Source: a virus
DNA: 64,000 nt
Direction: 5' to 3' (one strand)
IMG/VR virus record: IMGVR_UViG_3300033064_001044
Span: 1-64,000 of that record
Shown piece by piece: positions 1 to 64,000 of the stretch. The translations under genes were made by a program, and so were the position numbers. The notes beneath the pieces were generated by a model that saw only the letters and a program-made list of their open reading frames with translations, was not told the DNA's origin and did no database searches. Every line of letters begins with the position of its first letter. Position 1 is the stretch's first letter.

Positions 1-19
1 AACGCATTTTTTCCATTTC

Positions 20-253
20 TCAGACCAATTCTTTGTCTATGGTGTCTATTGTATAACAAGGATAATAATAGCCATCACACAATATGCAATTCATACCCCA
101 GTCGCCATTGGGTAGGGTTATTGGTTGTGACCTATGCAACTCTACGACTGCACGAAGGGCCTGTAAATATCTGATTGGATAATATCTTTCTGGAACAAAT
201 GCTTTTTCATCTATCTCCTTGTTTATATCTGCAAGCAATTCATCGTGTGTCAT
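20..253 (-). CDS. Small zinc-knuckle-like actinophage protein, function unknown
   Basis: 77-residue acidic protein. A helical first half contains the stretch LRAVVELH. The second half has a short cysteine cluster (CILC at about residues 56-59, then YPCYT), which probably binds a metal. The combination of an LRAVVELH helix with a following C-x2-C and YPC-T-I segment recurs in small proteins of many actinophages, to my recollection. The function is unknown. A terminator-like hairpin lies upstream (about 287-324), so the gene probably has its own promoter between the hairpin and its ATG at 253. Confidence 0.7.
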   Translation of the reverse strand: MTHDELLADINKEIDEKAFVPERYYPIRYLQALRAVVELHRSQPITLPNGDWGMNCILCDGYYYPCYTIDTIDKELV

Positions 254-286
254 ACAGAAAGCCTACACCTCGAAACGCCCGAAGCC

Positions 287-324
287 TATAAAACCAAATA
301 GCCCCCTATGTGCACTAGGAGGCT
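287..324 (-). terminator. Rho-independent terminator-like hairpin
   Basis: AGCCCCCTA at 300-308 pairs with TAGGAGGCT at 316-324 (nine positions, one mismatch, seven-base loop). Read on the minus strand it is followed by a T-rich stretch (ATTTGGTTTTAT). It would end leftward transcription from the 578-1132 gene or from the structured stretch upstream. Confidence 0.6.
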
Positions 325-577
325 ATCTGTGAATAAGTTTGACTTCGTGACCCAAGGAAGGCAGACGGTTCGCACACGATGTGGCTCCACGCTGCAGGAC
401 TACTTTAGCAAGATGAGCAGTAGTTAGCCACTCTGATGTTCTTTCTTGATACTTGGTAACCTCGACCGCATCGACCGCAGGAGACTAGGACCATACGTTC
501 AGGCTTAACACGTCGGTCTCTTCGTAGTTCTAATCCAAATGCGTACATGGCTATAAGGTACACCTATCGGCTACTGC
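325..577. other. Gene-free stretch with nested inverted repeats, possible structured RNA
   Basis: I see no credible open reading frame here. Two nested stems can be drawn: GTGGCT (381-386) with AGCCAC (426-431), enclosing ACTACT (399-404) with AGTAGT (419-424). A perfect 9-base tandem repeat TCGACCGCA lies at 462-470 and 471-479, and GAGAC at 481-485 faces GTCTC at 516-520. I looked for a tRNA T-arm and found no convincing one. It could be a structured leader, a small RNA or an operator cluster. Confidence 0.3.
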
Positions 578-1132
578 CTAGCAAGCCCTATGTGAAAATT
601 GTTGCGGACTACCGATTGTCTCCATGGGATGCAGAGCCTCACGTGGAGCATAGAAGGTATTCTCGTTAAATGACCACTGTGGCTTCTTGACCTCGTGACC
701 GTACATCCATCCGACAGCCATGTAAGGAGGAGAGACCCACTCTGGAGCAGTCCTTTTAACTTTTCTACCTAGTCCACCTGCCAGCAAGACATATTTCAAA
801 TCATCATCATCAGCCTTGGTCATTCGCAGTCCACGAACCACATCACTATACTTAGGGAAGTCTGGCGGGAAGGCATACCTGACTTCACCGAATCCTGGTA
901 CATCCAGTTCAGTCTTCCACTTGTTAACATGAGGTACGAAGTCTTTAAGACCTAGCATCCTTGCAAAAGCAAGTTCTGAACCAGCACAAATCATGTGTTG
1001 TAGTGACTCCCAGGCATCCCCTTCCGAATAATTCATATTGGCTTCTGGTCGTCCTAGGTAAGGCAATTGGCGTTCCCAGCCCACCTTAGCCACCGTAGCC
1101 TCTTCTTCAACAGTTAATGAGTATTTCCACAT
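578..1132 (-). CDS. Conserved phage protein, possibly PD-(D/E)XK-like nuclease fold
   Basis: 184 residues. The layout AGSELAFARMLGL (about 49-61), VNKWKTELDVPGFGEVR (about 69-85), YVLLAGG and a late GWMYGHEVKK-W segment recalls a widespread uncharacterised phage family that carries GELAVAKALG, DVG-x-EVR and a glycine-tryptophan motif near the end. The order of an acidic residue in the helix, D in the DVPG turn and E-V-R is reminiscent of PD-(D/E)XK nucleases with Lys replaced by Arg; that is speculation. The gene is isolated, with non-coding DNA on both sides, and is transcribed away from the plus-strand cassette. The 12-mer TAGGCAGTAGCC (minus strand) lies both at its stop codon and upstream of its start. 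Confidence 0.65.
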   Translation of the reverse strand: MWKYSLTVEEEATVAKVGWERQLPYLGRPEANMNYSEGDAWESLQHMICAGSELAFARMLGLKDFVPHVNKWKTELDVPGFGEVRYAFPPDFPKYSDVVRGLRMTKADDDDLKYVLLAGGLGRKVKRTAPEWVSPPYMAVGWMYGHEVKKPQWSFNENTFYAPREALHPMETIGSPQQFSHRAC

Positions 1133-1614
1133 ATCTGCACCCTAGCAGTCCTTATTCACTTTTTGGCTACTGCCTAACTCCTGGTACCTCAATCATGCTT
1201 CTGACCTGGCAAGACCTGTGGCGATTTCCGACTAATGGTGGGGGGGTCACGCTTATTTACACACGATTACACTCACAACTTCTTTATGAAACAAGTTGTT
1301 TGTGTTCTATCTGTGCGTGTAACAACTATAAATAAATAGTTTGATAGCGGTTTAGATAGCGTGTTATTTGGCTACTGTATTTCAATCGTGATGGCTTGTG
1401 TAACTAACACCAGCCTACAGACACACTTACCTAGTTGTTATCAGATACTAACTACACAACAACACATACACACATAACTAACTAACTAAATAACTATTAC
1501 TAATCACTAACAATTTACCTTGTGTAATCACATACTAAATACATAGTGATAACAACTATCTATCTCTCTCTATTACTCTCTCTATCTATTACTAATAACA
1601 ATCATTGTTTATTA

Positions 1615-1636
1615 CTAAAGGGGCTTCGCCCCTTAG
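1615..1636 (+). terminator. GC-rich hairpin in AT-rich spacer
   Basis: CTAAAGGGGC and GCCCCTTAG form a stem with one bulged base and a tiny loop. No clear T tract follows on either strand, so it could be a factor-dependent terminator or a structural element. It stands out because the flanks are nearly pure A/T repeats. Confidence 0.35.
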
Positions 1637-2404
1637 ACCCCACCCAATAAACAATAAGTAAAGTAATACAGTTATTAGTTGTTGTAAGTAATCGTCTAAA
1701 GAAGTTATGTATTACTTATTTATTTGATGTTTCATCTTCTGGAACTGTGAGTGATGATGTTATTTATTTATTAGTAAATAAACTTCTATAGATAAATAAA
1801 CAACTATTTATTTTTATTTATTGTCCAAATCTTTGGCTCTACGGGTTCTCGGATTTATTGCGGTGCGACTAGGTATTCCGACACCCAATCCACGCTCATA
1901 ACACGCTTGATTTACCCCAAGTTGATAATTGACTTCAGGTCATGCCATACTTAGCCCACGCAAGTGCCCCTCCTGAAAATGGACTCGGTGAGAAAAAGTA
2001 GAAAGTTATTTCTATTTTTATTTATACCAACGACATTGTGTGTCGTGTAAATAAAATAAATAAAATAAAAATAACTTCTCCGTAAATAAATTAGTTGTTA
2101 CTAATAAAAAGTAACGCATAACTTCTTTATGAATACAAACTACTTCCAATGACTAACTGTTTGGCAAACACCTTTGGCTCTTGCGTAGTGGTCAGACACT
2201 TTCTCTGATAGTAGTTGCTACTTACTTCAAGTAAAAATAATCTCCGATTAGTTTGTAAAACTGTTCGCCTGTGTATGCGACAACTTACTAAACAAACTTC
2301 TTTAGAGATTATGCGTTCAAGGTTTATTACTTCCGACCTTGTTGTAAGTAGATGTTATTCAACTATTACTAATTTACTTCGCGTCAATAATAAATACGCA
2401 CTAT

Positions 2405-2459
2405 CACACTCTGTATCACCAACCTACAGAGTGTGGTGGTGTGTAGTTATCTCTACACA
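2405..2459 (+). promoter_or_regulatory. Tandem perfect hairpins ahead of the plus-strand cassette
   Basis: CACACTCTGTA (2405-2415) pairs perfectly with TACAGAGTGTG (2425-2435), and TGTGTAG (2440-2446) pairs perfectly with CTACACA (2453-2459). Both lie within 90 bases of the first cassette start codon, followed by CAATCCGCTAACGAAAGG (2464-2481), a leader sequence seen again before other cassette genes. They could be operator sites or leader-RNA structures. Confidence 0.5.
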
Positions 2460-2490
2460 AACTCAATCCGCTAACGAAAGGTAATACGAC

Positions 2491-2733
2491 ATGGCTACAA
2501 CAACACAACGCAAAACAAAAGCAGAACGCAATTACGAAAACAATACACGCGACATTGAAAACACAATCGCTGTGTTTCGTAAAACAGATAATGTTGAACG
2601 ACTTGTTCATCTCCTTGCTATGGAACTTGAACCAAATCAGTTTCGTATGTTGTTTGCTACAGAGTTTGCTTGCGTTCCACTAACTGTTGTTTATGTTGAT
2701 GAGAACGGCAATCGCATTGAGGAGAATAACTAA
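2491..2733 (+). CDS. Hypothetical protein, first gene of cassette
   Basis: 80 residues. A basic, Thr/Lys-rich start (TTTQRKTKAERN) is followed by a helical middle and a short strand region ending VVYVDENGNRIEENN. I recognise no family. GAAAGG at 2476-2481 is a plausible ribosome binding site. The stop codon overlaps the next start (TAATG), so translation is probably coupled to the following zinc-ribbon microprotein. Confidence 0.75.
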   Translation: MATTTQRKTKAERNYENNTRDIENTIAVFRKTDNVERLVHLLAMELEPNQFRMLFATEFACVPLTVVYVDENGNRIEENN

Positions 2734-2834
2734 TGTCTAAAGAAGTTACTTTCAATAATTGTTCTGTATGTGGTCGTTTAGTTATCAACGACTATTGCTC
2801 ACACCCAACTACAACAGATAAGGAAAACAAATAG
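2733..2834 (+). CDS. 33-residue cysteine-pair microprotein
   Basis: The start overlaps the previous stop (TAATG) and the stop overlaps the next start (TAGTG), which is strong support for a real gene despite its size. The sequence holds C-x2-C (NNCSVCG, residues 10 and 13) and a later C-x-H (YCSH, residues 26 and 28), so it could bind one zinc ion. Function unknown. Confidence 0.6.
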   Translation: MSKEVTFNNCSVCGRLVINDYCSHPTTTDKENK

Positions 2835-2953
2835 TGTCTATAACAATTCGTGTTGATGATGAAATAGAGATACTCGTTGATGATACAAACGCACACTTCA
2901 CACAATTAGTAACACGCACTAAACAACTACAACAACTAATCGGAGGTAAGTAA
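2834..2953 (+). CDS. 39-residue hypothetical protein, GTG start
   Basis: Begins with GTG overlapping the previous TAG. The predicted protein opens with a short strand-like segment (SITIRVDDEIEILVDD) and ends in a glutamine-rich helix (TKQLQQLIGGK). The final codons contain GGAGG, which serves as the ribosome binding site of the next gene at 2956. No family recognised. Confidence 0.55.
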   Translation: MSITIRVDDEIEILVDDTNAHFTQLVTRTKQLQQLIGGK

Positions 2954-2955
2954 TT

Positions 2956-3222
2956 ATGGGTAGTAACTTCGCAAATGATTTAGCAAGCGGTGAGTTTGTA
3001 ACTTCTTTAGAACAACAAATCTCAATTCACTTCTCTGCTAATTGTTATCCACCTGTTCCACAATTCATGGTTGATGTTGCTGTAAAAGCAATTCAATTAG
3101 TAAATGATGATGAAGGCGAAACACTTATTCAATTACCTCCCCATGTTTCGTTCCGTAATGAAAAAGAAGTATCCGCTTACAACTGTATTGACCAATTACG
3201 ATTAGAAAGTTGGACTAACTAA
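2956..3222 (+). CDS. Hypothetical protein
   Basis: 88 residues, acidic, no recognised domain. A GGAGG at 2942-2946 decides the start. A copy of the dispersed palindrome TTCTTTAGAA lies in codons 16-19 (T-S-L-E), and the neighbouring gene at 3227 has the same DNA motif at an equivalent T-S-L-E-Q. Part of a cotranscribed series with very short gaps. Confidence 0.7.
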   Translation: MGSNFANDLASGEFVTSLEQQISIHFSANCYPPVPQFMVDVAVKAIQLVNDDEGETLIQLPPHVSFRNEKEVSAYNCIDQLRLESWTN

Positions 3223-3226
3223 TCTC

Positions 3227-3496
3227 ATGAGTAAAACATACAAAGATAAAAAGTATAAGTATCTAACTTCTTTAGAACAATCAACACACTTGCGAACAAA
3301 GTGTGTAGAAACTAATTGCGAGCATTGTTACGCAATTCCAAAAACAAATCGTAGTAAGCGAGAGCGTGAAGCACTTGCTTATGAACTATCCGCTTACAAC
3401 TTACTAACAGCAACAGACGCACTACAAGAAACACTAGATGTGTTCGGGGTAGAAAAAAACAATCCGCTAACAACAACAACGAAAGAGGCTAACTAA
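3227..3496 (+). CDS. Hypothetical basic protein with clustered Cys/His
   Basis: 89 residues. The N-terminus is lysine-rich. KCVETNCEHCYAIP (about residues 26-39) has three cysteines and one histidine spaced like a small metal site. The last 20 residues (FGVEKNNPLTTTTKEAN) are encoded by the recurrent DNA motif TTCGGGGTAGAAA plus AATCCGCTA, which also precedes other cassette genes, so this tail may reflect regulatory DNA rather than protein function. Confidence 0.65.
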   Translation: MSKTYKDKKYKYLTSLEQSTHLRTKCVETNCEHCYAIPKTNRSKREREALAYELSAYNLLTATDALQETLDVFGVEKNNPLTTTTKEAN

Positions 3497-3498
3497 CT

Positions 3499-4881
3499 AT
3501 GTATTCAATCCTTATTACTTCACAAACAAATCAAGTATCAACACAACGACAGAACTTAGTTGTCGCACTATCAAGTGATGATGTTCGTGTATGGACACGC
3601 ACAACAAATGGTGGTCGCGGTGAGAGCAACGCATGGTCAGATACAACATGGCTTGATTTACAAGCAACACAGTTTGCTAATGAAGCAATCGTTGGCGAAA
3701 TACTTTCGTCACCACTAAGTCCTATTGACGAACTAGCACTAGAGAACAATGACCGACCAACAATTCTTATTCAGAAACTAACAAAGCAATTCGGTTTGCG
3801 ACACAAGACGATTACTAATCGTTTGTTAGGTGACGCAATTAGTGAAGTGGAGAGTTTGATTACTACAGACCCAAACAAATTATCAAAGTATCGTAGTGAC
3901 GGCAGAAGTGATAAGTCTGCTATTACTAACAGCACACCAACACCAACACAAATGCCAATAACTATTGTTCGCACACCTGTTGTTACACCACTAGCAAATG
4001 TAATTGCTACAGAAGTTACAGGCGATTATGTTGCTCTAATTCCAAAACCTGAAAGTGTTGCTGGTTATGTAACACGCAACTTTGCTGATGTAAATGAAGT
4101 AACTATTTACGATTACGCAATCACTCACAAGAAAAATGTTGCTATAGAAGGTGAAGCAGGAACAGGTAAAACAACTTCTGCTAAACACTATGCGTTTATT
4201 CGCAACCTTCCTTTCTATTCTTTCTCATCATCAGTTGGTGCTGAATACTCACAACTATTCGGCAAAGTTATTATTAGTGATGAAGGCAAACCAACATGGC
4301 AAGACGGAGTTATTACGCAGATGTGGAAAACAGGTGGTGTATTAGTTATTGACGAAGGTAACTTCTTACCTCCTAAAATTGCTTCATCACTTCACAATGC
4401 GTTTGACGATAATCGTATTCTTACTTTGCTTGATAAGAAGGGCGAGATTATTACAGCACACCCTAATCTCCTTGTAATTCTTTCTTACAACAACGGCTAT
4501 CGCGGAACTAATCGCATGAACGAAGCGTTCCTTGACCGCTTTACTTTCAAGTTACAGTTTGAATACGACATAAACATTGAAAAGAAGTTTATTCCTTCTA
4601 AAACTTTGTTGGAGTTGTTTGCTTCAATGCGAGCAGACGCATTACAAGGTTTGTATGAGACACCACTATCAACAAGACTTCTAAAGAACTTTGTTGAGTT
4701 GTGTGGTCTTGGTTATGAGTTTGCTGTTCAGAACTTACTCAATAACTTTGCTGATGATGAGCGTGGCTCTGTTGCTTTGTTGTTAGAAGCAAAGCGTTAC
4801 AACATTATGTCTGAACTTGGATTTGCTGTTGAGAACATTGTTGTTGAACAACAAGATGAAGCAGAACTTCTAAATGCGTAA
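3499..4881 (+). CDS. MoxR/CobS-type AAA ATPase
   Basis: 460 residues. Residues 1-190 are a variable region without recognised motifs. The AAA module follows: Walker A GEAGTGKT (218-225), Walker B VLVIDE (281-286), and a DRF segment with the likely sensor/arginine-finger residues (NEAFLDRF, 341-348). This is the AAA_5/MoxR layout. Such ATPases usually remodel or insert metal into a target together with a VWA-domain partner, and exactly such a partner follows at 4932. The pair resembles cobaltochelatase CobS/CobT or MoxR/VWA systems; the substrate is unknown. Two TTCTWWAGAA-type sites lie in or near the gene. Confidence 0.85.
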   Translation: MYSILITSQTNQVSTQRQNLVVALSSDDVRVWTRTTNGGRGESNAWSDTTWLDLQATQFANEAIVGEILSSPLSPIDELALENNDRPTILIQKLTKQFGLRHKTITNRLLGDAISEVESLITTDPNKLSKYRSDGRSDKSAITNSTPTPTQMPITIVRTPVVTPLANVIATEVTGDYVALIPKPESVAGYVTRNFADVNEVTIYDYAITHKKNVAIEGEAGTGKTTSAKHYAFIRNLPFYSFSSSVGAEYSQLFGKVIISDEGKPTWQDGVITQMWKTGGVLVIDEGNFLPPKIASSLHNAFDDNRILTLLDKKGEIITAHPNLLVILSYNNGYRGTNRMNEAFLDRFTFKLQFEYDINIEKKFIPSKTLLELFASMRADALQGLYETPLSTRLLKNFVELCGLGYEFAVQNLLNNFADDERGSVALLLEAKRYNIMSELGFAVENIVVEQQDEAELLNA

Positions 4882-4931
4882 GCACTTATTCGGGATAGAA
4901 AAAAACAATCCGCTACTACGAAAGGTAACAA

Positions 4932-6941
4932 ATGACTAGCGTTATGCCCAATGTATTACACGAACAAACTTCTATAGAAACTGAATTAGCAAACAGAAAG
5001 CGTGACCGCTTACAACGATTAGCACAGGTGTTTAGTCGTGCTAACTCTGTTCTTACTTCACGACCAATCGCTGTTCATGTTGTAAGTGAGCCACACAAGA
5101 ACGCACCTGCTTGGTCTAGTGCTAGTGATGTGTGGTTCAACTTAGACAAAGTGCGTGATGAGTTTGACGCACAATCTTTGTTATCACTACAGGGTTTGAA
5201 CTTCCATGAGTTATCTCATGTTCGTTACACACCACGCAACGGCTCGGAGATTTGTCGTTGGGTTATTGAGAACGATAAGTGGCAAGCGTTCAATGCGTTA
5301 GAGGACATGAGAATTGAGGGCTTGTTAGTTTCTCGCTTCCCTTCAATCGCTAACTGGCTTACCGCAACTGTTCTTGATTACTTAGTAAGAGAACCCGAAG
5401 GACTAGGAACTTTGTTCGCACTTGTTCGTGGTCGTAGATACTTACCTGTTGAGTTACGCAAAATCGCAAGAGAAAACTATTTGCGACAAGAGGACATAGA
5501 TGAGTTGTGTGATGTTGTAGATAGTTACCGCACTTTGTTATTCCCTGAGGATACAGAAGTTGCTAAAGAACTTATTGCTCGTTACCACGACTTGTTACAG
5601 AACTTACCAATCATTGAACAACCAACTGGAAGTGGAACTGGTAAAGGTGATGATGAGGGAACTGTAATTGTTCAAGTGCGTATTCACGACCCTCATGGTC
5701 ACGCAACACGACCAACACAAGGTGTTGAGTCAAGCAACTCACGACCTGCTTCTAAAGAGGAACAGCGTCAAGACAGAGATAATCTAAAGAAGCAAGACAA
5801 ACAAGATGAAGCAGAAGTATCTAATAAAAAACCTGATGTTGTTATAGATGTTCATGTTGATAACACACCACAGGACACAACAGATACAACTTCTAATCAA
5901 CCTTCTAAAGAGAAGTCTGATACACCTGATGTTGCTGATAACTTTGATGATGTTGATGTTGATGTTGATGATTATGACTTTGATGATTACAACGACACAC
6001 AACCAACACCACCAAAAGATAATGGCAACTCATGGGGAACTGGTAGTGAAGGTGACGACAACAAGCCTGACGCTATCAACGAACAGATAACTGATTTGCT
6101 TGATGAAATTGTTGATGAACTTTCTAAAGAACTTGACCGACTATCTATTCAGGTCAATGGTTCTCCATTGTTAGAAGGCAACAAAACAAAAACACCACAG
6201 CAAATTGACTACACACCAAAACCTGTTCCACAAGATTTGTTCTTAGTTTCTAAAGCGTTTGCTAGAGAACTAGAACGCTTGCGAGCAAAGCATGACCCTG
6301 CTTGGGATAAGTTTGTTGATAGTGGTCGCTTCAATGTAAATCGTTATCTCAATGGTGGTGAGTTTGATACTTTGTTTGATGAGTGGTCAAGTGGTCGTGA
6401 TGATGTAACTTCTATAGAAGCCGTAATCTGTTTAGATTATTCAGGTTCTATGGAAGGCGATAACGCGACTTCTGCTTACCAATCTATGTGGGCAATCAAG
6501 AAGGCACTAGAACAAGTCAATGCTCGCACAACAGTTGTGTTGTTTGACGATAGAAGTCCAAGACTTCTTTATGGTGCTGACGACAAAGCAGGAACAGTAA
6601 TTCGTGACGCTGGAACTGCTTATGGAACTGACCCTACTGACGCACTTCTTTATTCTCAAAATGTATTAGCAACAACTGAACAGCCAATCCGTTTGTTATT
6701 TATGATTACTGACGGGATTTGGCAAAGCAAAGTTGCGGAGGAAAGTGTTAGAGAGATGAAGCGAGCAGGTGTTGTAACCTGCCAAGCACTTATCGCTAAC
6801 TACGAATTACCTAAAGAGTATCTAAACGAGAACCGACATGAGTTTGAGTTAGTGTCTCATGTTCGTAGTGCTAAAGATGTTCTCGCTTTAGGTAAGGACT
6901 TAGTGCGACTATCTATCGCACGACAGTTAGTTACTCACTAA
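4932..6941 (+). CDS. VWA-domain protein with HExxH metallopeptidase-like N-terminus (CobT-like)
   Basis: 669 residues. The N-terminal domain has HELSH (92-96) followed by ALEDMRIEG (122-130), the zinc-metallopeptidase-like arrangement seen ahead of VWA domains in some AAA/VWA systems. A long, acidic, Asp/Pro/Lys-rich linker (about 225-385) is probably disordered. The C-terminal VWA domain has a complete MIDAS: DYSGS (502-506), a Thr in GTDPTDAL (about 566-573) and ITDG (about 592-595). It lies 50 bases after the MoxR gene, with a TTCGGGATAGAAA leader motif between them, and it contains two palindromes. Likely to work as a complex with the ATPase. Confidence 0.85.
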   Translation: MTSVMPNVLHEQTSIETELANRKRDRLQRLAQVFSRANSVLTSRPIAVHVVSEPHKNAPAWSSASDVWFNLDKVRDEFDAQSLLSLQGLNFHELSHVRYTPRNGSEICRWVIENDKWQAFNALEDMRIEGLLVSRFPSIANWLTATVLDYLVREPEGLGTLFALVRGRRYLPVELRKIARENYLRQEDIDELCDVVDSYRTLLFPEDTEVAKELIARYHDLLQNLPIIEQPTGSGTGKGDDEGTVIVQVRIHDPHGHATRPTQGVESSNSRPASKEEQRQDRDNLKKQDKQDEAEVSNKKPDVVIDVHVDNTPQDTTDTTSNQPSKEKSDTPDVADNFDDVDVDVDDYDFDDYNDTQPTPPKDNGNSWGTGSEGDDNKPDAINEQITDLLDEIVDELSKELDRLSIQVNGSPLLEGNKTKTPQQIDYTPKPVPQDLFLVSKAFARELERLRAKHDPAWDKFVDSGRFNVNRYLNGGEFDTLFDEWSSGRDDVTSIEAVICLDYSGSMEGDNATSAYQSMWAIKKALEQVNARTTVVLFDDRSPRLLYGADDKAGTVIRDAGTAYGTDPTDALLYSQNVLATTEQPIRLLFMITDGIWQSKVAEESVREMKRAGVVTCQALIANYELPKEYLNENRHEFELVSHVRSAKDVLALGKDLVRLSIARQLVTH

Positions 6942-6999
6942 TGATTACCTTCGGGATAGAAAAAACAACAACCAACCTTCTAAAGAAAAGAGGCAACAA

Positions 7000-7590
7000 A
7001 TGAAACTATCAGAACTAAAAGTCGGAAATGTTTATGGAATTGTTCCTTCATGGGGTTACAACAATTCAAGTGCTAGAAAGACAGCAACAGTAAAAGAAAA
7101 TGATGTTGAGAAAGCAACAATTATTTCTCTTGATAAGTATGAGTATCAGGCTTCACAAAGATACCAAGACCAAACTAAGTTTGTGTTAGCAAAACAAGGT
7201 GATAGGTCTGTTGGTGTAGTTGTAAAAGCGGTAGATAAAAATGGTAATGACTTCTACTGGACAGCACGACTAGCAGACATTGTTGAGGAGTGGTCTAAGT
7301 TAGAACCAATTTGGGCAGACAAAAACAAACTGGAACAAGAACAACAACTCATTGAGGAAGCAAAACAAGCAAAAGCAAAAGCAATTAGACGACAAGCAGA
7401 GGAGTATGTAAATCGCGCTAATGTATCTATTCCAAAATCTGTAACAGATTTAGTTGGTAAGCGTTGCGGTAATGTAACTATTCATACAACAGGTTATGGA
7501 GAGGACACGACAGCCGTAGCAACACTTTCGTTATCAGACTTGGAAACTCTTATTGAACTCGCTTATGACGGAAAGGAACAGGTGGCGTAA
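7000..7590 (+). CDS. Conserved actinophage hypothetical protein
   Basis: 196 residues. The N-terminal half (MKLSELKVGNVYGIVPSWGY, then strands to about residue 95) looks like a small beta barrel. It is followed by a glutamine- and lysine-rich coiled coil (about 108-145) and a short C-terminal domain. The opening motif is familiar from unannotated actinophage proteins. It follows the AAA/VWA pair after a 58-base gap that carries the TTCGGGATAGAAA motif and a palindrome, and may belong to the same functional group. Confidence 0.75.
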   Translation: MKLSELKVGNVYGIVPSWGYNNSSARKTATVKENDVEKATIISLDKYEYQASQRYQDQTKFVLAKQGDRSVGVVVKAVDKNGNDFYWTARLADIVEEWSKLEPIWADKNKLEQEQQLIEEAKQAKAKAIRRQAEEYVNRANVSIPKSVTDLVGKRCGNVTIHTTGYGEDTTAVATLSLSDLETLIELAYDGKEQVA

Positions 7591-7763
7591 TGAAACAATA
7601 CACAATCACAATTTCAGATGAGCAATACTCGTTACTAATCAAAGCACTTGGTCGGCATAAGTCATGGCTCAATGACGGAGGGTTCTTTCGCTCTGCTCAT
7701 AGTGCTAGTGACTTACTTGCTCACATAAAAAACAATGTAAAAGAGGAGGCGGTGTCTTTATGA
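7590..7763 (+). CDS. 57-residue hypothetical protein
   Basis: The start overlaps the previous stop (TAATG at 7588-7592) and the stop overlaps the next ATG (ATGA at 7760-7763). The sequence MKQYTITISDEQYSLLIKAL is typical of a short strand-helix start in phage proteins; the rest is helical with several His/Ser. No family recognised. The GAGGAGG near its end serves the next gene. Confidence 0.65.
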   Translation: MKQYTITISDEQYSLLIKALGRHKSWLNDGGFFRSAHSASDLLAHIKNNVKEEAVSL

Positions 7764-8056
7764 AACTTCTAAATAAGTTACGCAAACAAAAAACAAAAAA
7801 GAACTTCTTAGCAAACATAGAGGAATACTTGCTAAAGAAGGACATAGTAGAAACTTGTGTATCTGCTTTGTCCTTCACCAAACCTGAACTAGAGGAGGAA
7901 GTTGTAGAACACTTATTCCTAACTTCTTTAGTCGCGTTTGTTCCTGTAGAAATCTTAGAAGGTATCAGAGATGAACTAACTAATGACGCAGATAAAAAAG
8001 TAAAAGAAGTTGTAGGTATGTATGAGTCTTTCAACATGAGGAGTAACCATGAATAA
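7760..8056 (+). CDS. Hypothetical helical protein
   Basis: 98 residues with a very basic first 16 residues and an acidic, wholly helical remainder (for example ELEEEVVEHLF). AAAGAGGAGG ahead of ATG 7760 is a strong ribosome binding site. It overlaps the next gene by eight bases. Function unknown. Confidence 0.7.
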   Translation: MKLLNKLRKQKTKKNFLANIEEYLLKKDIVETCVSALSFTKPELEEEVVEHLFLTSLVAFVPVEILEGIRDELTNDADKKVKEVVGMYESFNMRSNHE

Positions 8057-8234
8057 TCTAACTCGCAGAGGTTGGGTAGTCCTAGTAATTATTCCTTCAC
8101 TATTACTAGGACTACTTATTGCTTATGTAACAAGAGATGTTTGTTATGTAGGAACTGATAAGTCGTATGCCAATGCTATTGGCTATGGCTCATGTCTAAA
8201 GAACATTGACGAAGTAATCAAACAAGGGAGATAA
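8049..8234 (+). CDS. Small single-pass membrane protein
   Basis: 61 residues. A basic start (NNLTRRG) is followed by one hydrophobic helix (about residues 8-27, VVLVIIPSLLLGLLIAY) and a short outer segment with two cysteines (CYVG, SCL). This predicts an N-in membrane protein. A holin role cannot be excluded but it is not near the lysozyme-like gene. RBS GAGGAGTAACC precedes the start. Confidence 0.65.
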   Translation: MNNLTRRGWVVLVIIPSLLLGLLIAYVTRDVCYVGTDKSYANAIGYGSCLKNIDEVIKQGR

Positions 8235-8236
8235 CT

Positions 8237-8581
8237 ATGTATGAAGGTTATGAAAAACCAAAAGAAAGATGTGTAATTGCTACACACAGTAAAGGTAGTA
8301 AGGCTGTTCGTATTAGTTATACAGACTATACATACGCTGTTATAGAAGGTGGCTCTGATACTTACAACGGACAAGCATGGGCAACCTTTCATAGACGAGA
8401 GGACTTAGCAATTAGAAAGCAAAGGGCTATGTCTAAGAACTACCCACAGTATTCCTTTGAGGTTGTGGCTACACAAGATGTAAGAAGTAGTGAAGGTCGC
8501 AGACTAAAGAGACTTCTAAAACTAGAAAAGATACAACGAGACATAAACACAGTAACAGAAACCGAAATCGTTTCGGGATAG
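8237..8581 (+). CDS. Hypothetical protein
   Basis: 114 residues, mixed strands and helices with a basic C-terminal helix (RRLKRLLKLEKIQRDI). No family recognised. The stop codon lies within the motif TTCGGGATAGAAA (8572-8584), read here in a frame that gives V-S-G-stop, so the DNA element is conserved independently of the protein. GGGAGATAACT ahead of the ATG is the likely RBS. Confidence 0.7.
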   Translation: MYEGYEKPKERCVIATHSKGSKAVRISYTDYTYAVIEGGSDTYNGQAWATFHRREDLAIRKQRAMSKNYPQYSFEVVATQDVRSSEGRRLKRLLKLEKIQRDINTVTETEIVSG

Positions 8582-8610
8582 AAAATCCGCTAAGAGAAAG
8601 AGGGAACACC

Positions 8611-9291
8611 ATGACCACCCAAACAAAACATAAGCAAGCAGGTTCTAAAGCAGGTAATCAGTATGGAACTTACAAGGTTCGCACAATTACAACAGCACAA
8701 CAGAACTTCCTAAAGAAGTTACTGGAACAAAAGAAACACGACATAGATGTATCCGCTATCAACTTTGATGAAGTCAATGTTCAATGGGGAACAGAACTCA
8801 TTGAGACACTTATCAAGGCGGAGGATAAATACGAACGCCTAGCAAGTGAGCGACAAGTAGAGTATGTAAAGTCTTTAGCAAACAATCGTATTGGCGGAGA
8901 TGTCGTGCTTCAATCGCTAAATGATAATTCAACTGCTAAAGAAGTTTCTGTATGGATTGAGCAACTACAAAACGCACCATACGCAAAGACAATTACAATC
9001 GCAGAAACAGGTGCGTATCGTTACAACGGAATTGTTTATTCTGTTCGCAAAGGTCGGCAGAGTGGCAACTGGCAAGTGTTCTCAATCAACCCTGAAACAA
9101 ACAAATGGGAATACAACAGAACCGCATACAAGTATCTGTATGAACTAAAAGATACTGACCGCCTAACTCTCAATGAAGCAATAGAAGCAAGTGGGCAGAC
9201 AGGCTCTTGCGTTCATTGTGGGCTAACACTTACAGCATTGAAGTCTGTTGCTGGTGGCATGGGTTCTACCTGCGCTAAGAGGTATCACTAA
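8611..9291 (+). CDS. DUF6011-like C-terminal zinc-binding protein
   Basis: 226 residues. The C-terminus, CVHCGLTLTALKSVAGGMGS followed by TC (about 199-220), matches the short metal-binding signature C-x2-C-G-x-L-T ... G-x-G-x-x-C found as DUF6011 in actinobacteria and their phages. Residues 20-130 are helical, and a Tyr-rich strand region (about 130-180) precedes the motif. DUF6011 has no established function; nucleic-acid binding is a guess. RBS GAGGGAACACC. Confidence 0.75.
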   Translation: MTTQTKHKQAGSKAGNQYGTYKVRTITTAQQNFLKKLLEQKKHDIDVSAINFDEVNVQWGTELIETLIKAEDKYERLASERQVEYVKSLANNRIGGDVVLQSLNDNSTAKEVSVWIEQLQNAPYAKTITIAETGAYRYNGIVYSVRKGRQSGNWQVFSINPETNKWEYNRTAYKYLYELKDTDRLTLNEAIEASGQTGSCVHCGLTLTALKSVAGGMGSTCAKRYH

Positions 9292-9590
9292 TGCCAACTG
9301 CTAAAGAACTTTCAAAGCAACTAAAAGAGTGGTATCCAAAAGGTGATGAACAAGTAGCACTTATCGCAGGGCTATTAGATAAGAGCGAAATCTATGATGT
9401 TATTTACAACTCTTATGATGATGTTGAGGACTACGAAGTTACTGATGAGATGTTTCAAGATGTTGTAAGTAAAGTCGCAAACTGCGATAACGAACTCAAT
9501 GCCCTTTGGGAAGTTATCAAAGATGTTATTACTGGTGAATACGAGAAGCGTATTCACTTAGAAACCGATAACGAACTATGGGAGGCGTAA
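9291..9590 (+). CDS. Acidic hypothetical protein ending LWEA
   Basis: 99 residues, strongly acidic (for example YDDVEDYEVTDEMFQD). The start overlaps the previous stop. The final codons CTATGGGAGGCG encode LWEA and at the same time provide the ribosome binding site for the next start, a junction repeated after several following genes. A DNA-mimic role is conceivable from the charge but unsupported. Confidence 0.7.
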   Translation: MPTAKELSKQLKEWYPKGDEQVALIAGLLDKSEIYDVIYNSYDDVEDYEVTDEMFQDVVSKVANCDNELNALWEVIKDVITGEYEKRIHLETDNELWEA

Positions 9591-10090
9591 TGAATAACTT
9601 TGATAACGAAGCAGATTGGTTGTGGGATTACAAAAACGGATTTCGTATTCCTTCACAGTTTGGTTTCGGGATAGAAATTACACCAACACCCGATAAGCAA
9701 GACAGTAATTGGTATTCAGGTGAAGTAGCAACTCTTACCAATAAAGAACTAAATCACACAATAAGTATCTGTGCGGTAGGTGAGATTATGATTATTTACA
9801 GACCTGATACTTCTAAAGACGAATACGAAACATTTTATTCTCTAAATGATTTACCGAAAGAACAATTCGTCAATGACGCTTCTGTTCAAAGAGCGTTAGA
9901 GATTGAACGCAAATTAGATTACACACACAACAACTGGTATGAGTGCTTTGATGAACTAACACAAGAGTTTGGTGATTGCGTTCATCACGAAATACAAGAA
10001 GCACTTGATTGTGCCGTTTCACAACTATGCCAACACCGCTTGATTGAGTCTGTATTAGACCAAACCGATAAAGGACTATGGGAGGAGTAA
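9590..10090 (+). CDS. Acidic hypothetical protein ending LWEE
   Basis: 166 residues from ATG 9590, which overlaps the previous TAA and follows GGGAGGCG; an in-frame ATG at 9578 would place the RBS inside the gene and is less likely. Acidic and Trp-rich (DWLWDYKNGF at the start, NNWYECFDEL later). The 13-mer TTCGGGATAGAAA is at 9665-9677, read as F-G-I-E. No family recognised. Confidence 0.7.
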   Translation: MNNFDNEADWLWDYKNGFRIPSQFGFGIEITPTPDKQDSNWYSGEVATLTNKELNHTISICAVGEIMIIYRPDTSKDEYETFYSLNDLPKEQFVNDASVQRALEIERKLDYTHNNWYECFDELTQEFGDCVHHEIQEALDCAVSQLCQHRLIESVLDQTDKGLWEE

Positions 10091-10093
10091 CTT

Positions 10094-10429
10094 ATGACTA
10101 CAGTAAAAAACATGATAAAAAATCTAAAGGAGTATGACGAGAACGAACACATACTGGTTCTTTATTGGAGTAAAGAACTTGGGTATCAGTTTGTAGAACA
10201 CCTGTTACAAGATTTGAAACATGAACACAAACTAAGTGATGAACAAATGACTAAGTTATTTGATGAAACTTGGGAGTATGTAACAGACATGGAGTATGAA
10301 ACACCTGATGTTGGAGACGCTCTAATAAGTAATCTAAGAGAAGGTTTAGAGGAAAGCATTACAGAACTTCTAAAAGAAGTTGTGGATAAAGAACTAGAAA
10401 TTGTTGATAAAACACTATGGGAGGAGTAA
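10094..10429 (+). CDS. Acidic hypothetical protein ending LWEE
   Basis: 111 residues, highly acidic and helical (EESITELLKEVVDKELEIVDKTLWEE at the end, broken here only by description). It shares the terminal LWEE/ribosome-binding-site junction with its neighbours and may be a distant paralogue of 9291-9590 in charge and layout, though the sequence similarity outside the tail is weak. Function unknown. Confidence 0.7.
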   Translation: MTTVKNMIKNLKEYDENEHILVLYWSKELGYQFVEHLLQDLKHEHKLSDEQMTKLFDETWEYVTDMEYETPDVGDALISNLREGLEESITELLKEVVDKELEIVDKTLWEE

Positions 10430-10433
10430 CACT

Positions 10434-10799
10434 ATGAAATACGCACACATGATTATCGGAGTTCCTGATGAGCAAGACCCTGAACAAGTTGCTTTAGAAA
10501 TCTTGGCAGACTTCTCGGAGAACAACTACGACAGCAATCCTGAACAACTGGAACAAATCTTTGCTCGCATTGTTGGAGTCAATTCAGACAATGATGTTCT
10601 TTACATAGGACAAGACGGCAACTACGGAGACGCTAGAGATTTATGTCTATTAGACACTTCTTTATGGTCTAACGCTGATGAGGAAGCCTTCTCTGAAATC
10701 GCAGAGAACGATAGCGAGTTAGCAAGTTTCGCTTCACAATTCAATGGCGACCCCTCTCTTACCCCTGCTAGATACTTATTAGGAGACACACATGAGTGA
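10434..10799 (+). CDS. Acidic hypothetical protein
   Basis: 121 residues from ATG 10434, chosen because GGGAGGAG sits 5-12 bases upstream; an upstream in-frame ATG at 10401 lies inside the previous gene. Very acidic, with Asp/Glu spread over the whole length. It overlaps the next gene by eight bases (ATGAGTGA). Third in a row of acidic proteins. Confidence 0.7.
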   Translation: MKYAHMIIGVPDEQDPEQVALEILADFSENNYDSNPEQLEQIFARIVGVNSDNDVLYIGQDGNYGDARDLCLLDTSLWSNADEEAFSEIAENDSELASFASQFNGDPSLTPARYLLGDTHE

Positions 10800-11427
10800 T
10801 ACACCCGAAATCAAATTAGTAAAGACTTCAAGAGGTTCTACCTATCGCATGAAAAAGAAAGAGATAGTCAGGGTTCAGAAATCCAATCTGACTTTGCCTT
10901 ACGAAGTTGGCAAACTTCTTAGGGGATTGGCTATGCCTCAAAAGAAGGCTTACTGCTTACTTCTTATAGAAGGTAGTTGGACACTACAAAGTATCGCTAA
11001 CGAACTTCTTTGCCACAGACAAACTGTTCTTGATTACACAAGGTCTAAAGAAGCACAAGACGCTGATGTATTAGCAAGCGTTTGGGATTTACCAATTCCA
11101 AAGTTGCCAAGAGTTGTTGTTGGTGAAGTCTATGAAAAAGATGTTGTTGAGCCTAACGCTGATGTTCTAAAGAGGTTATTAGAACTTCAACCTTTGGCAC
11201 AGAAGGTTCGTAGTTACAGCCCAAAGTTTCGTGAGGAAGCAGAGGAATACACAAAACTATTAGCAGAGGAGATTGGTCGTGGAGTAACTGCGTATCAACT
11301 TTCTAAAGAACTTGGTATCACCATTGGTGCTATCAATTTCCGTCTCACACGATACGGATACAAGCCATTAGGCAAAGGCAAATCAAAAGCCTATAACACT
11401 ATTCTTGAACAAAACCGACCACAATAA
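10792..11427 (+). CDS. Helix-turn-helix DNA-binding protein
   Basis: 211 residues, basic. Two HTH-like units are visible: WTLQSIANELLCHRQTVLDYT (about residues 63-83) and VTAYQLSKELGITIGAINFR (about 165-184), the second followed by RYGYKPLG. The two-HTH layout could fit a transcription regulator that binds paired or palindromic sites. It is therefore one candidate reader of the dispersed palindrome TTCTWWAGAA or the operator at 14440-14459; this is inference only. Confidence 0.7.
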   Translation: MSDTPEIKLVKTSRGSTYRMKKKEIVRVQKSNLTLPYEVGKLLRGLAMPQKKAYCLLLIEGSWTLQSIANELLCHRQTVLDYTRSKEAQDADVLASVWDLPIPKLPRVVVGEVYEKDVVEPNADVLKRLLELQPLAQKVRSYSPKFREEAEEYTKLLAEEIGRGVTAYQLSKELGITIGAINFRLTRYGYKPLGKGKSKAYNTILEQNRPQ

Positions 11428-11438
11428 GGAGGCAACAC

Positions 11439-11894
11439 ATGATTACAAAAGAACTAGAAACAACTACAACGACAACTAAATGGCAAGGAATAACTTTCGG
11501 GATAGAAACTATCTTGTCTGACTACGACCAAATAGTTATAGATGTTCCTGTATTTCAAAGCGGTTACAACAACACTACTAATAATTGGGAAGTTGTGGCA
11601 ACAGGTGAAACTCGTAAGTTTCGTTTAGAAAAAATTGAATACAGTTTGGTAAATAGAAAGAACGACTCTGTTGGTATTCACTCTTTGTATGGTAGAGGTT
11701 TCACAAAAGCCAACACCCTAAGGGTTCAAGGCAATTCTTTCTATAATGAACACATAACTGATGAAATCCTTGCTCAAATCCCTGACCACTATCACGACAA
11801 AGCAAAAGAACAGTTTTTACTAACTGCTAAAGAACTTACAGAGCAGATGAACACAATAAATGCCAACGGGCTATCACTAACACCACAAAGATAG
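11439..11894 (+). CDS. Hypothetical protein
   Basis: 151 residues with a poly-Thr N-terminus and mixed strands, then a helical C-terminal third. No recognised family. AAGGAGG six bases before the ATG gives a clear start. The motif TTCGGGATAGAAA occurs at 11496-11508, again encoding F-G-I-E. Confidence 0.7.
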   Translation: MITKELETTTTTTKWQGITFGIETILSDYDQIVIDVPVFQSGYNNTTNNWEVVATGETRKFRLEKIEYSLVNRKNDSVGIHSLYGRGFTKANTLRVQGNSFYNEHITDEILAQIPDHYHDKAKEQFLLTAKELTEQMNTINANGLSLTPQR

Positions 11895-11902
11895 GAGGAA
11901 CT

Positions 11903-12520
11903 ATGCCAAATCATTGTATAAGCACACTAACAATTACTGGTAACTCAAAACAACTACACAAACTTCTAAAGCAAGTTGAAATAACAAAATCGGAAGCAAC
12001 TCCAAGCCATGATGAACGAGAGTTCTCATGCCACAAGATTATTCCGCGACCTGCTAAAGAAGATGATAATTGGTATAACTGGAACTCGGAGAACTGGGGA
12101 AGCAAGTGGGATTTAGCAGACTTTGAGTGGATAACTAACGATTGGGAAAACGGATTTGTTCATGCTTCTTTTTGGACAGCGTGGAGTCCTATTCCCCTTG
12201 TGTTAGAGAAGTTATCTAAACAACATAAGTCTTTAGAAATGACTTACCGCTTCCATGATGAAGGGGCTGGTTTCTACGGCACTTACTCTTTCAAGGGTGG
12301 AGTGCTAACAGTTGATGAGGAAGGTGAGTCCTTCACCTGTGATGTTAGAACTCGCTACTGGGGATACTCGGAACACCATTACTGTAAAGAGTGTGAAAAT
12401 CACTTTGAGTGTCCTGATGAAAACTACGAAGGCTCTATTGAGGAAATCTGTGAGGATTGTAAGACTTCTTTAGAAGCAACAGAGAAAGACTTATGGGAGG
12501 AGAAAGAAAGTGTTGCGTGA
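11903..12520 (+). CDS. Api92-like (DUF1281-type) ferredoxin-like protein with zinc ribbon tail
   Basis: 205 residues. MPNHCISTLTITGN at the start, IIPRP near residue 50, DNWYNWNSENWGSKWD (about 56-71), and FWTAWSPIP (about 92-100) match the signature of the Api92/DUF1281 family found on phages and mobile elements. A C-terminal extension carries two C-x2-C pairs (CKECENHFEC and ICEDC, about 159-186), likely a zinc ribbon. The family's biochemical role is not established. RBS AGGAGG; ends with the LWEE junction and a short extension. Confidence 0.8.
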   Translation: MPNHCISTLTITGNSKQLHKLLKQVEITKSEATPSHDEREFSCHKIIPRPAKEDDNWYNWNSENWGSKWDLADFEWITNDWENGFVHASFWTAWSPIPLVLEKLSKQHKSLEMTYRFHDEGAGFYGTYSFKGGVLTVDEEGESFTCDVRTRYWGYSEHHYCKECENHFECPDENYEGSIEEICEDCKTSLEATEKDLWEEKESVA

Positions 12521-12779
12521 ATTACCTATGCTTCAACTCAAACGAGAACCGAATAAAAAAGGTGGGGGAAGTTACCTATCAAAAGACAAGCGTATCTATG
12601 TCCTCCGAAATGAGGACAACCTATGGGCGTGGGGATACCACGACTACAACGATAAGGGTGAGTTCATTGGTAGTCGTAATGGTGACGACTCTTTGTATGG
12701 CGCAAAGACACATTGTGTTGAAGCCATAAACAAAGTTCTTTATGAACAAGCCTATGACGAAGCACTATGGCAAAACTAA
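12510..12779 (+). CDS. Hypothetical protein, GTG start
   Basis: 89 residues. GTG at 12510 is the likely start because GGGAGGAG lies just upstream inside the previous gene. A central WAWGYHDYNDKGEF and a helical end (EAINKVLYEQAYDEALW) suggest a small alpha/beta fold. No family recognised. The stop overlaps the next ATG. Confidence 0.65.
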   Translation: MLRELPMLQLKREPNKKGGGSYLSKDKRIYVLRNEDNLWAWGYHDYNDKGEFIGSRNGDDSLYGAKTHCVEAINKVLYEQAYDEALWQN

Positions 12780-12910
12780 TGGATTACGAAACTGTAATTC
12801 TAATAACTGGGCAACCTTCTTTAGAAGGTATCAACCCGAAGTTGAATAAAGGAATAAATCAAGATAACCTGAGGTTATCCATAACAGAGGAGGCAACAAC
12901 ATGGCAATAA
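12779..12910 (+). CDS. 43-residue hypothetical protein
   Basis: Begins at an ATG overlapping the preceding TAA and ends inside the next gene. A hydrophobic start (YETVILITG) is followed by a polar remainder. A palindrome (CTTCTTTAGAAG) spans codons P-S-L-E-G. GAGGAGG near its 3' end serves the next gene. Real but marginal; only the coupled overlaps support it. Confidence 0.45.
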   Translation: MDYETVILITGQPSLEGINPKLNKGINQDNLRLSITEEATTWQ

Positions 12911-13104
12911 AACATTACCTAGTGGAATTGGCAACGGAAGTTCCAATCACTATCAACGATAAGAACCTAAAAGACAATTCAATTTATGAAACTGTCTTAG
13001 AGGCTACGCAACATTACATAAACGATTACATAGAAACTGATGAGCAATTCTTTGTAAAGATTGTTGCGGAACAAACACATGAGGAGAGTGATACAAATGT
13101 CTAA
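12901..13104 (+). CDS. Hypothetical small protein
   Basis: 67 residues, acidic, probably one beta hairpin followed by a helix. RBS GAGGAGGCAACAAC is strong. It overlaps the next start by eight bases. No recognised family. Confidence 0.65.
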   Translation: MAIKHYLVELATEVPITINDKNLKDNSIYETVLEATQHYINDYIETDEQFFVKIVAEQTHEESDTNV

Positions 13105-13855
13105 CAAGACACTACTACGCAAGAAAGCATTGGCAAAGAAAAGAATTGCGTCTAAGGTTTGGCGTGACTCTTTCAAAGAGTTGAAGTCGCGTTATCCTGT
13201 TGATTGGGAAGCGTTACACACAACAACAAGTGGAGATAGAGAAGCAACAAGACGAGAACTAAGACGCTTGTATCCTGCTGACTTCGCTTCTATCTACACA
13301 CGCCACGCAAAACAAAACGGCATAACGCCACACATCACCAACGAGATACATCAGGAAGGAGGTAGTCCAATCCAATCACAAAATCTGATAATCAAACAAA
13401 CAGTAAAACAATCATCACCATCAGACTTCACAAAAGAAGGTTACTCTCTAATTGCTAGAGAACTTATGCCTTCTCCAAGCGGAGGAGTGTTCTCGTCAAT
13501 GAGCCGAGTTCTATTCGCTGATAACATAGACGGCACAGAGTTTGAAGCCGTTGGTTGTAACAAGTGCTTCATGTTGTTTAGAAATCTCCAAGCAACAGCA
13601 CACCATGTCGGTAGAGTCCATAACGGCAAAACTGGCATACACAAAAAAGCAAAAGCAAAGGCAAAGCCAATCGCAAAGCCAATCGCAAAGCCTTCAACAC
13701 AGCCTGTAGTATCAACAACACCGCTTATCCCTACTGGCATTGACCCTGTAAAAGCCATTACAGACCTTGTAGCACAACGACAGTATTGGGAAGCACAAGC
13801 AAAGGCGTATGAGGAACAACTCAACGCAATCCGCAAAGCCTTCAACGGCAAGTAA
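13097..13855 (+). CDS. Basic protein with C2H2-like finger and Ala-Lys repeats
   Basis: 252 residues from ATG 13097 (GAGGAG upstream; the longer in-frame start at 13061 lies within the previous gene). The N-terminal 90 residues are very basic and helical. GCNKCFMLFRNLQATAHH then VGRVH (about residues 153-175) is a C2H2-like zinc finger. A repetitive segment KAKAKAKPIAKPIAKP (about 182-199) follows, encoded by near-identical 12-base units at 13645-13692, then a coiled coil. It is probably a DNA- or RNA-binding protein; role unknown. Confidence 0.75.
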   Translation: MSNKTLLRKKALAKKRIASKVWRDSFKELKSRYPVDWEALHTTTSGDREATRRELRRLYPADFASIYTRHAKQNGITPHITNEIHQEGGSPIQSQNLIIKQTVKQSSPSDFTKEGYSLIARELMPSPSGGVFSSMSRVLFADNIDGTEFEAVGCNKCFMLFRNLQATAHHVGRVHNGKTGIHKKAKAKAKPIAKPIAKPSTQPVVSTTPLIPTGIDPVKAITDLVAQRQYWEAQAKAYEEQLNAIRKAFNGK

Positions 13856-13868
13856 TCTATTCACCAAC

Positions 13869-13905
13869 AAGTTGATAGGGGCAGTTGGTTTGCCCCTATC
13901 AACTT
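13869..13905 (+). terminator. Perfect 15-bp hairpin between genes
   Basis: AAGTTGATAGGGGCA (13869-13883) pairs perfectly with TGCCCCTATCAACTT (13891-13905) around a seven-base loop. No T tract follows; instead the palindrome TTCTATAGAA (13904-13913) overlaps its end. It may be an attenuator, an mRNA-stability hairpin or a terminator that needs a factor. Confidence 0.5.
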
Positions 13906-13924
13906 CTATAGAAGGGAGTATCCA

Positions 13925-14158
13925 ATGGATACTACGAAAGAAAAACAAACAGCAGAACAACTAATCATGGTGTCTCATAGCCTGAAACTATCAAGCGACA
14001 TCTTTATTGAATTAGTTGAAAAAGGTTATCGCCCTGAAAACATGGAGAACATCTATGCGTTCATGTTCGGTATGAGAACTACGGCTGACGCACTAGGTAA
14101 TCTAATAGAAAGCCAAAAGGCATTACTGGTAGCCTCTAAAGACCTTGATAGCCTATAA
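13925..14158 (+). CDS. Hypothetical small helical protein
   Basis: 77 residues, all-helical prediction, with an acidic and Leu-rich pattern. RBS GAAGGGAG upstream. The preceding 15-bp hairpin and palindrome suggest separate regulation from the cassette. No family recognised. Confidence 0.65.
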   Translation: MDTTKEKQTAEQLIMVSHSLKLSSDIFIELVEKGYRPENMENIYAFMFGMRTTADALGNLIESQKALLVASKDLDSL

Positions 14159-14174
14159 AGAAAGGACAACAACT

Positions 14175-14381
14175 ATGGATTGGCTTACTACTAACGAAGT
14201 ATCCGAAAAGACAGGATTGACTAGAGATACTCTAAAGACTTATCTAAGCAATAAGTCAATGCCTCAACCTGACCACTACTTTCAACGAACACCTGTTTGG
14301 AAAGAGGAAACAATCAACGAGTGGATAACGACAAGACAAAAGACAAAGCCTGTTCCTTCTAAAGAAGGTTCAGACTTCTAA
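14175..14381 (+). CDS. xis: Excisionase/MerR-like HTH protein
   Basis: 68 residues from ATG 14175 (AAAGGACAAC upstream). The pattern WLTTNEVSEKTGLTRDTLKT, then YLSNKSMPQPDHYFQRTPVWKEETINEW, is the winged-helix fold of the HTH_17/AlpA-Xis type: tip residue at PDHYFQR and the closing W-x-x-x-x-I-x-x-W. Its position two genes before the integrase suggests a recombination directionality factor, but a plain transcription regulator is possible. It is followed by a strong terminator, so it is the last gene of the cassette transcript. Confidence 0.7.
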   Translation: MDWLTTNEVSEKTGLTRDTLKTYLSNKSMPQPDHYFQRTPVWKEETINEWITTRQKTKPVPSKEGSDF

Positions 14382-14390
14382 ATAACTTAG

Positions 14391-14431
14391 AAGGGGAACG
14401 AGTTGCTTCGGCAACTTGTTCCCCTTTTTTT
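14391..14431 (+). terminator. Strong rho-independent terminator
   Basis: AAGGGGAACGAGTTGC and GCAACTTGTTCCCCTT form a 16-base stem (one G-U) closed by a TTCG tetraloop and followed by a run of seven T. This is the clearest terminator in the window; it ends the plus-strand cassette and insulates the integrase unit. Confidence 0.95.
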
Positions 14432-14439
14432 GTGCCCAA

Positions 14440-14459
14440 AAGTTACTGGTCAGTAACTT
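14440..14459 (+). promoter_or_regulatory. Perfect palindromic operator overlapping the integrase promoter
   Basis: AAGTTACTGGTCAGTAACTT has two perfect 9-base arms with a 2-base spacer. It ends on the -35 hexamer of the predicted integrase promoter, as expected for a repressor or autoregulatory site. Confidence 0.75.
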
Positions 14460-14486
14460 GGCTTTAGTCCTACTCGTTGGTAACAT
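14458..14486 (+). promoter_or_regulatory. Predicted sigma-70-type promoter of integrase
   Basis: TTGGCT (14458-14463) and TAACAT (14481-14486) are separated by exactly 17 bases. The expected transcription start falls at about 14493, just upstream of the RBS GAGGAGAGG and ATG 14510. A terminator lies directly upstream. Confidence 0.6.
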
Positions 14487-14509
14487 AGGGGTTGAGGAGA
14501 GGAACTCAA

Positions 14510-15835
14510 ATGGCGTATGTAGTTACCCGAAATAAACGGCATACAGGCTATTACCGCAGAAGCGGTAAGGTTCAGAGTGCTGGAACTTATGGCACTAGAG
14601 CCAAAGCCTTGAACTCTGCCCTGCTCGCAGAGGAAGGCATAGTCTCAACTAACCCCGAACTAATTACAACCCTTGAAGCCTATGTAAAAGATTGGCTCAT
14701 CAACCGAACAGATGTTCGGGTAATAACAAAGAAAACTTATGCCATAACTCTAAAGAAGTATGCCCTACCTTCTTTGGGTCATAGACAAGTAACAGGCATA
14801 ACTCGTAAAGATGTTAGGCAACTTATAGAGAAGTTGCTCTCCGAAGGTATAAGTCCTGCCACAGTTTCCCATGTAAAAACAGCGTTGGGTTCTGTGTTCA
14901 GGCAACTCGTTGAGGAAGAACAAATCCCCGCAAACCCTACGCATGGCATAAAGATAAAGACTTCTAAAGCAGACCCCACAAGTTCTTTAGAGCCTTCAGA
15001 TTTCAAAAAAATTGTTGAGTCCCTGGAAACTGAAGGGGCAAAGATGTTTGCTCAATTCTTAGTTGCTTCAGGCTGCCGATTTGGAGAAGCCACAGAACTA
15101 AGAGTAAAAGACTTCAACTTCAAGTCAAAAGAAGTTTATGTTCGTAGAACTGTGAGTGATGTAGGCAAAGCCTTGAACAATGGAAGCCGTTTCCTTATCG
15201 TGCCTTCAACAAAGAACGGGCATAAACGCACAGTAATCATCAACAAAAGCCTCAATGAAGCCCTAAAGAAGTATGTTCGGGATAGAAAATTAGGGGCTAA
15301 TGATTTGCTGTTTTCCAAAGCCTTAGTGATAGAGTTTGGTAAAATAGTGACCACAGGTAGTCAATTGGAAAGGACTAAGAAGCCCTATACCGTTGGAAGT
15401 AGACTATTCCAACACGCAACTCCGTACTCGTACAATGTCGGTGGGTGTAGGTGTGACCTGTGTAAACAAGCGGTCAGTAAGTATCGCAAACAATACAGAG
15501 AGGACAAATCAAAAGGTAGAGAAAGCCTAAGCCAAAGCCTTAGTCAAAGCCAAAGCCTTGACCAAAGCCTTGACCAAAGCCACCTCAGTCGTGACAAGTG
15601 GAGAACCACTTGGAACAAAGCCATAGAAAAGTCAGGTATTGGTTGGTATCCAAGAACGCATGACCTAAGACATGCCAACGCTACTCAACTCCTAAAGAGT
15701 GGGGTAGATGTGCATGAGGTCAAAGAGCGTTTGGGTCATCAGTCAATCACAACGACAGAGCGGTATCTACACCGTCTCCGTCACCAAAGTTCAAATGCTG
15801 CGGAAGCAGTAAATGATTACTTTGGGGAAAGGTGA
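14510..15835 (+). CDS. int: Tyrosine integrase with cysteine-motif insertion
   Basis: 441 residues from ATG 14510 (GAGGAGAGG upstream). An Arm-type N-terminus and core-binding domain (about 50-145) precede the catalytic domain: R190 (CRFGEATELR), Lys in TKNGHKR (about 235-239), H384-x-x-R387 (THDLRH), H410 (LGHQS) and Tyr419 (TERYLHR), so the active site is complete. Unusually, the region before box II holds a C-R-C-x-x-C motif (313-318) followed by K/R-rich sequence and a low-complexity Ser/Gln/Leu repeat (about 339-359) encoded by tandem CAAAGCC-type units. The enzyme should catalyse site-specific integration and excision with the nearby excisionase-like protein. Confidence 0.92.
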   Translation: MAYVVTRNKRHTGYYRRSGKVQSAGTYGTRAKALNSALLAEEGIVSTNPELITTLEAYVKDWLINRTDVRVITKKTYAITLKKYALPSLGHRQVTGITRKDVRQLIEKLLSEGISPATVSHVKTALGSVFRQLVEEEQIPANPTHGIKIKTSKADPTSSLEPSDFKKIVESLETEGAKMFAQFLVASGCRFGEATELRVKDFNFKSKEVYVRRTVSDVGKALNNGSRFLIVPSTKNGHKRTVIINKSLNEALKKYVRDRKLGANDLLFSKALVIEFGKIVTTGSQLERTKKPYTVGSRLFQHATPYSYNVGGCRCDLCKQAVSKYRKQYREDKSKGRESLSQSLSQSQSLDQSLDQSHLSRDKWRTTWNKAIEKSGIGWYPRTHDLRHANATQLLKSGVDVHEVKERLGHQSITTTERYLHRLRHQSSNAAEAVNDYFGER

Positions 15836-15841
15836 GAAACT

Positions 15842-16405
15842 ATGAAACTAACACAACGCGGAAAAAAAGTAGTTGTTATCGCAACTATAACAGTAGCAAG
15901 TTCATTGTTCTTTAGCGGTTTTGCAATTGCTAAAGCACTTGAACCTTCGAAGGTAGTGGTTGTACAGCCAGTTCAACCCGCCCAATCAACAGTCGAGAAA
16001 TCTCTAAAAGTAAGTCCGTCAGATAAGTTGGAAGAGTTGAGGCAAAAGCCTCAACTAACAAGACTTGAATTGAAAGCCTTACTAAAGGAAGTTGGGTTTG
16101 AGGGTAAAGCCTTGAGCCAAGCATGGGCTATTGCTATGCGTGAGAGTCGTGGTCGTTCTATTGCCTTCAATGGTAATGAAGAGACAGGCGATAACTCTTA
16201 TGGACTCTTTCAAATAAACATGATTGGGAAAATGGGAGATGTACGCAGAGATAAGTTCAGCATGGTATCTAATGCAATGCTTTTAGACCCTGTGACAAAT
16301 GCCCAAATTGCTCATTACATGAGCAAGGGTGGTGAAGATTGGTCAGCATGGAAAGGTATGACACCTCGTGCTAAAGAATGGCTAAAATCTTTTCCTAAAA
16401 ACTAA
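15842..16405 (+). CDS. Membrane-anchored lysozyme/transglycosylase-like protein
   Basis: 187 residues. One N-terminal hydrophobic helix (about 9-31), with basic residues before it, anchors or exports the protein. The C-terminal half is a lysozyme-like fold: Glu101 in AMRESRG, then GDNSYGLFQINM (117-128) and a late NAQIAHYMSKGGEDWSAW, as in SLT/goose-lysozyme-like domains. It probably cleaves the glycan strands of peptidoglycan outside the membrane. It sits seven bases after the integrase rather than with tail or lysis genes, so it could be the endolysin, a SAR-type endolysin or a host-surface-modifying factor. A terminator follows. Confidence 0.8.
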   Translation: MKLTQRGKKVVVIATITVASSLFFSGFAIAKALEPSKVVVVQPVQPAQSTVEKSLKVSPSDKLEELRQKPQLTRLELKALLKEVGFEGKALSQAWAIAMRESRGRSIAFNGNEETGDNSYGLFQINMIGKMGDVRRDKFSMVSNAMLLDPVTNAQIAHYMSKGGEDWSAWKGMTPRAKEWLKSFPKN

Positions 16406-16411
16406 ATAAAG

Positions 16412-16446
16412 GAAAGCCCTCCTGTGTTGGTGACAGGAGGGCTTTC
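16412..16446 (+). terminator. Rho-independent terminator-like hairpin
   Basis: GAAAGCCCTCCTGT and ACAGGAGGGCTTTC form a perfect 14-base stem with a seven-base loop, followed by only a weak T run (TGTT). It ends the integrase-lysozyme transcript. Confidence 0.8.
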
Positions 16447-16481
16447 TGTTAGGATTACAGTTCTACAAAAGGAGAAAGCCT

Positions 16482-16640
16482 GTGGGCAAGCACTTAGATA
16501 AAATACAAGCAGCATTATTAGTTAGACAAGCAAGTATGCCAAAAGGAGAAGGATTCAAAAAACCTGGAAGCATGAACCCACGAAAAACGGGTTACATGAG
16601 CATAAGGTCAGACCAAGCAAAGAAGATTTTAGGTAAGTAA
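16482..16640 (+). CDS. 52-residue basic protein, GTG start
   Basis: GGAG at 16471-16474 precedes GTG 16482. The product is basic and Gly/Lys-rich (MPKGEGFKKPGSMNPRKTGY) and is bounded by two terminators, which supports a separate transcription unit. No family recognised. Confidence 0.55.
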   Translation: MGKHLDKIQAALLVRQASMPKGEGFKKPGSMNPRKTGYMSIRSDQAKKILGK

Positions 16641-16648
16641 TAATTACT

Positions 16649-16685
16649 AAAGACCCATTAGCCAAGTGCTAGTGGGTCTTTTTTT
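16649..16685 (+). terminator. Rho-independent terminator
   Basis: AAAGACCCATTAGC and GCTAGTGGGTCTTT form a 14-base stem with one G-U pair, followed by seven T (from 16679). It ends the small gene at 16482. Confidence 0.9.
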
Positions 16686-16693
16686 GTATCATA

Positions 16694-17086
16694 ATGAGCA
16701 TGGAAGCAATGCCTTTAGCACATGCAGGAGACCGTTCGTTCGAAAGAGACGTGTCTTGGCCCGCAGTTCAGCATGTTGTAAAGCATGGACAGCAAACAGA
16801 GCAAGACAACGGAAACATAAAGCATGTGGGGTATCACAAGAGCGATACTGACCACGAATACACCGTTGTAACAACTCCACACCCTAAGCACATTGTTACA
16901 GTTTTTAAAAATTACCAGCCTTTAGAGAAACTTCTTTCCGAAAGACAACAGGCAAACAAAGACGAAGCCTCAGCCAGAGGTGTTGAACAAGAGAAGGTAA
17001 ATACTTCTGCTCGTCGTAAAAAACTACAACTAGAGAAGAAGCGTTTGCGTTCTGCTAAAAACAATAACAAAAATACAGGTAAGTAA
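16694..17086 (+). CDS. DUF4258-like protein
   Basis: 130 residues. MPLAHAGDRSFERDVSW (about 6-22), VVKHGQQT, and a late IVTVFK (about 65-70) match the outline of DUF4258 domains, small RelE/HigB-like-sized folds sometimes found next to antitoxins. The C-terminal 60 residues are a basic Lys/Arg/Gln-rich tail. No antitoxin-like partner is evident. There is no clear RBS: the start (ATG 16694 or 16700) lies directly behind a terminator and a TATCAT hexamer, so a leaderless transcript is possible. Convergent with the ribonucleotide reductase gene, three bases apart. Confidence 0.6.
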   Translation: MSMEAMPLAHAGDRSFERDVSWPAVQHVVKHGQQTEQDNGNIKHVGYHKSDTDHEYTVVTTPHPKHIVTVFKNYQPLEKLLSERQQANKDEASARGVEQEKVNTSARRKKLQLEKKRLRSAKNNNKNTGK

Positions 17087-17089
17087 GTA

Positions 17090-19126
17090 TTAGTTGTCTT
17101 TGATTAGTTTGACTTCACAGAAGTCTGTGGTGCAGTAAGCCTCTCCTATAGCGTCAGAAGCCATACCTGCGTACACACCTGAAAAATCTATAGGCATAAG
17201 GTTCATGCGACTTTCTTCATACTCAGCCTCAGTAATTTGTGTGTAAGGCATTTGAGGATACACAGCGTTACCCATAGGCAAGAAAGAGATTGTCTTTAGT
17301 TGTCCATCGTGCATGTGAAGGATTGAAGCAATAGAGTCTGATTCCTTCTCAGGGTCAAAGGTTACAGTTACAGAGACAGAGTTATCTGACCAGTATCGTT
17401 GAGTTACAACTGCTAAAGCAACCTTCTCATAGACAGAGACTTCTTTCTCTGCTCTCTTAGCGGTAGTCTCAATAGGAAAGAACACAACAGAAGTTGTATC
17501 AGGAGATTCAGAAGCAGGTTCAACTCTGTAGTTACCCATTTTGAAAAGCGGAAGCATTGGGTCAGAGTTAGCAAAACGAATTGCTCTATTAAAGAACTTA
17601 CCACCTGAAGCCCAATGAACTCCAGGACTTTCACCAGCAAGGATTGAAACTGTGCCCGAAGGCTTTACTGTTGTCATCTTGATTGACTGACGAATACCAA
17701 GCCATTCAGAGTAAGACTCGTCATAAGCCTTGACTGTAGCGTAACCAGCGTCAAGCCAATCACGAAGCACAGTCCAACCATTGTTATCTGCAAAGTTAGC
17801 AATACCTGAAATAGAAGTTCCAATACGACGATTGCGTTGCATGATTGCGTTGGTTTCTTCCCAATGTGTAGGAAGAAGAGTTACAGTCTTTGCATACAGA
17901 TAAGCAAACTTCAATGTTCTTTTAAAATCTTCTAAAGAGTCGTGGCGACCTAAGTAAGTCTCAACCAAAGTACAGCACTCAAAAGACTCAAGGCTTTGTT
18001 CAGCACAAGGGTTGTACCCTGTTACACGCCAGTCTTTGTTGTTAGGTGGGTCAATGAGACGACCATACTTGCGTGATACATCCATCCACACAACTCCAGG
18101 CTCACCGTTACGAACAATGCCGTCAATAATCTTAGAGAAGTCTGAACCGACCTTAGCCTCTACAGAGTTGTTACTCATCCAAGCCCAACCAGGATTGGCA
18201 GGGTCATAAGAGTTACGCTCAGGATAGACCTCAGAGTTCTTTAGGTTTAAGAAGTCCTCATCGTCAATGCGACCAATAAGAAGTTCTGCTGAACGGCGAA
18301 CGTTGCCTGAAACTACGCATACGCCAATAAGGTTTCCAATGTCAGCAAGGTCTTTGCGGGTAACTTTCTCTCCAGAACGACCTTTAAACAAGTTCTCAAT
18401 GTGGTTGTGTAACTTCTTTAGAGGTTCATGTCCTGCTGCCGTGCCACCAAAAATTTTGATAGGAGCACCTGCTGGGCGAATCAAAGAGTAGTCAAAGCGT
18501 TGCATAGGTTGTTCAGGCTTTAGGTAAGCGTTTATTAAAGAAGTTACAGACTCAACCCAACCTTCTCTGGTATCTGGGATTACGGTTGTTTCTTCTTCAG
18601 CCTTTGGCTCGTAGATAGAGAACTCTTTGTCAGCACCCTTATCGTCAAAGCCAACACCTACTCCAAGCATGGAAGCCTCCATGAGAAAGGCAAAAGGCTT
18701 GGCTGGATTGTTCTTGGTCATTTCGTTAGTGGATACGAAGGCACAGTTCTGTAGGGCTGCGGAGTTACGCTGTTCATTGACTAAGGGTGTTCCCATCATC
18801 CACAGACCTCGACCAGGTGGAGTCCACTTCAACTCAAAAAGACGGTCGAAGGCTTCTTTAGCAGAAGCCTGAGCCTTTGCGTCATTCCATGGAAGACGCT
18901 GGGATTTAGCATGGTCTTTCTGAAGCGAGTACATGCCGTTGATTACACGCTCACATACATCAACCCAAGTCTCTTTCGTCCCATCGGATTTTAAACGAGA
19001 GTAAGTTCTTAAGAAGGTAATCTCTCCAACCGAGTTACCTGCAGCATCTCGGTATCCGAAAGGGGCTTTCTTAGAACGGTAACTGGTTACAAAATCTTCG
19101 GTAAGTTTGAAAGAAAATAGGGACAT
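17090..19126 (-). CDS. nrdJ: Adenosylcobalamin-dependent (class II) ribonucleoside-triphosphate reductase
   Basis: 678 residues, of the monomeric Lactobacillus-type class II family. Catalytic residues are in place: Cys128 (LQNCAF), Cys374 and Glu376 in NPCAEQ, Cys385, and the C-terminal redox pair C665-x4-C670 (YCTTDFCEVK). It reduces ribonucleoside triphosphates to deoxyribonucleotides with B12 as radical source and needs no second subunit, supplying dNTPs for phage replication. It depends on host or environmental B12. The upstream gap carries an inverted pair of CTGATAACAG elements that may regulate it. Confidence 0.95.
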   Translation of the reverse strand: MSLFSFKLTEDFVTSYRSKKAPFGYRDAAGNSVGEITFLRTYSRLKSDGTKETWVDVCERVINGMYSLQKDHAKSQRLPWNDAKAQASAKEAFDRLFELKWTPPGRGLWMMGTPLVNEQRNSAALQNCAFVSTNEMTKNNPAKPFAFLMEASMLGVGVGFDDKGADKEFSIYEPKAEEETTVIPDTREGWVESVTSLINAYLKPEQPMQRFDYSLIRPAGAPIKIFGGTAAGHEPLKKLHNHIENLFKGRSGEKVTRKDLADIGNLIGVCVVSGNVRRSAELLIGRIDDEDFLNLKNSEVYPERNSYDPANPGWAWMSNNSVEAKVGSDFSKIIDGIVRNGEPGVVWMDVSRKYGRLIDPPNNKDWRVTGYNPCAEQSLESFECCTLVETYLGRHDSLEDFKRTLKFAYLYAKTVTLLPTHWEETNAIMQRNRRIGTSISGIANFADNNGWTVLRDWLDAGYATVKAYDESYSEWLGIRQSIKMTTVKPSGTVSILAGESPGVHWASGGKFFNRAIRFANSDPMLPLFKMGNYRVEPASESPDTTSVVFFPIETTAKRAEKEVSVYEKVALAVVTQRYWSDNSVSVTVTFDPEKESDSIASILHMHDGQLKTISFLPMGNAVYPQMPYTQITEAEYEESRMNLMPIDFSGVYAGMASDAIGEAYCTTDFCEVKLIKDN

Positions 19127-19198
19127 AAGGAGAGCCTTTCGGGTTGGATTTAAATAAAGATAAGGGGCAATTTAATCGTACTTGTACTACTCACACAC

Positions 19199-19248
19199 CT
19201 GATAACAGCGACTACCCAAGTTCAATACTTCAGTAGCACTGTTATCAG
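19199..19248 (-). promoter_or_regulatory. Inverted CTGATAACAG repeats upstream of the reductase
   Basis: CTGATAACAG at 19199-19208 and CTGTTATCAG at 19239-19248 form a perfect 10-base inverted repeat separated by 30 bases in the gap upstream of the reductase gene. Two more copies lie inside the next gene (19854-19863 and 19911-19920). The element does not resemble the NrdR box as I know it. A regulator site is likely but unproven. Confidence 0.5.
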
Positions 19249-19252
19249 ATAA

Positions 19253-20770
19253 TTACTCTAGGCTTTGTTGAATGATTTTGTTAGTTTCATTAGCGGTCAA
19301 ACCACCGTTTGGAAGGTCTTTTAGAGCCTGTGCTCTGTCACCAAAAATGGCTGAAAGTACTCCTCCTGACGACTGCCGTTCAGCAGTAATTCTAATGAAC
19401 TCTCGGTTCTCTTCTAACTCTTTCATGCCCTTGACCAGTTTGAAAAGACGGTCAATTTCCTGTGATGTGTTTGGGTCAGGGTAACCACCATTGAGTTCTT
19501 CTGCAAACCGAGAGAAAGCAACTCTTGCTCCCTGCATCTCAATAACAGTATTTAATAAGGCTTTTAATTGTTCTTTAGTCTTTATCTCAACAGGTAGGTT
19601 GAAGGCACAACTGTTCTGAGGTTTGAAGGCTGGACAGTTAGAAGCAACGAAACAGGTGTCACATTGTCTTAGAGAAGTCCCTGTTGTTTGAACCATTGGA
19701 ACGTCTTTAAGGACTTCGTTACCCTCGTCATCGACATCAACAATGGTCTTCATTTTGTAACCAAAGACAGGGAGGTTTGTTATCTCTTCTGGGTCTCTTT
19801 CTATGAGTTTTTTAGGCTCTTCAAGTGCTGAATCTTTCCGCACTTCAAGGTCACTGTTATCAGAAGCACCCCCCCATGTTTCCGCGAAAGTACTCATAAG
19901 GGGTGTATCGCTGTTATCAGATAATAAGGGGTCATTACCGCCTTCAATAATGTGAAGGTCAGGGCGTTTTTTATCCATTGAGGACTCCAATTGTTTGTAA
20001 GACCATACGGCAATCTTAGATGACTCAACGCCATCGTTTTCTAAAAACTCCTCAAAGTCTAGTCCTGCTTTGGTTACTACGGCTTTATACCGTGGTCTGG
20101 CTTGAGCCATCATCTTTTTAGGGTAACGAACAATCTGCTTGCCATCCCAAATGATGGTCTCACCGTTTCGCATAGGAGACAGCCATGAAAGGGTTGTGGA
20201 GGTTGAAAAAGGTATCTGACGTAGGTTGTCTGGCTTGGCTGAACCTAGAGCGTGGAACTTCGTACCCTGCTGGGCTACAAGGGCTTTTGTGACCCCTGCA
20301 AGGGTCGTAACAGACTCAATAGTGGCGTGGGGTATGGCGACATTACGATAGGTCTTAGACCACTCTCTGAGGCTTTGAAGCCCGTAAACCTCATGCCAAA
20401 CAACCCACAGTTTTGGGTCGTGTTCGTAAGAGGCTCGCTCTTGAAGTACCCAATCTAACCCCAAAACCTGTGAGTCAAACTCAACAAACCCACTGATGCG
20501 TTCCAGGTTGTTTGCTACAAAATCTTGGTATTCGGCTGCTAAAGAAGTTAGTTCTCTCATTGAGAGGTTATCTCTTTCTGCCTGGGCCACACCAGAGTCT
20601 AAGATGACTTTAACTTCTTCTGGGAAATGCTCAGAGACTAGCCACAACTTAGTCTTTGGAAGGTATCTCTTCTTTAGAGCGTAAAACGACAGGCTCATAA
20701 CTTCTACAGACATTCCTTCTAGAAGGGTACGGTTGCTACCAACCTCTGCTCCACCAAAAATAATCTTCAT
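19253..20770 (-). CDS. TGT/DpdA-like TIM-barrel protein fused to a cysteine-rich domain
   Basis: 505 residues. Residues 1-230 look like a tRNA-guanine transglycosylase-type barrel: KIIFGGAEVGSNR start, LDSGVAQAE (about 57-65), FVEFDSQVLGLDW, WHEVYGLQ and KFHALGSAKPDNLRQIPFS (about 171-189). Similar phage proteins (DpdA types) insert 7-deazaguanines into DNA, others act on tRNA. The second half has CDTCFVASNCP followed by a further Cys eight residues on (about 365-383), then a helical domain (AFSRFAEELNGGYPDP) familiar as a separate actinophage protein, so this looks like a fusion. No preQ0 synthesis genes are in the window. Modification of phage DNA is inference. Confidence 0.6.
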   Translation of the reverse strand: MKIIFGGAEVGSNRTLLEGMSVEVMSLSFYALKKRYLPKTKLWLVSEHFPEEVKVILDSGVAQAERDNLSMRELTSLAAEYQDFVANNLERISGFVEFDSQVLGLDWVLQERASYEHDPKLWVVWHEVYGLQSLREWSKTYRNVAIPHATIESVTTLAGVTKALVAQQGTKFHALGSAKPDNLRQIPFSTSTTLSWLSPMRNGETIIWDGKQIVRYPKKMMAQARPRYKAVVTKAGLDFEEFLENDGVESSKIAVWSYKQLESSMDKKRPDLHIIEGGNDPLLSDNSDTPLMSTFAETWGGASDNSDLEVRKDSALEEPKKLIERDPEEITNLPVFGYKMKTIVDVDDEGNEVLKDVPMVQTTGTSLRQCDTCFVASNCPAFKPQNSCAFNLPVEIKTKEQLKALLNTVIEMQGARVAFSRFAEELNGGYPDPNTSQEIDRLFKLVKGMKELEENREFIRITAERQSSGGVLSAIFGDRAQALKDLPNGGLTANETNKIIQQSLE

Positions 20771-21258
20771 TAGTCATACCTGATAAATGATGTGTCTGCT
20801 TTTGAAGCGTCTAAAGAACGCTTGATGTTTCTTTTGGTTATCACTGCTTCTATAGAATCCCAAGCCCGAACCTTTGTGGGTGAATCTGGGCGATTAGATA
20901 GGTTCATAGTGTCTGGATTAGCAAACAATAAAGAAGGTAGCCCTTGCCCAAAGGTCCAAGCACATAGCCCTGGGTCTGCACTTACAACTAACTCCACAGG
21001 ATTTTTTGACCGTGCTAAATTAACTTGGCGTTGCCCTAGTTCTTCACCAATTAACTCGTAGGTGTTGTCTATCAACTCATCGTATCCAATGAATCCATTG
21101 ACCATAAGCCAATGCTCTGCGTCTTTCTTAGACCAAGAGGTAAATATTGCTACACGATTGTTTGTTCTTAAGGCATAGTAAAGGAGAGCACCAGTTCTAT
21201 TTGGATTGTCTGTGTTATCCGAACTTAGTACCCCTTCTAGTGCTACGAGTATGTTCAC
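20770..21258 (-). CDS. Degenerate HAD-like actinophage protein
   Basis: 162 residues. MNILVALEGVL is placed like the HAD motif I (D-x-D-x-T/V) but the nucleophile Asp is Ala, so it is probably not a phosphatase. FTSWSKKDAEHW follows like motif II. Its start abuts the stop of the TGT-like gene (shared base 20770), suggesting coupled function. Role unknown. Confidence 0.55.
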   Translation of the reverse strand: MNILVALEGVLSSDNTDNPNRTGALLYYALRTNNRVAIFTSWSKKDAEHWLMVNGFIGYDELIDNTYELIGEELGQRQVNLARSKNPVELVVSADPGLCAWTFGQGLPSLLFANPDTMNLSNRPDSPTKVRAWDSIEAVITKRNIKRSLDASKADTSFIRYD

Positions 21259-21264
21259 TTAGTC

Positions 21265-22206
21265 CTATCTTCCCGCCCTATACGTTAAGGCTCTTCGCAC
21301 CAACGTTCTATCGTCAGGTAGCGTAACTCCGTAAGTCTGTAGTTCGTTTGACTCTTTAACGGAGTCTAAATAATCTTTTAATGTTTTAAGAGCAACAATC
21401 GTTCCAAGTCTTTTCCCTGCTTGCCAACGATAGTTATAAAAATCTCCGTAACCTTCTCCTGTTTCAGAAAAGGCTTTTTTACGACTGCTGTGTATGTCTT
21501 CCCACAACGCAGAGGCTTGTTCTAGTAGAGCCATTAGTTGAACTTCGGCATTTCTACGACCAGCAGGATTAACGGCTGCTTGTAAAGTAGTAACAATCTG
21601 TGAGTAACGAGAGACTATTTCAAGAGCCTTGTCACGGTCTTTTTCTGCTGCTTGTTCCCACGCAGGTTGGTCAGCACCATGAGCATCTGGGTTGGGGTGG
21701 ACAGTCCATTCGCTATGAGTTAAATCGTATGCAGCATAAGGTTTAATAATTCTAATATCTGTAGCACCAGGATTAACGTAGAAGGTAACTTCAAAACCTT
21801 CCCAACGTTTAGTGTTGGGCATCAACCCCACTCTAAAGTCTTCGTTTAACATTCGGCTAATTTCAACATCTGATAACCCCATGTAGTCTGGGTTTAATTT
21901 TTTAAAGGTGAGGTAATCAACCCCAACAAGAACATCTAGGTCTCCTGGGTCACGCTGTACTTTCCATTGGTAAGAAACACCAGAACCAGCAATCCAAGTT
22001 GTTGACCAAAGATTGGGGTACATGTATTTTGTAGCCAAAAAGTCATTTAACATTCTTAACAGACTATTGCGTACCCAACCTTTTAATACATCTCCGTCAA
22101 ATAACACTGGGTCAAGGGTTTTTTCGGGTTCGCTAAAATACGAAGTGGTTGACTCTGCCAAAGTGACTGAGCCAACCACCCGATTTAGAGCGTCGTTGCG
22201 GTTCAT
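21265..22206 (-). CDS. Nucleotidyltransferase-fold protein
   Basis: 313 residues. WIAGSGVSYQWKVQRDPGDLDVLVGV (about 71-97, broken here by its central QRDPG) contains the G-S ... D-x-D signature of the polymerase-beta-like nucleotidyltransferase fold. A second acidic position in TDIRII (about 149-154) would be the third metal ligand. Substrate unknown: tRNA, protein or small molecule. It lies in the same leftward run as the TGT-like and HAD-like genes, six bases upstream of the latter. Confidence 0.65.
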   Translation of the reverse strand: MNRNDALNRVVGSVTLAESTTSYFSEPEKTLDPVLFDGDVLKGWVRNSLLRMLNDFLATKYMYPNLWSTTWIAGSGVSYQWKVQRDPGDLDVLVGVDYLTFKKLNPDYMGLSDVEISRMLNEDFRVGLMPNTKRWEGFEVTFYVNPGATDIRIIKPYAAYDLTHSEWTVHPNPDAHGADQPAWEQAAEKDRDKALEIVSRYSQIVTTLQAAVNPAGRRNAEVQLMALLEQASALWEDIHSSRKKAFSETGEGYGDFYNYRWQAGKRLGTIVALKTLKDYLDSVKESNELQTYGVTLPDDRTLVRRALTYRAGR

Positions 22207-22215
22207 GCTTTTAGT

Positions 22216-22431
22216 TTACTCGTCATTGTCCTCGTTGAAAGGCTGGATGAATCTCTTTTTCATTGGTCTGTGTGCTTCATTCTCTACAGAAGGTGGTTTG
22301 ATAAACCCACACGTTGTATGAGCAGCAGTAAACCTATGGGTGAGATGCCAGATTTGTTCGCTTTCTTTGTCATCTCCTGCAATGGAAATGGAACTTTCAC
22401 AGCCTCCACAAGACATCTCTATAGTAATCAT
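22216..22431 (-). CDS. Small protein with CGGC motif
   Basis: 71 residues. CGGC at residues 8-11 and a later HxxxC (about 36-41) suggest a metal site; the tail is basic then acidic. Start ATG 22431 shares a base with the stop of the next gene upstream. Function unknown. Confidence 0.65.
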   Translation of the reverse strand: MITIEMSCGGCESSISIAGDDKESEQIWHLTHRFTAAHTTCGFIKPPSVENEAHRPMKKRFIQPFNEDNDE

Positions 22432-22760
22432 TAGTCTTCGATTACCTCAGCATCGGCTGCAAACTCAATCGTTTGCTCACCAGCATTGAATTCAACTCCA
22501 CGAGCCTTCAGAGCCTCGGAAACCTTGTCACTTACTGTTTGCTCACGTTGGTTAAGAACGTTGAGAACGCCACCAATTACTCGGTCTGCAAGTAGTTGTG
22601 CTTCAATGTCTGAAGAAATTTCACGACACACCTTGTAGATGTCAAAAGTGTTTGGAACCTTATTTGGCTCAAAACCATCTTCAGGCATGTCCTTGTGAGT
22701 TTGAATTGTTCCATCTTCTTGAACTTCAATAATGAAGTAGAAGTCAGTTTTATTAGTCAT
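22431..22760 (-). CDS. Acidic hypothetical protein
   Basis: 109 residues: an N-terminal strand pair (FYFIIEVQEDGTIQTHK) and a helical remainder rich in Glu. It overlaps the neighbouring stop by one base (TAATG). No family recognised beyond general similarity to actinophage proteins. Confidence 0.65.
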   Translation of the reverse strand: MTNKTDFYFIIEVQEDGTIQTHKDMPEDGFEPNKVPNTFDIYKVCREISSDIEAQLLADRVIGGVLNVLNQREQTVSDKVSEALKARGVEFNAGEQTIEFAADAEVIED

Positions 22761-23317
22761 TAGTCGTATAGTCCCATCAGTTGTCGTTTACGTTGTACTA
22801 CCTTACTATGGATTGGACAGAAGTGGCACAGGTAGTTTTTTGGACCTGTATCCCCTATTTTATCCATACCCAATTCTTTTCTTTCTTTTGCTGTGTCTGG
22901 TAACAGTCTCTTACGTTCGGATTGGTACTCATCACAATTGTCTTGAGGCTTGTTCTTTTGTTTCCAACAAGACATAGCGTCTTCACCAAATTGGCTCTTA
23001 GTATCGTAAAAAGTATCATCAATTTCAGCAAGACCTTTAGACCCTCCGCCTTTAATTTGACGGATAACGTCTTTACGGGCATCGGTGTTCATCCATACTT
23101 TTAAGGGAACAATAAAAAGAAGACCTTTGTGTTCTTCTCCTGAAGGAAACCTATGTTTTTCACAAGCAATCTGGAGTAAGTGGTCTTCTTCTGGTTTGCC
23201 ATTAAATGGCGGAAGTTCTTCTATAGAAGAACAGACTTTACAATTCAATAATCGTAGAACAGGACCTAAGTTTTGGTCCTCTGGTTTACGAGTACCTAAT
23301 AGAGGTACATCTCCCAT
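22760..23317 (-). CDS. Conserved actinophage cysteine-rich protein
   Basis: 185 residues. CKVCSSIEELPPF (about 26-38), PSGEEHKGLLFIV (about 58-70), QIKGGGSKGLAEID, TKSQFGEDAMSCW and a C-terminal LCHFCP (about 163-168) form a pattern I associate with a common but uncharacterised actinophage family. Two C-x2-C units could make a zinc site. RBS AAGGAGCACAAC. Confidence 0.75.
   Translation of the reverse strand: MGDVPLLGTRKPEDQNLGPVLRLLNCKVCSSIEELPPFNGKPEEDHLLQIACEKHRFPSGEEHKGLLFIVPLKVWMNTDARKDVIRQIKGGGSKGLAEIDDTFYDTKSQFGEDAMSCWKQKNKPQDNCDEYQSERKRLLPDTAKERKELGMDKIGDTGPKNYLCHFCPIHSKVVQRKRQLMGLYD
23215..23232. promoter_or_regulatory. 18-bp perfect palindrome, longest TTCTWWAGAA-type site
   Basis: GTTCTTCTATAGAAGAAC is identical to its reverse complement. 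It lies within codons about 29-34 of the 22760-23317 gene and is the longest member of the dispersed palindrome family described in the findings. Confidence 0.6.
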
Positions 23318-23354
23318 GTTGTGCTCCTTGTAATTAGTGGTTTATCGTATCAGA

Positions 23355-23747
23355 TTAAGAGTTCCAGAGTCCTTGCTCTTGCGTTTCTGAGGTTGCTTTT
23401 TGTTTTGCAGCACGTTTTGCATTACGGGCTTCCATCTTAACTTCACGTCCACTTTTAACGCCAATAGCACGTCGAACAATGGATTGATGCTTGCCAGTAG
23501 ATGGGCTGTGGGAAACGTCTGGATAAATCCAACCACCTTCATGGTGAACGGCAATTGGGGTGTTGTAAGACTTAACGTGGTAATCGGTTGTGTTTGCTAC
23601 CTTTGCCATTTGTTCTGAAAACTGGGTCTGGTTTAACCAACCGTGTGAGGCTGGTGCTCCCTTTACGCCTTCCATATTAGAACCCTTAAAAGGTTCACGT
23701 GCTGAAATTAGTGGTCCAGCATTTGTATTAGAAGTTTTTTTAGCCAT
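23355..23747 (-). CDS. Conserved phage protein, possible DUF8033-like domain
   Basis: 130 residues. TTDYHVKSYNTPIAVHHEGG (about 53-72), followed by YPDVSHSPSTGKHQSIVRRA, matches the outline Y-x-V-x-S-Y-x-T-P-I-A ... S-x-T-T-x-x-H of a small conserved domain (DUF8033-like, from memory). The C-terminal 35 residues are basic. First of a run of small basic proteins (23355-26846). Confidence 0.6.
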   Translation of the reverse strand: MAKKTSNTNAGPLISAREPFKGSNMEGVKGAPASHGWLNQTQFSEQMAKVANTTDYHVKSYNTPIAVHHEGGWIYPDVSHSPSTGKHQSIVRRAIGVKSGREVKMEARNAKRAAKQKATSETQEQGLWNS

Positions 23748-23749
23748 GA

Positions 23750-23965
23750 TTAAAGGTAATCCCTTCCCTTTGAACGTCTTTTTTTATTACGTGGGGCAAA
23801 TGCCATTCCTTTAATACGGTCTGCATGTAATTCAGTTGCTTTTTCTTTAGACTCCGTTTGATAAATAGCCCCACCAACATCATTACGGTCATTGGTTGCT
23901 TCAACGTGAATACCGTTTTTACGTTGGGAAGCAACGTACTTGCGACGGTCGTTGAATTCAATCAT
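23750..23965 (-). CDS. Basic hypothetical protein, NDRRK start
   Basis: 71 residues, strongly basic at both ends. MIEFNDRRKYVAS resembles the start of the 24177-24542 product (MIAWNDRRKAKKA), hinting at a duplicated N-terminal module. Function unknown. Confidence 0.6.
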   Translation of the reverse strand: MIEFNDRRKYVASQRKNGIHVEATNDRNDVGGAIYQTESKEKATELHADRIKGMAFAPRNKKRRSKGRDYL

Positions 23966-23967
23966 GA

Positions 23968-24174
23968 TTACTTACCTGGGTTTACCTGGTCAGGATGTTC
24001 TGTAGTTACAAATCCATAGTTGAAGAATGGGTGCAATGATTGACGATTGCGTAGTGTTTCTTCTGAACCTGCACCTGCAATAACTTCTGTATTAGGACGT
24101 GCCTTACGGTACTTACCATCTGTTGCACCAGCATCTAGTGACTGGTTCATTGAACGTGATGAGTTAACTGCCAT
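23968..24174 (-). CDS. Hypothetical protein
   Basis: 68 residues of low-complexity character, ending FNYGFVTTEHPDQVNPGK. No domain recognised. Gaps of two bases on each side place it in the same operon. Confidence 0.55.
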   Translation of the reverse strand: MAVNSSRSMNQSLDAGATDGKYRKARPNTEVIAGAGSEETLRNRQSLHPFFNYGFVTTEHPDQVNPGK

Positions 24175-24176
24175 GA

Positions 24177-24542
24177 TTACTTACCTGCCTTTGGTAGATA
24201 CTTCTTCTGTTGTCCACGTGCGTTCATCTTTGCATCTGATTTGCGATAAGCAGGACCGTCATAACCTTTAACGTCTGCAGCCTGGTCAACTTTTTTTGTT
24301 GCACGAGCAACACGCTGTGCTCTAGAACCAGTAACTCCAGGGTTATCTACAGGACCATACTTGGTTTGTTCTGCATTAACTTCTGACTGTACGGCAGAAC
24401 GTTCTGCTTTGCCAAACTCTCTTTGTCCAGGGCTAGTTGTGGTTGCTCTTAATGTGCCACGTTTTGCCATAGCAGAAAGTTGTGCTTTGGTTGTATCGCT
24501 GGCAGCCTTCTTTGCTTTACGACGGTCATTCCATGCAATCAT
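24177..24542 (-). CDS. Basic hypothetical protein, NDRRK start
   Basis: 121 residues, rich in Lys, Arg, Ala and Thr, probably disordered or nucleic-acid binding. The N-terminus shares the M-I-x-x-N-D-R-R-K pattern with 23750-23965. It overlaps the next gene by four bases (ATGA). Confidence 0.6.
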   Translation of the reverse strand: MIAWNDRRKAKKAASDTTKAQLSAMAKRGTLRATTTSPGQREFGKAERSAVQSEVNAEQTKYGPVDNPGVTGSRAQRVARATKKVDQAADVKGYDGPAYRKSDAKMNARGQQKKYLPKAGK

Positions 24543-25216
24543 TGTGAATCTCCTTGTGGTCTGTTTGCATCACGACGTGTTTGGCGGTCAGCCTCTACAG
24601 ACCTGATGATGCCCAGTCTACCGTGAAGTGCTTTCTGTGTTTCTATTAAACCCTGAGCAGATTTTGCTGAGGGGGTATGAACAAATCCTTTGGCTAAACC
24701 TAAAATTCCATGTATTTCTGGGGACATTTGACCCACAGCAGCATGAACCATATTGAAATCAGCATGGTGGTCGTGATACTCGTCAGTCCCACGGGTCTCT
24801 TGCATACGTCCTAATAACTTAGTGGCATGGTTGGTCAGGGCTTGAATTTGAACAAACCGTCCTTGACGTGCACCTTTTTTAATAGGAGCAACGCCTCCTC
24901 TATAAACACTTGCTTTGCCACTACTACGAGGGGCAGTTGGAGTAACAGGTGTTGCAGGTAATTCAGTAGTTGTTGCTGCTGTGACATCTGCTTCAGTAAC
25001 TTGACGAACTCTTCCGTCTCCTGTTGAAACTATTCTACCTTTTTTAGGTGTAACAATTTTTCCAGTGTTCTTATCAATCTTTTTTCCTGTACGAGTTTTG
25101 CTGCGTTTTTTAGGAGTTGGTGTTACTGGAGAATTGGCTTTACCACTTGCACCCACAAAGTTAGGTAAACCAGTTGGTCCTGGAGTTACTGGCTTCTTAG
25201 GAAATAGTGGAGACAT
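24539..25216 (-). CDS. Basic Pro/Lys-rich protein with helical C-terminus
   Basis: 225 residues. The first 110 are Pro/Thr/Lys-rich and likely disordered; the rest is helical and His-containing (TDEYHDHHADFNMVHAAVGQ, about 143-162). No family recognised. One-base overlap with the next gene. Confidence 0.6.
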   Translation of the reverse strand: MSPLFPKKPVTPGPTGLPNFVGASGKANSPVTPTPKKRSKTRTGKKIDKNTGKIVTPKKGRIVSTGDGRVRQVTEADVTAATTTELPATPVTPTAPRSSGKASVYRGGVAPIKKGARQGRFVQIQALTNHATKLLGRMQETRGTDEYHDHHADFNMVHAAVGQMSPEIHGILGLAKGFVHTPSAKSAQGLIETQKALHGRLGIIRSVEADRQTRRDANRPQGDSQ

Positions 25217-25416
25217 TATGCCATCCTATTTTTTAAACGCTTTGCACTATGTTGTGCATAACACTCTGGACATAATCCTTTGCTGTACATAGCAGCAACA
25301 GGAGACATTATTAATCCGCATTGTGGGCAAGGGTGTGCACCTTTATATTTTAGCATGTTGTCTACAACACGCTTTGCTTGCATTTCTAAAGGGTATGAGC
25401 CGTCTTCTGTATCCAT
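25216..25416 (-). CDS. Zinc-ribbon protein
   Basis: 66 residues with CPQCG (30-34) and CPEC (49-52), a classic four-cysteine zinc ribbon, followed by a basic tail (HSAKRLKNRMA). Probably a small nucleic-acid-binding or adaptor protein. Confidence 0.7.
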   Translation of the reverse strand: MDTEDGSYPLEMQAKRVVDNMLKYKGAHPCPQCGLIMSPVAAMYSKGLCPECYAQHSAKRLKNRMA

Positions 25417-25781
25417 TAGTTGTTCCCCAAATCATTACGTGCTGAACCTGAATAACCAGCGACACCACCTGAAAACCAAGTAATACGTGGTTCTACGTAG
25501 TTGCGGTCAATAGTAACTATGTCATCAATTCCAAACATTTTGCGGTTATATCCGTACTTTTCTGGAAATAATCTAATCTGTGGCAATGGTGGACGTACCA
25601 TTCTTTGAATGTCTGCTCCTGGAACATTCATAACCATCAATGCTTGAGAAACTAAACGTTCTTGATTTGATGACCAAGGTCCGTTGTACTGCCAACGCTT
25701 TGCTACTTGGTCAGGTTGAAACGGTGGTCGTTTAGCCCATGGCTTAGTGTGGTCATAACGACCGTCTGCTTTTTGTGTCAT
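25416..25781 (-). CDS. Hypothetical protein, Pro/Arg-rich
   Basis: 121 residues with a Pro- and Trp-containing N-terminus, a helical middle (ERLVSQALMVMNVPGADI) and a strand-rich end (ITWFSGGVAGYSGSA). No family recognised; part of the basic-protein block. Confidence 0.6.
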   Translation of the reverse strand: MTQKADGRYDHTKPWAKRPPFQPDQVAKRWQYNGPWSSNQERLVSQALMVMNVPGADIQRMVRPPLPQIRLFPEKYGYNRKMFGIDDIVTIDRNYVEPRITWFSGGVAGYSGSARNDLGNN

Positions 25782-25782
25782 G

Positions 25783-26313
25783 TTATCTCCACGCTGGTCT
25801 CATGTTTATAAGACGACCGCTACTTTGTTTAGCGTAAATAGCACCTGGTTCATCTGCACGTTTGTTTGTCTTACCATCGTTAACTAAGTGTGGGGCTGGA
25901 GTTAGTGTAACTTCTGGTGAGTTTCTTTCTGAATAATATACAACCACACCTTTAGAGGTATCCACCTTTGATTTCATTTGTCGTGTGATTCCACGGGTTG
26001 GTTGTAATTCTAAGGGCCAGTAGTACATAGAAGGTTCGATACGTTCACCTTTATGTACACCACGCTGGTACGCTTTTTTATTAACATTGTTTTTAACTGA
26101 ATCTAATAGTCTGTCATCACGACGACGAGTTATAAGAGTTCCAAGATAACCGTCTGGATACTCTGCGGAGGGAACACGACCAACACCAAGGCGTTGAAAA
26201 TCTAGGTTAGAGCGAACTGCTGGTCCACCGTAACCACCTTGGTTGTTGTACCCGTTTAATCCACCAGCACCAAGGGATTGCCAGTTTTGATTAGGGCTTA
26301 AGTTTCCTAACAT
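25783..26313 (-). CDS. Hypothetical protein
   Basis: 176 residues. The glycine- and asparagine-rich start (residues 1-35) is probably disordered. A basic middle (RRRDDRLLDSVKNNVNKKAY) and a strand-rich end follow. The stop of the upstream gene shares a base with its ATG. Function unknown. Confidence 0.6.
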   Translation of the reverse strand: MLGNLSPNQNWQSLGAGGLNGYNNQGGYGGPAVRSNLDFQRLGVGRVPSAEYPDGYLGTLITRRRDDRLLDSVKNNVNKKAYQRGVHKGERIEPSMYYWPLELQPTRGITRQMKSKVDTSKGVVVYYSERNSPEVTLTPAPHLVNDGKTNKRADEPGAIYAKQSSGRLINMRPAWR

Positions 26314-26846
26314 TATTTTTGTCTTTTCCCTTCCTGATAATCAGGATTGCTAACTTCAGACATGTTTTTCATATCCCAAATTGCTTTTTCATTTCTTTTT
26401 TTAGCATGAGACATGGCTTCTTCTATTCCACCATAACCACCAGAGGCATCAACTTGCACTCCCTTGTGTGGTGCATCAGAATCAACCCAGGAACCAATGT
26501 TTGTAGTTTCACGGTTGCCTGTAGCCTGTCGTAAACGAGTTACGTGTTGGATAACATCAAGTGGGCTTAACCCAGGGCTAGATGTAGAACCCTTTGGTTT
26601 GCGACCAACGTATGCTGTCTTAATTCTTTTACCTGCTGTGTTCTTTTCTCCGCCAACAAAATATGCTGAATCCCCAGGACTTGCAATGTTCCAAGTCTTT
26701 GTGTTCATGGAAGCACCGCCACCTGTGTTTGTAGCGTGAGCAAATAGAACAGCACTTACAACAGGATGGCTGCTTGAAGGGGGCTTCATAGCCTCTTCTA
26801 AGCGTTGTTTCATGATGGCTTGGTTCTTCTTGCTACGGCTTGGCAT
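26313..26846 (-). CDS. Basic hypothetical protein
   Basis: 177 residues from ATG 26846; an in-frame TTG at 26861 is the alternative. Basic, Gly/Ser/Thr-rich with a helical N-terminus (SRSKKNQAIMKQRLEEAM). Neither start has a clear RBS, and it is transcribed away from the plus-strand gene at 26883 across 36 bases, so leaderless initiation is possible. Last gene of the small-basic-protein block. Confidence 0.6.
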   Translation of the reverse strand: MPSRSKKNQAIMKQRLEEAMKPPSSSHPVVSAVLFAHATNTGGGASMNTKTWNIASPGDSAYFVGGEKNTAGKRIKTAYVGRKPKGSTSSPGLSPLDVIQHVTRLRQATGNRETTNIGSWVDSDAPHKGVQVDASGGYGGIEEAMSHAKKRNEKAIWDMKNMSEVSNPDYQEGKRQK

Positions 26847-26870
26847 ACGTACATAATCCAATGAAGGTGT

Positions 26871-26876
26871 TAAACT
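26871..26876 (+). promoter_or_regulatory. Candidate leaderless promoter -10 (TAAACT)
   Basis: TAAACT fits the TAnnnT hexamer and is followed by six bases and then ATG 26883, the spacing typical of leaderless actinobacterial transcripts. No convincing -35 is visible. Confidence 0.35.
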
Positions 26877-26882
26877 GTCTGT

Positions 26883-27071
26883 ATGAACACCCCAGAAATT
26901 TCTGTAATGGTTGTATTAGGTGACCCTATGCAATATAAAGCACACTGTCATGAGTGCAATACAGACTTAGGTTTAGTAGGAACTGGGGTTGAAGCCAGCA
27001 TTACTGCGAAGATGCACTCGACTCTTGTGCATGGAATTCCTTACCCTGATAAAGAGCAGTTCCTTCAATAA
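26883..27071 (+). CDS. Small CHxC protein encoded opposite the minus-strand operon
   Basis: 62 residues. HCHEC (21-25) and two later histidines (HSTLVHG) suggest a zinc site. The composition looks protein-like, and the gene fills an otherwise empty divergent gap. Its last 71 bases overlap, in antisense, the end of the metallophosphoesterase gene. It is the only plus-strand gene I can support between 17090 and 64000. Confidence 0.5.
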   Translation: MNTPEISVMVVLGDPMQYKAHCHECNTDLGLVGTGVEASITAKMHSTLVHGIPYPDKEQFLQ

Positions 27072-28218
27072 TATGAATCATCTCTACTGAGAATCTTCCA
27101 GTATCTTCGTTGTACCAAACCACTGCCATTCCCTGTTGCCAATTTTCCCAGTTTGTTCCTGGACGACCATCAGAACCAACTCCTGAATTAGCAGAAGGAA
27201 CTGCACCGTCTACACGACACAGACATCCTGGAGAAAAACTACCGCTACGAATTGGGCCGTCTGCATCAAACGTTGTTCTGTATTGAACTTCAATTCTATG
27301 AATGTGTCCAAAAATAGTTGATAGGTGTGGGGTGTCGTTTGTATAAGCAACCGCTGTATTGCCGTTACTTCTAACCTTATTACCGTGCATTGCACGTAGG
27401 TATTTGCCTAACCAAATCTGTGACTCTTGTGAAGGGTATTTGTCAAAGAATTCAACATTTAGTTCGTCTAAACACAAAAGATTTTGTACGCTTAAAACAG
27501 GGTCGCCTTCTAAATCAACAGCCCTCTTTAAACCGTAGGAGGCTGCAGCATTCCTAGTTGCATGAAGGTTAAGTCTGTTGTCGTGGTTACCTTCTAGTAA
27601 AACAATACGGGCATCTGGTGCAATTGCCCTTTGTTTAGCAAGGAACTCGTGTCCATAATTAATAGACGCTTGAGTTGTGTTTGCAAATGAGGCTTCTTGA
27701 GTAAACCGAGAGTGTTCAGGTAAATCTAAAAAATCTCCTAAGTTAAGGATGTCATCAATACCAAACTGTTCTTGAACATAAGCAGTTACTTTTAACGCAC
27801 AATCAATTGCTTGTATATCGTGAAAGGGGTCTAACGTTCCGTCTTCGTAACGACGGTATCCAATCTGTGGGTCAGGTAAAATAACCGCACATTTAAGTTT
27901 AGTATTGGTTTTATTGTGACGAGTGGGGTTCCAATCTAATTTTACTTCGACAGGTGTTGCTGGTCGAATTATTTCCCACTGTGGTCCTTCTTCGAATTTA
28001 GGATGTAAAACAATCTTAATCGCTTCAAGGTCGTGGACTGATGGGTTGCCGTCGTCGTCTTTAGTAACCGACTGGTAATTAGATACAGTAACCCGACTAA
28101 TCTTCCCAACTTCCTCGCGGTCAATGCCATTGTTCTTTAACACCTCATCAATCTTCGATTGAATTATGGCATCTTCACCCGCTTTAATTAGGTCATCTAG
28201 TGGGTCTATTTGCGACAT
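27001..28218 (-). CDS. Calcineurin-like metallophosphoesterase
   Basis: 405 residues from ATG 28218 (AAGGACG upstream; a TTG at 28224 is the alternative). Residues 1-105 are an N-terminal extension. The phosphoesterase motifs follow in order: PDPQIGYR (the D-x-H position holds D-x-Q), LGDFLD, GNHDNR and FGHIHR, the last near residue 299. It should hydrolyse phosphodiesters or phosphomonoesters with two metal ions. In phages such enzymes act as SbcD-like nucleases, RNA-end phosphatases or cyclic-nucleotide esterases; which applies here is unclear. Confidence 0.85.
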   Translation of the reverse strand: MSQIDPLDDLIKAGEDAIIQSKIDEVLKNNGIDREEVGKISRVTVSNYQSVTKDDDGNPSVHDLEAIKIVLHPKFEEGPQWEIIRPATPVEVKLDWNPTRHNKTNTKLKCAVILPDPQIGYRRYEDGTLDPFHDIQAIDCALKVTAYVQEQFGIDDILNLGDFLDLPEHSRFTQEASFANTTQASINYGHEFLAKQRAIAPDARIVLLEGNHDNRLNLHATRNAAASYGLKRAVDLEGDPVLSVQNLLCLDELNVEFFDKYPSQESQIWLGKYLRAMHGNKVRSNGNTAVAYTNDTPHLSTIFGHIHRIEVQYRTTFDADGPIRSGSFSPGCLCRVDGAVPSANSGVGSDGRPGTNWENWQQGMAVVWYNEDTGRFSVEMIHIIEGTALYQGKEFHAQESSASSQ

Positions 28219-28472
28219 GAGCAACGTCCTTGTCTGTGAGTACGAATGGTGTCTCTGCTTATATGTACAACTTTTTCTAGTAAACGTGCTAAATCTGCAT
28301 GATTAATTTGCGATGCTAATATCGCTGTAATTTTTGTTTGTTTTTCTTCTGGTAAGGAATCTAACCACTTACCAAATTTGCAGACTTTATATTGAATCTG
28401 TGGGCGTAACGCTTCTTCCAAGAGAGCGTCTAATACCTCTATTGAAGGTTCTTCGTAAACGTTGTTAGACAT
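28206..28472 (-). CDS. Small HTH-like protein with C-terminal CxC
   Basis: 88 residues. An acidic N-terminus and a helical core (INHADLARLLEKVVHISRDTIRTHR, about 56-80) resembling a helix-turn-helix, ending GRCSCRK. It overlaps the metallophosphoesterase start by 13 bases. A repeat-rich promoter-like gap lies upstream (28473-28546). Confidence 0.6.
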   Translation of the reverse strand: MSNNVYEEPSIEVLDALLEEALRPQIQYKVCKFGKWLDSLPEEKQTKITAILASQINHADLARLLEKVVHISRDTIRTHRQGRCSCRK

Positions 28473-28546
28473 GTAGGCCCTCTCGTAGCGATTTCGTATA
28501 CTAAATAGTACACGTAAATTGCTACGAAAAGGCTACGACACGTAAA
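28473..28546 (-). promoter_or_regulatory. Repeat-rich promoter/operator region
   Basis: On the minus strand this gap holds two copies of AATTTACGTGT and several CGTAGC units, one inverted (GCTACG). TAGTATAC could act as a -10 box for the 28206-28472 gene. The crowding of repeats in 74 bases suggests regulator binding. Confidence 0.45.
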
Positions 28547-28777
28547 TTATTCTACTCGTTTTTGAGTGGAAGAACCAGAGTCCCATTTGTAGAATGAACC
28601 TGCTGTTTGTGCATTTAATGGGGCAGGAGTTCCATAAGGATTACTCTCATTTGCCCATGCAGTTCTGGCAGCAGCGGTATTAGAGTTTGAAGCACCAAGA
28701 CCTTTAGGAGAAGGAACTCCTGTGTAACGGTATGGTTGCATACCGCCTTGCTGTGAAGACATTGCGTTGTTACTCAT
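28547..28777 (-). CDS. Hypothetical protein, low complexity
   Basis: 76 residues, Ser/Asn/Gly/Ala-rich and likely disordered; no motif recognised. It lies just before the repeat-rich gap, so it may be the last gene of the 28547-29187 transcript. Confidence 0.5.
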   Translation of the reverse strand: MSNNAMSSQQGGMQPYRYTGVPSPKGLGASNSNTAAARTAWANESNPYGTPAPLNAQTAGSFYKWDSGSSTQKRVE

Positions 28778-28779
28778 TA

Positions 28780-29187
28780 TTAGTCCAAAGATGCAGAGGC
28801 ACTGTCCATCATGCCTGAACTAGCACCCATTGCGGATGGAATAATTCTTGCATTACGCATTGTCTGTCCTGCTGCTGGGTCTGAAACACTGTAACGTGCT
28901 GTAACTTTGTAAGCAGCACCCATACGGTCTTGACCAGCAGGGGAAGAAACATTTTTACGGTTCTTCTTAGTTCCCATACCTGTTGGGTCTCCTGCTTGTG
29001 TGCTCTTCTTTGGTATTAATGTACCCTTAACTGCACCAACAGCAATTCGTGCACTGTTAGCAATAATGTGTTGTGCCATTAAATCTGGAACAGCAACATC
29101 TGCACTCTTACCTGAAGCAGCCATTGAATTACTCGCTGCACCTACACGACGACGCATAGCGTGTCCCATATCTCTATAATCTGACAT
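28780..29187 (-). CDS. Hypothetical Ala/Ser/Met-rich protein
   Basis: 135 residues with repeated small residues, a basic middle (GTKKNRKN) and a Met/Ser/Ala-rich end. Resembles the low-complexity small proteins at 23355-26846 in style. RBS AAGGAGTTGAA precedes ATG 29187. Confidence 0.55.
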   Translation of the reverse strand: MSDYRDMGHAMRRRVGAASNSMAASGKSADVAVPDLMAQHIIANSARIAVGAVKGTLIPKKSTQAGDPTGMGTKKNRKNVSSPAGQDRMGAAYKVTARYSVSDPAAGQTMRNARIIPSAMGASSGMMDSASASLD

Positions 29188-29227
29188 TTCAACTCCTTAG
29201 TGTGAACTAAAAGAAGGATACCCTTTT

Positions 29228-29524
29228 TTAGGTTGTTTGAATGCTAAAAACTATGGCGGAAATTTCTCCGTCACGGCTTTCAATTGTAGTAAACCCTGGC
29301 TTACAAGTAAGGTCTAACCCCCTTGGGGCTACATACCCTCTGGCAATTGCCATTGCTTTTACGGCTTGATTTACCGCTCCCGCACCTACTGCACGAACCT
29401 TTACTTCATGTTTTTCATATAACGCATGGGCGATTGCGGATGCAACGCTTTGTGGGTTGCTTCCTGCACTTACCCTTAAAAAATGTTCTTCCGTAGAAGA
29501 GCCTTCTTTTTTAATATCAGTCAC
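29228..29524 (-). CDS. spoVS: SpoVS-family protein
   Basis: 98 residues, GTG start with AAGGAACAC upstream. From residue 15 the sequence tracks SpoVS closely: LRVSAGSNPQSVASAIAHAL, VRAVGAGAVNQAVKAMAIARG (about 43-63), then GYVAPRGLDLTCKPGF. SpoVS is an Alba-like fold protein that affects sporulation and septation in Bacillus and is proposed to bind nucleic acid. In this phage it could be a chromatin-like or regulatory factor; that is inference. Compared with bacterial SpoVS it has a 14-residue polar extension at the start. Confidence 0.92.
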   Translation of the reverse strand: MTDIKKEGSSTEEHFLRVSAGSNPQSVASAIAHALYEKHEVKVRAVGAGAVNQAVKAMAIARGYVAPRGLDLTCKPGFTTIESRDGEISAIVFSIQTT

Positions 29525-29595
29525 GATTTTGTGTTCCTTTAGTTAGTATTAGTAGTGCCCTCGCTCTCTAAAGGTAGGCTCAAATACACAAATCG

Positions 29596-30171
29596 TCAGT
29601 CTAAACGCTTCTCGTCTCTATATTTTGGGTCAGACATTTGAGTAATAACGGCCTTTTCTATAACCCCTGTCCCATTACCTGAGACTAATCTGGCTAAGGC
29701 ATAGGAATCAGCAGCATTATCATCTGTAAATTCAACACCCCAACGTTTGTACATTTGCATCAACATCTCTTGTTTTTTAGCGTTGCCTTTACCTGCAGCA
29801 AACTTCTTTAAGGTCATTGGGGATACCTGTAATGGGAATATCTTGTCTCGTTCATACAATTCTAATTTAACTATTGCTGCTAACTCTCCTAGTTTTAAAG
29901 CAGCAGGAGATTGAAGAACGCTACCTTCTATAGCAACATCAAGTATCTCTGCACCGAGTTCTTGAACGTAATCAAGGGTGTCACCAATCCACTCTTTAAT
30001 ATCTACTAATCGTTCAATTCCAAAATAAGGCGATTTATAAACCCAAGTATAAAACTCAAGTGGGTTGTCTTCAGACAAGGCAGTTAAACCAAATCCAGTT
30101 AGTGATTGGTCTATGCCTATGTACACGTCTTCTTTACGTGTAAGACCTCCGTCAAACGTTTTTGTTGACAA
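29596..30171 (-). CDS. RuvC-like Holliday junction resolvase
   Basis: 191 residues. The RNase-H-like acidic residues are visible in IGIDQSLTGFG (about 18-28), AIEGS (about 85-89) and DDNAADSYALAR (about 154-165). This is the RuvC/YqgF-type fold. It should cut branched DNA intermediates before packaging. It overlaps the dNMP kinase gene by 20 bases. Sits among recombination genes (Cas4-like, RecA, Hjc-like). Confidence 0.85.
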   Translation of the reverse strand: MSTKTFDGGLTRKEDVYIGIDQSLTGFGLTALSEDNPLEFYTWVYKSPYFGIERLVDIKEWIGDTLDYVQELGAEILDVAIEGSVLQSPAALKLGELAAIVKLELYERDKIFPLQVSPMTLKKFAAGKGNAKKQEMLMQMYKRWGVEFTDDNAADSYALARLVSGNGTGVIEKAVITQMSDPKYRDEKRLD

Positions 30172-30679
30172 GGCTGTCTACTAAAAAGTTAAGTTGTTCA
30201 ACACTTCCGTCATTACCAAGTGTTTCATCAAAAGTATATGCGTTCATTTCCCACTCAGAAACGTGTTGATTTGCAGCCTCTATGTCTGGTCGTTCTACAC
30301 GCCATATCTTTCCCTTTAAAATTTTTATTGTTCCCGCTTCATTTAAAAACCGAACATCTGTAATTACATATCTTTGGGATTTGTCCCACATTTTACGAAG
30401 CACGGCAGCAATCCAAACATCGTCTCCTAAATAAACACGAGCAGAATATCCAAGTTGTTGAAGCATTTCACGAACTTCAGGGTTTTGTTTAGCAATGTCC
30501 CATCCGTATTCATCAACTAACTCATCTAAAGGGTTTCCATTAATCTTAGGGTTCATTGCGTAAACCATTTTTCGAATTGGGTCAGCAAATGCAATACGTT
30601 CAAACCCGTGTTCTGTTACCAAACGTTCTGCAACAGTATCTTTTCCCGACTGTGCGTATCCCGATAGACCAATAATCAT
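30152..30679 (-). CDS. Deoxynucleoside monophosphate kinase
   Basis: 175 residues. P-loop GLSGYAQSGKDT (4-15) with the atypical Y-A-Q segment seen in T4 gp1-like dNMP kinases, then FADPIRKMVYA (about 31-41) and ITDVRFLNEA (about 106-115). It phosphorylates dNMPs towards dNTPs, complementing the reductase. ATGA overlap with the next gene upstream. Confidence 0.85.
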   Translation of the reverse strand: MIIGLSGYAQSGKDTVAERLVTEHGFERIAFADPIRKMVYAMNPKINGNPLDELVDEYGWDIAKQNPEVREMLQQLGYSARVYLGDDVWIAAVLRKMWDKSQRYVITDVRFLNEAGTIKILKGKIWRVERPDIEAANQHVSEWEMNAYTFDETLGNDGSVEQLNFLVDSLVNKNV

Positions 30680-31164
30680 GAGGAGAATTTATCCTTTCTC
30701 ATTGTACGAAAATCTGATGAGCGTCTAGTTATTTCACGGGAGACCAAAGCGGTGTCTCGTTCTAGGTTGTAGAACATAACTTCTACCATCTTACGATAAG
30801 CGTAAGACTCCTCTAATTTTTCAGACAATCCCAAAATCTTTGGGTCAATGGCAACCTCTGCTTTAATTGCAGTAATGCGTTCTCCCGTTGTCTTTTGACC
30901 CATACGAGTAACCATCAATCTTGCAGATGCAGAGTCAACGGCTTTCTCTGCGTATCTTTCGTCAACCTGTGCTGCAGATAGTTGGGTTGCTATGTAATTA
31001 GACCATGCAGTTAAACTACTAAACAAATGGCTTAGGTCTTCTCCGTCAAGGTCGGTGAGTTCTCGTGGCATCTCTGGGAACTCACTTTGTTTTGCTGCAT
31101 GAAAGAACCCTTGTTTAGTCAATTCGTCAACCGCTTTCTGTGATGCGTCACCAAACTTATGCAC
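30676..31164 (-). CDS. Conserved actinophage hypothetical protein
   Basis: 162 residues, largely helical. The C-terminal ERDTALVSREITRR pattern is familiar from actinophage genes next to Cas4-like nucleases and RecA. It may be a recombination accessory factor judging only by neighbours. Overlaps the nuclease gene by eight bases. Confidence 0.65.
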   Translation of the reverse strand: MHKFGDASQKAVDELTKQGFFHAAKQSEFPEMPRELTDLDGEDLSHLFSSLTAWSNYIATQLSAAQVDERYAEKAVDSASARLMVTRMGQKTTGERITAIKAEVAIDPKILGLSEKLEESYAYRKMVEVMFYNLERDTALVSREITRRSSDFRTMRKDKFSS

Positions 31165-31987
31165 TTATGTCTCCAAACTGTTGGCATTGTTTACATCCTA
31201 ATGCACCGTTGTTGCTGCACTCAAGGGGAGTACTTGCTTTAACTGCGTCTACAACAATTTGAGCCTTATTAAATATTGGCTCTACAAACTCGTAATCAGC
31301 CTTTATAGTGAATTCCCTATAATCCTGGTCAGCCTTGAGTTCATAAAGAAACACTATTTCTTTAGGAGCGTCTTTGCCAAAGATACGATTTGCCAATTCT
31401 AAGTACATTTGACCTTGCAGTAAATGACTTCTAAACGGACGGCGAATACTTCTCCAGGCTTTAGTTAAATCACCATCAGCCTTAGCAAGTAGTTCAGGGG
31501 CTTCAAAACGTAGGGTTCCTGCACCAATTGATTTAATCTCAATTAGGCAGTCATCACCGATACCTTTAATCCAGCCATCAGCGTGACCAGCAATCATTAG
31601 TTCTGGAAGGACTAATGGAACTTCTCTGTACTCAACGCTTTTGTGTACGTCTTTAGAAACAGCCCAAGAAGCAGCGACAGTTGAGTCACTCCACATACCG
31701 TATAGAACACCCATTTCTTTAAACCAGTTTTGCCATTTAGCATGGATTGTGTGCCCTTCGTCAAATATAGATTGTAAACGTAAGTTAGGTTTTTCTTTCT
31801 TTACCTCTGCACCCATAAGTGCAAAGTAAGAGGCTCTTAGACACCAGTCAGCCTTAATCATTTCCGAAGGGTGTAAAACGTTTGTTGAACGCTTTTCTAA
31901 TGGTCTAGCCATTAAATGCCGTTCAAGGTCTCCGATAAGACGAGGGTTACTCTTCTTAGCATCTAAGAACTTCTTTAACTCAGTCAT
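31157..31987 (-). CDS. Cas4-like PD-(D/E)XK exonuclease
   Basis: 276 residues. HPSEM...DWCLRASYF (about 40-56) supplies the first Cys, HADGWIKGIGDDCLIEIKS (about 134-152) the D ... E-x-K core, and CSNNGALGCKQCQQF (about 257-271) the remaining cysteines for an Fe-S cluster, as in Cas4/RecB-like nucleases. Expected to resect DNA ends for recombination with the RecA protein encoded nearby. Overlaps WhiB by four bases. Confidence 0.85.
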   Translation of the reverse strand: MTELKKFLDAKKSNPRLIGDLERHLMARPLEKRSTNVLHPSEMIKADWCLRASYFALMGAEVKKEKPNLRLQSIFDEGHTIHAKWQNWFKEMGVLYGMWSDSTVAASWAVSKDVHKSVEYREVPLVLPELMIAGHADGWIKGIGDDCLIEIKSIGAGTLRFEAPELLAKADGDLTKAWRSIRRPFRSHLLQGQMYLELANRIFGKDAPKEIVFLYELKADQDYREFTIKADYEFVEPIFNKAQIVVDAVKASTPLECSNNGALGCKQCQQFGDISA

Positions 31988-32304
31988 TCCGTATCCAATC
32001 GTAGGATGAACTCTTTTAGAGTCATCTTCTTTTTATAAGACTTTTTCCACTTACGAATTTGAGCGTTGCGTTCACGATGTGAAAGCCCACCCCAAATTCC
32101 ATGTGGTTCATCTCTTTCTACAGCATCCCACAGACATTTCTGTCTTACTGGACACGGGTTTTTGCCATTTTCACCAAAGCAAAAGGTCTTAGCCCTATCT
32201 GCAATGATTGTATATAGTTCTTTATCACGCGGTGGATAAAAAGTGTCGGTGTCCTCTCCTTTACACCTAGCCTTATATCGCCATGCGTACGACGGTTCAT
32301 CCAT
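31984..32304 (-). CDS. WhiB-family Fe-S transcription factor
   Basis: 106 residues. C14, C42, C51 and C57 with CPVRQKCLWDAV and GIWGGLSHRERN (69-80) identify WhiB, a family confined to actinobacteria and their phages. It binds a [4Fe-4S] cluster and normally acts with the primary sigma factor. The spacing between the second and third cysteine is eight residues instead of the usual two, an insertion of GENGKN. A basic tail (KWKKSYKKK) follows. It is the strongest host-lineage marker in the window. Confidence 0.93.
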   Translation of the reverse strand: MDEPSYAWRYKARCKGEDTDTFYPPRDKELYTIIADRAKTFCFGENGKNPCPVRQKCLWDAVERDEPHGIWGGLSHRERNAQIRKWKKSYKKKMTLKEFILRLDTE

Positions 32305-32307
32305 GTA

Positions 32308-32628
32308 TTACGATTCCTTTGCAAGAGTCTCCCTCATTTCTAGGTAATCGTCTTCAAGGAGAATGACATAGTTCTCCCCGTCTAGATGGATGCCGAGTAT
32401 CGGTATACGGCTATCTAGTATTGCTTCTTTTGTAATCTTCTTTAGAACTTCCGATTTAATAGTGACCTGTTTTTTACCAGTCCACTTATGTTCAATCAGT
32501 AAGTCCTCAGAACGTACATCTCCCTTTCGTGACCAAAAGGCTCCAGAAGCAGCAGTACGAGAACCATTAACCTTTTTGGCTAAACGATTTTCGTGCTTGC
32601 GTGATTGCTTCTGTCCTTCTGACTTCAT
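32308..32628 (-). CDS. Holliday-junction-resolvase-type PD-(D/E)XK nuclease
   Basis: 106 residues, basic N-terminus. GSRTAASGAFWSRKGDVRSE, then LLIEHKWT (about 43-50), gives the G ... D ... E-x-K order of small archaeal-type/phage resolvases, with E-H-K as E-x-K. Common beside RecA and polymerase genes in actinophages. Would cut branched DNA, overlapping in role with the RuvC-like protein. Confidence 0.75.
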   Translation of the reverse strand: MKSEGQKQSRKHENRLAKKVNGSRTAASGAFWSRKGDVRSEDLLIEHKWTGKKQVTIKSEVLKKITKEAILDSRIPILGIHLDGENYVILLEDDYLEMRETLAKES

Positions 32629-32828
32629 TTTTTCTTTTTGACCTTTATTTGGTCGTATGCAATTAGTGTCAATGCAACGTTCTCGGCTGCTGTTTGCACT
32701 TTGTGCATTAAATCTTCTGGGTGTGCTGTTTTATCGTCAGCAGAACTGCGAACAACAAAAGAGAGCATTTGAAGGTACTCATCCATAGTTACGTACCAAC
32801 TGCATTTTTTATCATCAACCAAGTTCAA
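32625..32828 (-). CDS. Hypothetical small helical protein
   Basis: 67 residues if TTG 32828 is used (it overlaps the end of recA); ATG 32786 is a shorter alternative. Helical, ending in a Lys run (IKVKKKK). Overlaps the resolvase-like gene by four bases. No family recognised. Confidence 0.5.
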   Translation of the reverse strand: MNLVDDKKCSWYVTMDEYLQMLSFVVRSSADDKTAHPEDLMHKVQTAAENVALTLIAYDQIKVKKKK

Positions 32829-33834
32829 TCACCTTCTTTGCTAATTCTTCTTTAAGTTCAATCTCTTCACGAATACTTGCAATCAATGCGTCTGTACCTT
32901 GCCACTTACGTTCACCGTAGTAGTACCAAGCACCCTTACGCTCTACTATGTCATTGAGGACTGACATTGCTGCAATTTCTTTAGCAAAGTCGTACTCTCC
33001 TGGAGCACAGTCTCCTCCTGGAGCAAAATAAAAATCAAAGAACGCCACACGTTGTGGAGGTGCTGTTTTGTTCTTTAAACTACGAACCTTGATAACTTGA
33101 CCAATACGAACTTTATTACCGCTGGGTCCAATCTCAATCCACTCGTCTCTACGTACCTCACAACGAGTAAAGAAGGCATAGTTCTTGCCTTCTCCTCCTG
33201 GAGTTGTGCGAGGGTCTCCGTGCATTACGCCAATTTTCATACGGTACTGATTGATAACTATGCCAAGCACAGCACGTTCATCCTCAACCAAACTTCTTTT
33301 GATGGCTGAACCAACAACTCTAAAGAACTTGTTAGTAAGCATTGCACCACGACCAATGGTTAATTCGTCCATGTTCTTTTCCATCTCAGGTTTAGGAGAT
33401 AAGGCTGGAAGAGAGTCGATAACAATTGCGTCAATAGACTTGGATTCAGCAAACGCAATAACAGCGTCGTAGGCTTCTTCCATAATGTTTGTTTCAATAA
33501 CGATTACACGGCTTGTATCTACGCCACACATTGCAGCGTATTCTGGAACCCATTGTTCTGCTGCAACCCAAACAGTTGTGTGGTCTGGGTTTAGTTTCTG
33601 ATTAGCAGCAATCGTTTTTAAAGCAACAGCAGTCTTACCGTGCGATGCTTCACCAACTAATTCGTTCCACTGGTTTCCTGGAAATCCTCCTCCAAGGACG
33701 TAATCCAATGTAGTAGAACCACTGGTAATGCGAGGAATAAGGTCAGCCCTAATATCAGAAGCGACCACAACGACGTTGTCGCCAAACCTCTTATTGAGTA
33801 ATGCTGCAATCTTTTTTGCTTCATCATTTATCAT
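32815..33834 (-). CDS. recA: RecA-like recombinase
   Basis: 339 residues. The Walker A is GEASHGKT (61-68), a variant of the GPESSGKT seen in bacterial RecA. IDAIVIDSLPALSPK (about 134-148) is Walker B, and MKIGVMHGDPRTTPGGEG (about 204-221) is the loop-2 region. It should form filaments on ssDNA and drive strand exchange. The divergence in the P-loop and the short N-terminus separate it from host RecA. Four-base overlap with the next gene. Confidence 0.93.
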   Translation of the reverse strand: MINDEAKKIAALLNKRFGDNVVVVASDIRADLIPRITSGSTTLDYVLGGGFPGNQWNELVGEASHGKTAVALKTIAANQKLNPDHTTVWVAAEQWVPEYAAMCGVDTSRVIVIETNIMEEAYDAVIAFAESKSIDAIVIDSLPALSPKPEMEKNMDELTIGRGAMLTNKFFRVVGSAIKRSLVEDERAVLGIVINQYRMKIGVMHGDPRTTPGGEGKNYAFFTRCEVRRDEWIEIGPSGNKVRIGQVIKVRSLKNKTAPPQRVAFFDFYFAPGGDCAPGEYDFAKEIAAMSVLNDIVERKGAWYYYGERKWQGTDALIASIREEIELKEELAKKVIELG

Positions 33835-34205
33835 CCGTTAATTCTTCCTACGATGCCTTGTGGGTTCCAGTTACTAGCGGTGTCATTTCCTAATGCACCT
33901 TTTACATTGCCCTCAACCTTAGCACCAGTTAAGGCTCCATAACGGGAACCTGATTGACTAATTGGGTATCCGCAGTCATAGCAACGAGGTGCTGAGTTTT
34001 GTACTGCCATGTAATTACTGGAACTACATTCAGGACAAGTCTGTGTTTGTTGAGCACTTCCTATTCTCAAATTAACAGTTTGAGGTTGAGGTGCTTCATA
34101 TCGTGTCATTGGTTGTTGAGACGGAGGCATCGGGGGAGTAATGTCTTGACGTGGTTGATTATTAGGTTGCTGTAGTTTTTTAGCCCACCAGTCTGCATTA
34201 GTCAT
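33831..34205 (-). CDS. Zinc-ribbon protein with Gln/Pro-rich N-terminus
   Basis: 124 residues. The first 45 are Gln/Pro-rich and disordered; CPEC (57-60) and CYDCG (75-79) form a zinc ribbon. This layout is common next to recA/pol genes in actinophages. Probably an adaptor or DNA-binding accessory factor. Confidence 0.65.
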   Translation of the reverse strand: MTNADWWAKKLQQPNNQPRQDITPPMPPSQQPMTRYEAPQPQTVNLRIGSAQQTQTCPECSSSNYMAVQNSAPRCYDCGYPISQSGSRYGALTGAKVEGNVKGALGNDTASNWNPQGIVGRING

Positions 34206-34630
34206 TACTTTGGTCTCCTTGGCCCTACGGTTAATAAATCTAAGTCTACCATCTGTGAAATTGAGCCTAAAACAGATGCCATGGCAATCTGTTGTGTTGT
34301 TTTAACTATGTGTTCCCAGACTTCTTCTGGCATTTCTTCAGCAATTTTTCCCAACTTAGTTCTTTGCAATACAGCCACAGATTTGGCAATCTGGTACGTA
34401 TGAGCAAAAACTAACGGGTATAAGTGAGCAACTTTGGAATAACGCTTATCGCTTTCTTCCTGTTCTCTTTGGGCTACTTCATCGCTAACCATGGTTGTTC
34501 CAGCAATAACGCTTAAAGAAAAAGCATCATCTAATTGGGCATCAAGCAGAAGACCTCTCATACGAAACATGACTTCAGTTGTTAACGCTTCAAGGTCTAA
34601 TTCAATCTTGCGTTTTCTAAAGAACATCAT
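34205..34630 (-). CDS. Conserved helical hypothetical protein
   Basis: 141 residues, helical throughout with basic FFRKRK at the start. The ATG overlaps the polymerase stop (ATGATG), so it is translationally coupled to DNA polymerase. No known domain. Confidence 0.65.
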   Translation of the reverse strand: MMFFRKRKIELDLEALTTEVMFRMRGLLLDAQLDDAFSLSVIAGTTMVSDEVAQREQEESDKRYSKVAHLYPLVFAHTYQIAKSVAVLQRTKLGKIAEEMPEEVWEHIVKTTQQIAMASVLGSISQMVDLDLLTVGPRRPK

Positions 34631-36642
34631 TCTTTTGCTTCACCCCACTTTTGAACTGTTTTTATATCTGCAATCAATGGGACAATCATATCTGGAAGTT
34701 TGACCCCCTCCATGGATTGACGAATTGCTTCAGCCGTTTCTTCGACTAAATGGTCTGGAGTTAGGGTTACTAGTTCATCGTGAACCGTCAAGAGGACGTT
34801 TACCTCTGGCTCAGTCACAAAACAAGAGTGTGCTCTAACCATAGCCAACTTAATTAAGTCAGCAGCAGACCCCTGAATAACGGTATTAAAGGCTTGTCTT
34901 TCGGCTCGTGATTTCATTCCAAGGTCTTTATTAAGTAACTCTGGAATGTAACGTCTACGACCTAAAACAGTAGATACAAAAGGCAAAGGACGTTGTTGTC
35001 GTGCAGTTCTAACAATAAAATCACGATAGTTATTTACTGCTTTAAACTTATCGTTAAATAGGTCCATTAATTGATGGCTCTCTTTTACTGTGCAACCAAT
35101 TTGGTCAGCAATTTTTTCAGGACCTACCCCGTAAGACATAGCAAGAACTAAAACTTTACCTGCTCTTCTGTCTACTCCCATACGAGAACCAATGGTTGTG
35201 TAGATGTCTCCACCTTGTAAATAGTTTTCTACGAAGGCTGCGTCTTTTGAAAACGAAGCAATAATGCGTGGTTCAATCTGTGAATAATCAGCAACCACTA
35301 GTTTATATCCTGGAGGAGCAATAAACAGATTACGGATTAATTTTCCATACTCTCCTTGAGATGGGATATTTTGTAAGTTAGGCTCACTACTAGAAAATCT
35401 ACCTGTCTCTGCTCCATGCGATTTAAAGTTAGTGTGTACTTTGCCGTTGACTAAAAGACTCTGACGTTCTGTTGTCTTAGACTTTCCACCAGAAGTACGA
35501 GTTACATCTCCACCTGTATACGGTGTTACGTAAGTAGTCATGATTTTATTTAAATCTTGATACTTCATGATGGAAGCAACTAAGGGGTCTTTCTCACGAT
35601 AATACTCCAAGGCTTCAGCACTTACAGAATAATGTTTAGGCCCTACCTCTTCTCCACCTTTTACAGCCTCTAATCCTTTAGGAGTTAACGCAATCTTAAT
35701 TGTTTTATTAGGTCTAATTCCTCTGCCACCCTCAGACTTAGGAGTGAACAGTAACTGTTGTTTTTCTTGTATGGAGTTCATGTGGAACTCACGTCCAGCA
35801 AGTTTATAAGCCTCACCAGTAACTTTAATAATGTCTTTTTCTAGTTGAGTGTGGAGATTCTTTAACTCTGTTTCATCAATATTTGCACCTGCTAATTCCA
35901 TATCAGCAAGGACTAACATCAAGTCCATCTCTAAGCCCCATACAGTTGTTAAGTTATAGTTTTTAATTTTTGGCTCATAGACCTGATACAACTGCCAAGT
36001 TGATTCGGCATCAATGGCTGCATACTTAGCAACCTCACTAAATGAATGGCGTTCTACTGCTTTACCTACGCCTTTAACAACAACTAATCCCAACTCTCTT
36101 TCAGCACAGGCTGCAAGTCCTAAGTTGTTCTTTGTTCTGTTATCTATAATGAAAGAAGCCATCATGGTGTCAAAGTACGGCTTTGGGCAAACTACTCCTC
36201 GGTAATACTTGGCGATTGCTTTAAGGTCAAACTTAATGTTGTGTCCAACTTTGATTTTGTCACTAAACAATAAAGGCTTGAGTGCTTTAAACACATCCCC
36301 TGGGAGTAACTGAGGTGGGGCTGTATCAAATACTGGTGTCCAGTTATCTTCACGCTTTGAATAGTCTTGTTCACGAACTTCTCTTCCTTCATCTAATCGT
36401 TTCTGTCCAGAACCTAGTAACGGCTTATCCCAACGAATAAACTCTCCATTGGGATGACCCATTGGTATTACATCTGTGCGTCCTTCAGTTGCAAATGCAA
36501 TCCATGTAACTTCATTGAGTAATGGGTGTAGCCGAGAAAAATCATCGGGACCTACAGTTTCAACGTCAAAAGCAAAAGCAGGTTGGTCTAAGTAATAGTC
36601 AACCATCTCTAATAAACCTAAAGGTGTTGTAATAATATTCAT
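34627..36642 (-). CDS. Family A DNA polymerase with 3'-5' exonuclease domain
   Basis: 671 residues. The exonuclease domain has D26 and E28 (FAFDVET), KVGHNIKFDLKAI and a late YAAIDAE (Exo III-type). The polymerase domain shows SSEPNLQNIP (motif around 410), VVADYSQIEPRII (motif A), RRAGKVLVLAMSYG (motif B) and VHDELV (motif C, His621-Asp-Glu). No 5'-3' nuclease domain is present. This is the replicative polymerase of the phage. ATG 36642 has AGGAGC upstream. Confidence 0.95.
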   Translation of the reverse strand: MNIITTPLGLLEMVDYYLDQPAFAFDVETVGPDDFSRLHPLLNEVTWIAFATEGRTDVIPMGHPNGEFIRWDKPLLGSGQKRLDEGREVREQDYSKREDNWTPVFDTAPPQLLPGDVFKALKPLLFSDKIKVGHNIKFDLKAIAKYYRGVVCPKPYFDTMMASFIIDNRTKNNLGLAACAERELGLVVVKGVGKAVERHSFSEVAKYAAIDAESTWQLYQVYEPKIKNYNLTTVWGLEMDLMLVLADMELAGANIDETELKNLHTQLEKDIIKVTGEAYKLAGREFHMNSIQEKQQLLFTPKSEGGRGIRPNKTIKIALTPKGLEAVKGGEEVGPKHYSVSAEALEYYREKDPLVASIMKYQDLNKIMTTYVTPYTGGDVTRTSGGKSKTTERQSLLVNGKVHTNFKSHGAETGRFSSSEPNLQNIPSQGEYGKLIRNLFIAPPGYKLVVADYSQIEPRIIASFSKDAAFVENYLQGGDIYTTIGSRMGVDRRAGKVLVLAMSYGVGPEKIADQIGCTVKESHQLMDLFNDKFKAVNNYRDFIVRTARQQRPLPFVSTVLGRRRYIPELLNKDLGMKSRAERQAFNTVIQGSAADLIKLAMVRAHSCFVTEPEVNVLLTVHDELVTLTPDHLVEETAEAIRQSMEGVKLPDMIVPLIADIKTVQKWGEAKE

Positions 36643-36663
36643 TATGCTCCTAGTTAGTTAAGT

Positions 36664-36702
36664 GTGGTGGGTGTTGCATCCGCTAAGAACAACACCCACC
36701 AC
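36664..36702 (-). other. Perfect 13-bp hairpin between ssb-like and polymerase genes
   Basis: GTGGTGGGTGTTG (36664-36676) pairs perfectly with CAACACCCACCAC (36690-36702). There is no T tract on the minus strand, so it is more likely a processing, stability or attenuation element that lets the ssDNA-binding protein be made in excess of the polymerase. Confidence 0.6.
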
Positions 36703-36719
36703 TTGGGACGAGTCGTTGA

Positions 36720-37388
36720 TTAGACGACTGAACGAGCAATCTCAAGTAATTCAGAACGAGGTGTGTCCCAAATTACTTCAGGGCTAAATGGTTCAGCCTG
36801 TGCTACAAGTTCCTCAACCTGAGCGGGGTCAAGGTCCCAATCTTCAACAAGGTCTGTAGGACGAACACGCTCTAATGAGTATGTTGTCTGTGGACCAGTA
36901 CCTTGGCGTGAAATTGAATAGAAGAACTTATTCAATGGACCACGCTTTGGGTCTTCGTGTGCTGCTTTGATTTGACGGAAAAAAGTTGGTGGAGCAGTAA
37001 GAATCATTGTCTTCTTCTCTTCTGATGAAAGAACAAGAACAGTGAAAGCAAACTTGCCACGTGGCTTATCTCCTAGAAGGTCACACAATGGGCAACCTTC
37101 AGCACCCGTATCAGCGATACAAACGAATGAACGCTTGCCTGATGAACGGTCAATCCAATGTTGTTCGTAAGAACGAAATGGACCGTCACCAATGAATTTG
37201 ATTAGTTGTGAGTCTTCGGTGAATTTAAAGTCATTAGGATATTCACCAGACTCTTTTGATGTTGCTTTGAGTGTCTTAGTTGCTGCTTCCCAGCCAGACT
37301 GAACAGTAGTTCCGACTTTAGGTGCTGCATCTTCGTTGTCTTCATCCAAATACGATGAAGCATTTACTGCTGGTTGCGTGATAGGCAT
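36720..37388 (-). CDS. Single-stranded-DNA-binding-like protein (gp32-like)
   Basis: 222 residues. The core WIDRSSGKRSFVC...GCPLCDLLGDKPRGKFAFTVLVL (about 78-118) with a C-x2-C zinc-like pair and flanking strands recalls T4 gp32-like phage ssDNA-binding proteins. The N-terminus (about 1-45) is acidic and disordered. Its place beside polymerase, primase and helicases supports the role. Identification is moderate because the pattern is loose. Confidence 0.65.
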   Translation of the reverse strand: MPITQPAVNASSYLDEDNEDAAPKVGTTVQSGWEAATKTLKATSKESGEYPNDFKFTEDSQLIKFIGDGPFRSYEQHWIDRSSGKRSFVCIADTGAEGCPLCDLLGDKPRGKFAFTVLVLSSEEKKTMILTAPPTFFRQIKAAHEDPKRGPLNKFFYSISRQGTGPQTTYSLERVRPTDLVEDWDLDPAQVEELVAQAEPFSPEVIWDTPRSELLEIARSVV

Positions 37389-37436
37389 TTTTCTTCTTTC
37401 GGTAATGAGGCTTTCGCACTCGGTTAGTTGTGAGGT

Positions 37437-37916
37437 CTATTGACTCTCGTTGGCAACAGCGTCTTTCCATTTTGATGTAATCGCAAAGGTCAGTTCCGTC
37501 TGTTGCGACCATTCTACACGAGCAGTACCCAAAAGACCACGCTTTGAGAACTCTTCTACAGCAATTTCTATTAATTGCCGAGTGTAGACACGGTTTCCTC
37601 CTACTTTCTTACCGTTTAAGGACTTAGAACGTAGTCGATATGGTGCCCCAGGAATGTACCCCTTCTTCTCCCATGAGCGAATACTGATAATGCTTTTCTC
37701 TAATGCTTGAGCCAAAGCACTTACAGTAAACACTTCTGTTTCTTTTCCATTTAGATGTTTAACTATTGGGTTGGAATCCCAAGCCGTATCTTCAGTAGAT
37801 TTGCGTTTACGTTTTGCTGCGGGATTAACCTCACGACGTTTTTGTTTTGACCCAGGCTTGTACTGTAAATCAGCAAAGGCTTTATCAATCTCGTCTTGTC
37901 CACGTAAACCAGCCAT
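37437..37916 (-). CDS. MerR-like HTH protein
   Basis: 159 residues. After a basic 45-residue start, FTVSALAQALEKSIISIRSWEKKGYIP (about 63-89) is a MerR-type winged helix, followed by GNRVYTRQLIEIAV, the usual wing and helix. No effector domain follows. Could regulate phage replication genes or act as a DNA-binding accessory protein. Confidence 0.75.
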   Translation of the reverse strand: MAGLRGQDEIDKAFADLQYKPGSKQKRREVNPAAKRKRKSTEDTAWDSNPIVKHLNGKETEVFTVSALAQALEKSIISIRSWEKKGYIPGAPYRLRSKSLNGKKVGGNRVYTRQLIEIAVEEFSKRGLLGTARVEWSQQTELTFAITSKWKDAVANESQ

Positions 37917-37918
37917 TA

Positions 37919-38356
37919 TTACTTCTTACTTAGCATTAATGCCCAGACAATTTTTGCTGGGAACATCTCATCAATTTCTTCTTCTGTAAGAAGTCCTTCG
38001 TACAAAGCAGCCATTAGTTCATCTTCATCAACTATACGAACTGTTTTGTAAAGACGTTCAGTAAGACCTTTCTTTTCAAGAAGGTCTTCTGCAATCATTT
38101 CATCAATCTTACGAGTAACACGCTTTTGTTTTTGTAGGCTTACATAATCACCAACAGGTTCAGGCAACTCTAACCACCAGTTACCTTTGTCATCAGTAAA
38201 ACCATCGGCTTCAATTTTTTCAAACAGAGATGCTTTTAATTCCTTTTGACGTGCTTCATACAAGTCTAAGTTTTTCTTTATTGAGGCGTACTCTTTGGTC
38301 TGCCCTAGTAAGTCATCAGAGTTAAACTCTCTTGGTCCATCAATTCGCTCAACCAT
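37919..38356 (-). CDS. Conserved actinophage hypothetical protein
   Basis: 145 residues: coiled coil (about 25-50), a short strand segment with NWWLELPEPVGDYVSL, then helices. The pattern recurs next to phage SNF2 helicases, to my recollection. Function unknown. Confidence 0.65.
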   Translation of the reverse strand: MVERIDGPREFNSDDLLGQTKEYASIKKNLDLYEARQKELKASLFEKIEADGFTDDKGNWWLELPEPVGDYVSLQKQKRVTRKIDEMIAEDLLEKKGLTERLYKTVRIVDEDELMAALYEGLLTEEEIDEMFPAKIVWALMLSKK

Positions 38357-38364
38357 TGTTGCTC

Positions 38365-39945
38365 CTATATTTGATTAGTTAGTAAGAAGTTTAAGAGGCT
38401 GCCAACTGTTAAGTCAACACCTCCACGTGTGTTTATTCCTTGTCCATCTATTACAGCATCTGCGATTGTGTTCTTCTGTTGCAGCATTTCATATTGTCTT
38501 TCTTCAATGGAATTAAGTGCTAAGAAGTCCTGAATAATAACGCTTTTCCACGTGCTAGAAGTGCGTCTTATACGAGAGTTCCTTTGTACCGCTGCACCAG
38601 AAGACCACGGTAAATCATAGTTTACAAGAAGATTGGCTTGAGGTAAATCAACGCCATAGCCTCCAGCATCACTTGATATAAGTACCCTAACTTCTTTAGA
38701 AGTTTGGAATTCTACTTTAGAAGTTTCTTTTTCCTTAGCATTCAACTCTCCAGAGTATAAACGAGATTCAATCTTCTTTAACATAAGTCTTCGCTGTATT
38801 AATGGAAGCATCCCCAGGTAACTGGCAAAGATTACAACCTTAGAGTTCTCATCTGTCTCTAGGTGTTCGGCAACGTAGTTAATCATTGCGTCTAACTTAG
38901 GACCGCCATCAGTGATGTCCGTTAGGTAGCCGTCGTCAGCCAATCCCGCCACATAAGAACTTCCGCCTTTAATACCGTTACCCTCAACAAACTTTTCTGC
39001 ACTACGAGTTAACAATGAGGGGCTGTCACAAAGCATCCTTAAAGAAGTTATCTTAGACATGATGGAACCCCGCAAAGCATCTGCAGGACCGCCTACTGCA
39101 TACCCTTGACCGTAGTGAGACTCAATAGAGAACCCCACACCAAAAAGTTCCTGTGCTTCTTGTAGTTCATTGGTTAAATCCAACGCAATTTTTTCATACA
39201 AATCACGTGTCTTTTTATCTAGTTTTATCCGTATTGGTGCTAAATGAATAGTGGCGGGCAAGTACGGAGCAACATCTTCATCAGACTGTGCTTTACGTAC
39301 TGATGCGACTTTAATCTTCTCGTGTAATAACGGAAGATTTCGGTATCTCTGTACCCCGCCAAAAGTGTTTCTTACTATGAAGGTCTTATCAAAGAGGTCA
39401 AATCGGCCCAGTAGACCTGGCTCAACAAATTGCATAATGCTGTACAACTCTTCTGGCTTACCGTTTTCAATAGGGGTTCCTGTTAAAGCAAACCGAATAG
39501 GAATACTAGAAGCAAGTTCTTTTACTTTTTTAGTTCTTTTAGACCTAAAACTTTTGATAGCAGTTGCTTCATCACAAACAACAACTCCAAAGTCTATGTG
39601 GTTTAACACATCCCAATCATTAACTATTGACTCGTAATTTGTAATTACGTAGTTGTAATTACAAGAATCAGCGTATTGAGTTGTACGAGTAGTTTTGTTT
39701 CCATCAATAACTATAGATGTTGAGTCTGAAAACTTTGCTATCTCACTAGCCCATTGATACTTAAGACTGGCTAGTGCAATTACTAGTACTGGCTTCTTTA
39801 GTCCTTCGTCACGCATCTTCTCTATTGCTGCAATAGTCATGCAGGTTTTACCAAGACCCATTTCATAGGCAACAAGAACCTTGCCTCGTTCCACCATCTT
39901 GTCAACGGCTTCAGGCTGATAGGGCTTTAGTGTTCCTTTAAACAT
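38365..39945 (-). CDS. SNF2-type DNA helicase/translocase
   Basis: 526 residues. Motif I AYEMGLGKT (26-34), motif II VVVCDEATA (about 120-128; D-E-A-T rather than D-E-A-H), motif III LTGTPIEN, and the second RecA lobe with VVIFASYLG, SSDAGGYGVDL and QRNSRIRR (motif VI). It is an ATP-driven dsDNA translocase. In phages such enzymes support replication, recombination or branch migration. Confidence 0.92.
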   Translation of the reverse strand: MFKGTLKPYQPEAVDKMVERGKVLVAYEMGLGKTCMTIAAIEKMRDEGLKKPVLVIALASLKYQWASEIAKFSDSTSIVIDGNKTTRTTQYADSCNYNYVITNYESIVNDWDVLNHIDFGVVVCDEATAIKSFRSKRTKKVKELASSIPIRFALTGTPIENGKPEELYSIMQFVEPGLLGRFDLFDKTFIVRNTFGGVQRYRNLPLLHEKIKVASVRKAQSDEDVAPYLPATIHLAPIRIKLDKKTRDLYEKIALDLTNELQEAQELFGVGFSIESHYGQGYAVGGPADALRGSIMSKITSLRMLCDSPSLLTRSAEKFVEGNGIKGGSSYVAGLADDGYLTDITDGGPKLDAMINYVAEHLETDENSKVVIFASYLGMLPLIQRRLMLKKIESRLYSGELNAKEKETSKVEFQTSKEVRVLISSDAGGYGVDLPQANLLVNYDLPWSSGAAVQRNSRIRRTSSTWKSVIIQDFLALNSIEERQYEMLQQKNTIADAVIDGQGINTRGGVDLTVGSLLNFLLTNQI

Positions 39946-40139
39946 TAACTACGTCCGTTAATAGAACCAGACAGAGCAATGCGAGTTGTGTGGGTTTCCA
40001 TATCTTTAAGAAGCATGTCTTCTAAGTCCATAGCATTGTGTTTCTTTAACAATCTTCTAACTTTTTCAATACTCTGAAGAAACATTAGTCGTTCTTTTTC
40101 AACAAGTTCATCGCGTAAAAGGTCGGCTGTATCAGTCAT
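39945..40139 (-). CDS. Small helical hypothetical protein
   Basis: 64 residues, helical and charged (LLRDELVEKERLMFLQSIEKVRR). It shares a base with the helicase start and overlaps the primase stop by four bases, placing it in a tight replication operon. Function unknown. Confidence 0.6.
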   Translation of the reverse strand: MTDTADLLRDELVEKERLMFLQSIEKVRRLLKKHNAMDLEDMLLKDMETHTTRIALSGSINGRS

Positions 40140-41098
40140 CCTAGGTAAGCCTTCTCTCCGTAGATAGAGTCTTTAGCAGTTTCAACTCCGTGTTGAACTT
40201 GCTCATCAGTCATATCTCCAACATCTTTTATACCTGTAGAGGCATAATTAAAAAACTTCAATGTCATTCCGTATTTACGAGCACTAACTATCATTGCTGC
40301 ACAAGCAGTTCTACCTGCTTCATCTATGTTTGGATTATCAAAGGCTGCAATGACCGTATCGCTATATCTAAGTAACTTAACCTGAGCATCACTTACGATT
40401 GCTCCAAAGGTAGAGACTGCCCCAATAATTCCCGCTGAAGCAACTCTTACAGCGTCTAAAGGGGACTCAACAACAATAACCATGTCTGGGTTTTGTTCAT
40501 GTCCTCCAAACAATGTGCTTGATTTTTTCACACCAACAGGAGTGTTTCTAAACTTACGAACTCCCTCTTGTTTTTCTTGCCAACCCATTAAAGAGTAATC
40601 ATGTGGGTTTCTTATTGGCAAAATCCACGTGTTATCTGGTGCCCAAAGAACCTCATATCTATTAGCAGACTCTGGTTTAAGTCTTCTTTTCTCTAATGCC
40701 CATTCTGGTGGGTCACCAAACAAAGCCAGTCTTGCTTCAGACATAGGTACTGATTGAGTTGATGTGACGTGAGTTGGCACTCTCTTAAGCCTCTCTGCTA
40801 GTTCTTCGACCGATATTTCTTCGACGTTTGCTAACCATTGTTTTGCTGCTTCATAATCTAATCCGTCACCTATATACAGTTCACGGACTTCAGCAACTAG
40901 GGAGAAGACATTGCCTTTAAAACCACAGGAGAAACAGATGTGTGCTCCTGTGTCTTCGTTAATCCACCATGATGGATTGTTGTCTTCTTTGCCCGTCCTT
41001 GATTTGTGCATAGGACATAGACAAAGAATTTCACTGCCACGTGCTCTAACAACTTCAATTGAAAGATTTGCGAGTACTTGAGTGATGTTAAAGTTCAT
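40136..41098 (-). CDS. DnaG-type DNA primase
   Basis: 320 residues. The zinc-binding domain has C28, H31, C55 and C58 (CPMH ... CFSC). The TOPRIM domain shows VVESPLDAVR (Glu) and AAFDNPNIDEAG (Asp-x-Asn, where D-x-D is usual). No helicase-binding domain is obvious. It should lay primers for the family A polymerase together with the DnaB helicase. Overlaps DnaB by four bases. Confidence 0.9.
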   Translation of the reverse strand: MNFNITQVLANLSIEVVRARGSEILCLCPMHKSRTGKEDNNPSWWINEDTGAHICFSCGFKGNVFSLVAEVRELYIGDGLDYEAAKQWLANVEEISVEELAERLKRVPTHVTSTQSVPMSEARLALFGDPPEWALEKRRLKPESANRYEVLWAPDNTWILPIRNPHDYSLMGWQEKQEGVRKFRNTPVGVKKSSTLFGGHEQNPDMVIVVESPLDAVRVASAGIIGAVSTFGAIVSDAQVKLLRYSDTVIAAFDNPNIDEAGRTACAAMIVSARKYGMTLKFFNYASTGIKDVGDMTDEQVQHGVETAKDSIYGEKAYLG

Positions 41099-42348
41099 AT
41101 CATTAACCCACGCTTACAAACTAAACAAGAAGACATCTTCGTCTCTTCATGGAAGCAACCTGTTTCCCAGTTCCACGTTAATGTGGTCTCACTTGGCCCA
41201 CAGTTACGACTAGCAACAATCTTAAAGTTACGAAGGTTGTCGTAATCGGGGACAGGCTCTAGTCCCAAGATAACATCTGAGTCTTGGAAGAATGATGATG
41301 AGTAACCGATTGAGTCAGCAGATACTTTGCCACCACGCATCTTCCACAACAACGTCTGAGTAGTAATAACCACAGGTATGTCATGTCGTTGTGCCAAACG
41401 CTTAAGGGAACGAGTCACATTGGTAATTGACTGAGGAGTATTCATCTCTCCTGTTTGCTCATCCATCATCAAATACACACCATCAACAAATACGACATTT
41501 GGCTTTAACTTTGAAATGGTTGCTGATAAAGACCCAACAGTTAATCCGTTTACGGCATCAACTAAATAATTTTTGTTAGACATCTGCTCTAATCCTGTAA
41601 GCATGTCCATGTAGCGGGCTTCTTCATCTTGAAACAACTTTCCACGACGAAGACGACCATGTGAAATCTGTGCACGAATGGAGTCGTGACGTTGTTGTAT
41701 CTCTCGGTTAGTCATCTCAAAAGACTGAAACATTGGAACTAACCCTTGTTTGTGCACATGTATTGCAACTGCTAATGCAATCTGTGACTTACCTGTTTTT
41801 GGTGGAGCAATAACTGTTATTAATTGACCGCCTTGCAAACCTGCTGTTGCTTCATCAATTTTATCAAACCCTGTTGGAATACCAATCATTGCATGGCTTG
41901 CTAATGCTTGATACTCAGCAAAACGATTAGTTGCATCTTGTGTTAGTTCTAATTCATTTGTGCCTTGCACACCAGAAGTATTAACACGAGTAATGGCTGC
42001 TTCCATTGCAACCAAAGCACCTTCGTGGTCATTGTGAGTTAACTTATCTACAGACTCTTCAAGACCTTGACGAACTAATACTTTGCGACGAAATGCAACT
42101 GCTTGGTCAACAAGAAAATCTAAAGAGTCTTGTACATCTAAAACTTTGTAAGTTGGGTAATGGTCTTTAACAGTTACTGCAGTAGGTACTTCTGAATACT
42201 CGTTGTAATGCTTAACAACAAACTTCCAAACTCTGGAGTTGTCGTCATCTAAAAACCAATCGTGGGTTATTCCTTTTTGTAGGACTGGCAATATGTCTCT
42301 GTCGCGAATTACTTTGCTAACTAAACGATGCTCGTTATCTGCTGCCAT
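41095..42348 (-). CDS. DnaB-type replicative helicase
   Basis: 417 residues. N-terminal helical domain (1-130), then a RecA-like ATPase with GIPTGFDKIDEATAGLQGGQ (156-175), Walker A APPKTGKS (181-188), PNVVFVDGVYLM (Walker B) and a late DSDVILGLE. The N-terminal domain is short. The extreme C-terminus ends in CLVC plus a preceding Cys, an unusual possible metal site. Works with the DnaC-like loader at 43073. Confidence 0.92.
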   Translation of the reverse strand: MAADNEHRLVSKVIRDRDILPVLQKGITHDWFLDDDNSRVWKFVVKHYNEYSEVPTAVTVKDHYPTYKVLDVQDSLDFLVDQAVAFRRKVLVRQGLEESVDKLTHNDHEGALVAMEAAITRVNTSGVQGTNELELTQDATNRFAEYQALASHAMIGIPTGFDKIDEATAGLQGGQLITVIAPPKTGKSQIALAVAIHVHKQGLVPMFQSFEMTNREIQQRHDSIRAQISHGRLRRGKLFQDEEARYMDMLTGLEQMSNKNYLVDAVNGLTVGSLSATISKLKPNVVFVDGVYLMMDEQTGEMNTPQSITNVTRSLKRLAQRHDIPVVITTQTLLWKMRGGKVSADSIGYSSSFFQDSDVILGLEPVPDYDNLRNFKIVASRNCGPSETTLTWNWETGCFHEETKMSSCLVCKRGLMI

Positions 42349-42363
42349 TGCCCCATCTTTTCT

Positions 42364-42780
42364 CTAAAGTCTGTTTAAGTCAATACTCCAAGAGCCATAT
42401 CTCAAACCTCTGGTTGGCAAGTCAACCACACCTTTTAAGTTTGTGCGATAAGGCAAGTCATCTACTAATTCTTGTGTCGTTAAATAAGTTTGGACAAGGT
42501 TAAAGGGGTTGGTACCGCGTCTGTCTAAGATGTCCATTACTTTTTCTAAAGAAGTTTGGTCCCAACCATCTTCTTCAATACCTGCTAACTCAACTGCAAG
42601 TCCATACTTATAAGTTAAAGTCCACAACTGAGACACCGCTGCTTTATTAATGTTCTTTAACTGTAAAGAGGTTGTTTTATTTAAGAACTTTCGTTCCGTA
42701 ACTTTTTCAAACTCAGCAACAACTTCTGCAAGAACAATTAAACGAGGAGGGGTTTCGTTGGAGATGTCCCCGCCCTTCAC
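42364..42780 (-). CDS. Hypothetical protein, GTG start
   Basis: 138 residues. GTG 42780 overlaps the neighbour's stop. Helical, with the recurring palindrome TTCTAAAGAA at 42544-42553. It lies between the helicase and loader operons, so a replication role is possible, but no domain is recognised. Confidence 0.6.
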   Translation of the reverse strand: MKGGDISNETPPRLIVLAEVVAEFEKVTERKFLNKTTSLQLKNINKAAVSQLWTLTYKYGLAVELAGIEEDGWDQTSLEKVMDILDRRGTNPFNLVQTYLTTQELVDDLPYRTNLKGVVDLPTRGLRYGSWSIDLNRL

Positions 42781-43076
42781 AACACCTCTACTCTAGCGTA
42801 CTTTAAAATGAAGTTGCGGAAAGTCTCTGCGGACTCATTGGCTCTTGCTTGAATTTCTTCTGGCACATCATCAGGTACCAGGATTGCATACTGACCGTTG
42901 TTCTCAGACATACGGGTCTGTACAAACGTAGCGTGTTTACACCCGTTTCTAATTTTAAATGATGGACACGAACATTGTGCATCGGTGTCGTTAGGGCGTA
43001 GTTGTACTTCATACACACCCGTAGGTGAGAGAAATACTTGGACTGTACGCCACTGTTCCAATTGTGAACCTTTCAT
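42777..43076 (-). CDS. SWIM-type zinc-finger-like protein
   Basis: 99 residues. CSCPSFKIRNGCKH (35-48) has the C-x-C-x(n)-C-x-H order of SWIM fingers. The rest is short strands and one helix. SWIM fingers bind DNA or proteins, often in recombination or helicase partners. Four-base overlaps on both sides link it to the loader gene. Confidence 0.75.
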   Translation of the reverse strand: MKGSQLEQWRTVQVFLSPTGVYEVQLRPNDTDAQCSCPSFKIRNGCKHATFVQTRMSENNGQYAILVPDDVPEEIQARANESAETFRNFILKYARVEVL

Positions 43077-43789
43077 GCTGTAGCCCTTCGTAAGTCTTTG
43101 CCAGTTAGTCGAACACGTTGGAACGCCTCATTAGCAAAACTTGCCATCGCGTTGCTGTATTTGGCGGACCAATTTTCCAGCATCTCGTTGGTAGTTACTA
43201 TTGTAGGCAATGCACGGTCATAACGACTGCGTAAAATCTCATCAAATGATGCGTCATCGTATTTAGAACCGTACTCTTTTCCTAAATCATCAAGTATTAA
43301 TAAACGAACGTTTAACCAATCTTCTTTAGCACGACCATGAAACCCCTCAATCTGTCTGTTCATCTCACGTTTTTCTTCAATATCTGCGTCAAACATAGCC
43401 TTCTTACGGGATAGAAATTCAGGGTAAGTTAGGTAATAAATAGGACGAGACAACATGCCGAAGTCAGACTCGCTGTTGTATCGCAATATGTTTTTGCATT
43501 CTTCTGGGTTTAATCGACGAACAAACTCCATCGCTGCAACTACAGCATGTGTTGTTTTGCCTAGTCCAGGTCCGCCATCAAACAAAAGACCCACGCCCGT
43601 AAGTCCCAGTCCACCTACTTGTTTGATGACAGACCCAGATACTAAATCCTCAAGCCACTCATTTACTACTTGAGGAAACGCTGTGTCCATATCGCTTGGC
43701 TCGTATCCCAGAAAGCGTCGTGGGATATTTGAGTTACGCATAATCCAGTGCTTGTTAAGTGAGGGAAGTTCATCAACTTGATAGGTCAA
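43073..43789 (-). CDS. DnaC-like helicase loader ATPase
   Basis: 238 residues. Walker A GGPGLGKTT (72-80), Walker B LLILDDLG (163-170), followed by KEYGS and sensor-type TTNEML. This is the DnaC/IstB layout. It should load the DnaB-type helicase (41095). Overlaps the gene upstream. Confidence 0.85.
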   Translation of the reverse strand: MTYQVDELPSLNKHWIMRNSNIPRRFLGYEPSDMDTAFPQVVNEWLEDLVSGSVIKQVGGLGLTGVGLLFDGGPGLGKTTHAVVAAMEFVRRLNPEECKNILRYNSESDFGMLSRPIYYLTYPEFLSRKKAMFDADIEEKREMNRQIEGFHGRAKEDWLNVRLLILDDLGKEYGSKYDDASFDEILRSRYDRALPTIVTTNEMLENWSAKYSNAMASFANEAFQRVRLTGKDLRRATA

Positions 43790-43979
43790 CTGTTACCCCT
43801 CGGTCGTCGGTGTACTTGCCTTTGCCATCTGTGGTCATGTGTGTGCTCTGAATTGTTAATACAAAATACTGTTCGCCTGGAAAAAGAATACTTACAACAA
43901 TGTCGCAAATCTTTGCTTTCCATTTGGGCATATCAACCATGGTGAATACTGGAAGGTCAACTTTTTTCTTCTTAGCCAT
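43773..43979 (-). CDS. Small basic-start hypothetical protein
   Basis: 68 residues from ATG 43979 (GGTGGAAAAAG upstream); a longer in-frame start exists at 44024 but runs through the next gene. KKKKVDL at the N-terminus, then a strand-rich body (WKAKICDIVVSILFPGEQYF). It overlaps the loader gene by 17 bases. Function unknown. Confidence 0.6.
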   Translation of the reverse strand: MAKKKKVDLPVFTMVDMPKWKAKICDIVVSILFPGEQYFVLTIQSTHMTTDGKGKYTDDRGVTVDLSS

Positions 43980-44055
43980 CTTTTTCCACCCACGTATGTA
44001 CAAGCATCCCAACTGGAATACCAATTAAAATCCCAATAATAAGAACTAGGTTCAT
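43972..44055 (-). CDS. 27-residue membrane microprotein
   Basis: ATG 44055 overlaps the stop of the FmdB-like gene (ATGA), and its stop overlaps the next start. The product is one hydrophobic helix (LVLIIGILIGIPVGMLV) with a short charged end (EKDG). Coupled start and stop support a real gene. Similar single-helix microproteins occur in actinophage replication operons, role unknown. Confidence 0.6.
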   Translation of the reverse strand: MNLVLIIGILIGIPVGMLVHTWVEKDG

Positions 44056-44222
44056 TGTCCGCCCCACCCTCCGCCTTTAAATTGAACTGCAGGTGGTGTG
44101 AATACTTTACTCATAGGATTGCCACAACGGTCACAGTTAGGTCGCTCTGTAACGTCATAGGACATGTGCATTTCAACAATACTGTCTTCGCAGGTATCGC
44201 ATTTAAAATCATACTTAGGCAT
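44052..44222 (-). CDS. FmdB-family zinc-ribbon protein
   Basis: 56 residues. MPKYDFKCDTCED, then NCDRCGNPMSK, gives C8-x2-C11 and C30-x2-C33. The ending PPAVQFKGGGWGG is characteristic of FmdB-type small zinc ribbons, which are common beside replication genes in actinobacteria and their phages. It overlaps the HTH gene by eight bases. FmdB proteins have no settled function beyond a regulatory annotation. Confidence 0.8.
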   Translation of the reverse strand: MPKYDFKCDTCEDSIVEMHMSYDVTERPNCDRCGNPMSKVFTPPAVQFKGGGWGGQ

Positions 44223-45156
44223 TTAGTTTCCTCTCGTAACGTTCCAGTGCTTTGCGACCGACAATTGTGTTATCAAATTCTCTGCCATCTGAAGCGTACA
44301 CGAACTTGTCCCCGACTTCTTCAGTTGGGTTAACGAGTCCTAGGTTTTCTCGTGCCTTGTTCATGTGAGTGCGGAACATCCCAAGGTATGTCTTGTACAA
44401 GTGCGGTGCTTCATCGCCAACGTCTTTAAAGTTCTTTTCATCAACCATAAACATCTTTAGAATCTCTAACTCCATCAGGGCTGTCGTTTGGAACCTGGTC
44501 CGCATCTGCTGCAGCCCGCCTGACAGGTTGTTGACGCTCACGGTGCCTGGTAGCCACGGGAACTTACGACCGACTAGGAATGAGAACTCTGCTGCAACAT
44601 CGCGGACTGTCCACTCTGCCTGTGGTCGCTTGCCACGGGTATTTGTGTCCCGTTTGCTGGGCGTGGACCTCGGTTGCTCTGAGGCCAACTTGCCGATGCC
44701 TCCGATTGAATCATCCTTGGCTTGTTCTTCTCGCCAACTTTTATTCATGGTTTCCTCACCTACTTTGAGTATTTTTATATTTTCATAACTTACTGACTTA
44801 CTGGTATTAGGTACTAATGGCTGTTGACTATATGACTTAAGCACTTGACCATGTGTTGTCCGCCTCTGTACAGGCGACGGTGCTTGACTCTGTGGAGGCG
44901 ACGGCAGCGTGTACTTCTTTGTTGTGTAGAAACCGCGATTACGCTTTTGGGCCGTGGCGACGAGATAACCCCCCGTTTCTAAAACCTTTAGAGAGGCTCT
45001 TACATGGGAGTCTGCTTTGGTCTGGGTCAGGCGACCGAGATTAGCCACGGAAGCCTCTACGACCCCATCAGGGTCTGCTAATGAGTACAGCACGACTAAG
45101 AGACGGAACTGATGATGGGTCAGTTCCGCCTCTAGGAGGTCGTGTGGGATGTTCAT
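44215..45156 (-). CDS. Winged-HTH replication-type protein
   Basis: 313 residues. The N-terminal part (about 8-85; HHQFRLLVVLYSLADPDGVV, then VANLGRLTQTKADSHVRASL) is a winged helix as in phage replication initiators or DnaD-like proteins. A Ser/Pro/Gln-rich linker follows, then a second domain (about 185-290). It lies ahead of the loader, helicase and primase genes, consistent with an initiator role (inference). Roughly 44500-45050 is GC-rich (single 60-base lines of 57-60%, against about 33% in a line counted in the helicase gene), which suggests separate ancestry. Confidence 0.7.
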   Translation of the reverse strand: MNIPHDLLEAELTHHQFRLLVVLYSLADPDGVVEASVANLGRLTQTKADSHVRASLKVLETGGYLVATAQKRNRGFYTTKKYTLPSPPQSQAPSPVQRRTTHGQVLKSYSQQPLVPNTSKSVSYENIKILKVGEETMNKSWREEQAKDDSIGGIGKLASEQPRSTPSKRDTNTRGKRPQAEWTVRDVAAEFSFLVGRKFPWLPGTVSVNNLSGGLQQMRTRFQTTALMELEILKMFMVDEKNFKDVGDEAPHLYKTYLGMFRTHMNKARENLGLVNPTEEVGDKFVYASDGREFDNTIVGRKALERYERKLNA

Positions 45157-45620
45157 TGAGAGCGACGGTACTTGCGCTTACCTTGTTCGTCAATCTGGTC
45201 CATAACCATTTTGTAGACCACAGCAGTGAGTGTCTCTGTAAAGTCCTGCAGTACCTCTTCAAGACGTTCTTCTAGGATGTCTGTCTCCATATCAACAAGG
45301 TTTAACCCATCTGATATGTCCCAGATTTCTCTACGATTTTCATGTGCCCAAGCAACTGTCTCAAAACAGTCGTCAGAGTCATCCCAAGCAAGAGCAACTA
45401 TGTCATCTGGAGCAGCCGACTGTAGTAACTCTTCTAAAGAAGAACCAGTAGAGACAGGTATGTTTAACTCTGAAGCAGCCATAATTACTTGGTCGTGGGT
45501 TTCGTTCTCTAGTGCTAAAGGAAGGTGCACTTCAGTAAACTTTTTTTGCGTCAAAAGTAAACGGAACCCGTGGGTTACATCTACATCATCTGATGTTCCA
45601 ACAACAATTAGACGGGACAT
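45153..45620 (-). CDS. Conserved actinophage hypothetical protein
   Basis: 155 residues, acidic, alpha/beta. MSRLIVVGTSDD start and IVALAWDDSDDCFE look like Rossmann-type strand ends. It ends in a basic tail (GKRKYRRSQ). First gene of the replication run after the tail module. No known domain. Confidence 0.6.
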   Translation of the reverse strand: MSRLIVVGTSDDVDVTHGFRLLLTQKKFTEVHLPLALENETHDQVIMAASELNIPVSTGSSLEELLQSAAPDDIVALAWDDSDDCFETVAWAHENRREIWDISDGLNLVDMETDILEERLEEVLQDFTETLTAVVYKMVMDQIDEQGKRKYRRSQ

Positions 45621-45628
45621 TTTTTCTC

Positions 45629-45880
45629 CTAGTAGCGACGAGGTGGTTGAATTGTTACAGGACGGTCAAGCATTGCCATAATAGCCAAAGATGCAAAGGC
45701 TGCTGCTGTTGCCATAAGGGCTAGGTCATACTCTGAGTAACCTATAAAGTAAAGAGCCAGCACTGAGAAAACCAATGCTACAAACCCTTTTAGTTTCTTT
45801 AAGTCATAGAAAGCATCAATCGCCCCTATGAAGTATGAGGTGGAAAGTGTTGCTATAAATAAGTCAATTAATGTGGTCAT
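45629..45880 (-). CDS. Small membrane protein
   Basis: 83 residues with two or three hydrophobic helices (LFIATLSTSYFIGAI, FVALVFSVLALYFIG, LALMATAAAFASLAIMA) and a basic end. Holin-like in size and topology, but not beside a lysis enzyme, so this is only a candidate. Gap of 30 bases to the tail-fibre gene. Confidence 0.6.
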   Translation of the reverse strand: MTTLIDLFIATLSTSYFIGAIDAFYDLKKLKGFVALVFSVLALYFIGYSEYDLALMATAAAFASLAIMAMLDRPVTIQPPRRY

Positions 45881-45910
45881 AGCGGGAGTCTACTACGACC
45901 TTAAAGTAAA

Positions 45911-48127
45911 TCAACTAAAGGTAGCGGAGGTTCCTTCTAAGCCTTTATAAGACCTAACACGCCATGGAGAATTCATAGGAACCCAGTATTTTAGGGTGTT
46001 TAGAAGTCTTGCCATTTTAATAGTCCAGTTGTCATAGCGATATGAGTATGAAGCATGGGCTGTTCCAGACCAGAAAACGCCAGAAGCCTGTGGCAATGAG
46101 CCGTCAAAATAATCGGTAGGTTTAAAAGCCTGTTCGAACTGAGCATTATCAACATAAACGTTAACCCCAGAACCTACAGTTCCAGATAAAGTAAAAGTAA
46201 CTGTTATGTTGTTGGCGACTGATAACCCTTCAGGAACATACACTTGAACAAATTGTCTTGCCCAAGAAGTAGTTACTGAAACAGTTTTAGTTCCACTTTC
46301 TAAAGAAGTGGAGTCGTCATCATCTGCCACAATAGTCATGGTTAAAGTAGAGGCGGTGGATGCTTTCATATATAGAGAAAAAACATACCAATTGCCTTGA
46401 GTTAATTTAAAAACAGTTGGCAATGTATTGCATATAGTTGAAAGACTTAGGCTTGTTTGTCCAGATAGCCTTAAAGAATATGAACCAGGCAAACCTTCAG
46501 GAACGGTGGAATTGTCTCTCGTAGTTGAAGAGTTTGTTGTCCAACCCGTAGCGTTTGTTTCAAACGAAGGGTTTCTTAAAATATTAACGAATCGTGGGGT
46601 TACAAACAAATCTACCGCTCTTGCTTCATCAAACGTTGTTGCCGTAGCAGTTGGTGAAAATTGAATCATGTCTAGGTTATAAGAGTTTTGTGTTGTAAAT
46701 ACAACCCGAATACCTGCGTACACCGCAGTAGCGGGTGAAGTAACTGTTTGAGATTGTCTTTGATAAACACCTGTAGTTCCAAGGCTTGTTCCTTCAACTG
46801 AGGTGCTAATTTGCACTCCAAGGTAGTCGTACCAATAAACATAGGCTATTAAATTTCCGTTAGAATCTGAAGCAGCATGATAAGCAAATTGATAAGACGT
46901 GCTTGGTTGTACTGGTATTCCATTTATAACAGGGTTATTTCTTCCTAAACTCATAGTAGAGGTTTTAGAAACAGAGCCAGTGGCTGCTGTTGATGCTTGA
47001 TTTACGTCTGTGTTAGCGTAAGTAAATGTAGTGGTTGAAGGGACAGATGCGACAGTAAAATTGCCGTTATATGTAGAATCAACTCCTGTAATAGCAATAG
47101 CGTCACCAATATCTAATCCATGAGCAGTGTTGAGTGTCAGTGTTGCTACGTTGTTTGTTCTTGTTTTAAACGTAACTGTTGAGGTTGAAGTTACAAAACG
47201 ACCAGAGTAATTCCTGTCTACAGCGTTAGTTCCAGTAGGTCCTACCTTGTTACTTACTGAGGTTAATGTTCCATGTGTCTTTGTCCAACGCCCAATAGAT
47301 TTATAGAAAGAAGAGTCTTGCACATCTAGCATTAAATTGGGAGAGATAGTTAAAGTTGGTGACCAAGTTGTTAAAGACTCGGCGTATCCCTTAATACCTA
47401 ACTCAGTTCCCTTACCTTTATAAAGGTAGGATGCTTCTCTTATTAACTTTTTTCTGTTTTTAAAAGGTAGTCCGTTTTCTGGTTCCATACCTAATTGATT
47501 TGCGAATAAATTTATTAACTGTGGAGGAGTTGTTTTCTTTCCATACGATGGTGCTAACAACTCAGAATAGGTCAATAGTTGGTCATAAGTAAAAGAGAAC
47601 GGTTGAAGAAAGTTGTACAAATCACTATAAGGGTCTGAAATACCTGTGGGACTTTGTTCTGAACTTGTATAAACTTTTGGCAGTAGGTCAAACAAGGTCT
47701 TTTGAGTTCCCTTGTTTTTAGGCATTAAGCAATAAGAACGTCCTGAAAGAACCCAAATATTTGCAGAAGTAAACAACCAAATGGCATAATAAATAAACTG
47801 CCCAGCAGCAATAGGAACATTGTTTTCAGTACTACTGTCAAGAAAGTTATCCACACCGTCTGTAAAAGTGTTTCGACTAACACTTCCAGACAAGTTTGTA
47901 GTTGAAGCCTGTTCATAAAGAACTACTCCATCTTGTTCGGACTCAGGAAAATTATCGTTGTTTCTAACTAACCTAAATTTATAAAAGGTTCCTTGTGGAG
48001 GAGTCCATTGAACGGATACCTGACCATAGTCCAACGCAACGGCAGACATAGGTTCTGCTGAGAGAACCAACCGTGGAGTTTGACCGTAATACGCTCCACG
48101 GTAAATAGCACCTGTGTACTTTGCCAC
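45911..48127 (-). CDS. Baseplate/tail-fibre protein with P2 gpI-like and carbohydrate-binding-like domains
   Basis: 738 residues. Residues about 140-290 (LFDLLPKVYTSSEQ, then PPQLINLFANQLGM, YLYKGKGTELGIKGYAE) match tail protein I (P2 gpI) of the baseplate edge. The N-terminal 130 residues contain a fibronectin-like region. From about 500, NPSFETNATGW and Ser/Thr-rich strands resemble CBM-type jelly rolls. It probably links the baseplate to a receptor-binding fibre. First of the tail genes to be read from the left. Confidence 0.8.
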   Translation of the reverse strand: MAKYTGAIYRGAYYGQTPRLVLSAEPMSAVALDYGQVSVQWTPPQGTFYKFRLVRNNDNFPESEQDGVVLYEQASTTNLSGSVSRNTFTDGVDNFLDSSTENNVPIAAGQFIYYAIWLFTSANIWVLSGRSYCLMPKNKGTQKTLFDLLPKVYTSSEQSPTGISDPYSDLYNFLQPFSFTYDQLLTYSELLAPSYGKKTTPPQLINLFANQLGMEPENGLPFKNRKKLIREASYLYKGKGTELGIKGYAESLTTWSPTLTISPNLMLDVQDSSFYKSIGRWTKTHGTLTSVSNKVGPTGTNAVDRNYSGRFVTSTSTVTFKTRTNNVATLTLNTAHGLDIGDAIAITGVDSTYNGNFTVASVPSTTTFTYANTDVNQASTAATGSVSKTSTMSLGRNNPVINGIPVQPSTSYQFAYHAASDSNGNLIAYVYWYDYLGVQISTSVEGTSLGTTGVYQRQSQTVTSPATAVYAGIRVVFTTQNSYNLDMIQFSPTATATTFDEARAVDLFVTPRFVNILRNPSFETNATGWTTNSSTTRDNSTVPEGLPGSYSLRLSGQTSLSLSTICNTLPTVFKLTQGNWYVFSLYMKASTASTLTMTIVADDDDSTSLESGTKTVSVTTSWARQFVQVYVPEGLSVANNITVTFTLSGTVGSGVNVYVDNAQFEQAFKPTDYFDGSLPQASGVFWSGTAHASYSYRYDNWTIKMARLLNTLKYWVPMNSPWRVRSYKGLEGTSATFS

Positions 48128-48137
48128 TTAAAAGTAC

Positions 48138-48584
48138 CTACGCAGTCATTTGAACGGCGATGTAGTTTAACTTTAGAGGGTAGTTGTTTCCTACTTGTCC
48201 ATCTGTAATTGGTGTATCCATTTCAACTTCGTATGTAAACGCAGAAGTTGAAATTGTCTTTACTGTTCCAAACCCGTTTTTAACAGTTGTTGGGTAGGTA
48301 ACTGAAACAAAGACAGTAGGGATTTGATTAAAACGACCCCCGTCAAAAGTTTTTGTTCCAATTATTAATGAGTCTCCACCAGTAGTTGTGGCTAAATTTA
48401 CTGTGCCAACTTCAATAGCGTAAGGGACCTGTGCAGGTCTAATTATCTGACCATTAAAGGTTGCCCCACTAGTAAATGTGTTTGCAGCATTGAGACGTGC
48501 ATAGTTGGTTAAATCAGGAAAGGCAATAGCAAGGGCTTCCCATTCCGTACCGCTCCATACTCGGACTTCTCTGTAATTAGGCAT
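48138..48584 (-). CDS. Tail-fibre/minor tail protein
   Basis: 148 residues, strand-rich. VWSGTEWEALAIAF and NYARLNAANTFTSGATFNGQI resemble phage fibre segments; YPLKLNYIAVQMTA ends it like a fibre head. No enzymatic motif. Likely receptor-interacting or accessory fibre. Confidence 0.65.
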   Translation of the reverse strand: MPNYREVRVWSGTEWEALAIAFPDLTNYARLNAANTFTSGATFNGQIIRPAQVPYAIEVGTVNLATTTGGDSLIIGTKTFDGGRFNQIPTVFVSVTYPTTVKNGFGTVKTISTSAFTYEVEMDTPITDGQVGNNYPLKLNYIAVQMTA

Positions 48585-48586
48585 GG

Positions 48587-48823
48587 TTACTCGCTAACTG
48601 GGGGTGTGAGATTTGTGCCGTCCCATTTCCAACCAAGTTGTGGGTTGTTTTCAGCACCACGGGTAAACTCAACAACGGTTGGGTTACTGGTAAATACGGC
48701 AGCGTGTCGGTCGTCTGTCCCCATAATAACAACAACTTCTCCGTCTAGTATAAACGCTAAGTGTTTTGTCATATTAGAGGGTTGTTCACGTAAAACTTTT
48801 TTAGTTACTTCTGGTTCACTCAT
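48587..48823 (-). CDS. Small tail-associated protein
   Basis: 78 residues: HLAFILDGEVVVIMGTDDRHAAVFTS is a short beta segment common in phage tail-fibre neighbourhoods, ending in GWKWDGTNLTPP. Overlaps the next gene by eight bases. Role unknown; possible fibre chaperone. Confidence 0.6.
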   Translation of the reverse strand: MSEPEVTKKVLREQPSNMTKHLAFILDGEVVVIMGTDDRHAAVFTSNPTVVEFTRGAENNPQLGWKWDGTNLTPPVSE

Positions 48824-49097
48824 TTGATTCTCCTTCGGTAGATACTGTAACAGGTCCCCACTTACCTATGGGGCATGAAGCGTGAGGCAATTCAGCCTTT
48901 TTAGTCATAAAGCAACCACATTTCTTACAAGTTTTTGTGGCTTGAATTAAAAATGGGCAGTTAAGACAGTGATTAGTATACCGATATTCAAAGGTTTCTT
49001 CGTCTACTCTTCCTATTTTAGGGTTGAGTAAATCCCAAGGACGAACTGAATCTCCTGCTTGTTTTTCTTTCCAAATATCCCAAGGTCTTTTTTCCAT
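48816..49097 (-). CDS. Cysteine-cluster protein (zinc-binding, DUF6171-like)
   Basis: 93 residues. NHCLNCPF (about 42-49), TCKKCGCFMTKKA (about 56-68) and HASCPIGKW (about 72-80) give six or more cysteines, a pattern I recall from a small family found next to phage tail genes (DUF6171-like, from memory). Likely one or two zinc sites. Function not established. Confidence 0.7.
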   Translation of the reverse strand: MEKRPWDIWKEKQAGDSVRPWDLLNPKIGRVDEETFEYRYTNHCLNCPFLIQATKTCKKCGCFMTKKAELPHASCPIGKWGPVTVSTEGESNE

Positions 49098-49098
49098 A

Positions 49099-50316
49099 TT
49101 ATTGTCCTAACGGTTTAACAAATAGTGAGCCTATTGTACGTCCATCTTCAAAGTTACTTGGACGGGCTACAACTCCGTAACCAGTTCCAGTTTCAAAGAA
49201 GGAGGTGGTTGAATAGGTCCCAATTTGATTGGTGTAAATGCTATCAGTAAAGGCCCTAACAGTTAAAGAGTTGCTGCTTGCAGAAACCTTTACCGCAGAC
49301 CATCTTTCTGGAACAGAAACATCTGCTACAACAGAAAACACTCCATTTACCATCTTTACAACCTGTAGATAGTAGTAGTTGGTATATGTCGTGCCTGTGG
49401 CTGTTTGGTCACATATAGTTTCAGAACCTGCTTGGCAACAATCATAATACGGAACATTATCGAACCCGTCTGGAGAACACTCGTGCGAATAGCCTATTTT
49501 TGCATAAACTTCTCCACCAGGACAGTCTTCGTAGTAAGTTTCTTGTAATTCATACACATCGTCGTCACAGACCGTTTCAGATGTGGCTGGGTCACAGATT
49601 CGTGTCATACCTGGATTACAAACTTGTCTTATTCCAGAGGTTGTCCATTGGTAAGAACAGTTTTGGCGGTATTCGTTGTAGCACTCACCTGGAACGACTA
49701 CTGTTGTACACGCACCTTCAGAAATTAAAACCCATTCATCGTAATACACAAGTTCATATCCACCAGGACATGTCCAGTCGTAAATATCTTCAAAAATGGA
49801 AACATTTGGGGGATTACAGACTAGGTTGTATCCAGCAGGTTCAGTACAAGCAGCAATACAATAACTTTCTTGATGAGAGGCTACGCAGTAAGAATAAGTT
49901 TGAGCCGTTTGATTATAGTAAGGAACAACACCCCACCAGTTATTTGCATCCGTTACACGGATAGCAACACCTGTTCCTGGAGTTAACTCGTTGGCTTGAA
50001 GGTCAAAGTCTAAAAAACCAGCATCAATAGAGGCTAATGGATAATCTGTTTTTGCTCCCGTTGTATTAGCGTTGTTAGAGTTAATACGCCATTGACTTCT
50101 TAGGATAGTCCACGCTTGACCAGACTCGGCAACTCCAAGAGTGTTAGTTGTGTCTGTTCTGTTAAATGTATCTTCTAACTTATCTGCCCAAAATTGTTGC
50201 CACTGACCGTTAACTTTTATGTAGCCAAATTTAGCCTTCTTCCAACCGCCATTTACTTTTGCAAATAGCCCAGAAGCAGACTTAAAGTTGCCAGATACCT
50301 TAGAACCGATAGCCAT
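49099..50316 (-). CDS. Tail/adhesin protein with 16-cysteine insertion
   Basis: 405 residues. The first 135 (FAKVNGGWKKAKFGYIKVNG, DTFNRTDTTNTLG, GVAIRV) and the last 95 look like halves of one concanavalin-like or jelly-roll adhesin domain. Between them, residues 144-302 hold 16 cysteines (144, 153, 157, 167, 183, 203, 212, 220, 233, 241, 250, 265, 280, 293, 294, 302) with many Tyr, Asp and Glu. This insertion is likely to fold with disulphides or metal outside the cytoplasm and may be the receptor-contacting head. No repeat unit is exact. Structural context supports a fibre or adhesin role. Confidence 0.7.
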   Translation of the reverse strand: MAIGSKVSGNFKSASGLFAKVNGGWKKAKFGYIKVNGQWQQFWADKLEDTFNRTDTTNTLGVAESGQAWTILRSQWRINSNNANTTGAKTDYPLASIDAGFLDFDLQANELTPGTGVAIRVTDANNWWGVVPYYNQTAQTYSYCVASHQESYCIAACTEPAGYNLVCNPPNVSIFEDIYDWTCPGGYELVYYDEWVLISEGACTTVVVPGECYNEYRQNCSYQWTTSGIRQVCNPGMTRICDPATSETVCDDDVYELQETYYEDCPGGEVYAKIGYSHECSPDGFDNVPYYDCCQAGSETICDQTATGTTYTNYYYLQVVKMVNGVFSVVADVSVPERWSAVKVSASSNSLTVRAFTDSIYTNQIGTYSTTSFFETGTGYGVVARPSNFEDGRTIGSLFVKPLGQ

Positions 50317-50327
50317 TAAAGGTCGTC

Positions 50328-51005
50328 CTAAGCCGTGTACTTAATCCAGATGTCTCCGTTATTACCACCAGTTGGGTCAGCAGTAGAGACCGTGATATTA
50401 CGAAGTCGTGAGGTAAGTGCTTGGTCTCCTGTAAGAGTTCCGCCAGTAATTTGTAGTGTCGTGTCAGCAGTAAGAACAGCAGGTGCTGAATCTGAGTCAA
50501 CCCAAATTGTTCCTGTTGGAAGTCCTAAAGCAGCAGCATCAGGTTGAGTTGATTGCATCAAGATAGGTTTAATTTCTTGGCTATTTACAAATAACTTTCC
50601 AGCAGAATCTACTTTAGTAAGAACAGTTCCAGAGGAATTTTTAAACCGAAGAAGGTCCGCAGTTTGACCTGAAAATCCTTGAAGGTTTAGAGCAATAACA
50701 GTTGAGTTGGAAGACTGGATTGTTTCTCCACCAGTGAACTTTAAATATTGGGTGTGTACATCAGCGTTAATACCGTATTCAAGATTTTGAACACGGGCTG
50801 CCAAAGTAGACCAAGTGGTAGTTCCTGTTATAAAAGTACCTACACCTGAGCCGTATCCAGCGGAAACGTGAGGCGACACTCCAACATAAGTTTCAACTGC
50901 TTGAACTTCGTCTTGCAGACTGTTAATGTGTTCTGCAACTACTACCTGAGTAAAGTCAACCTTTGGGTCAAAGGGCTTTACGCTACTGGGATATACGGCT
51001 GGCAT
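50328..51005 (-). CDS. Tail-fibre-like protein
   Basis: 225 residues. A helix with NSLQDEVQAVETYVGV (about 29-44) near the start is typical of trimeric fibre necks. Repetitive strand segments follow (SGTVLTKVDSAGKLFVNSQEI) and GTIWVDSD (about 167-174). Likely trimeric fibre or tail tip component between the spike and adhesin genes. Confidence 0.7.
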   Translation of the reverse strand: MPAVYPSSVKPFDPKVDFTQVVVAEHINSLQDEVQAVETYVGVSPHVSAGYGSGVGTFITGTTTWSTLAARVQNLEYGINADVHTQYLKFTGGETIQSSNSTVIALNLQGFSGQTADLLRFKNSSGTVLTKVDSAGKLFVNSQEIKPILMQSTQPDAAALGLPTGTIWVDSDSAPAVLTADTTLQITGGTLTGDQALTSRLRNITVSTADPTGGNNGDIWIKYTA

Positions 51006-51064
51006 GTTGTCTCCTAAATGTCTCGGTCTATTTTGTCGTTAAATGGGGTTAAAAACTGTCTTAA

Positions 51065-51538
51065 CTATGCGTGACTATGGCTGGTACTTGCTTTTGTTGC
51101 CATTTGTCCCTCTAAAGTAGTCACTCTTGTCTCTAAACTTTTAATTTTGGCTGCCATAACTAAGAGGGTTGCTACAAGGTCTACCTCTGTTGTGCCGTTT
51201 TTTGTACGTTCGGTAATGATGTGAGTATTTTCTATTCCCGATAAAGACGTTGTATCTTTCAAAACTTTAATGTTTACTCTTTTGTCTTGTTTAGGCTTGC
51301 CAAAAGTTCCAGTCCAAATTGGGTATGAAGAGTCCCCACCCTCAAACATAACCCAAACACCTTCACCAATGTCAGGCACTTGTACTTTAGCAAAGCCGTT
51401 TTCTTGAGGCCAAGCCCAATCAGAAACAAAGTCGCCAGTTAATTGAGGAACCTTAAGGGTTACTCGACGATGACCTTGTGGGTCGTTATTATCAACAACC
51501 AAGCCTCTGTAAACTCCGTAATATAAATCTTGACTCAT
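51065..51538 (-). CDS. Baseplate spike OB-fold protein (gp5/gpV-like)
   Basis: 157 residues. YYGVYRGLVVDNNDPQGHRR, VTLKVPQL, GEGVWVMFEGGDSSYPIWTG is the OB-fold start of gp5/gpV membrane-piercing spikes. The C-terminal coiled coil (KIKSLETRVTTLEGQ) and SHSHA end may bind metal or cap the spike. No lysozyme domain. Four-base overlap with the J-like gene. Confidence 0.8.
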   Translation of the reverse strand: MSQDLYYGVYRGLVVDNNDPQGHRRVTLKVPQLTGDFVSDWAWPQENGFAKVQVPDIGEGVWVMFEGGDSSYPIWTGTFGKPKQDKRVNIKVLKDTTSLSGIENTHIITERTKNGTTEVDLVATLLVMAAKIKSLETRVTTLEGQMATKASTSHSHA

Positions 51539-53085
51539 AATGCCTCTAGGATAAGTGAGCCTTCAGCAAAGGAGAGGATTTCATTAGAAAGCGCAGATAT
51601 TTCTGTAAGGCTTGGGCTTCCTCCAGTTTTATATAAAAACTGTACTTTACCTTTTGTAATTCCAGGAACTGTTTGCAATACATATTCAAGGTCTTGTGCA
51701 GTAATTACTGACCCAAAATCTTGATAAAAATACGAGAAGTTATTAATGATGTAGGTCTTAACATTAGACTCGGCCTCTGCGGTTGTATATGAAGGGTCTA
51801 ATTTGTATTGAACGTTTAAGGTTACTGCAACATACGTTGGAATTGTATAAGTTACAGTTGTTCCCGCTAATAATTTATCTGCTAAATACGCTTTAACTGA
51901 GTCTCTTAAAGCAGTCCATTCAATTGTTGCACCATAAGGAGAGTCTGTCTCAAGACCAGGAGTTGCATCTGCATCTCCGCTGTCTCGTCTTGGAGCAAGA
52001 TAAACAGTAACGGAGGTATACCCCGTTGATACCGCTTTTGCTTTTCCGCAGTTGTCCACAGATAAAGCCAAGTTTTCAAAGTCTTCCAAAGTTACTGCTC
52101 TGTTTTGTGCTCGTAAGAACAAAGGAGCATTTGCACGAATTGAAGAACTGCTCTCTGGGTCTTGACCACCAACGCCTGTTACGGCGTTAGTTACGGAAAG
52201 GTTTCCACTTAAAGCAGCAGTTTGATTAGAAGTAAGTCCTGGAACATAAGATATTGAATCTATAAGTGCGATTGATATGTTACCGATAGTTCCGCCACCA
52301 ACTGTGTACTTTGCACGGACAATTGCTTGTAGAGTTGGGATAGCACCAGATATTCCATCGCCAAAAACGATAGAAACAACATTGTCTTTATCAAGAACTA
52401 CAGAATATACAGAATCAGCGGGACCAAAATCTAATAGATGTTTTACTTGCGTCCACTTTTTATAATCACTACCGCTTTGTACAAAAACTTCTACGCTGTC
52501 TGAAACAATTGGGTCGTCAAAAATAGTAAAGCGTTGTTCCGAAGAACCGTCAGAAGTGCCGATAATGGCACCATAAACTGAGGAAGACTCCACTGTATTA
52601 ACAGCACCTTCATAAGCAGCAACGGTTGCTTGTCCAGCAACACCACTTGCAAATGCGGGTACGCTGACTGCTACGTATGTTGTGAAGGTTACGTTTTTTA
52701 CGGAAGTCCCATCTGTGACATCTGCAGTGACTCTTACACCAGCAGGTAGTTCAACAGCAGAAGTCGATGTGTTAGTAAAAGTCAAAGTTACATTAGCATT
52801 TGAATATCCTGTTGGTGTATAGCCATAGATTTCTGCCAAAGCCAGGATAGAACTTCTTTGAGTTGCTGTCGCTAAAAATCCTTCGTTAGCAATTCTGTCA
52901 ATGTAGTAACTTGCCATATCTCCCATATAAGCAAATGCTTCAACTAATGCAAGACCAAAATCTGAACTGTCTGCACCATTCCACTCAGGAACAACTCTTT
53001 TAACACGAGCAATCAACTCTTGTTTTAACGCATAGTAGTCGCGACTTGTATAATCGACCGATGGTGGGGTTTCATTTATAGCCAT
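51535..53085 (-). CDS. Baseplate J-like protein (gp6-like)
   Basis: 516 residues. DYTSRDYYALKQELIARV start, then WNGADSSDFGLALVEAFAYMG, TQRSSILALAEIYGYTPTGY and the repeated strand pairs (VTVYLAPRRD, YVAVTLNVQYKL) are typical of baseplate_J wedge proteins. It forms the baseplate ring with the gp25-like and gpI-like proteins. Confidence 0.9.
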   Translation of the reverse strand: MAINETPPSVDYTSRDYYALKQELIARVKRVVPEWNGADSSDFGLALVEAFAYMGDMASYYIDRIANEGFLATATQRSSILALAEIYGYTPTGYSNANVTLTFTNTSTSAVELPAGVRVTADVTDGTSVKNVTFTTYVAVSVPAFASGVAGQATVAAYEGAVNTVESSSVYGAIIGTSDGSSEQRFTIFDDPIVSDSVEVFVQSGSDYKKWTQVKHLLDFGPADSVYSVVLDKDNVVSIVFGDGISGAIPTLQAIVRAKYTVGGGTIGNISIALIDSISYVPGLTSNQTAALSGNLSVTNAVTGVGGQDPESSSSIRANAPLFLRAQNRAVTLEDFENLALSVDNCGKAKAVSTGYTSVTVYLAPRRDSGDADATPGLETDSPYGATIEWTALRDSVKAYLADKLLAGTTVTYTIPTYVAVTLNVQYKLDPSYTTAEAESNVKTYIINNFSYFYQDFGSVITAQDLEYVLQTVPGITKGKVQFLYKTGGSPSLTEISALSNEILSFAEGSLILEAL

Positions 53086-53486
53086 TATAGGTTCTCCTGA
53101 TAAATAGGTTGTTTTCTAGAGATAGCAGCAAGGGCTACCACGGTTGTTTGCTCTTCTTCAGTAGGTAGTTCATACGTTATAACTATGTCTAAAGAACCCG
53201 TAAATTCGTCTGCTACAACTTCTGTAGACACCAAGTTTAACAAAGGCAAGAACTTTATAAACCCTTGTTCAACTTCTGTTTCTATAGAAGTCGTTAAATT
53301 GCTTGCATTTCCATAAACAAAGGTTGCAAGATAGGTGCCAAAATCTGGCTCCATAACTCTTTCTCCCTTTAGAGTACCCATAACAGACAGAACTCGGTCA
53401 GACCAAATTTCAGAATAGGTAGCAGAAGTACTTATTCTTCCGTAAGAGTCTAACTTAAACGGCAACGAAATTGCTTTTTCAGCCAT
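53085..53486 (-). CDS. gp25/GPW-like baseplate wedge protein
   Basis: 133 residues from ATG 53486 (AGGATAACT upstream; the longer start at 53501 overlaps the upstream gene). VMEPDFGTYLATFVYG (about 43-58) and a Glu-rich IETEVEQGFIKFLP are gp25/GPW signatures. T4 gp25 nucleates the sheath. Stop shared with the J-like start. Confidence 0.85.
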   Translation of the reverse strand: MAEKAISLPFKLDSYGRISTSATYSEIWSDRVLSVMGTLKGERVMEPDFGTYLATFVYGNASNLTTSIETEVEQGFIKFLPLLNLVSTEVVADEFTGSLDIVITYELPTEEEQTTVVALAAISRKQPIYQENL

Positions 53487-53488
53487 AG

Positions 53489-54757
53489 TTATCCTACCCA
53501 TCTTCTAGAGTTCAAAGTATATCCGCTTTGGGTTTCATTAAACATAGAAGTTGGTGACGATAATGTTGGAGTAGCCGATACTCCTAGTGAATCGCCATCT
53601 TCAAGGTCAATTAAATTTAATGCTGGGATAAGGCCAAGACCAGAAACTCGTTGATTTGTAGACTCAGCGGGTCCACTTCCTTCGCACATTAAATAACCAC
53701 TACAGATGTATGTACCCACTTTACTCATCACATGAGTAGCAGACCTGACCAACCAAATACCGTCATTGATGTCGTCAATACCCTGTACATCTACCGCTCC
53801 ATAAGGAGTTATACGAGGGTCTCCTTGACCTGACCACCACGCTGTATTTGTTAATCGTGCATTTTCGGTAGCACCTTTTGCTATTATTTTAGCGTCACTT
53901 GCAGAGTTAACAACTTTCATAGTGCCCTGATGTTCAAACAACACCTGATTAAATTTAGTTCTCATAGTTTTTTTAGTTTGAGGGGTTTGGACAGAGCCGT
54001 AAGTTTTTCCAGTAACTGGGTCAACTCCAGTTACTTGTTGTGTTCGTCTTTGAACAACGCCTTCTCCTTCAATAAAGTCTCCAGAAGTTGGCTCAAAATA
54101 ATCTAAAGTTCTTTCAATAGGTGCGTGAAATGGAGGAGCAAATTGATTTTCAAAGTAAAGAACTGGGGTTGTTCCAATAGATTTTGTTAACACATCGTCA
54201 ATACTTTTAAAATAAATAGTTGTTCCCTTTACCCATAAGGCATAACCCAAGGAGGTTGCTAACGTAACTAGGTACTCCCAATACGATAACCCTTGTTGGT
54301 TTAACTGACTCCATTTAGTTGGGTGACTAGTAACAATGGCTTTCATGTTACTCTTTTTTGCAATTTCTTGAACAACTTCAGGAATACTTTTTTTCTTCCA
54401 TATATTTGAGGCTTGGTTTTTTAAAGGGAAAGACCCACCAATACACGTGATTTCAACATCACTATTTACTGGAGATTTTTTAGATTTTCTAACTGTTGAG
54501 ACGTATCCAGTAAATACTCCTTTTGCGGGAGCAGAGTTCGTCCAATTTACCTGCACTGTTGTTCCAGTTTTAAACCCCTTAAAGAATAAAGGCGTTGAAA
54601 CTTGAAACTTTAAAATTAAAATATCGTGAGTTCTAATTGCTTGATGCAACTCAATCTCGTAGGGTTTAGTTTTAAAAGTTGGAAAGTCAGGAAAAGTTAC
54701 AGTATAACTAGTCCCATACCTTGCTTGATACCCTGCTGGGATACTGCTAATCGCCAT
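53489..54757 (-). CDS. Baseplate hub protein (gp27/gpD-like)
   Basis: 422 residues. The region about 60-220 (FFKGFKTGTTVQVNW, VFTGYVSTVRKSKKSP, LVTLATSLGYALWVKGTTIYFKS) is the late-control-D/gp27 hub pattern, with the beta-barrel torus domains. It sits below the tube and holds the OB-fold spike. Ends YTLNSRRWVG. Confidence 0.8.
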   Translation of the reverse strand: MAISSIPAGYQARYGTSYTVTFPDFPTFKTKPYEIELHQAIRTHDILILKFQVSTPLFFKGFKTGTTVQVNWTNSAPAKGVFTGYVSTVRKSKKSPVNSDVEITCIGGSFPLKNQASNIWKKKSIPEVVQEIAKKSNMKAIVTSHPTKWSQLNQQGLSYWEYLVTLATSLGYALWVKGTTIYFKSIDDVLTKSIGTTPVLYFENQFAPPFHAPIERTLDYFEPTSGDFIEGEGVVQRRTQQVTGVDPVTGKTYGSVQTPQTKKTMRTKFNQVLFEHQGTMKVVNSASDAKIIAKGATENARLTNTAWWSGQGDPRITPYGAVDVQGIDDINDGIWLVRSATHVMSKVGTYICSGYLMCEGSGPAESTNQRVSGLGLIPALNLIDLEDGDSLGVSATPTLSSPTSMFNETQSGYTLNSRRWVG

Positions 54758-55025
54758 TAGGAATCCTTATATACGTACCACTAGTGATGGTAAATGGATT
54801 AATAATCTCTGGGTTAAAGTCCATAATTTGCCACCAGTATTCGGGTAACCCCAATAGTTTAGTTGCAACTAAATCTATGCGGTCTCCTTCTTTCCACTGG
54901 TAATAAAAAATTTCAGAGGCTTTTTCAGGGAACACTCTAAACACTGTTTGTTCAAAACTGTCTTTAGTAGGGTTATAGGCTTTAAATATGTTTCCATCCG
55001 CATATCTGCTATCTAAATAAATCAT
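54747..55025 (-). CDS. LysM/gp53-like baseplate wedge protein
   Basis: 92 residues. WKEGDRIDLVATKLLGLPEYWWQIMDFNPE (about 45-74, split here by description) is the LysM-like pattern of gp53 and tail protein X: a D-x-I-D-x-I-A loop then W-W-x-I, ending YIRIPNG. It links hub and wedge proteins. Overlaps the hub gene by 11 bases. Confidence 0.85.
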   Translation of the reverse strand: MIYLDSRYADGNIFKAYNPTKDSFEQTVFRVFPEKASEIFYYQWKEGDRIDLVATKLLGLPEYWWQIMDFNPEIINPFTITSGTYIRIPNGD

Positions 55026-56284
55026 GGTTTACTCACCTTTATATCGTAGAACCTAGAAGCAGTAATATGAAGAGTACTTAAAGTTGGAACCATTCGTTCA
55101 TTAAAAATTGCGTGGTTAACAGCAACTGAGTTAATTCTACATAAATACCGCATATTGTTACCTAAATGAAATTCAACTGCAACGCCATTTAACCAACCAA
55201 TATCAGAAGTCCAACCACGCAAAGCACTTTGGTAACTACCCCAATTACCATGAACCGCTTTAAATAAATACTCTAAGTCGTACATAGTTCCTTTGTTATA
55301 AATTTCTTTTATATCGTCAGTTAATACGGTTTCTGAGTAAAGGTCTGTAGAAGAAAAGGTTTTTCCGTTTGCACTTTTTAACGTTCCGTCTTTTTGAACG
55401 TAGTTCATGTCTTCTATACGGTTTAAATACAAATCAAACTGTAGTCCACTTCCACCCTCTAAAGGAAGCAATGGGTTGTACTGGTCTCTTCCACTCATAA
55501 GTAGTTCTGGAGATTGACCACCCATTTGACCGTAGTTCATAGAAATAGAGGTTGGGTTGTAATGAAACCTAAATCCATACGCTTTCAATGATGTTTTTTT
55601 ATCTTTAGATTGTTTTTTATAATAGGCTGCTGTGTCGGAACTCATTTGGATTACTCCACGAGTTCCTTTTAATTTAAAAGCACTAGTTAAAGCATCTTGA
55701 AACTTTTCGGGAGTTGTTCCTTTTAAATCAGTTAAAGAAGTCTGTAATGAAGGAGCAACTGAGCGAGCATTAAAGTAAGCGTGTTGAATCATAGGGGCGT
55801 TGTATAGCCAAGTTGTTCTTGGAGTTGCAGGACCTGTTTTTGGTCCGTCTCCAGGAGGAGTCCCGTTTGCTGCAACCGCTGCAGTACTTAAAGATTTGTA
55901 ATCTGTAAGGTCTTTTAAGTTATTTTGATTTCCCTGTAGAGCAGTGTTAAAATTACTAATGTTTCCACTAAGTAAATTCATACGATTTTTTGCAGCAATT
56001 GCTTTGCTATTTGCAACGGCTAACGCTGCTTTTTTAGCAACAATGTCCCCTGCACTTGGGTTTTTTACTGTGTATTCATACAGTTTAGTAACATCATTTT
56101 GGGCAGCAATATATGCTTTTTGTTCAATTGCGTAGTTTTTTTTCAATGTTTCAAGGCTAGTTTTTTCCGATTTAATAGCGGTTTGTAGAGCAGTAATTTC
56201 TTTAAGAACTGAAATTGGGTCTTTAAGTTGTTTATCAGATATTTTAATTCTGTAACCATACCTGGCTTGAAGTGGTGCTGCCAT
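55022..56284 (-). CDS. Baseplate/tail structural protein with coiled coil
   Basis: 420 residues. Residues about 25-135 form a coiled coil (ALQTAIKSEKTSLETLKK). The C-terminal half (about 235-415; YGFRFHYNPTSISMNY, GLQFDLYLNRIEDMNY) is familiar from actinophage genes between tape measure and hub. It may be the tail-tube initiator or hub cap. Overlaps the LysM-like gene by four bases. Confidence 0.65.
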   Translation of the reverse strand: MAAPLQARYGYRIKISDKQLKDPISVLKEITALQTAIKSEKTSLETLKKNYAIEQKAYIAAQNDVTKLYEYTVKNPSAGDIVAKKAALAVANSKAIAAKNRMNLLSGNISNFNTALQGNQNNLKDLTDYKSLSTAAVAANGTPPGDGPKTGPATPRTTWLYNAPMIQHAYFNARSVAPSLQTSLTDLKGTTPEKFQDALTSAFKLKGTRGVIQMSSDTAAYYKKQSKDKKTSLKAYGFRFHYNPTSISMNYGQMGGQSPELLMSGRDQYNPLLPLEGGSGLQFDLYLNRIEDMNYVQKDGTLKSANGKTFSSTDLYSETVLTDDIKEIYNKGTMYDLEYLFKAVHGNWGSYQSALRGWTSDIGWLNGVAVEFHLGNNMRYLCRINSVAVNHAIFNERMVPTLSTLHITASRFYDIKVSKP

Positions 56285-59055
56285 TATCCTCTACCAATCG
56301 TGTGTAGTGTCATGGTTTTTTCTAGTTCTCGTTTTACAACAGATACTAATTTCATGGCTTCTGCTTCGCTTGTTCCGCTAAAAGAAGCATTGATTGTGAT
56401 TTGTGGGGCTGAGATTTGTACTCCGCTACCAGACATAGTTGCTCCAGTAGATGATGGAGAACCGCCTCCACTAAATCCTTTATAAGAGTTTTGTCCAGTT
56501 TTTCCACTCACCCATGCAGAGTTGCTAATAGCACTAAGAATAGTAGAGGTATTTGCACCTCCTTTTAGAGCGTTAACAATTGCACTATACCCACGAGCCT
56601 CAGCATTGTTTCCTGTTAAAGTATTTACTGTTGCTGCAATTCCTTCATCCCAAGAGGGATAACGTCTTACTCCAACGCTATTCATTGACTCGTACTTTTT
56701 GTCTGGGTCATAAGTTGTATTAAGTGGGTTGTAACTTGCACTGTTTTCCCAGTGACCCCCTTCTCTACTTTGCCAAGTAGTAAGAGCATTGATATTTGTA
56801 TCAGTTACAGGAGCACCCATAGCAGTAAGTAGTTGTGTAGCCCAACTTTTCTTGTCACCAGTTCCTTTTACAACTTTTGCAGTGCCACTAGAACTACCAG
56901 TACCAGTACCGTTATCTCCACCACCTATTTGTCCAACAGATGCTTGCAAAATTGCAGTAGTGCTTGAAGAACCTAATAAATTTGAAAGTTTTACTTCGTT
57001 TGCTTTTACTCCAGAGATGTCAGATGTAAGTGGGCTAGAACCTAATCCACCATTTTGGATTATGGTTGAAAGGCTTTCTGCTAATGTTCCGCCATCTTTA
57101 GTTAACTCTGAAGGGTTAACTGGGTTGTTCTTACCTTTGCGAACTTCAAAGTGAAGGTGGGGACCAGTAACATTACCTGTATCACCAGAACGACCAATGA
57201 CTTGTCCACGCTTTACATTTGCACCCACCGCCACAGAAACTTCTGAAAGGTGACCATAAAGAGTTTGTAAACCATTGCCGTGGTCAATTTGTACAGTCTT
57301 ACCGTATTGGTCGCCAGGGTTATCATTAAAGACAGTTCCATCCATAGCAGCAACAACTGGTGTTCCAATTGGACATGGGTAGTCATCACCTGTGTGACTT
57401 CCGCTTTGCCACATTTTTCCTTTTGCACCGTAGGGAGTACCAACAGAGCCACCAGTAATAGGGGCTACTGCATTTGTACTTCCACTGCTTCCACCAAATG
57501 AAGCACCGAATCCTGGAGAACCACCACCTGAACCACCGTAAGGATTTGCAACTGCACCTGCAGTACCTGCTGCTACACCCGCAAGACCTACATACGGGTT
57601 TCCAGTTGCTAATCCAGAAAGACCACCTTGTCCTGCATCATAAAGAAGGTTTGCAATATAACGAACTTCATCTGGAACATTTGCTTTGTTTAAAAACTTT
57701 TGCCCTTGCTCTAACCCCATATAGGTCATTCCAGCAAGACCTGCTTTTCCAAAAAGACCTTTTACTCCGCCAAGTTTTGAAAAAAGACCCTTAGCACCAG
57801 CAAATATTCCTCCGCCTTTACCGCCCATAAGACCCTTTAAACCACGAGCACCTAAGAACGCACCACCAGCAGTCATCAATCCTTGAAGAAGACCACCAGT
57901 AGCAATACCCATACCAGTTCCTGCACGAGATTCGCCAAGTCCTCCTAAGAAACCTGCTGCTCTTCCCGCAGAATCTGCCATTTTTTCTAATGCTGGGTTT
58001 ACAGTATTAACAATTAAATCTGCTGCTTTTTCAAAGCCCTTTAAGAAAGGCTCTTCATATTTATTTAAGACAGAGGTATCAGAGGTTGTAATACGCATCT
58101 TGTCTTTAAGAGGGTTATCTCCATAACCAAGTTTTGATAAATCGGTCTCTTTTCCACCTGCTTTATCTAACATAAATTGAGAGAACATACCTTTTTGGTC
58201 TTCGCTCATATTAAGGCTATTCATCATAAAACCTAATTGACCTGCTTGAATACTAGTCATGGTGTCTTGGGCGTTCATCTCAGGACGACCAAAAGTTAAA
58301 CGGCTATGTAGTTGTTCAAAGACTTGGTTTTGGTCACGCATCTGACCAGTCTTTGCATCATAGGTACTAATACCCATACCGTATAACTGAGCACTAAATC
58401 CGCCTTGTGTAAGACCTGACATAGCAACGGCAGCATTCTCGTTAGCCATATTCATATAACGAGCAGCACCACCGATTTGTGCAACAGTAGCGTTGTACTG
58501 TGCACTTCCAGGCATGATTCCACGAGCAGCCAAAATTGCTGATGTAGTTGAAGGAGACAAGGTACTAGTTACACCACCAGCAAGACCGCCAAAAGTTGCC
58601 TCTCGAACTGCTTGACGTGACATTCCGCCAGAACGTAAAGAAGCACCGTAGTAGTTACCAGCACTTCCCATAACTTCTGCTGCACCAGGCACAGATGCAG
58701 CAATACCTGCAATAATTCCAAAGGTGGCTTGTGCTACACCTCGCCCAACACCAAGTGCTTTGCTGTCTTGATTGTTAGAGAACCGACCAATTACTGAGTT
58801 GGCTTCTTCATGATAAGCGCGATAACTACTATCTCCACGCCCACTGAACTTGCCTTCCATGTGAGACATCTGGCTGGAAGCACCTGTGCCATTACCACGT
58901 GACCCACCAGCCATGAGGGCTTTAAGAGTGCCAAAGGCTTTTCCAACTTTGCCTGGAGTTTTATCAGTTTCTTTATTTATAGCACCAAGGTTTTTAAGGA
59001 CTTCTTTTAGAAGGTCGTTAGTGGACTTTAACCCACTAGTAACGTCTTCTGCCAT
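56284..59055 (-). CDS. Tape measure protein with M23 peptidase and lysozyme-like domains
   Basis: 923 residues. The body is Gly/Ala/Met-rich with hydrophobic helices, as expected for tape measure. An M23 endopeptidase domain spans about 530-660 ([14 protein letters not shown] for His/Asp, [19 protein letters not shown] for the HxH). A second domain, about 735-860 ([21 protein letters not shown]), looks like a phage-tail lysozyme/transglycosylase. Both should open peptidoglycan during DNA entry. The length implies a tail of roughly 130-140 nm by the usual 1.5 angstrom per residue rule, if the whole chain spans the tube. Confidence 0.88.
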
Positions 59056-59064
59056 GGCAACTCC

Positions 59065-59223
59065 TTAATATCCTTGACTAGATAAATTTATCCAGTTTTT
59101 GCGTTCTCTAACTGAAAGTTCCTGAACCTCACTTAAGGTCCAACCTGTATGTCTATCTGAGATGGCTAACCATTCGGCAACCAAATTAGAATAGTGCGTA
59201 GTGCTAGAAGCGAAACAAGTTAC
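59065..59223 (-). CDS. Tail-assembly-chaperone extension reached by +1 frameshift
   Basis: Open frame of 52 codons that begins just after a stop and overlaps the last 20 bases of 59204-60013 in the +1 frame. The readable part (LVAEWLAISDRHTGWTLSEV then QELSVRERKNWINLSSQGY) matches the W-x-L-x-E-x-x-x-L-x-x-R-E-R-x-x-W end typical of phage tail chaperone second frames. There is no ATG or GTG, and the only TTG (59184) lacks a ribosome site, so a +1 slip at TTT-C (59215-59212, Phe to Phe) is the likely route. It lies directly before the tape measure gene, where such frameshifts are expected. Confidence 0.6.
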   Translation of the reverse strand, partial: VTCFASSTTHYSNLVAEWLAISDRHTGWTLSEVQELSVRERKNWINLSSQGY

Positions 59224-60013
59224 CTAAATTAATAGGAACCGTTACCTCACTTTCACAATCTGGACACTGCACTTTGATGTCATCAAATAGAGGTCCAATA
59301 TTGTTTTCGGTGATGGCTTCTGCAATCATTTTGCGGTCATTAATTCCCAAGTTTTGTACTTGGACTTTGCTAATAACTGGGGAACCATTAATGCTTAGGA
59401 CACAGTTTTCAAGGAGAATTGTCGTTAACTCTGATACTGATTTATCTGAGTTATTAATAAGGTCCTTTTGAACGTGTCCTGTTGGAAGAGTTACTACAAC
59501 TTCTCCAACTTTACAATCAACAGTAAATCTACGAAGAGATTCATCAACTAATGGTCGCACCTTAATATCTTCGTCGATATTAACGTCTACCTCTTTAAAG
59601 GTATTGCACCCTGGGCATACGCCATTAATAGTTGTTGTTGGTCCAAATGTGGCTCTGTAAATACCCAACATAAGTGCGTCACGGTCTCCTGAAAGAAGGC
59701 TGTTTAACATATCTTCTGTTGCTTTTACATCACCAATTTTTACTGTGCCACGAGAAAGAATTGCAAGAAGAGCCTTACCCATGCTTGTCGAACGGGAAAT
59801 TGCTTCTTCATCTTTACCGTTTAATTCACGAACCTCTGCCTCCGTGATGACATCCCCAGCGGAATTTACATATCCGCCAGGGAGTGTCACTACGGTTTCA
59901 GAAGGAGGCACAATGGTTACTGGGCCTTGCTTCTGTTCTGTAGAAGCAAGGACCTCAGAAACCATTGAATTAACAAGGTCTGGGTTTTGTGCTGCGTTAA
60001 CTGCTGTTGTCAT
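59204..60013 (-). CDS. Tail assembly chaperone / gp26-like baseplate hub assembly protein
   Basis: 269 residues. The middle (about 105-230) carries two C-x2-C pairs (VCPGC and QCPDC, about 135-139 and 254-258), as in T4 gp26-like proteins of myovirus-type phages. The N-terminus (1-75) is acidic and likely flexible. It sits between tube and tape measure genes, the usual place of tail chaperones, and its end overlaps a second frame (59065-59223). Confidence 0.75.
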   Translation of the reverse strand: MTTAVNAAQNPDLVNSMVSEVLASTEQKQGPVTIVPPSETVVTLPGGYVNSAGDVITEAEVRELNGKDEEAISRSTSMGKALLAILSRGTVKIGDVKATEDMLNSLLSGDRDALMLGIYRATFGPTTTINGVCPGCNTFKEVDVNIDEDIKVRPLVDESLRRFTVDCKVGEVVVTLPTGHVQKDLINNSDKSVSELTTILLENCVLSINGSPVISKVQVQNLGINDRKMIAEAITENNIGPLFDDIKVQCPDCESEVTVPINLGNLFRF

Positions 60014-60034
60014 TTTGTATGCCTATTCTTTAGA

Positions 60035-60673
60035 TTAGTTTGAACCTGCTGTTTTGCTTACTGCTGCTGCTGCTTTGTACTCAATTGCTTTTGCTGACTC
60101 GAATACTCCAGTAGAACTAATACTAGACCATTCAGCATCAAAGCCTTCGTGTACAAGAGTCATTTGCTCAACAAATAGTGAGTTGTCTCCTGCATTTAGG
60201 TCTGAGTATGCAATTGCTGTAGGCCAAGCGTTGTAAACATGGAAACGCATCGCCACATCTTCAATAACTTGGGTTGTTGGAACCGATGCAATTGGGTGAG
60301 GTAGAACTTGGATTTCAAGGTCACAGCGGAAGTTCTGATTAATAGTACGACCAGCACCGCCTTGGACAGTTGCGAACATGTTACGCATCCAATCCCATTG
60401 AGCACGTTTTCCAAGAACCACACCACGTTGTAGTGTGATTGGTTGGAAGGATGTCTGTCCTGGAATCTGGTGAACAGTGGTGTTGTATCCACCTTCACGG
60501 TAAGGAATTGAGTCTGTTGTAACCGCTAGTCCAGATACTGATGTAAACCCGATTGTGGTTTCTAGGGCTTTGAGGTTACTATCACCTGTTGATAGAGGTA
60601 GAAATGAAACTAGAAACCTAAAGTTTCTAACTGGGTCGGTCGCTAGTGACGAACGATTATTAATGATTGCCAT
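60035..60673 (-). CDS. Tail tube protein (gp19-like)
   Basis: 212 residues. VRNFRFLVSFLPL near the start, TSVSGLAVTTDSIPYREGGYN (about 44-64) and PITLQRGVV (about 78-86) are the classic T4 gp19/tube signature. It assembles the inner tube around the tape measure. Ends Ala/Ser-rich. Confidence 0.9.
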   Translation of the reverse strand: MAIINNRSSLATDPVRNFRFLVSFLPLSTGDSNLKALETTIGFTSVSGLAVTTDSIPYREGGYNTTVHQIPGQTSFQPITLQRGVVLGKRAQWDWMRNMFATVQGGAGRTINQNFRCDLEIQVLPHPIASVPTTQVIEDVAMRFHVYNAWPTAIAYSDLNAGDNSLFVEQMTLVHEGFDAEWSSISSTGVFESAKAIEYKAAAAVSKTAGSN

Positions 60674-60692
60674 TTATGTGCTTCCTTCTTTC

Positions 60693-62219
60693 TTAGGAGT
60701 TAACGGTCTTCTGAGACAAAGCAATGACAATAAATTCGGCTGGGTATTGCAGAGCAACACCAACTTCAATATTGACTTGACCTTGAGCAATCAGATTGTC
60801 TGGGTTGTTTTCTGCATCACATTTGATGAAGAAGGCTTGGTCTGGGCTATTACCGCGTAGACCACCTTGGTTGTAGTACTCGTTTAAGAAGGTACCTAAT
60901 CCAGCATTAATACGTTGCCACAACTTTTCATCGTTATTCTCAAACAATGCAAACTGTGTTAAGTCATTAAGTTGTTTACGAATGTAGATTAATGAACGAC
61001 GCATATTTACATACCTATTTGCTGTACCGTCATTCTTCAATGTACGAGCACCCATTACTGAGATACCTGCACCTGGAAGTTGACGAATAGCATTTACTGG
61101 AGCAGAGGCACCATTAAGGCTATCTAGTTCTGCAGATGTAAATGCTTTTTCTAGACTAATAGCACCTTGAACAGTTGTTCCAATACCTGCTGGAGCCTTG
61201 AATGGACCAAAAGTTGCATCAGTATTCATGTAGATACCAGCCATAGCACCTGCGGGTCCAATTAAACGAATTGAACTTGCAGAACGTCCGACTGGGTCGG
61301 TGATGTAATAGTTTGGATAATATACTGCTGAATGACTTGAGCCAGCCAAAGTAGTAGCAACAGTAAGTGCTTGAGCAACTGTTCTACCTGAGACTGTATC
61401 AGCAACCACGAAGTGGATACCCTTACCTGTTGCCCAACTGATTAACTCAATAGTGTGAGTTGAAGCATTTGTAGCAGTAATAGCATCTGCAAGTGCTGGC
61501 AAAAACACAACCAATGGTCGGTCAATGTTATCAAAAGCAGCAATTGTTCCAGATGTTGCACTTTGGAAATCAGTAAGAGCAACAGCACTTCCGTTGCTTC
61601 CTGTTGCTAACGGATAAACCGCAAGAGCAGGGGCATTAGCGTTGTCTGCAACTGTTACTGTGATGTATGTAGACACTGCGTTAATAACAGTTGTCATGTA
61701 GTCGCTAGAGGTTGTTGAGTTTAGTACAACGTTCTCATAAGACTCAAGAAGTACGTCGTTGGTTACATCGCTTGATGTTCCTGCAACTCCTTCTTTATAA
61801 ACAAGAACGTCATAGTAACCAGTACCTAAAGTTCCTGCCTGAAGTTTTACTCGTAGGTTGTTTCCGTCAGTTCCAACTGCTTTTGCAGTAAAGGTTACAA
61901 CGGTTCCTGCTGCTAGAGAAGCACGACCAACTATGGCTGCTGCTGCTGTTGCATCTGTTGCAACAACACGCTTTACGTAGAGGTCACGTCCACCGTTCTT
62001 AAAGAAGGCTCCTACCTGAAATGTTGCTGGGTAAAGAGCGTTATAGCCACCAAAATTCTTTGTAAATTCATACCAAGAACTTACTAAGGTTGTTGTGGTT
62101 GGACCGCTGGCAAATGTGCCAGAGACTGCACCCGCTGCATTAGCCGAAGCCGTTACTGCAACTGGAGCAGGAAGTACGCGTTCACTGATGTAAACGCCAG
62201 GACGATTATAAGTCGCCAT
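60693..62219 (-). CDS. Tail sheath protein
   Basis: 508 residues. Start NRPGVYISERVLPAP; SSWYEFTKNFGGY (about 47-59); a variable Ala/Thr-rich centre; and the conserved C-terminal INAIRQLPGAGISVMGARTL and NMRRSLIYIRKQLND region typical of contractile sheath proteins. Its presence identifies the morphology. Confidence 0.95.
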   Translation of the reverse strand: MATYNRPGVYISERVLPAPVAVTASANAAGAVSGTFASGPTTTTLVSSWYEFTKNFGGYNALYPATFQVGAFFKNGGRDLYVKRVVATDATAAAAIVGRASLAAGTVVTFTAKAVGTDGNNLRVKLQAGTLGTGYYDVLVYKEGVAGTSSDVTNDVLLESYENVVLNSTTSSDYMTTVINAVSTYITVTVADNANAPALAVYPLATGSNGSAVALTDFQSATSGTIAAFDNIDRPLVVFLPALADAITATNASTHTIELISWATGKGIHFVVADTVSGRTVAQALTVATTLAGSSHSAVYYPNYYITDPVGRSASSIRLIGPAGAMAGIYMNTDATFGPFKAPAGIGTTVQGAISLEKAFTSAELDSLNGASAPVNAIRQLPGAGISVMGARTLKNDGTANRYVNMRRSLIYIRKQLNDLTQFALFENNDEKLWQRINAGLGTFLNEYYNQGGLRGNSPDQAFFIKCDAENNPDNLIAQGQVNIEVGVALQYPAEFIVIALSQKTVNS

Positions 62220-62254
62220 TATTTTCTCCTATCGTAGGGTTGGGTTGCGCCATG

Positions 62255-62896
62255 TTATGCCGTAATGATTTCCCCTGGAGGTCCCACAAATCTTGTTCCC
62301 CTTAGTGGGGTCAAAGAAGGACTTGAGAGATGAATTGACTGCACCTTATATAGTTCTTTGTATAGTGTTTGTGCGATTTCACTTGAAATACGCACAGTTA
62401 TTGCATTCATGAACAAACGTTTTGCTTGTTCAATCGTATCTCGTTTTGCAACGTCAAGTACATCTAGACGACGCACCGTTGTGTCGTCTGCTGGTATGAC
62501 TGTTCCAAACCGAAAAGGTAGTCTTGTATAAAGTAGTTGAGTTAAAATTTGACGGTCGTGACGTGGGTTACGGCTGTAGGTTGTAATTTGATAATCAATA
62601 TTAATGGGTATAGGCATTTCAATTTCGTAGCCTCTGTTAGCACCTAGAGTTGGCTTTAGATAATCAATCTCAATGTAACCACGCATAGCACGGTCACGAG
62701 CCTCTGAAATATCAATCATGTCAATAGTTACGTATGGGTAAGACTGGTCTCTGATTTCTTGGTCAGGCATACCAAACCAAACACCAACAGGACGAGCAAC
62801 ACCCTCTTGGTCACCTCGCTGGTCGTTAACTGTCATACCTTTTAAAAGGTCACGTAATGCTTTATCTTCTGTTAAAAATAGAGGTCCTAAAGTCAT
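62255..62896 (-). CDS. Tail terminator/neck protein
   Basis: 213 residues, mixed alpha/beta (YPYVTIDMIDISEARDRAMRG; PINIDYQITTYSRN). In this gene order it is likely the tail terminator that joins tube and neck. No strong motif, so the assignment rests mainly on position. Confidence 0.6.
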   Translation of the reverse strand: MTLGPLFLTEDKALRDLLKGMTVNDQRGDQEGVARPVGVWFGMPDQEIRDQSYPYVTIDMIDISEARDRAMRGYIEIDYLKPTLGANRGYEIEMPIPINIDYQITTYSRNPRHDRQILTQLLYTRLPFRFGTVIPADDTTVRRLDVLDVAKRDTIEQAKRLFMNAITVRISSEIAQTLYKELYKVQSIHLSSPSLTPLRGTRFVGPPGEIITA

Positions 62897-63219
62897 TAGA
62901 ACTTACCTCTTTTCAGTAGTGCACCTGCTACTTTTAACAGATGATTTTCTGCAGCACCAGTTCTATTCGAGTATCTATGAATAGCACGGGCAGGTTGACT
63001 AGAAGATGTTCCGTACTCTAAGTCTTTAACTTGCTTATCGTATTTTGCGGGGATAGAAACTTTAAATTGATTGTTGGAAAACTTAACGCTCAAAGCGTTA
63101 GCGACTTCTTCATCCCATCCACTAGCAATGGCTTCAGAACGTAATTGAGCAGTCATGACCTTAGTGGTCTCTTTTGCTGCTTGGCTGAGTACTTTTGTGT
63201 AGTTAGAGTTATTTTTCAT
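62896..63219 (-). CDS. HK97-gp10-like neck/tail completion protein
   Basis: 107 residues, basic. KVSIPAKYDKQVKDLEYGTS, then a short linker and HRYSNRTGAAENHLLK, matches the loop and ending of HK97-gp10-like proteins (D-x-L-E-Y-G-T). It should be a neck connector. Overlaps the next gene by eleven bases. Confidence 0.65.
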   Translation of the reverse strand: MKNNSNYTKVLSQAAKETTKVMTAQLRSEAIASGWDEEVANALSVKFSNNQFKVSIPAKYDKQVKDLEYGTSSSQPARAIHRYSNRTGAAENHLLKVAGALLKRGKF

Positions 63220-63391
63220 TTCGTGACTTCTTAGATTTGAAAAGGAGGCCAGTACCTACATAACCTGCCAAAAGGCCGATTAAAAAACTGTGCTGACTAT
63301 GGGGCTTAAACCCATACATTCCCTTAACAAATTCGTCACGTTCTTGAGCAGATTGCATATCAGCAATCTGTTGCCACCAAGGTGTAGACAT
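63209..63391 (-). CDS. Small membrane protein
   Basis: 60 residues: an acidic/aromatic start, one membrane helix (FLIGLLAGYVGTGLLF) and a basic tail (KSKKSRNEK). Role unknown; possible lysis or virion-associated protein. AGGGG (63397-63401) is a weak ribosome site. Confidence 0.6.
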   Translation of the reverse strand: MSTPWWQQIADMQSAQERDEFVKGMYGFKPHSQHSFLIGLLAGYVGTGLLFKSKKSRNEK

Positions 63392-63461
63392 AGAAAACCC
63401 CTAACAGGAGAAGCAAAGTAATCAGCAGGTAAAACGTTAAAAACCGCACGGCTCTTAACAC
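63360..63461 (-). CDS. Candidate 33-residue membrane microprotein, GTG start
   Basis: From GTG 63461 the frame encodes a basic start (LRAVR) and one strongly hydrophobic stretch (FLTFYLLITLLLLLGVFYVY), ending inside the next gene. It lies between a terminator and gene 63209-63391. There is no ribosome site, so it may be an accidental frame; the hydrophobic run is the only support. Confidence 0.3.
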   Translation of the reverse strand: MLRAVRFLTFYLLITLLLLLGVFYVYTLVATDC

Positions 63462-63474
63462 AACGATAATAAAT

Positions 63475-63496
63475 GAAAAAGCCCCCTTGCGGGGGC
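63475..63496 (-). terminator. Rho-independent terminator
   Basis: GCCCCC (63481-63486) and GGGGGC (63491-63496) around TTGC form a short GC stem. Read on the minus strand it is followed by five T. It separates the three tiny genes at 63504-63987 from the tail operon. Confidence 0.8.
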
Positions 63497-63503
63497 TAAG
63501 TCA

Positions 63504-63632
63504 TTACTTCTTTTTAGGCTTGGGTTTGTCTTTTTTACTGCTGTCCTTTTTATCGAATTTTTTGTTTGCTGAAGCCAGGGTTTTCATGCCGTGCTTGTTC
63601 TTAGGCTGCATACAGCCACAGGTAGCACACAT
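63504..63632 (-). CDS. 42-residue cysteine-motif protein, lysine-rich
   Basis: MCATCGCMQPKNKHGM followed by a Lys-rich tail. The MCxxCGC start and K-H-G-M match a small protein common in actinophages near structural genes. Paralogue of the next gene (MCAACGCG). The stop codon lies 8 bases before the terminator stem. Confidence 0.75.
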   Translation of the reverse strand: MCATCGCMQPKNKHGMKTLASANKKFDKKDSSKKDKPKPKKK

Positions 63633-63847
63633 TACTTCTTCTTCTTCCTTAGAGCAGCAAAGTCAGAGCCTTCTAGTTTGCCGTCTTTGTCTGTATCAAG
63701 TTTACTTTGTTTACCTTTTAAAGGTGACTTTTTTCCCTTACATGACTTACAGGTACCGCAAGTACAAGCCTTTTTTGACTTAGACTTTGGGCCTTTGCCA
63801 AATCCTGGCTCGCCCTTCTTCTTACCACATCCACATGCTGCACACAT
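63632..63847 (-). CDS. Cysteine-motif protein with EF-hand-like loop
   Basis: 71 residues. MCAACGCG start; a Lys/Gly-rich middle; CTCGTCKSCKG (28-38) as a second cysteine cluster; and DTDKDGKLEGSD (51-62), a perfect 12-position EF-hand calcium loop. Shares its start and style with 63504-63632. Function unknown; a small metal-binding virion protein is possible. Confidence 0.7.
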   Translation of the reverse strand: MCAACGCGKKKGEPGFGKGPKSKSKKACTCGTCKSCKGKKSPLKGKQSKLDTDKDGKLEGSDFAALRKKKK

Positions 63848-63849
63848 AG

Positions 63850-63987
63850 TTATTTACCTTTCTTAGGTTTAGCGATTTTTTTCTTACCTGAACCTTCAGG
63901 AACACAGTTTGGCACTTTTTTGCCGTTCTTGTTCTTGAATCCTACCTGAACATAACCGTCCCAACATGGGTCCGTATCTTTAGCCAT
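63850..63987 (-). CDS. 45-residue basic protein with CWxGYxQVGxKxKxGKKVPNC motif
   Basis: 45 residues starting MAKDTDPCWDGYVQVG; a run with KNGKKVPNCVP follows. The C ... K-x-G-x-K-V-P-N-C-V-P layout recurs in phage proteins around the capsid/protease region. AAAGGACTATA gives a good RBS. The gene is complete, but the operon it belongs to runs on past 64000. Confidence 0.75.
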   Translation of the reverse strand: MAKDTDPCWDGYVQVGFKNKNGKKVPNCVPEGSGKKKIAKPKKGK

Positions 63988-64000
63988 TATAGTCCTTTCG

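Follow-up and report, generated by a model that had tools for sequence, protein, structure and literature searches.

The repeats most like those reported here are the stoperators of cluster A mycobacteriophages, sites of 13-14 bp that have no dyad symmetry, are oriented with transcription and follow a consensus specific to the subcluster (PMC6550527, PMC9283540). In stoperator systems, one of the sites is a genuine operator located at the early promoter (PMC9934374). A cluster A phage carries 20-30 such sites across its genome, mostly in intergenic positions, and its repressor, homologous to L5 Rep, is monomeric, combines a helix-turn-helix with a stoperator domain and, once bound, halts elongation.

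The locus examined here lies in the window, i.e. the whole 64,000-nucleotide stretch that was analysed, which belongs to a phage record 65,427 bases long with a GC content of about 41%. The ribonucleotide reductase (RNR) encoded in the window shares 76% identity with its counterpart in Actinomycetia phage DSL-LC01, which comes from a lake metagenome, and the phage therefore probably infects freshwater actinobacteria; the integrase has a single distant match among genome contigs, so that we assigned no host from this gene. The repeats sit in a rightward operon which runs from a MoxR-like ATPase gene through VWA, g7000, DUF6011 and g10792 genes to an integrase gene, and outside this operon nearly all genes are leftward.

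Copies of the 13-mer in the window

The sequence TTCGGGATAGAAA is present in six exact copies on the plus strand, and a seventh copy, TTCGGGGTAGAAA, differs from it by one mismatch (Table 1). The full record contains the same six exact copies and no others, and spacing between copies in the window varies from 1.1 to 3.8 kb. When up to two mismatches are allowed, 10 matches are found in 64 kb, as opposed to 1.29 expected from shuffles (maximum of 4 in 100 shuffles), so that copies with 0-1 mismatch are far above chance; the reverse strand of the window contains none at this stringency. The shuffles and the strand search agree with the first-pass annotation, which had reported this set on one strand in excess of chance, and its reading frames for the in-gene copies and its placement of two copies between genes are correct as well. 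It had further listed a partial form near position 43406: the match, TACGGGATAGAAA, is indeed present at 43405, but it runs antisense inside a leftward gene, and we treat it as background.

Table 1. Coordinates of the 13-mer sites and of conserved operon genes in the window, with the state of each site in related phages
Feature	Position	Strand	Context or assignment	Equivalent position in relatives
Site 1	3443..3455	+	TTCGGGGTAGAAA; within g3227 (FGVE), about 55 bases upstream of the MoxR gene	Unchanged in L007 (93%-identical relative)
MoxR/CobS-like AAA ATPase gene	3499..4881	+	Pfam AAA_5 6e-18, PHROG 249; operon backbone	
Site 2	4889..4901	+	Between genes, 43 bases upstream of the VWA gene start	Counterparts in L007 (TTCGGGATAGAGA) and L027; class-B spelling in L055 and L022
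VWA-domain (CobT-like) gene	4932..6941	+	Operon backbone	
Site 3	6950..6962	+	Between genes, 50 bases upstream of g7000	Counterparts in L007 and L027; classes B, E, F and G have their own spellings at -33 to -49
g7000	7000..7590	+	Conserved operon gene, function not assigned	
Site 4	8572..8584	+	Spans the g8237 stop codon (VSG-stop), 39 bases upstream of the DUF6011 gene	TTCGGAATAGAAA in L027; TTCGGGATAAAAA in L028
DUF6011-type gene	8611..9291	+	Conserved in operon	
Site 5	9665..9677	+	Within g9578, read FGIE	Retained in L027 (TTCGGGATAGAAG); one base different in L007 and L025 (TTCGGGCTAGAAA); no counterpart in L026 and L028
g10792	10792..11427	+	Two helix-turn-helix segments; candidate factor	
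Site 6	11496..11508	+	Within g11439, read FGIE	Retained in L007 and L025; position empty in L027, L026 and L028
Tyrosine integrase gene	14492..15835	+	Pfam Phage_integrase 6e-28; last site-bearing gene of the operon	
Site 7	15276..15288	+	Within the integrase gene, read VRDRK in a different frame	Exact in L007, L025 and L027; TTCGGGATAAAAA in L028; class-own spelling at integrase +666 to +696 in other classes

Other sequence features were seen in the same region. The words CTAAAGAA and TTCTWWAGAA are over-represented on both strands of the window and of all relatives, independently of the 13-mer; CTAAAGAA occurs 7.5 times per 10 kb in the window record (both strands), compared with 0.5 expected from base composition, and up to 19 times per 10 kb in the L007 contig. 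The largely noncoding segment 295-2490, which separates divergent operons, is conserved in most of the relatives searched with blastn and contains copies of GGCTACTGY, the last two of which are separated by 201-226 bases in each of the 14 contigs tested; it is possibly an RNA gene or an attachment or origin region. An Rfam search of window positions 1-20,000 yielded no matches. The integrase has a Ser-Gln/Ser-Leu repeat (LSQSLSQSQSLDQ...) at 15525-15590, which is variable in length and differs among phages.

Arrays and spellings in related phages

Operons syntenic with that of the window (MoxR-VWA-g7000-DUF6011-g10792-integrase) were found in 23 phage sequences, several of them closely related, and in each of them a single short asymmetric sequence is repeated as an array, with 3-8 sites detected per operon and nearly all copies confined to it. 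Counting one consensus per contig with a maximum of one mismatch in 17 contigs, we found 84 in-operon copies oriented along transcription and none opposed to it, while shuffles at the same threshold give a chance expectation of 0-0.5 copies per whole contig. Position weight matrix scans agree with the consensus count (0-0.3 hits in a permuted-matrix control), and an unsupervised screen of over-represented words brought up the array in most relatives, in different spellings. Since the consensus words were chosen from the same data in which they were counted, it is the strand bias, the homologous positions and the shuffle controls that carry weight.

Spelling is uniform inside one phage and differs among phages (TTCGGGATAGAAA, TTCGGGATAAAAA, TCCGCMACAAAAA, TCCGAAGGGACAAA, TCCGAGGTGCAAA, TCCGACCTGCGAAA and others); with several contigs being near-duplicates, the distinct spellings number about 8-10, and at least eight. 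Homologous positions are often reused across phages, and the spelling does not track backbone relatedness. L007, the 93%-identical relative, has all of the window sites, of which two intergenic ones read TTCGGGATAGAGA and one in-gene copy reads TTCGGGCTAGAAA. In L027, whose operon proteins are mostly 50-80% identical to those of the window, the VWA, g7000 and DUF6011 leader sites and the g9578 and integrase sites recur, and there is one new site. In L028 the DUF6011 leader and integrase sites are spelled TTCGGGATAAAAA, and a third place has GTCGGGATAAAAA; one and the same G-to-A change is found in two homologous sites and one further copy. L026/L055, which is about as related to the window as L027, has no TTCGGG motif and carries CCGC(A/C)ACAAAAAA at the VWA, g7000 and DUF6011 leaders. 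We consider it highly probable that the array and the coordinated change of its spelling are genuine features of these phages. Because relatives exchange all of their copies for another spelling, the replacement of the whole set suggests a reader co-evolving with its sites.

Few copies lie outside the operon; mainly in class B, where G002, G007, G012 and G015 have a few extra ones in leftward regions, these mostly point along the leftward genes. Copies co-directional with the leftward RNR gene were also observed, TTCGGGACAGAAA in L027 and TTCGGGACAAAAA in L028, which differ by the G/A substitution that also distinguishes class A from class A' sites; at 18365 the window has TTCTGGAGAGAAA on the RNR-gene strand.

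In the catalogue of 113 sites, which counts near-duplicate contigs as well, 62 fall inside genes; of the others, 37 are no more than 130 bases from a start codon and 14 lie elsewhere between genes. Certain places recur across spellings: leaders of VWA, g7000 (-33 to -54) and DUF6011, and, within genes, MoxR +396 to +438, VWA +817 to +960, g12901 +69 and integrase +666 to +696. The leader sites are 27-61 bases upstream of start codons. Where a phage has in-gene MoxR and VWA sites, the leader sites of these genes tend to be missing, and by this replacement the spacing stays at about 2 kb; it is more even than random, with a mean coefficient of variation of 0.43 versus 0.87 for random placement in ten phages, which are related to each other. 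Among in-gene sites phase 0 is the most common, and all three phases are present; moreover, the same tetrapeptide (SEVQ, SDLR or SEGT) is specified by identical codons in unrelated proteins, out of 96-432 possible encodings. Since all phases occur and the codons coincide in unrelated proteins, the sequences indicate that selection acts on the nucleic acid.

As read from the DNA, then, there is an array with a single orientation, near-confinement to one operon and even spacing, in which the in-gene copies are maintained as nucleic acid and homologous positions are taken over by other spellings. The view that the motif is kept as DNA or RNA and is tied to the direction of transcription, put forward from the window alone, is borne out in relatives, and at the equivalent positions, where the first-pass annotation had proposed to look for it, the motif is conserved.

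Candidate factors and modes of action

Our preferred interpretation, which we hold tentatively and rate as slightly short of an even chance, is that the 13-mers are sites of a sequence-specific factor acting in transcription elongation and working like mycobacteriophage stoperators. They would constitute the window's set within a directional array that extends, throughout the phage family, across the rightward integrase-bearing operon. A trans-acting factor would bind the asymmetric site in DNA and stop or slow RNA polymerase approaching from one side, so that the operon would be silenced in a polar manner in the lysogen, and the sites and the factor would change specificity together between phages. 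It is possible, although we find it doubtful, that the arrays represent a form of elongation-stage control so far undescribed in uncultivated actinophages, in which evenly spaced directional sites, restricted to one operon and for the most part within coding sequence, all change specificity together under an unrecognised reader, thereby giving each phage a transcriptional code of its own on that operon.

Among the genes considered as encoding the reader, g10792 is the sole operon gene found in all array-bearing loci whose contigs span its position and missing from L032, L041 and L043, relatives that have no array. It has two helix-turn-helix segments, as might be found in a monomer reading an asymmetric site; the first resembles sigma-70 region 4, and Sigma70_r4 matches 16 of 22 g10792 relatives (best E-value 3.9e-6). 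Its predicted fold, a two-domain model with a pTM of only 0.48, yielded no significant match in PDB. We rejected g10792 as the specificity reader, as neither its recognition helices nor other residues track the spelling, and its relatives occur in large Microbacterium phages with operon repeats unrelated to the 13-mer. In these phages (L113, L114 and L115) the g10792-type protein ends the first rightward operon, and their own co-oriented repeats look promoter-like. Another gene, g11903, does track the spelling among the window phage, L027, L028 and L055, but it is missing from the class-B phages G012 and L044; it is dispensable, and it was likewise rejected as the reader. A genome-wide search for gene families that track the spelling yielded an HNH-like protein and some further candidates, all of them unlikely. 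In G002, a family of proteins of about 240 aa (G003 75884-76615) is found in four places, and is possibly a mobile or homing gene.

The main rival is action at the RNA level, in which the motif would serve in the nascent transcript as a nut-like antitermination site, or as a site for a phage RNA-binding protein, and would allow transcription of the long operon to continue; each phage would then possess a small N-like protein of its own that evolves fast. Lambdoid nut sites are transcribed, directional and phage-specific in their specificity, and N/boxB pairs turn over in specificity phage by phage. The sites of the array share these properties, as every one of them is transcribed and co-directional; besides, the A-rich 3′ end of the motif would be single-stranded, and a small protein could escape homology search. 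Known nut sites, however, are few and promoter-proximal, whereas the 13-mers are far more numerous and recur at intervals of about 2 kb as far as the integrase gene near the end of the operon; nor are they hairpin-based, as no hairpin is common to the sites. A strong hairpin (about -17 to -28 kcal/mol) does form at the VWA-g7000 junction in the relatives checked (L007 at about 6640-6680 and equivalents), but it is present with or without the 13-mer and is missing in the window, and we rejected the notion that hairpin and motif form a single element. On balance, RNA-level action appears rather unlikely.

The even spacing, together with the location of several sites shortly ahead of genes, would also fit cleavage of the operon mRNA at the motif by a phage or host endoribonuclease. 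We regard such processing as improbable, since more than half of the sites are in genes, where cuts would destroy the message, and coordinated changes of spelling would demand a cutter with a switchable 12-base specificity.

An operon-internal promoter had been among the functions initially suggested, and phage-specific promoter families do exist. Recognition by a phage-modified polymerase or a sigma-like factor would agree with the distance of leader sites from start codons and with the Sigma70_r4 match in g10792 relatives. In every class, however, the motif consists of one asymmetric block, about 12-13 bases long, with neither a conserved companion box around it nor a TANNNT at a fixed distance, which makes a sigma-70 promoter, with its two hexamers 16-18 bases apart, unlikely. 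A promoter scan found fewer sigma-70-like sites than in shuffles. In-gene copies are distant from any downstream start, and g10792 does not follow the spelling. Internal promoters are accordingly disfavoured and are given little probability; the other initial suggestion, a protein-binding leader, is too narrow a reading for a set with most of its members inside genes.

Sites for a host factor, such as a directional DNA translocase or a host regulator differing by host genus, would let the spelling follow the host, in line with its lack of connection to backbone relatedness and with the failure of any phage gene to track it cleanly; confinement to one operon and even spacing would not be expected of genome-wide host sites, and we think this quite improbable. 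Least probable of all is a base-pairing phage small RNA that terminates transcription at the copies, as in phage P4 immunity: one RNA would make the co-evolution of many sites easy, and the class-B phages G002 and G012 do contain the motif in reverse complement, 2.7-3.4 kb upstream of MoxR, but no exact complement of at least 10 bases to the class A motif was found in the window record, which may be incomplete, or in the 99.8-kb L027 contig, and in a GU-tolerant search of the class-A leader the cognate complement was no better than non-cognate motifs; on both grounds an antisense guide RNA was rejected.

Implications and comparison with described repeats

If the sites are stoperator-like, repression at the level of elongation would extend beyond mycobacteriophages, MabJ prophages and allied phages to uncultivated actinophages, and the different spellings on a conserved operon would amount to a natural experiment in the joint change of specificity by a regulator and its set of sites. 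If they are not, the array would point to some unfamiliar treatment of long phage transcripts. In both cases it yields a prediction as to which of these phages should fail to respond to one another's regulator.

Comparison with other directional repeats of actinobacteriophages shows that the Start-Associated Sequences (SAS/ESAS) in mycobacteriophages of cluster K and Microbacterium phages of cluster EF are likewise 13-bp asymmetric repeats in one orientation, and GGGATAGGAGCCC has GGGATAG in common with the window motif. SAS, however, occupies the ribosome-binding position immediately before the start codon, whereas the present leader sites are located farther upstream and most sites are in genes; this difference in position rules out identity with SAS. 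Repeats of cluster EC Microbacterium phages, 22-30 bp upstream of starts, resemble our leader sites in their distance from the start, although in the portion of that account available to us they are reported as intergenic, and in-gene copies or a coordinated change of spelling are not described.

In comparison with stoperators of the cluster A mycobacteriophages L5, Bxb1 and TipsytheTRex and of MabJ prophages, the present sites are nearly restricted to one operon and in the majority intragenic, rather than genome-wide and mostly intergenic, and their spelling is uncorrelated with backbone relatedness. No copy that could act as an operator is found at the promoter presumed to lie within window 1132-2490, and no homologue of the cluster A repressor was recognised among the genes scanned, a subset of those in the genomes. 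We do not claim membership in this group; at best, the sites work like stoperators. The resemblance nevertheless covers the asymmetric site of 13-14 bp in many copies, the single orientation relative to transcription (all 84 in-operon copies here), the consensus that differs among related phages, with at least eight spellings in one family, and the occurrence in actinobacterial phages with an integrase.
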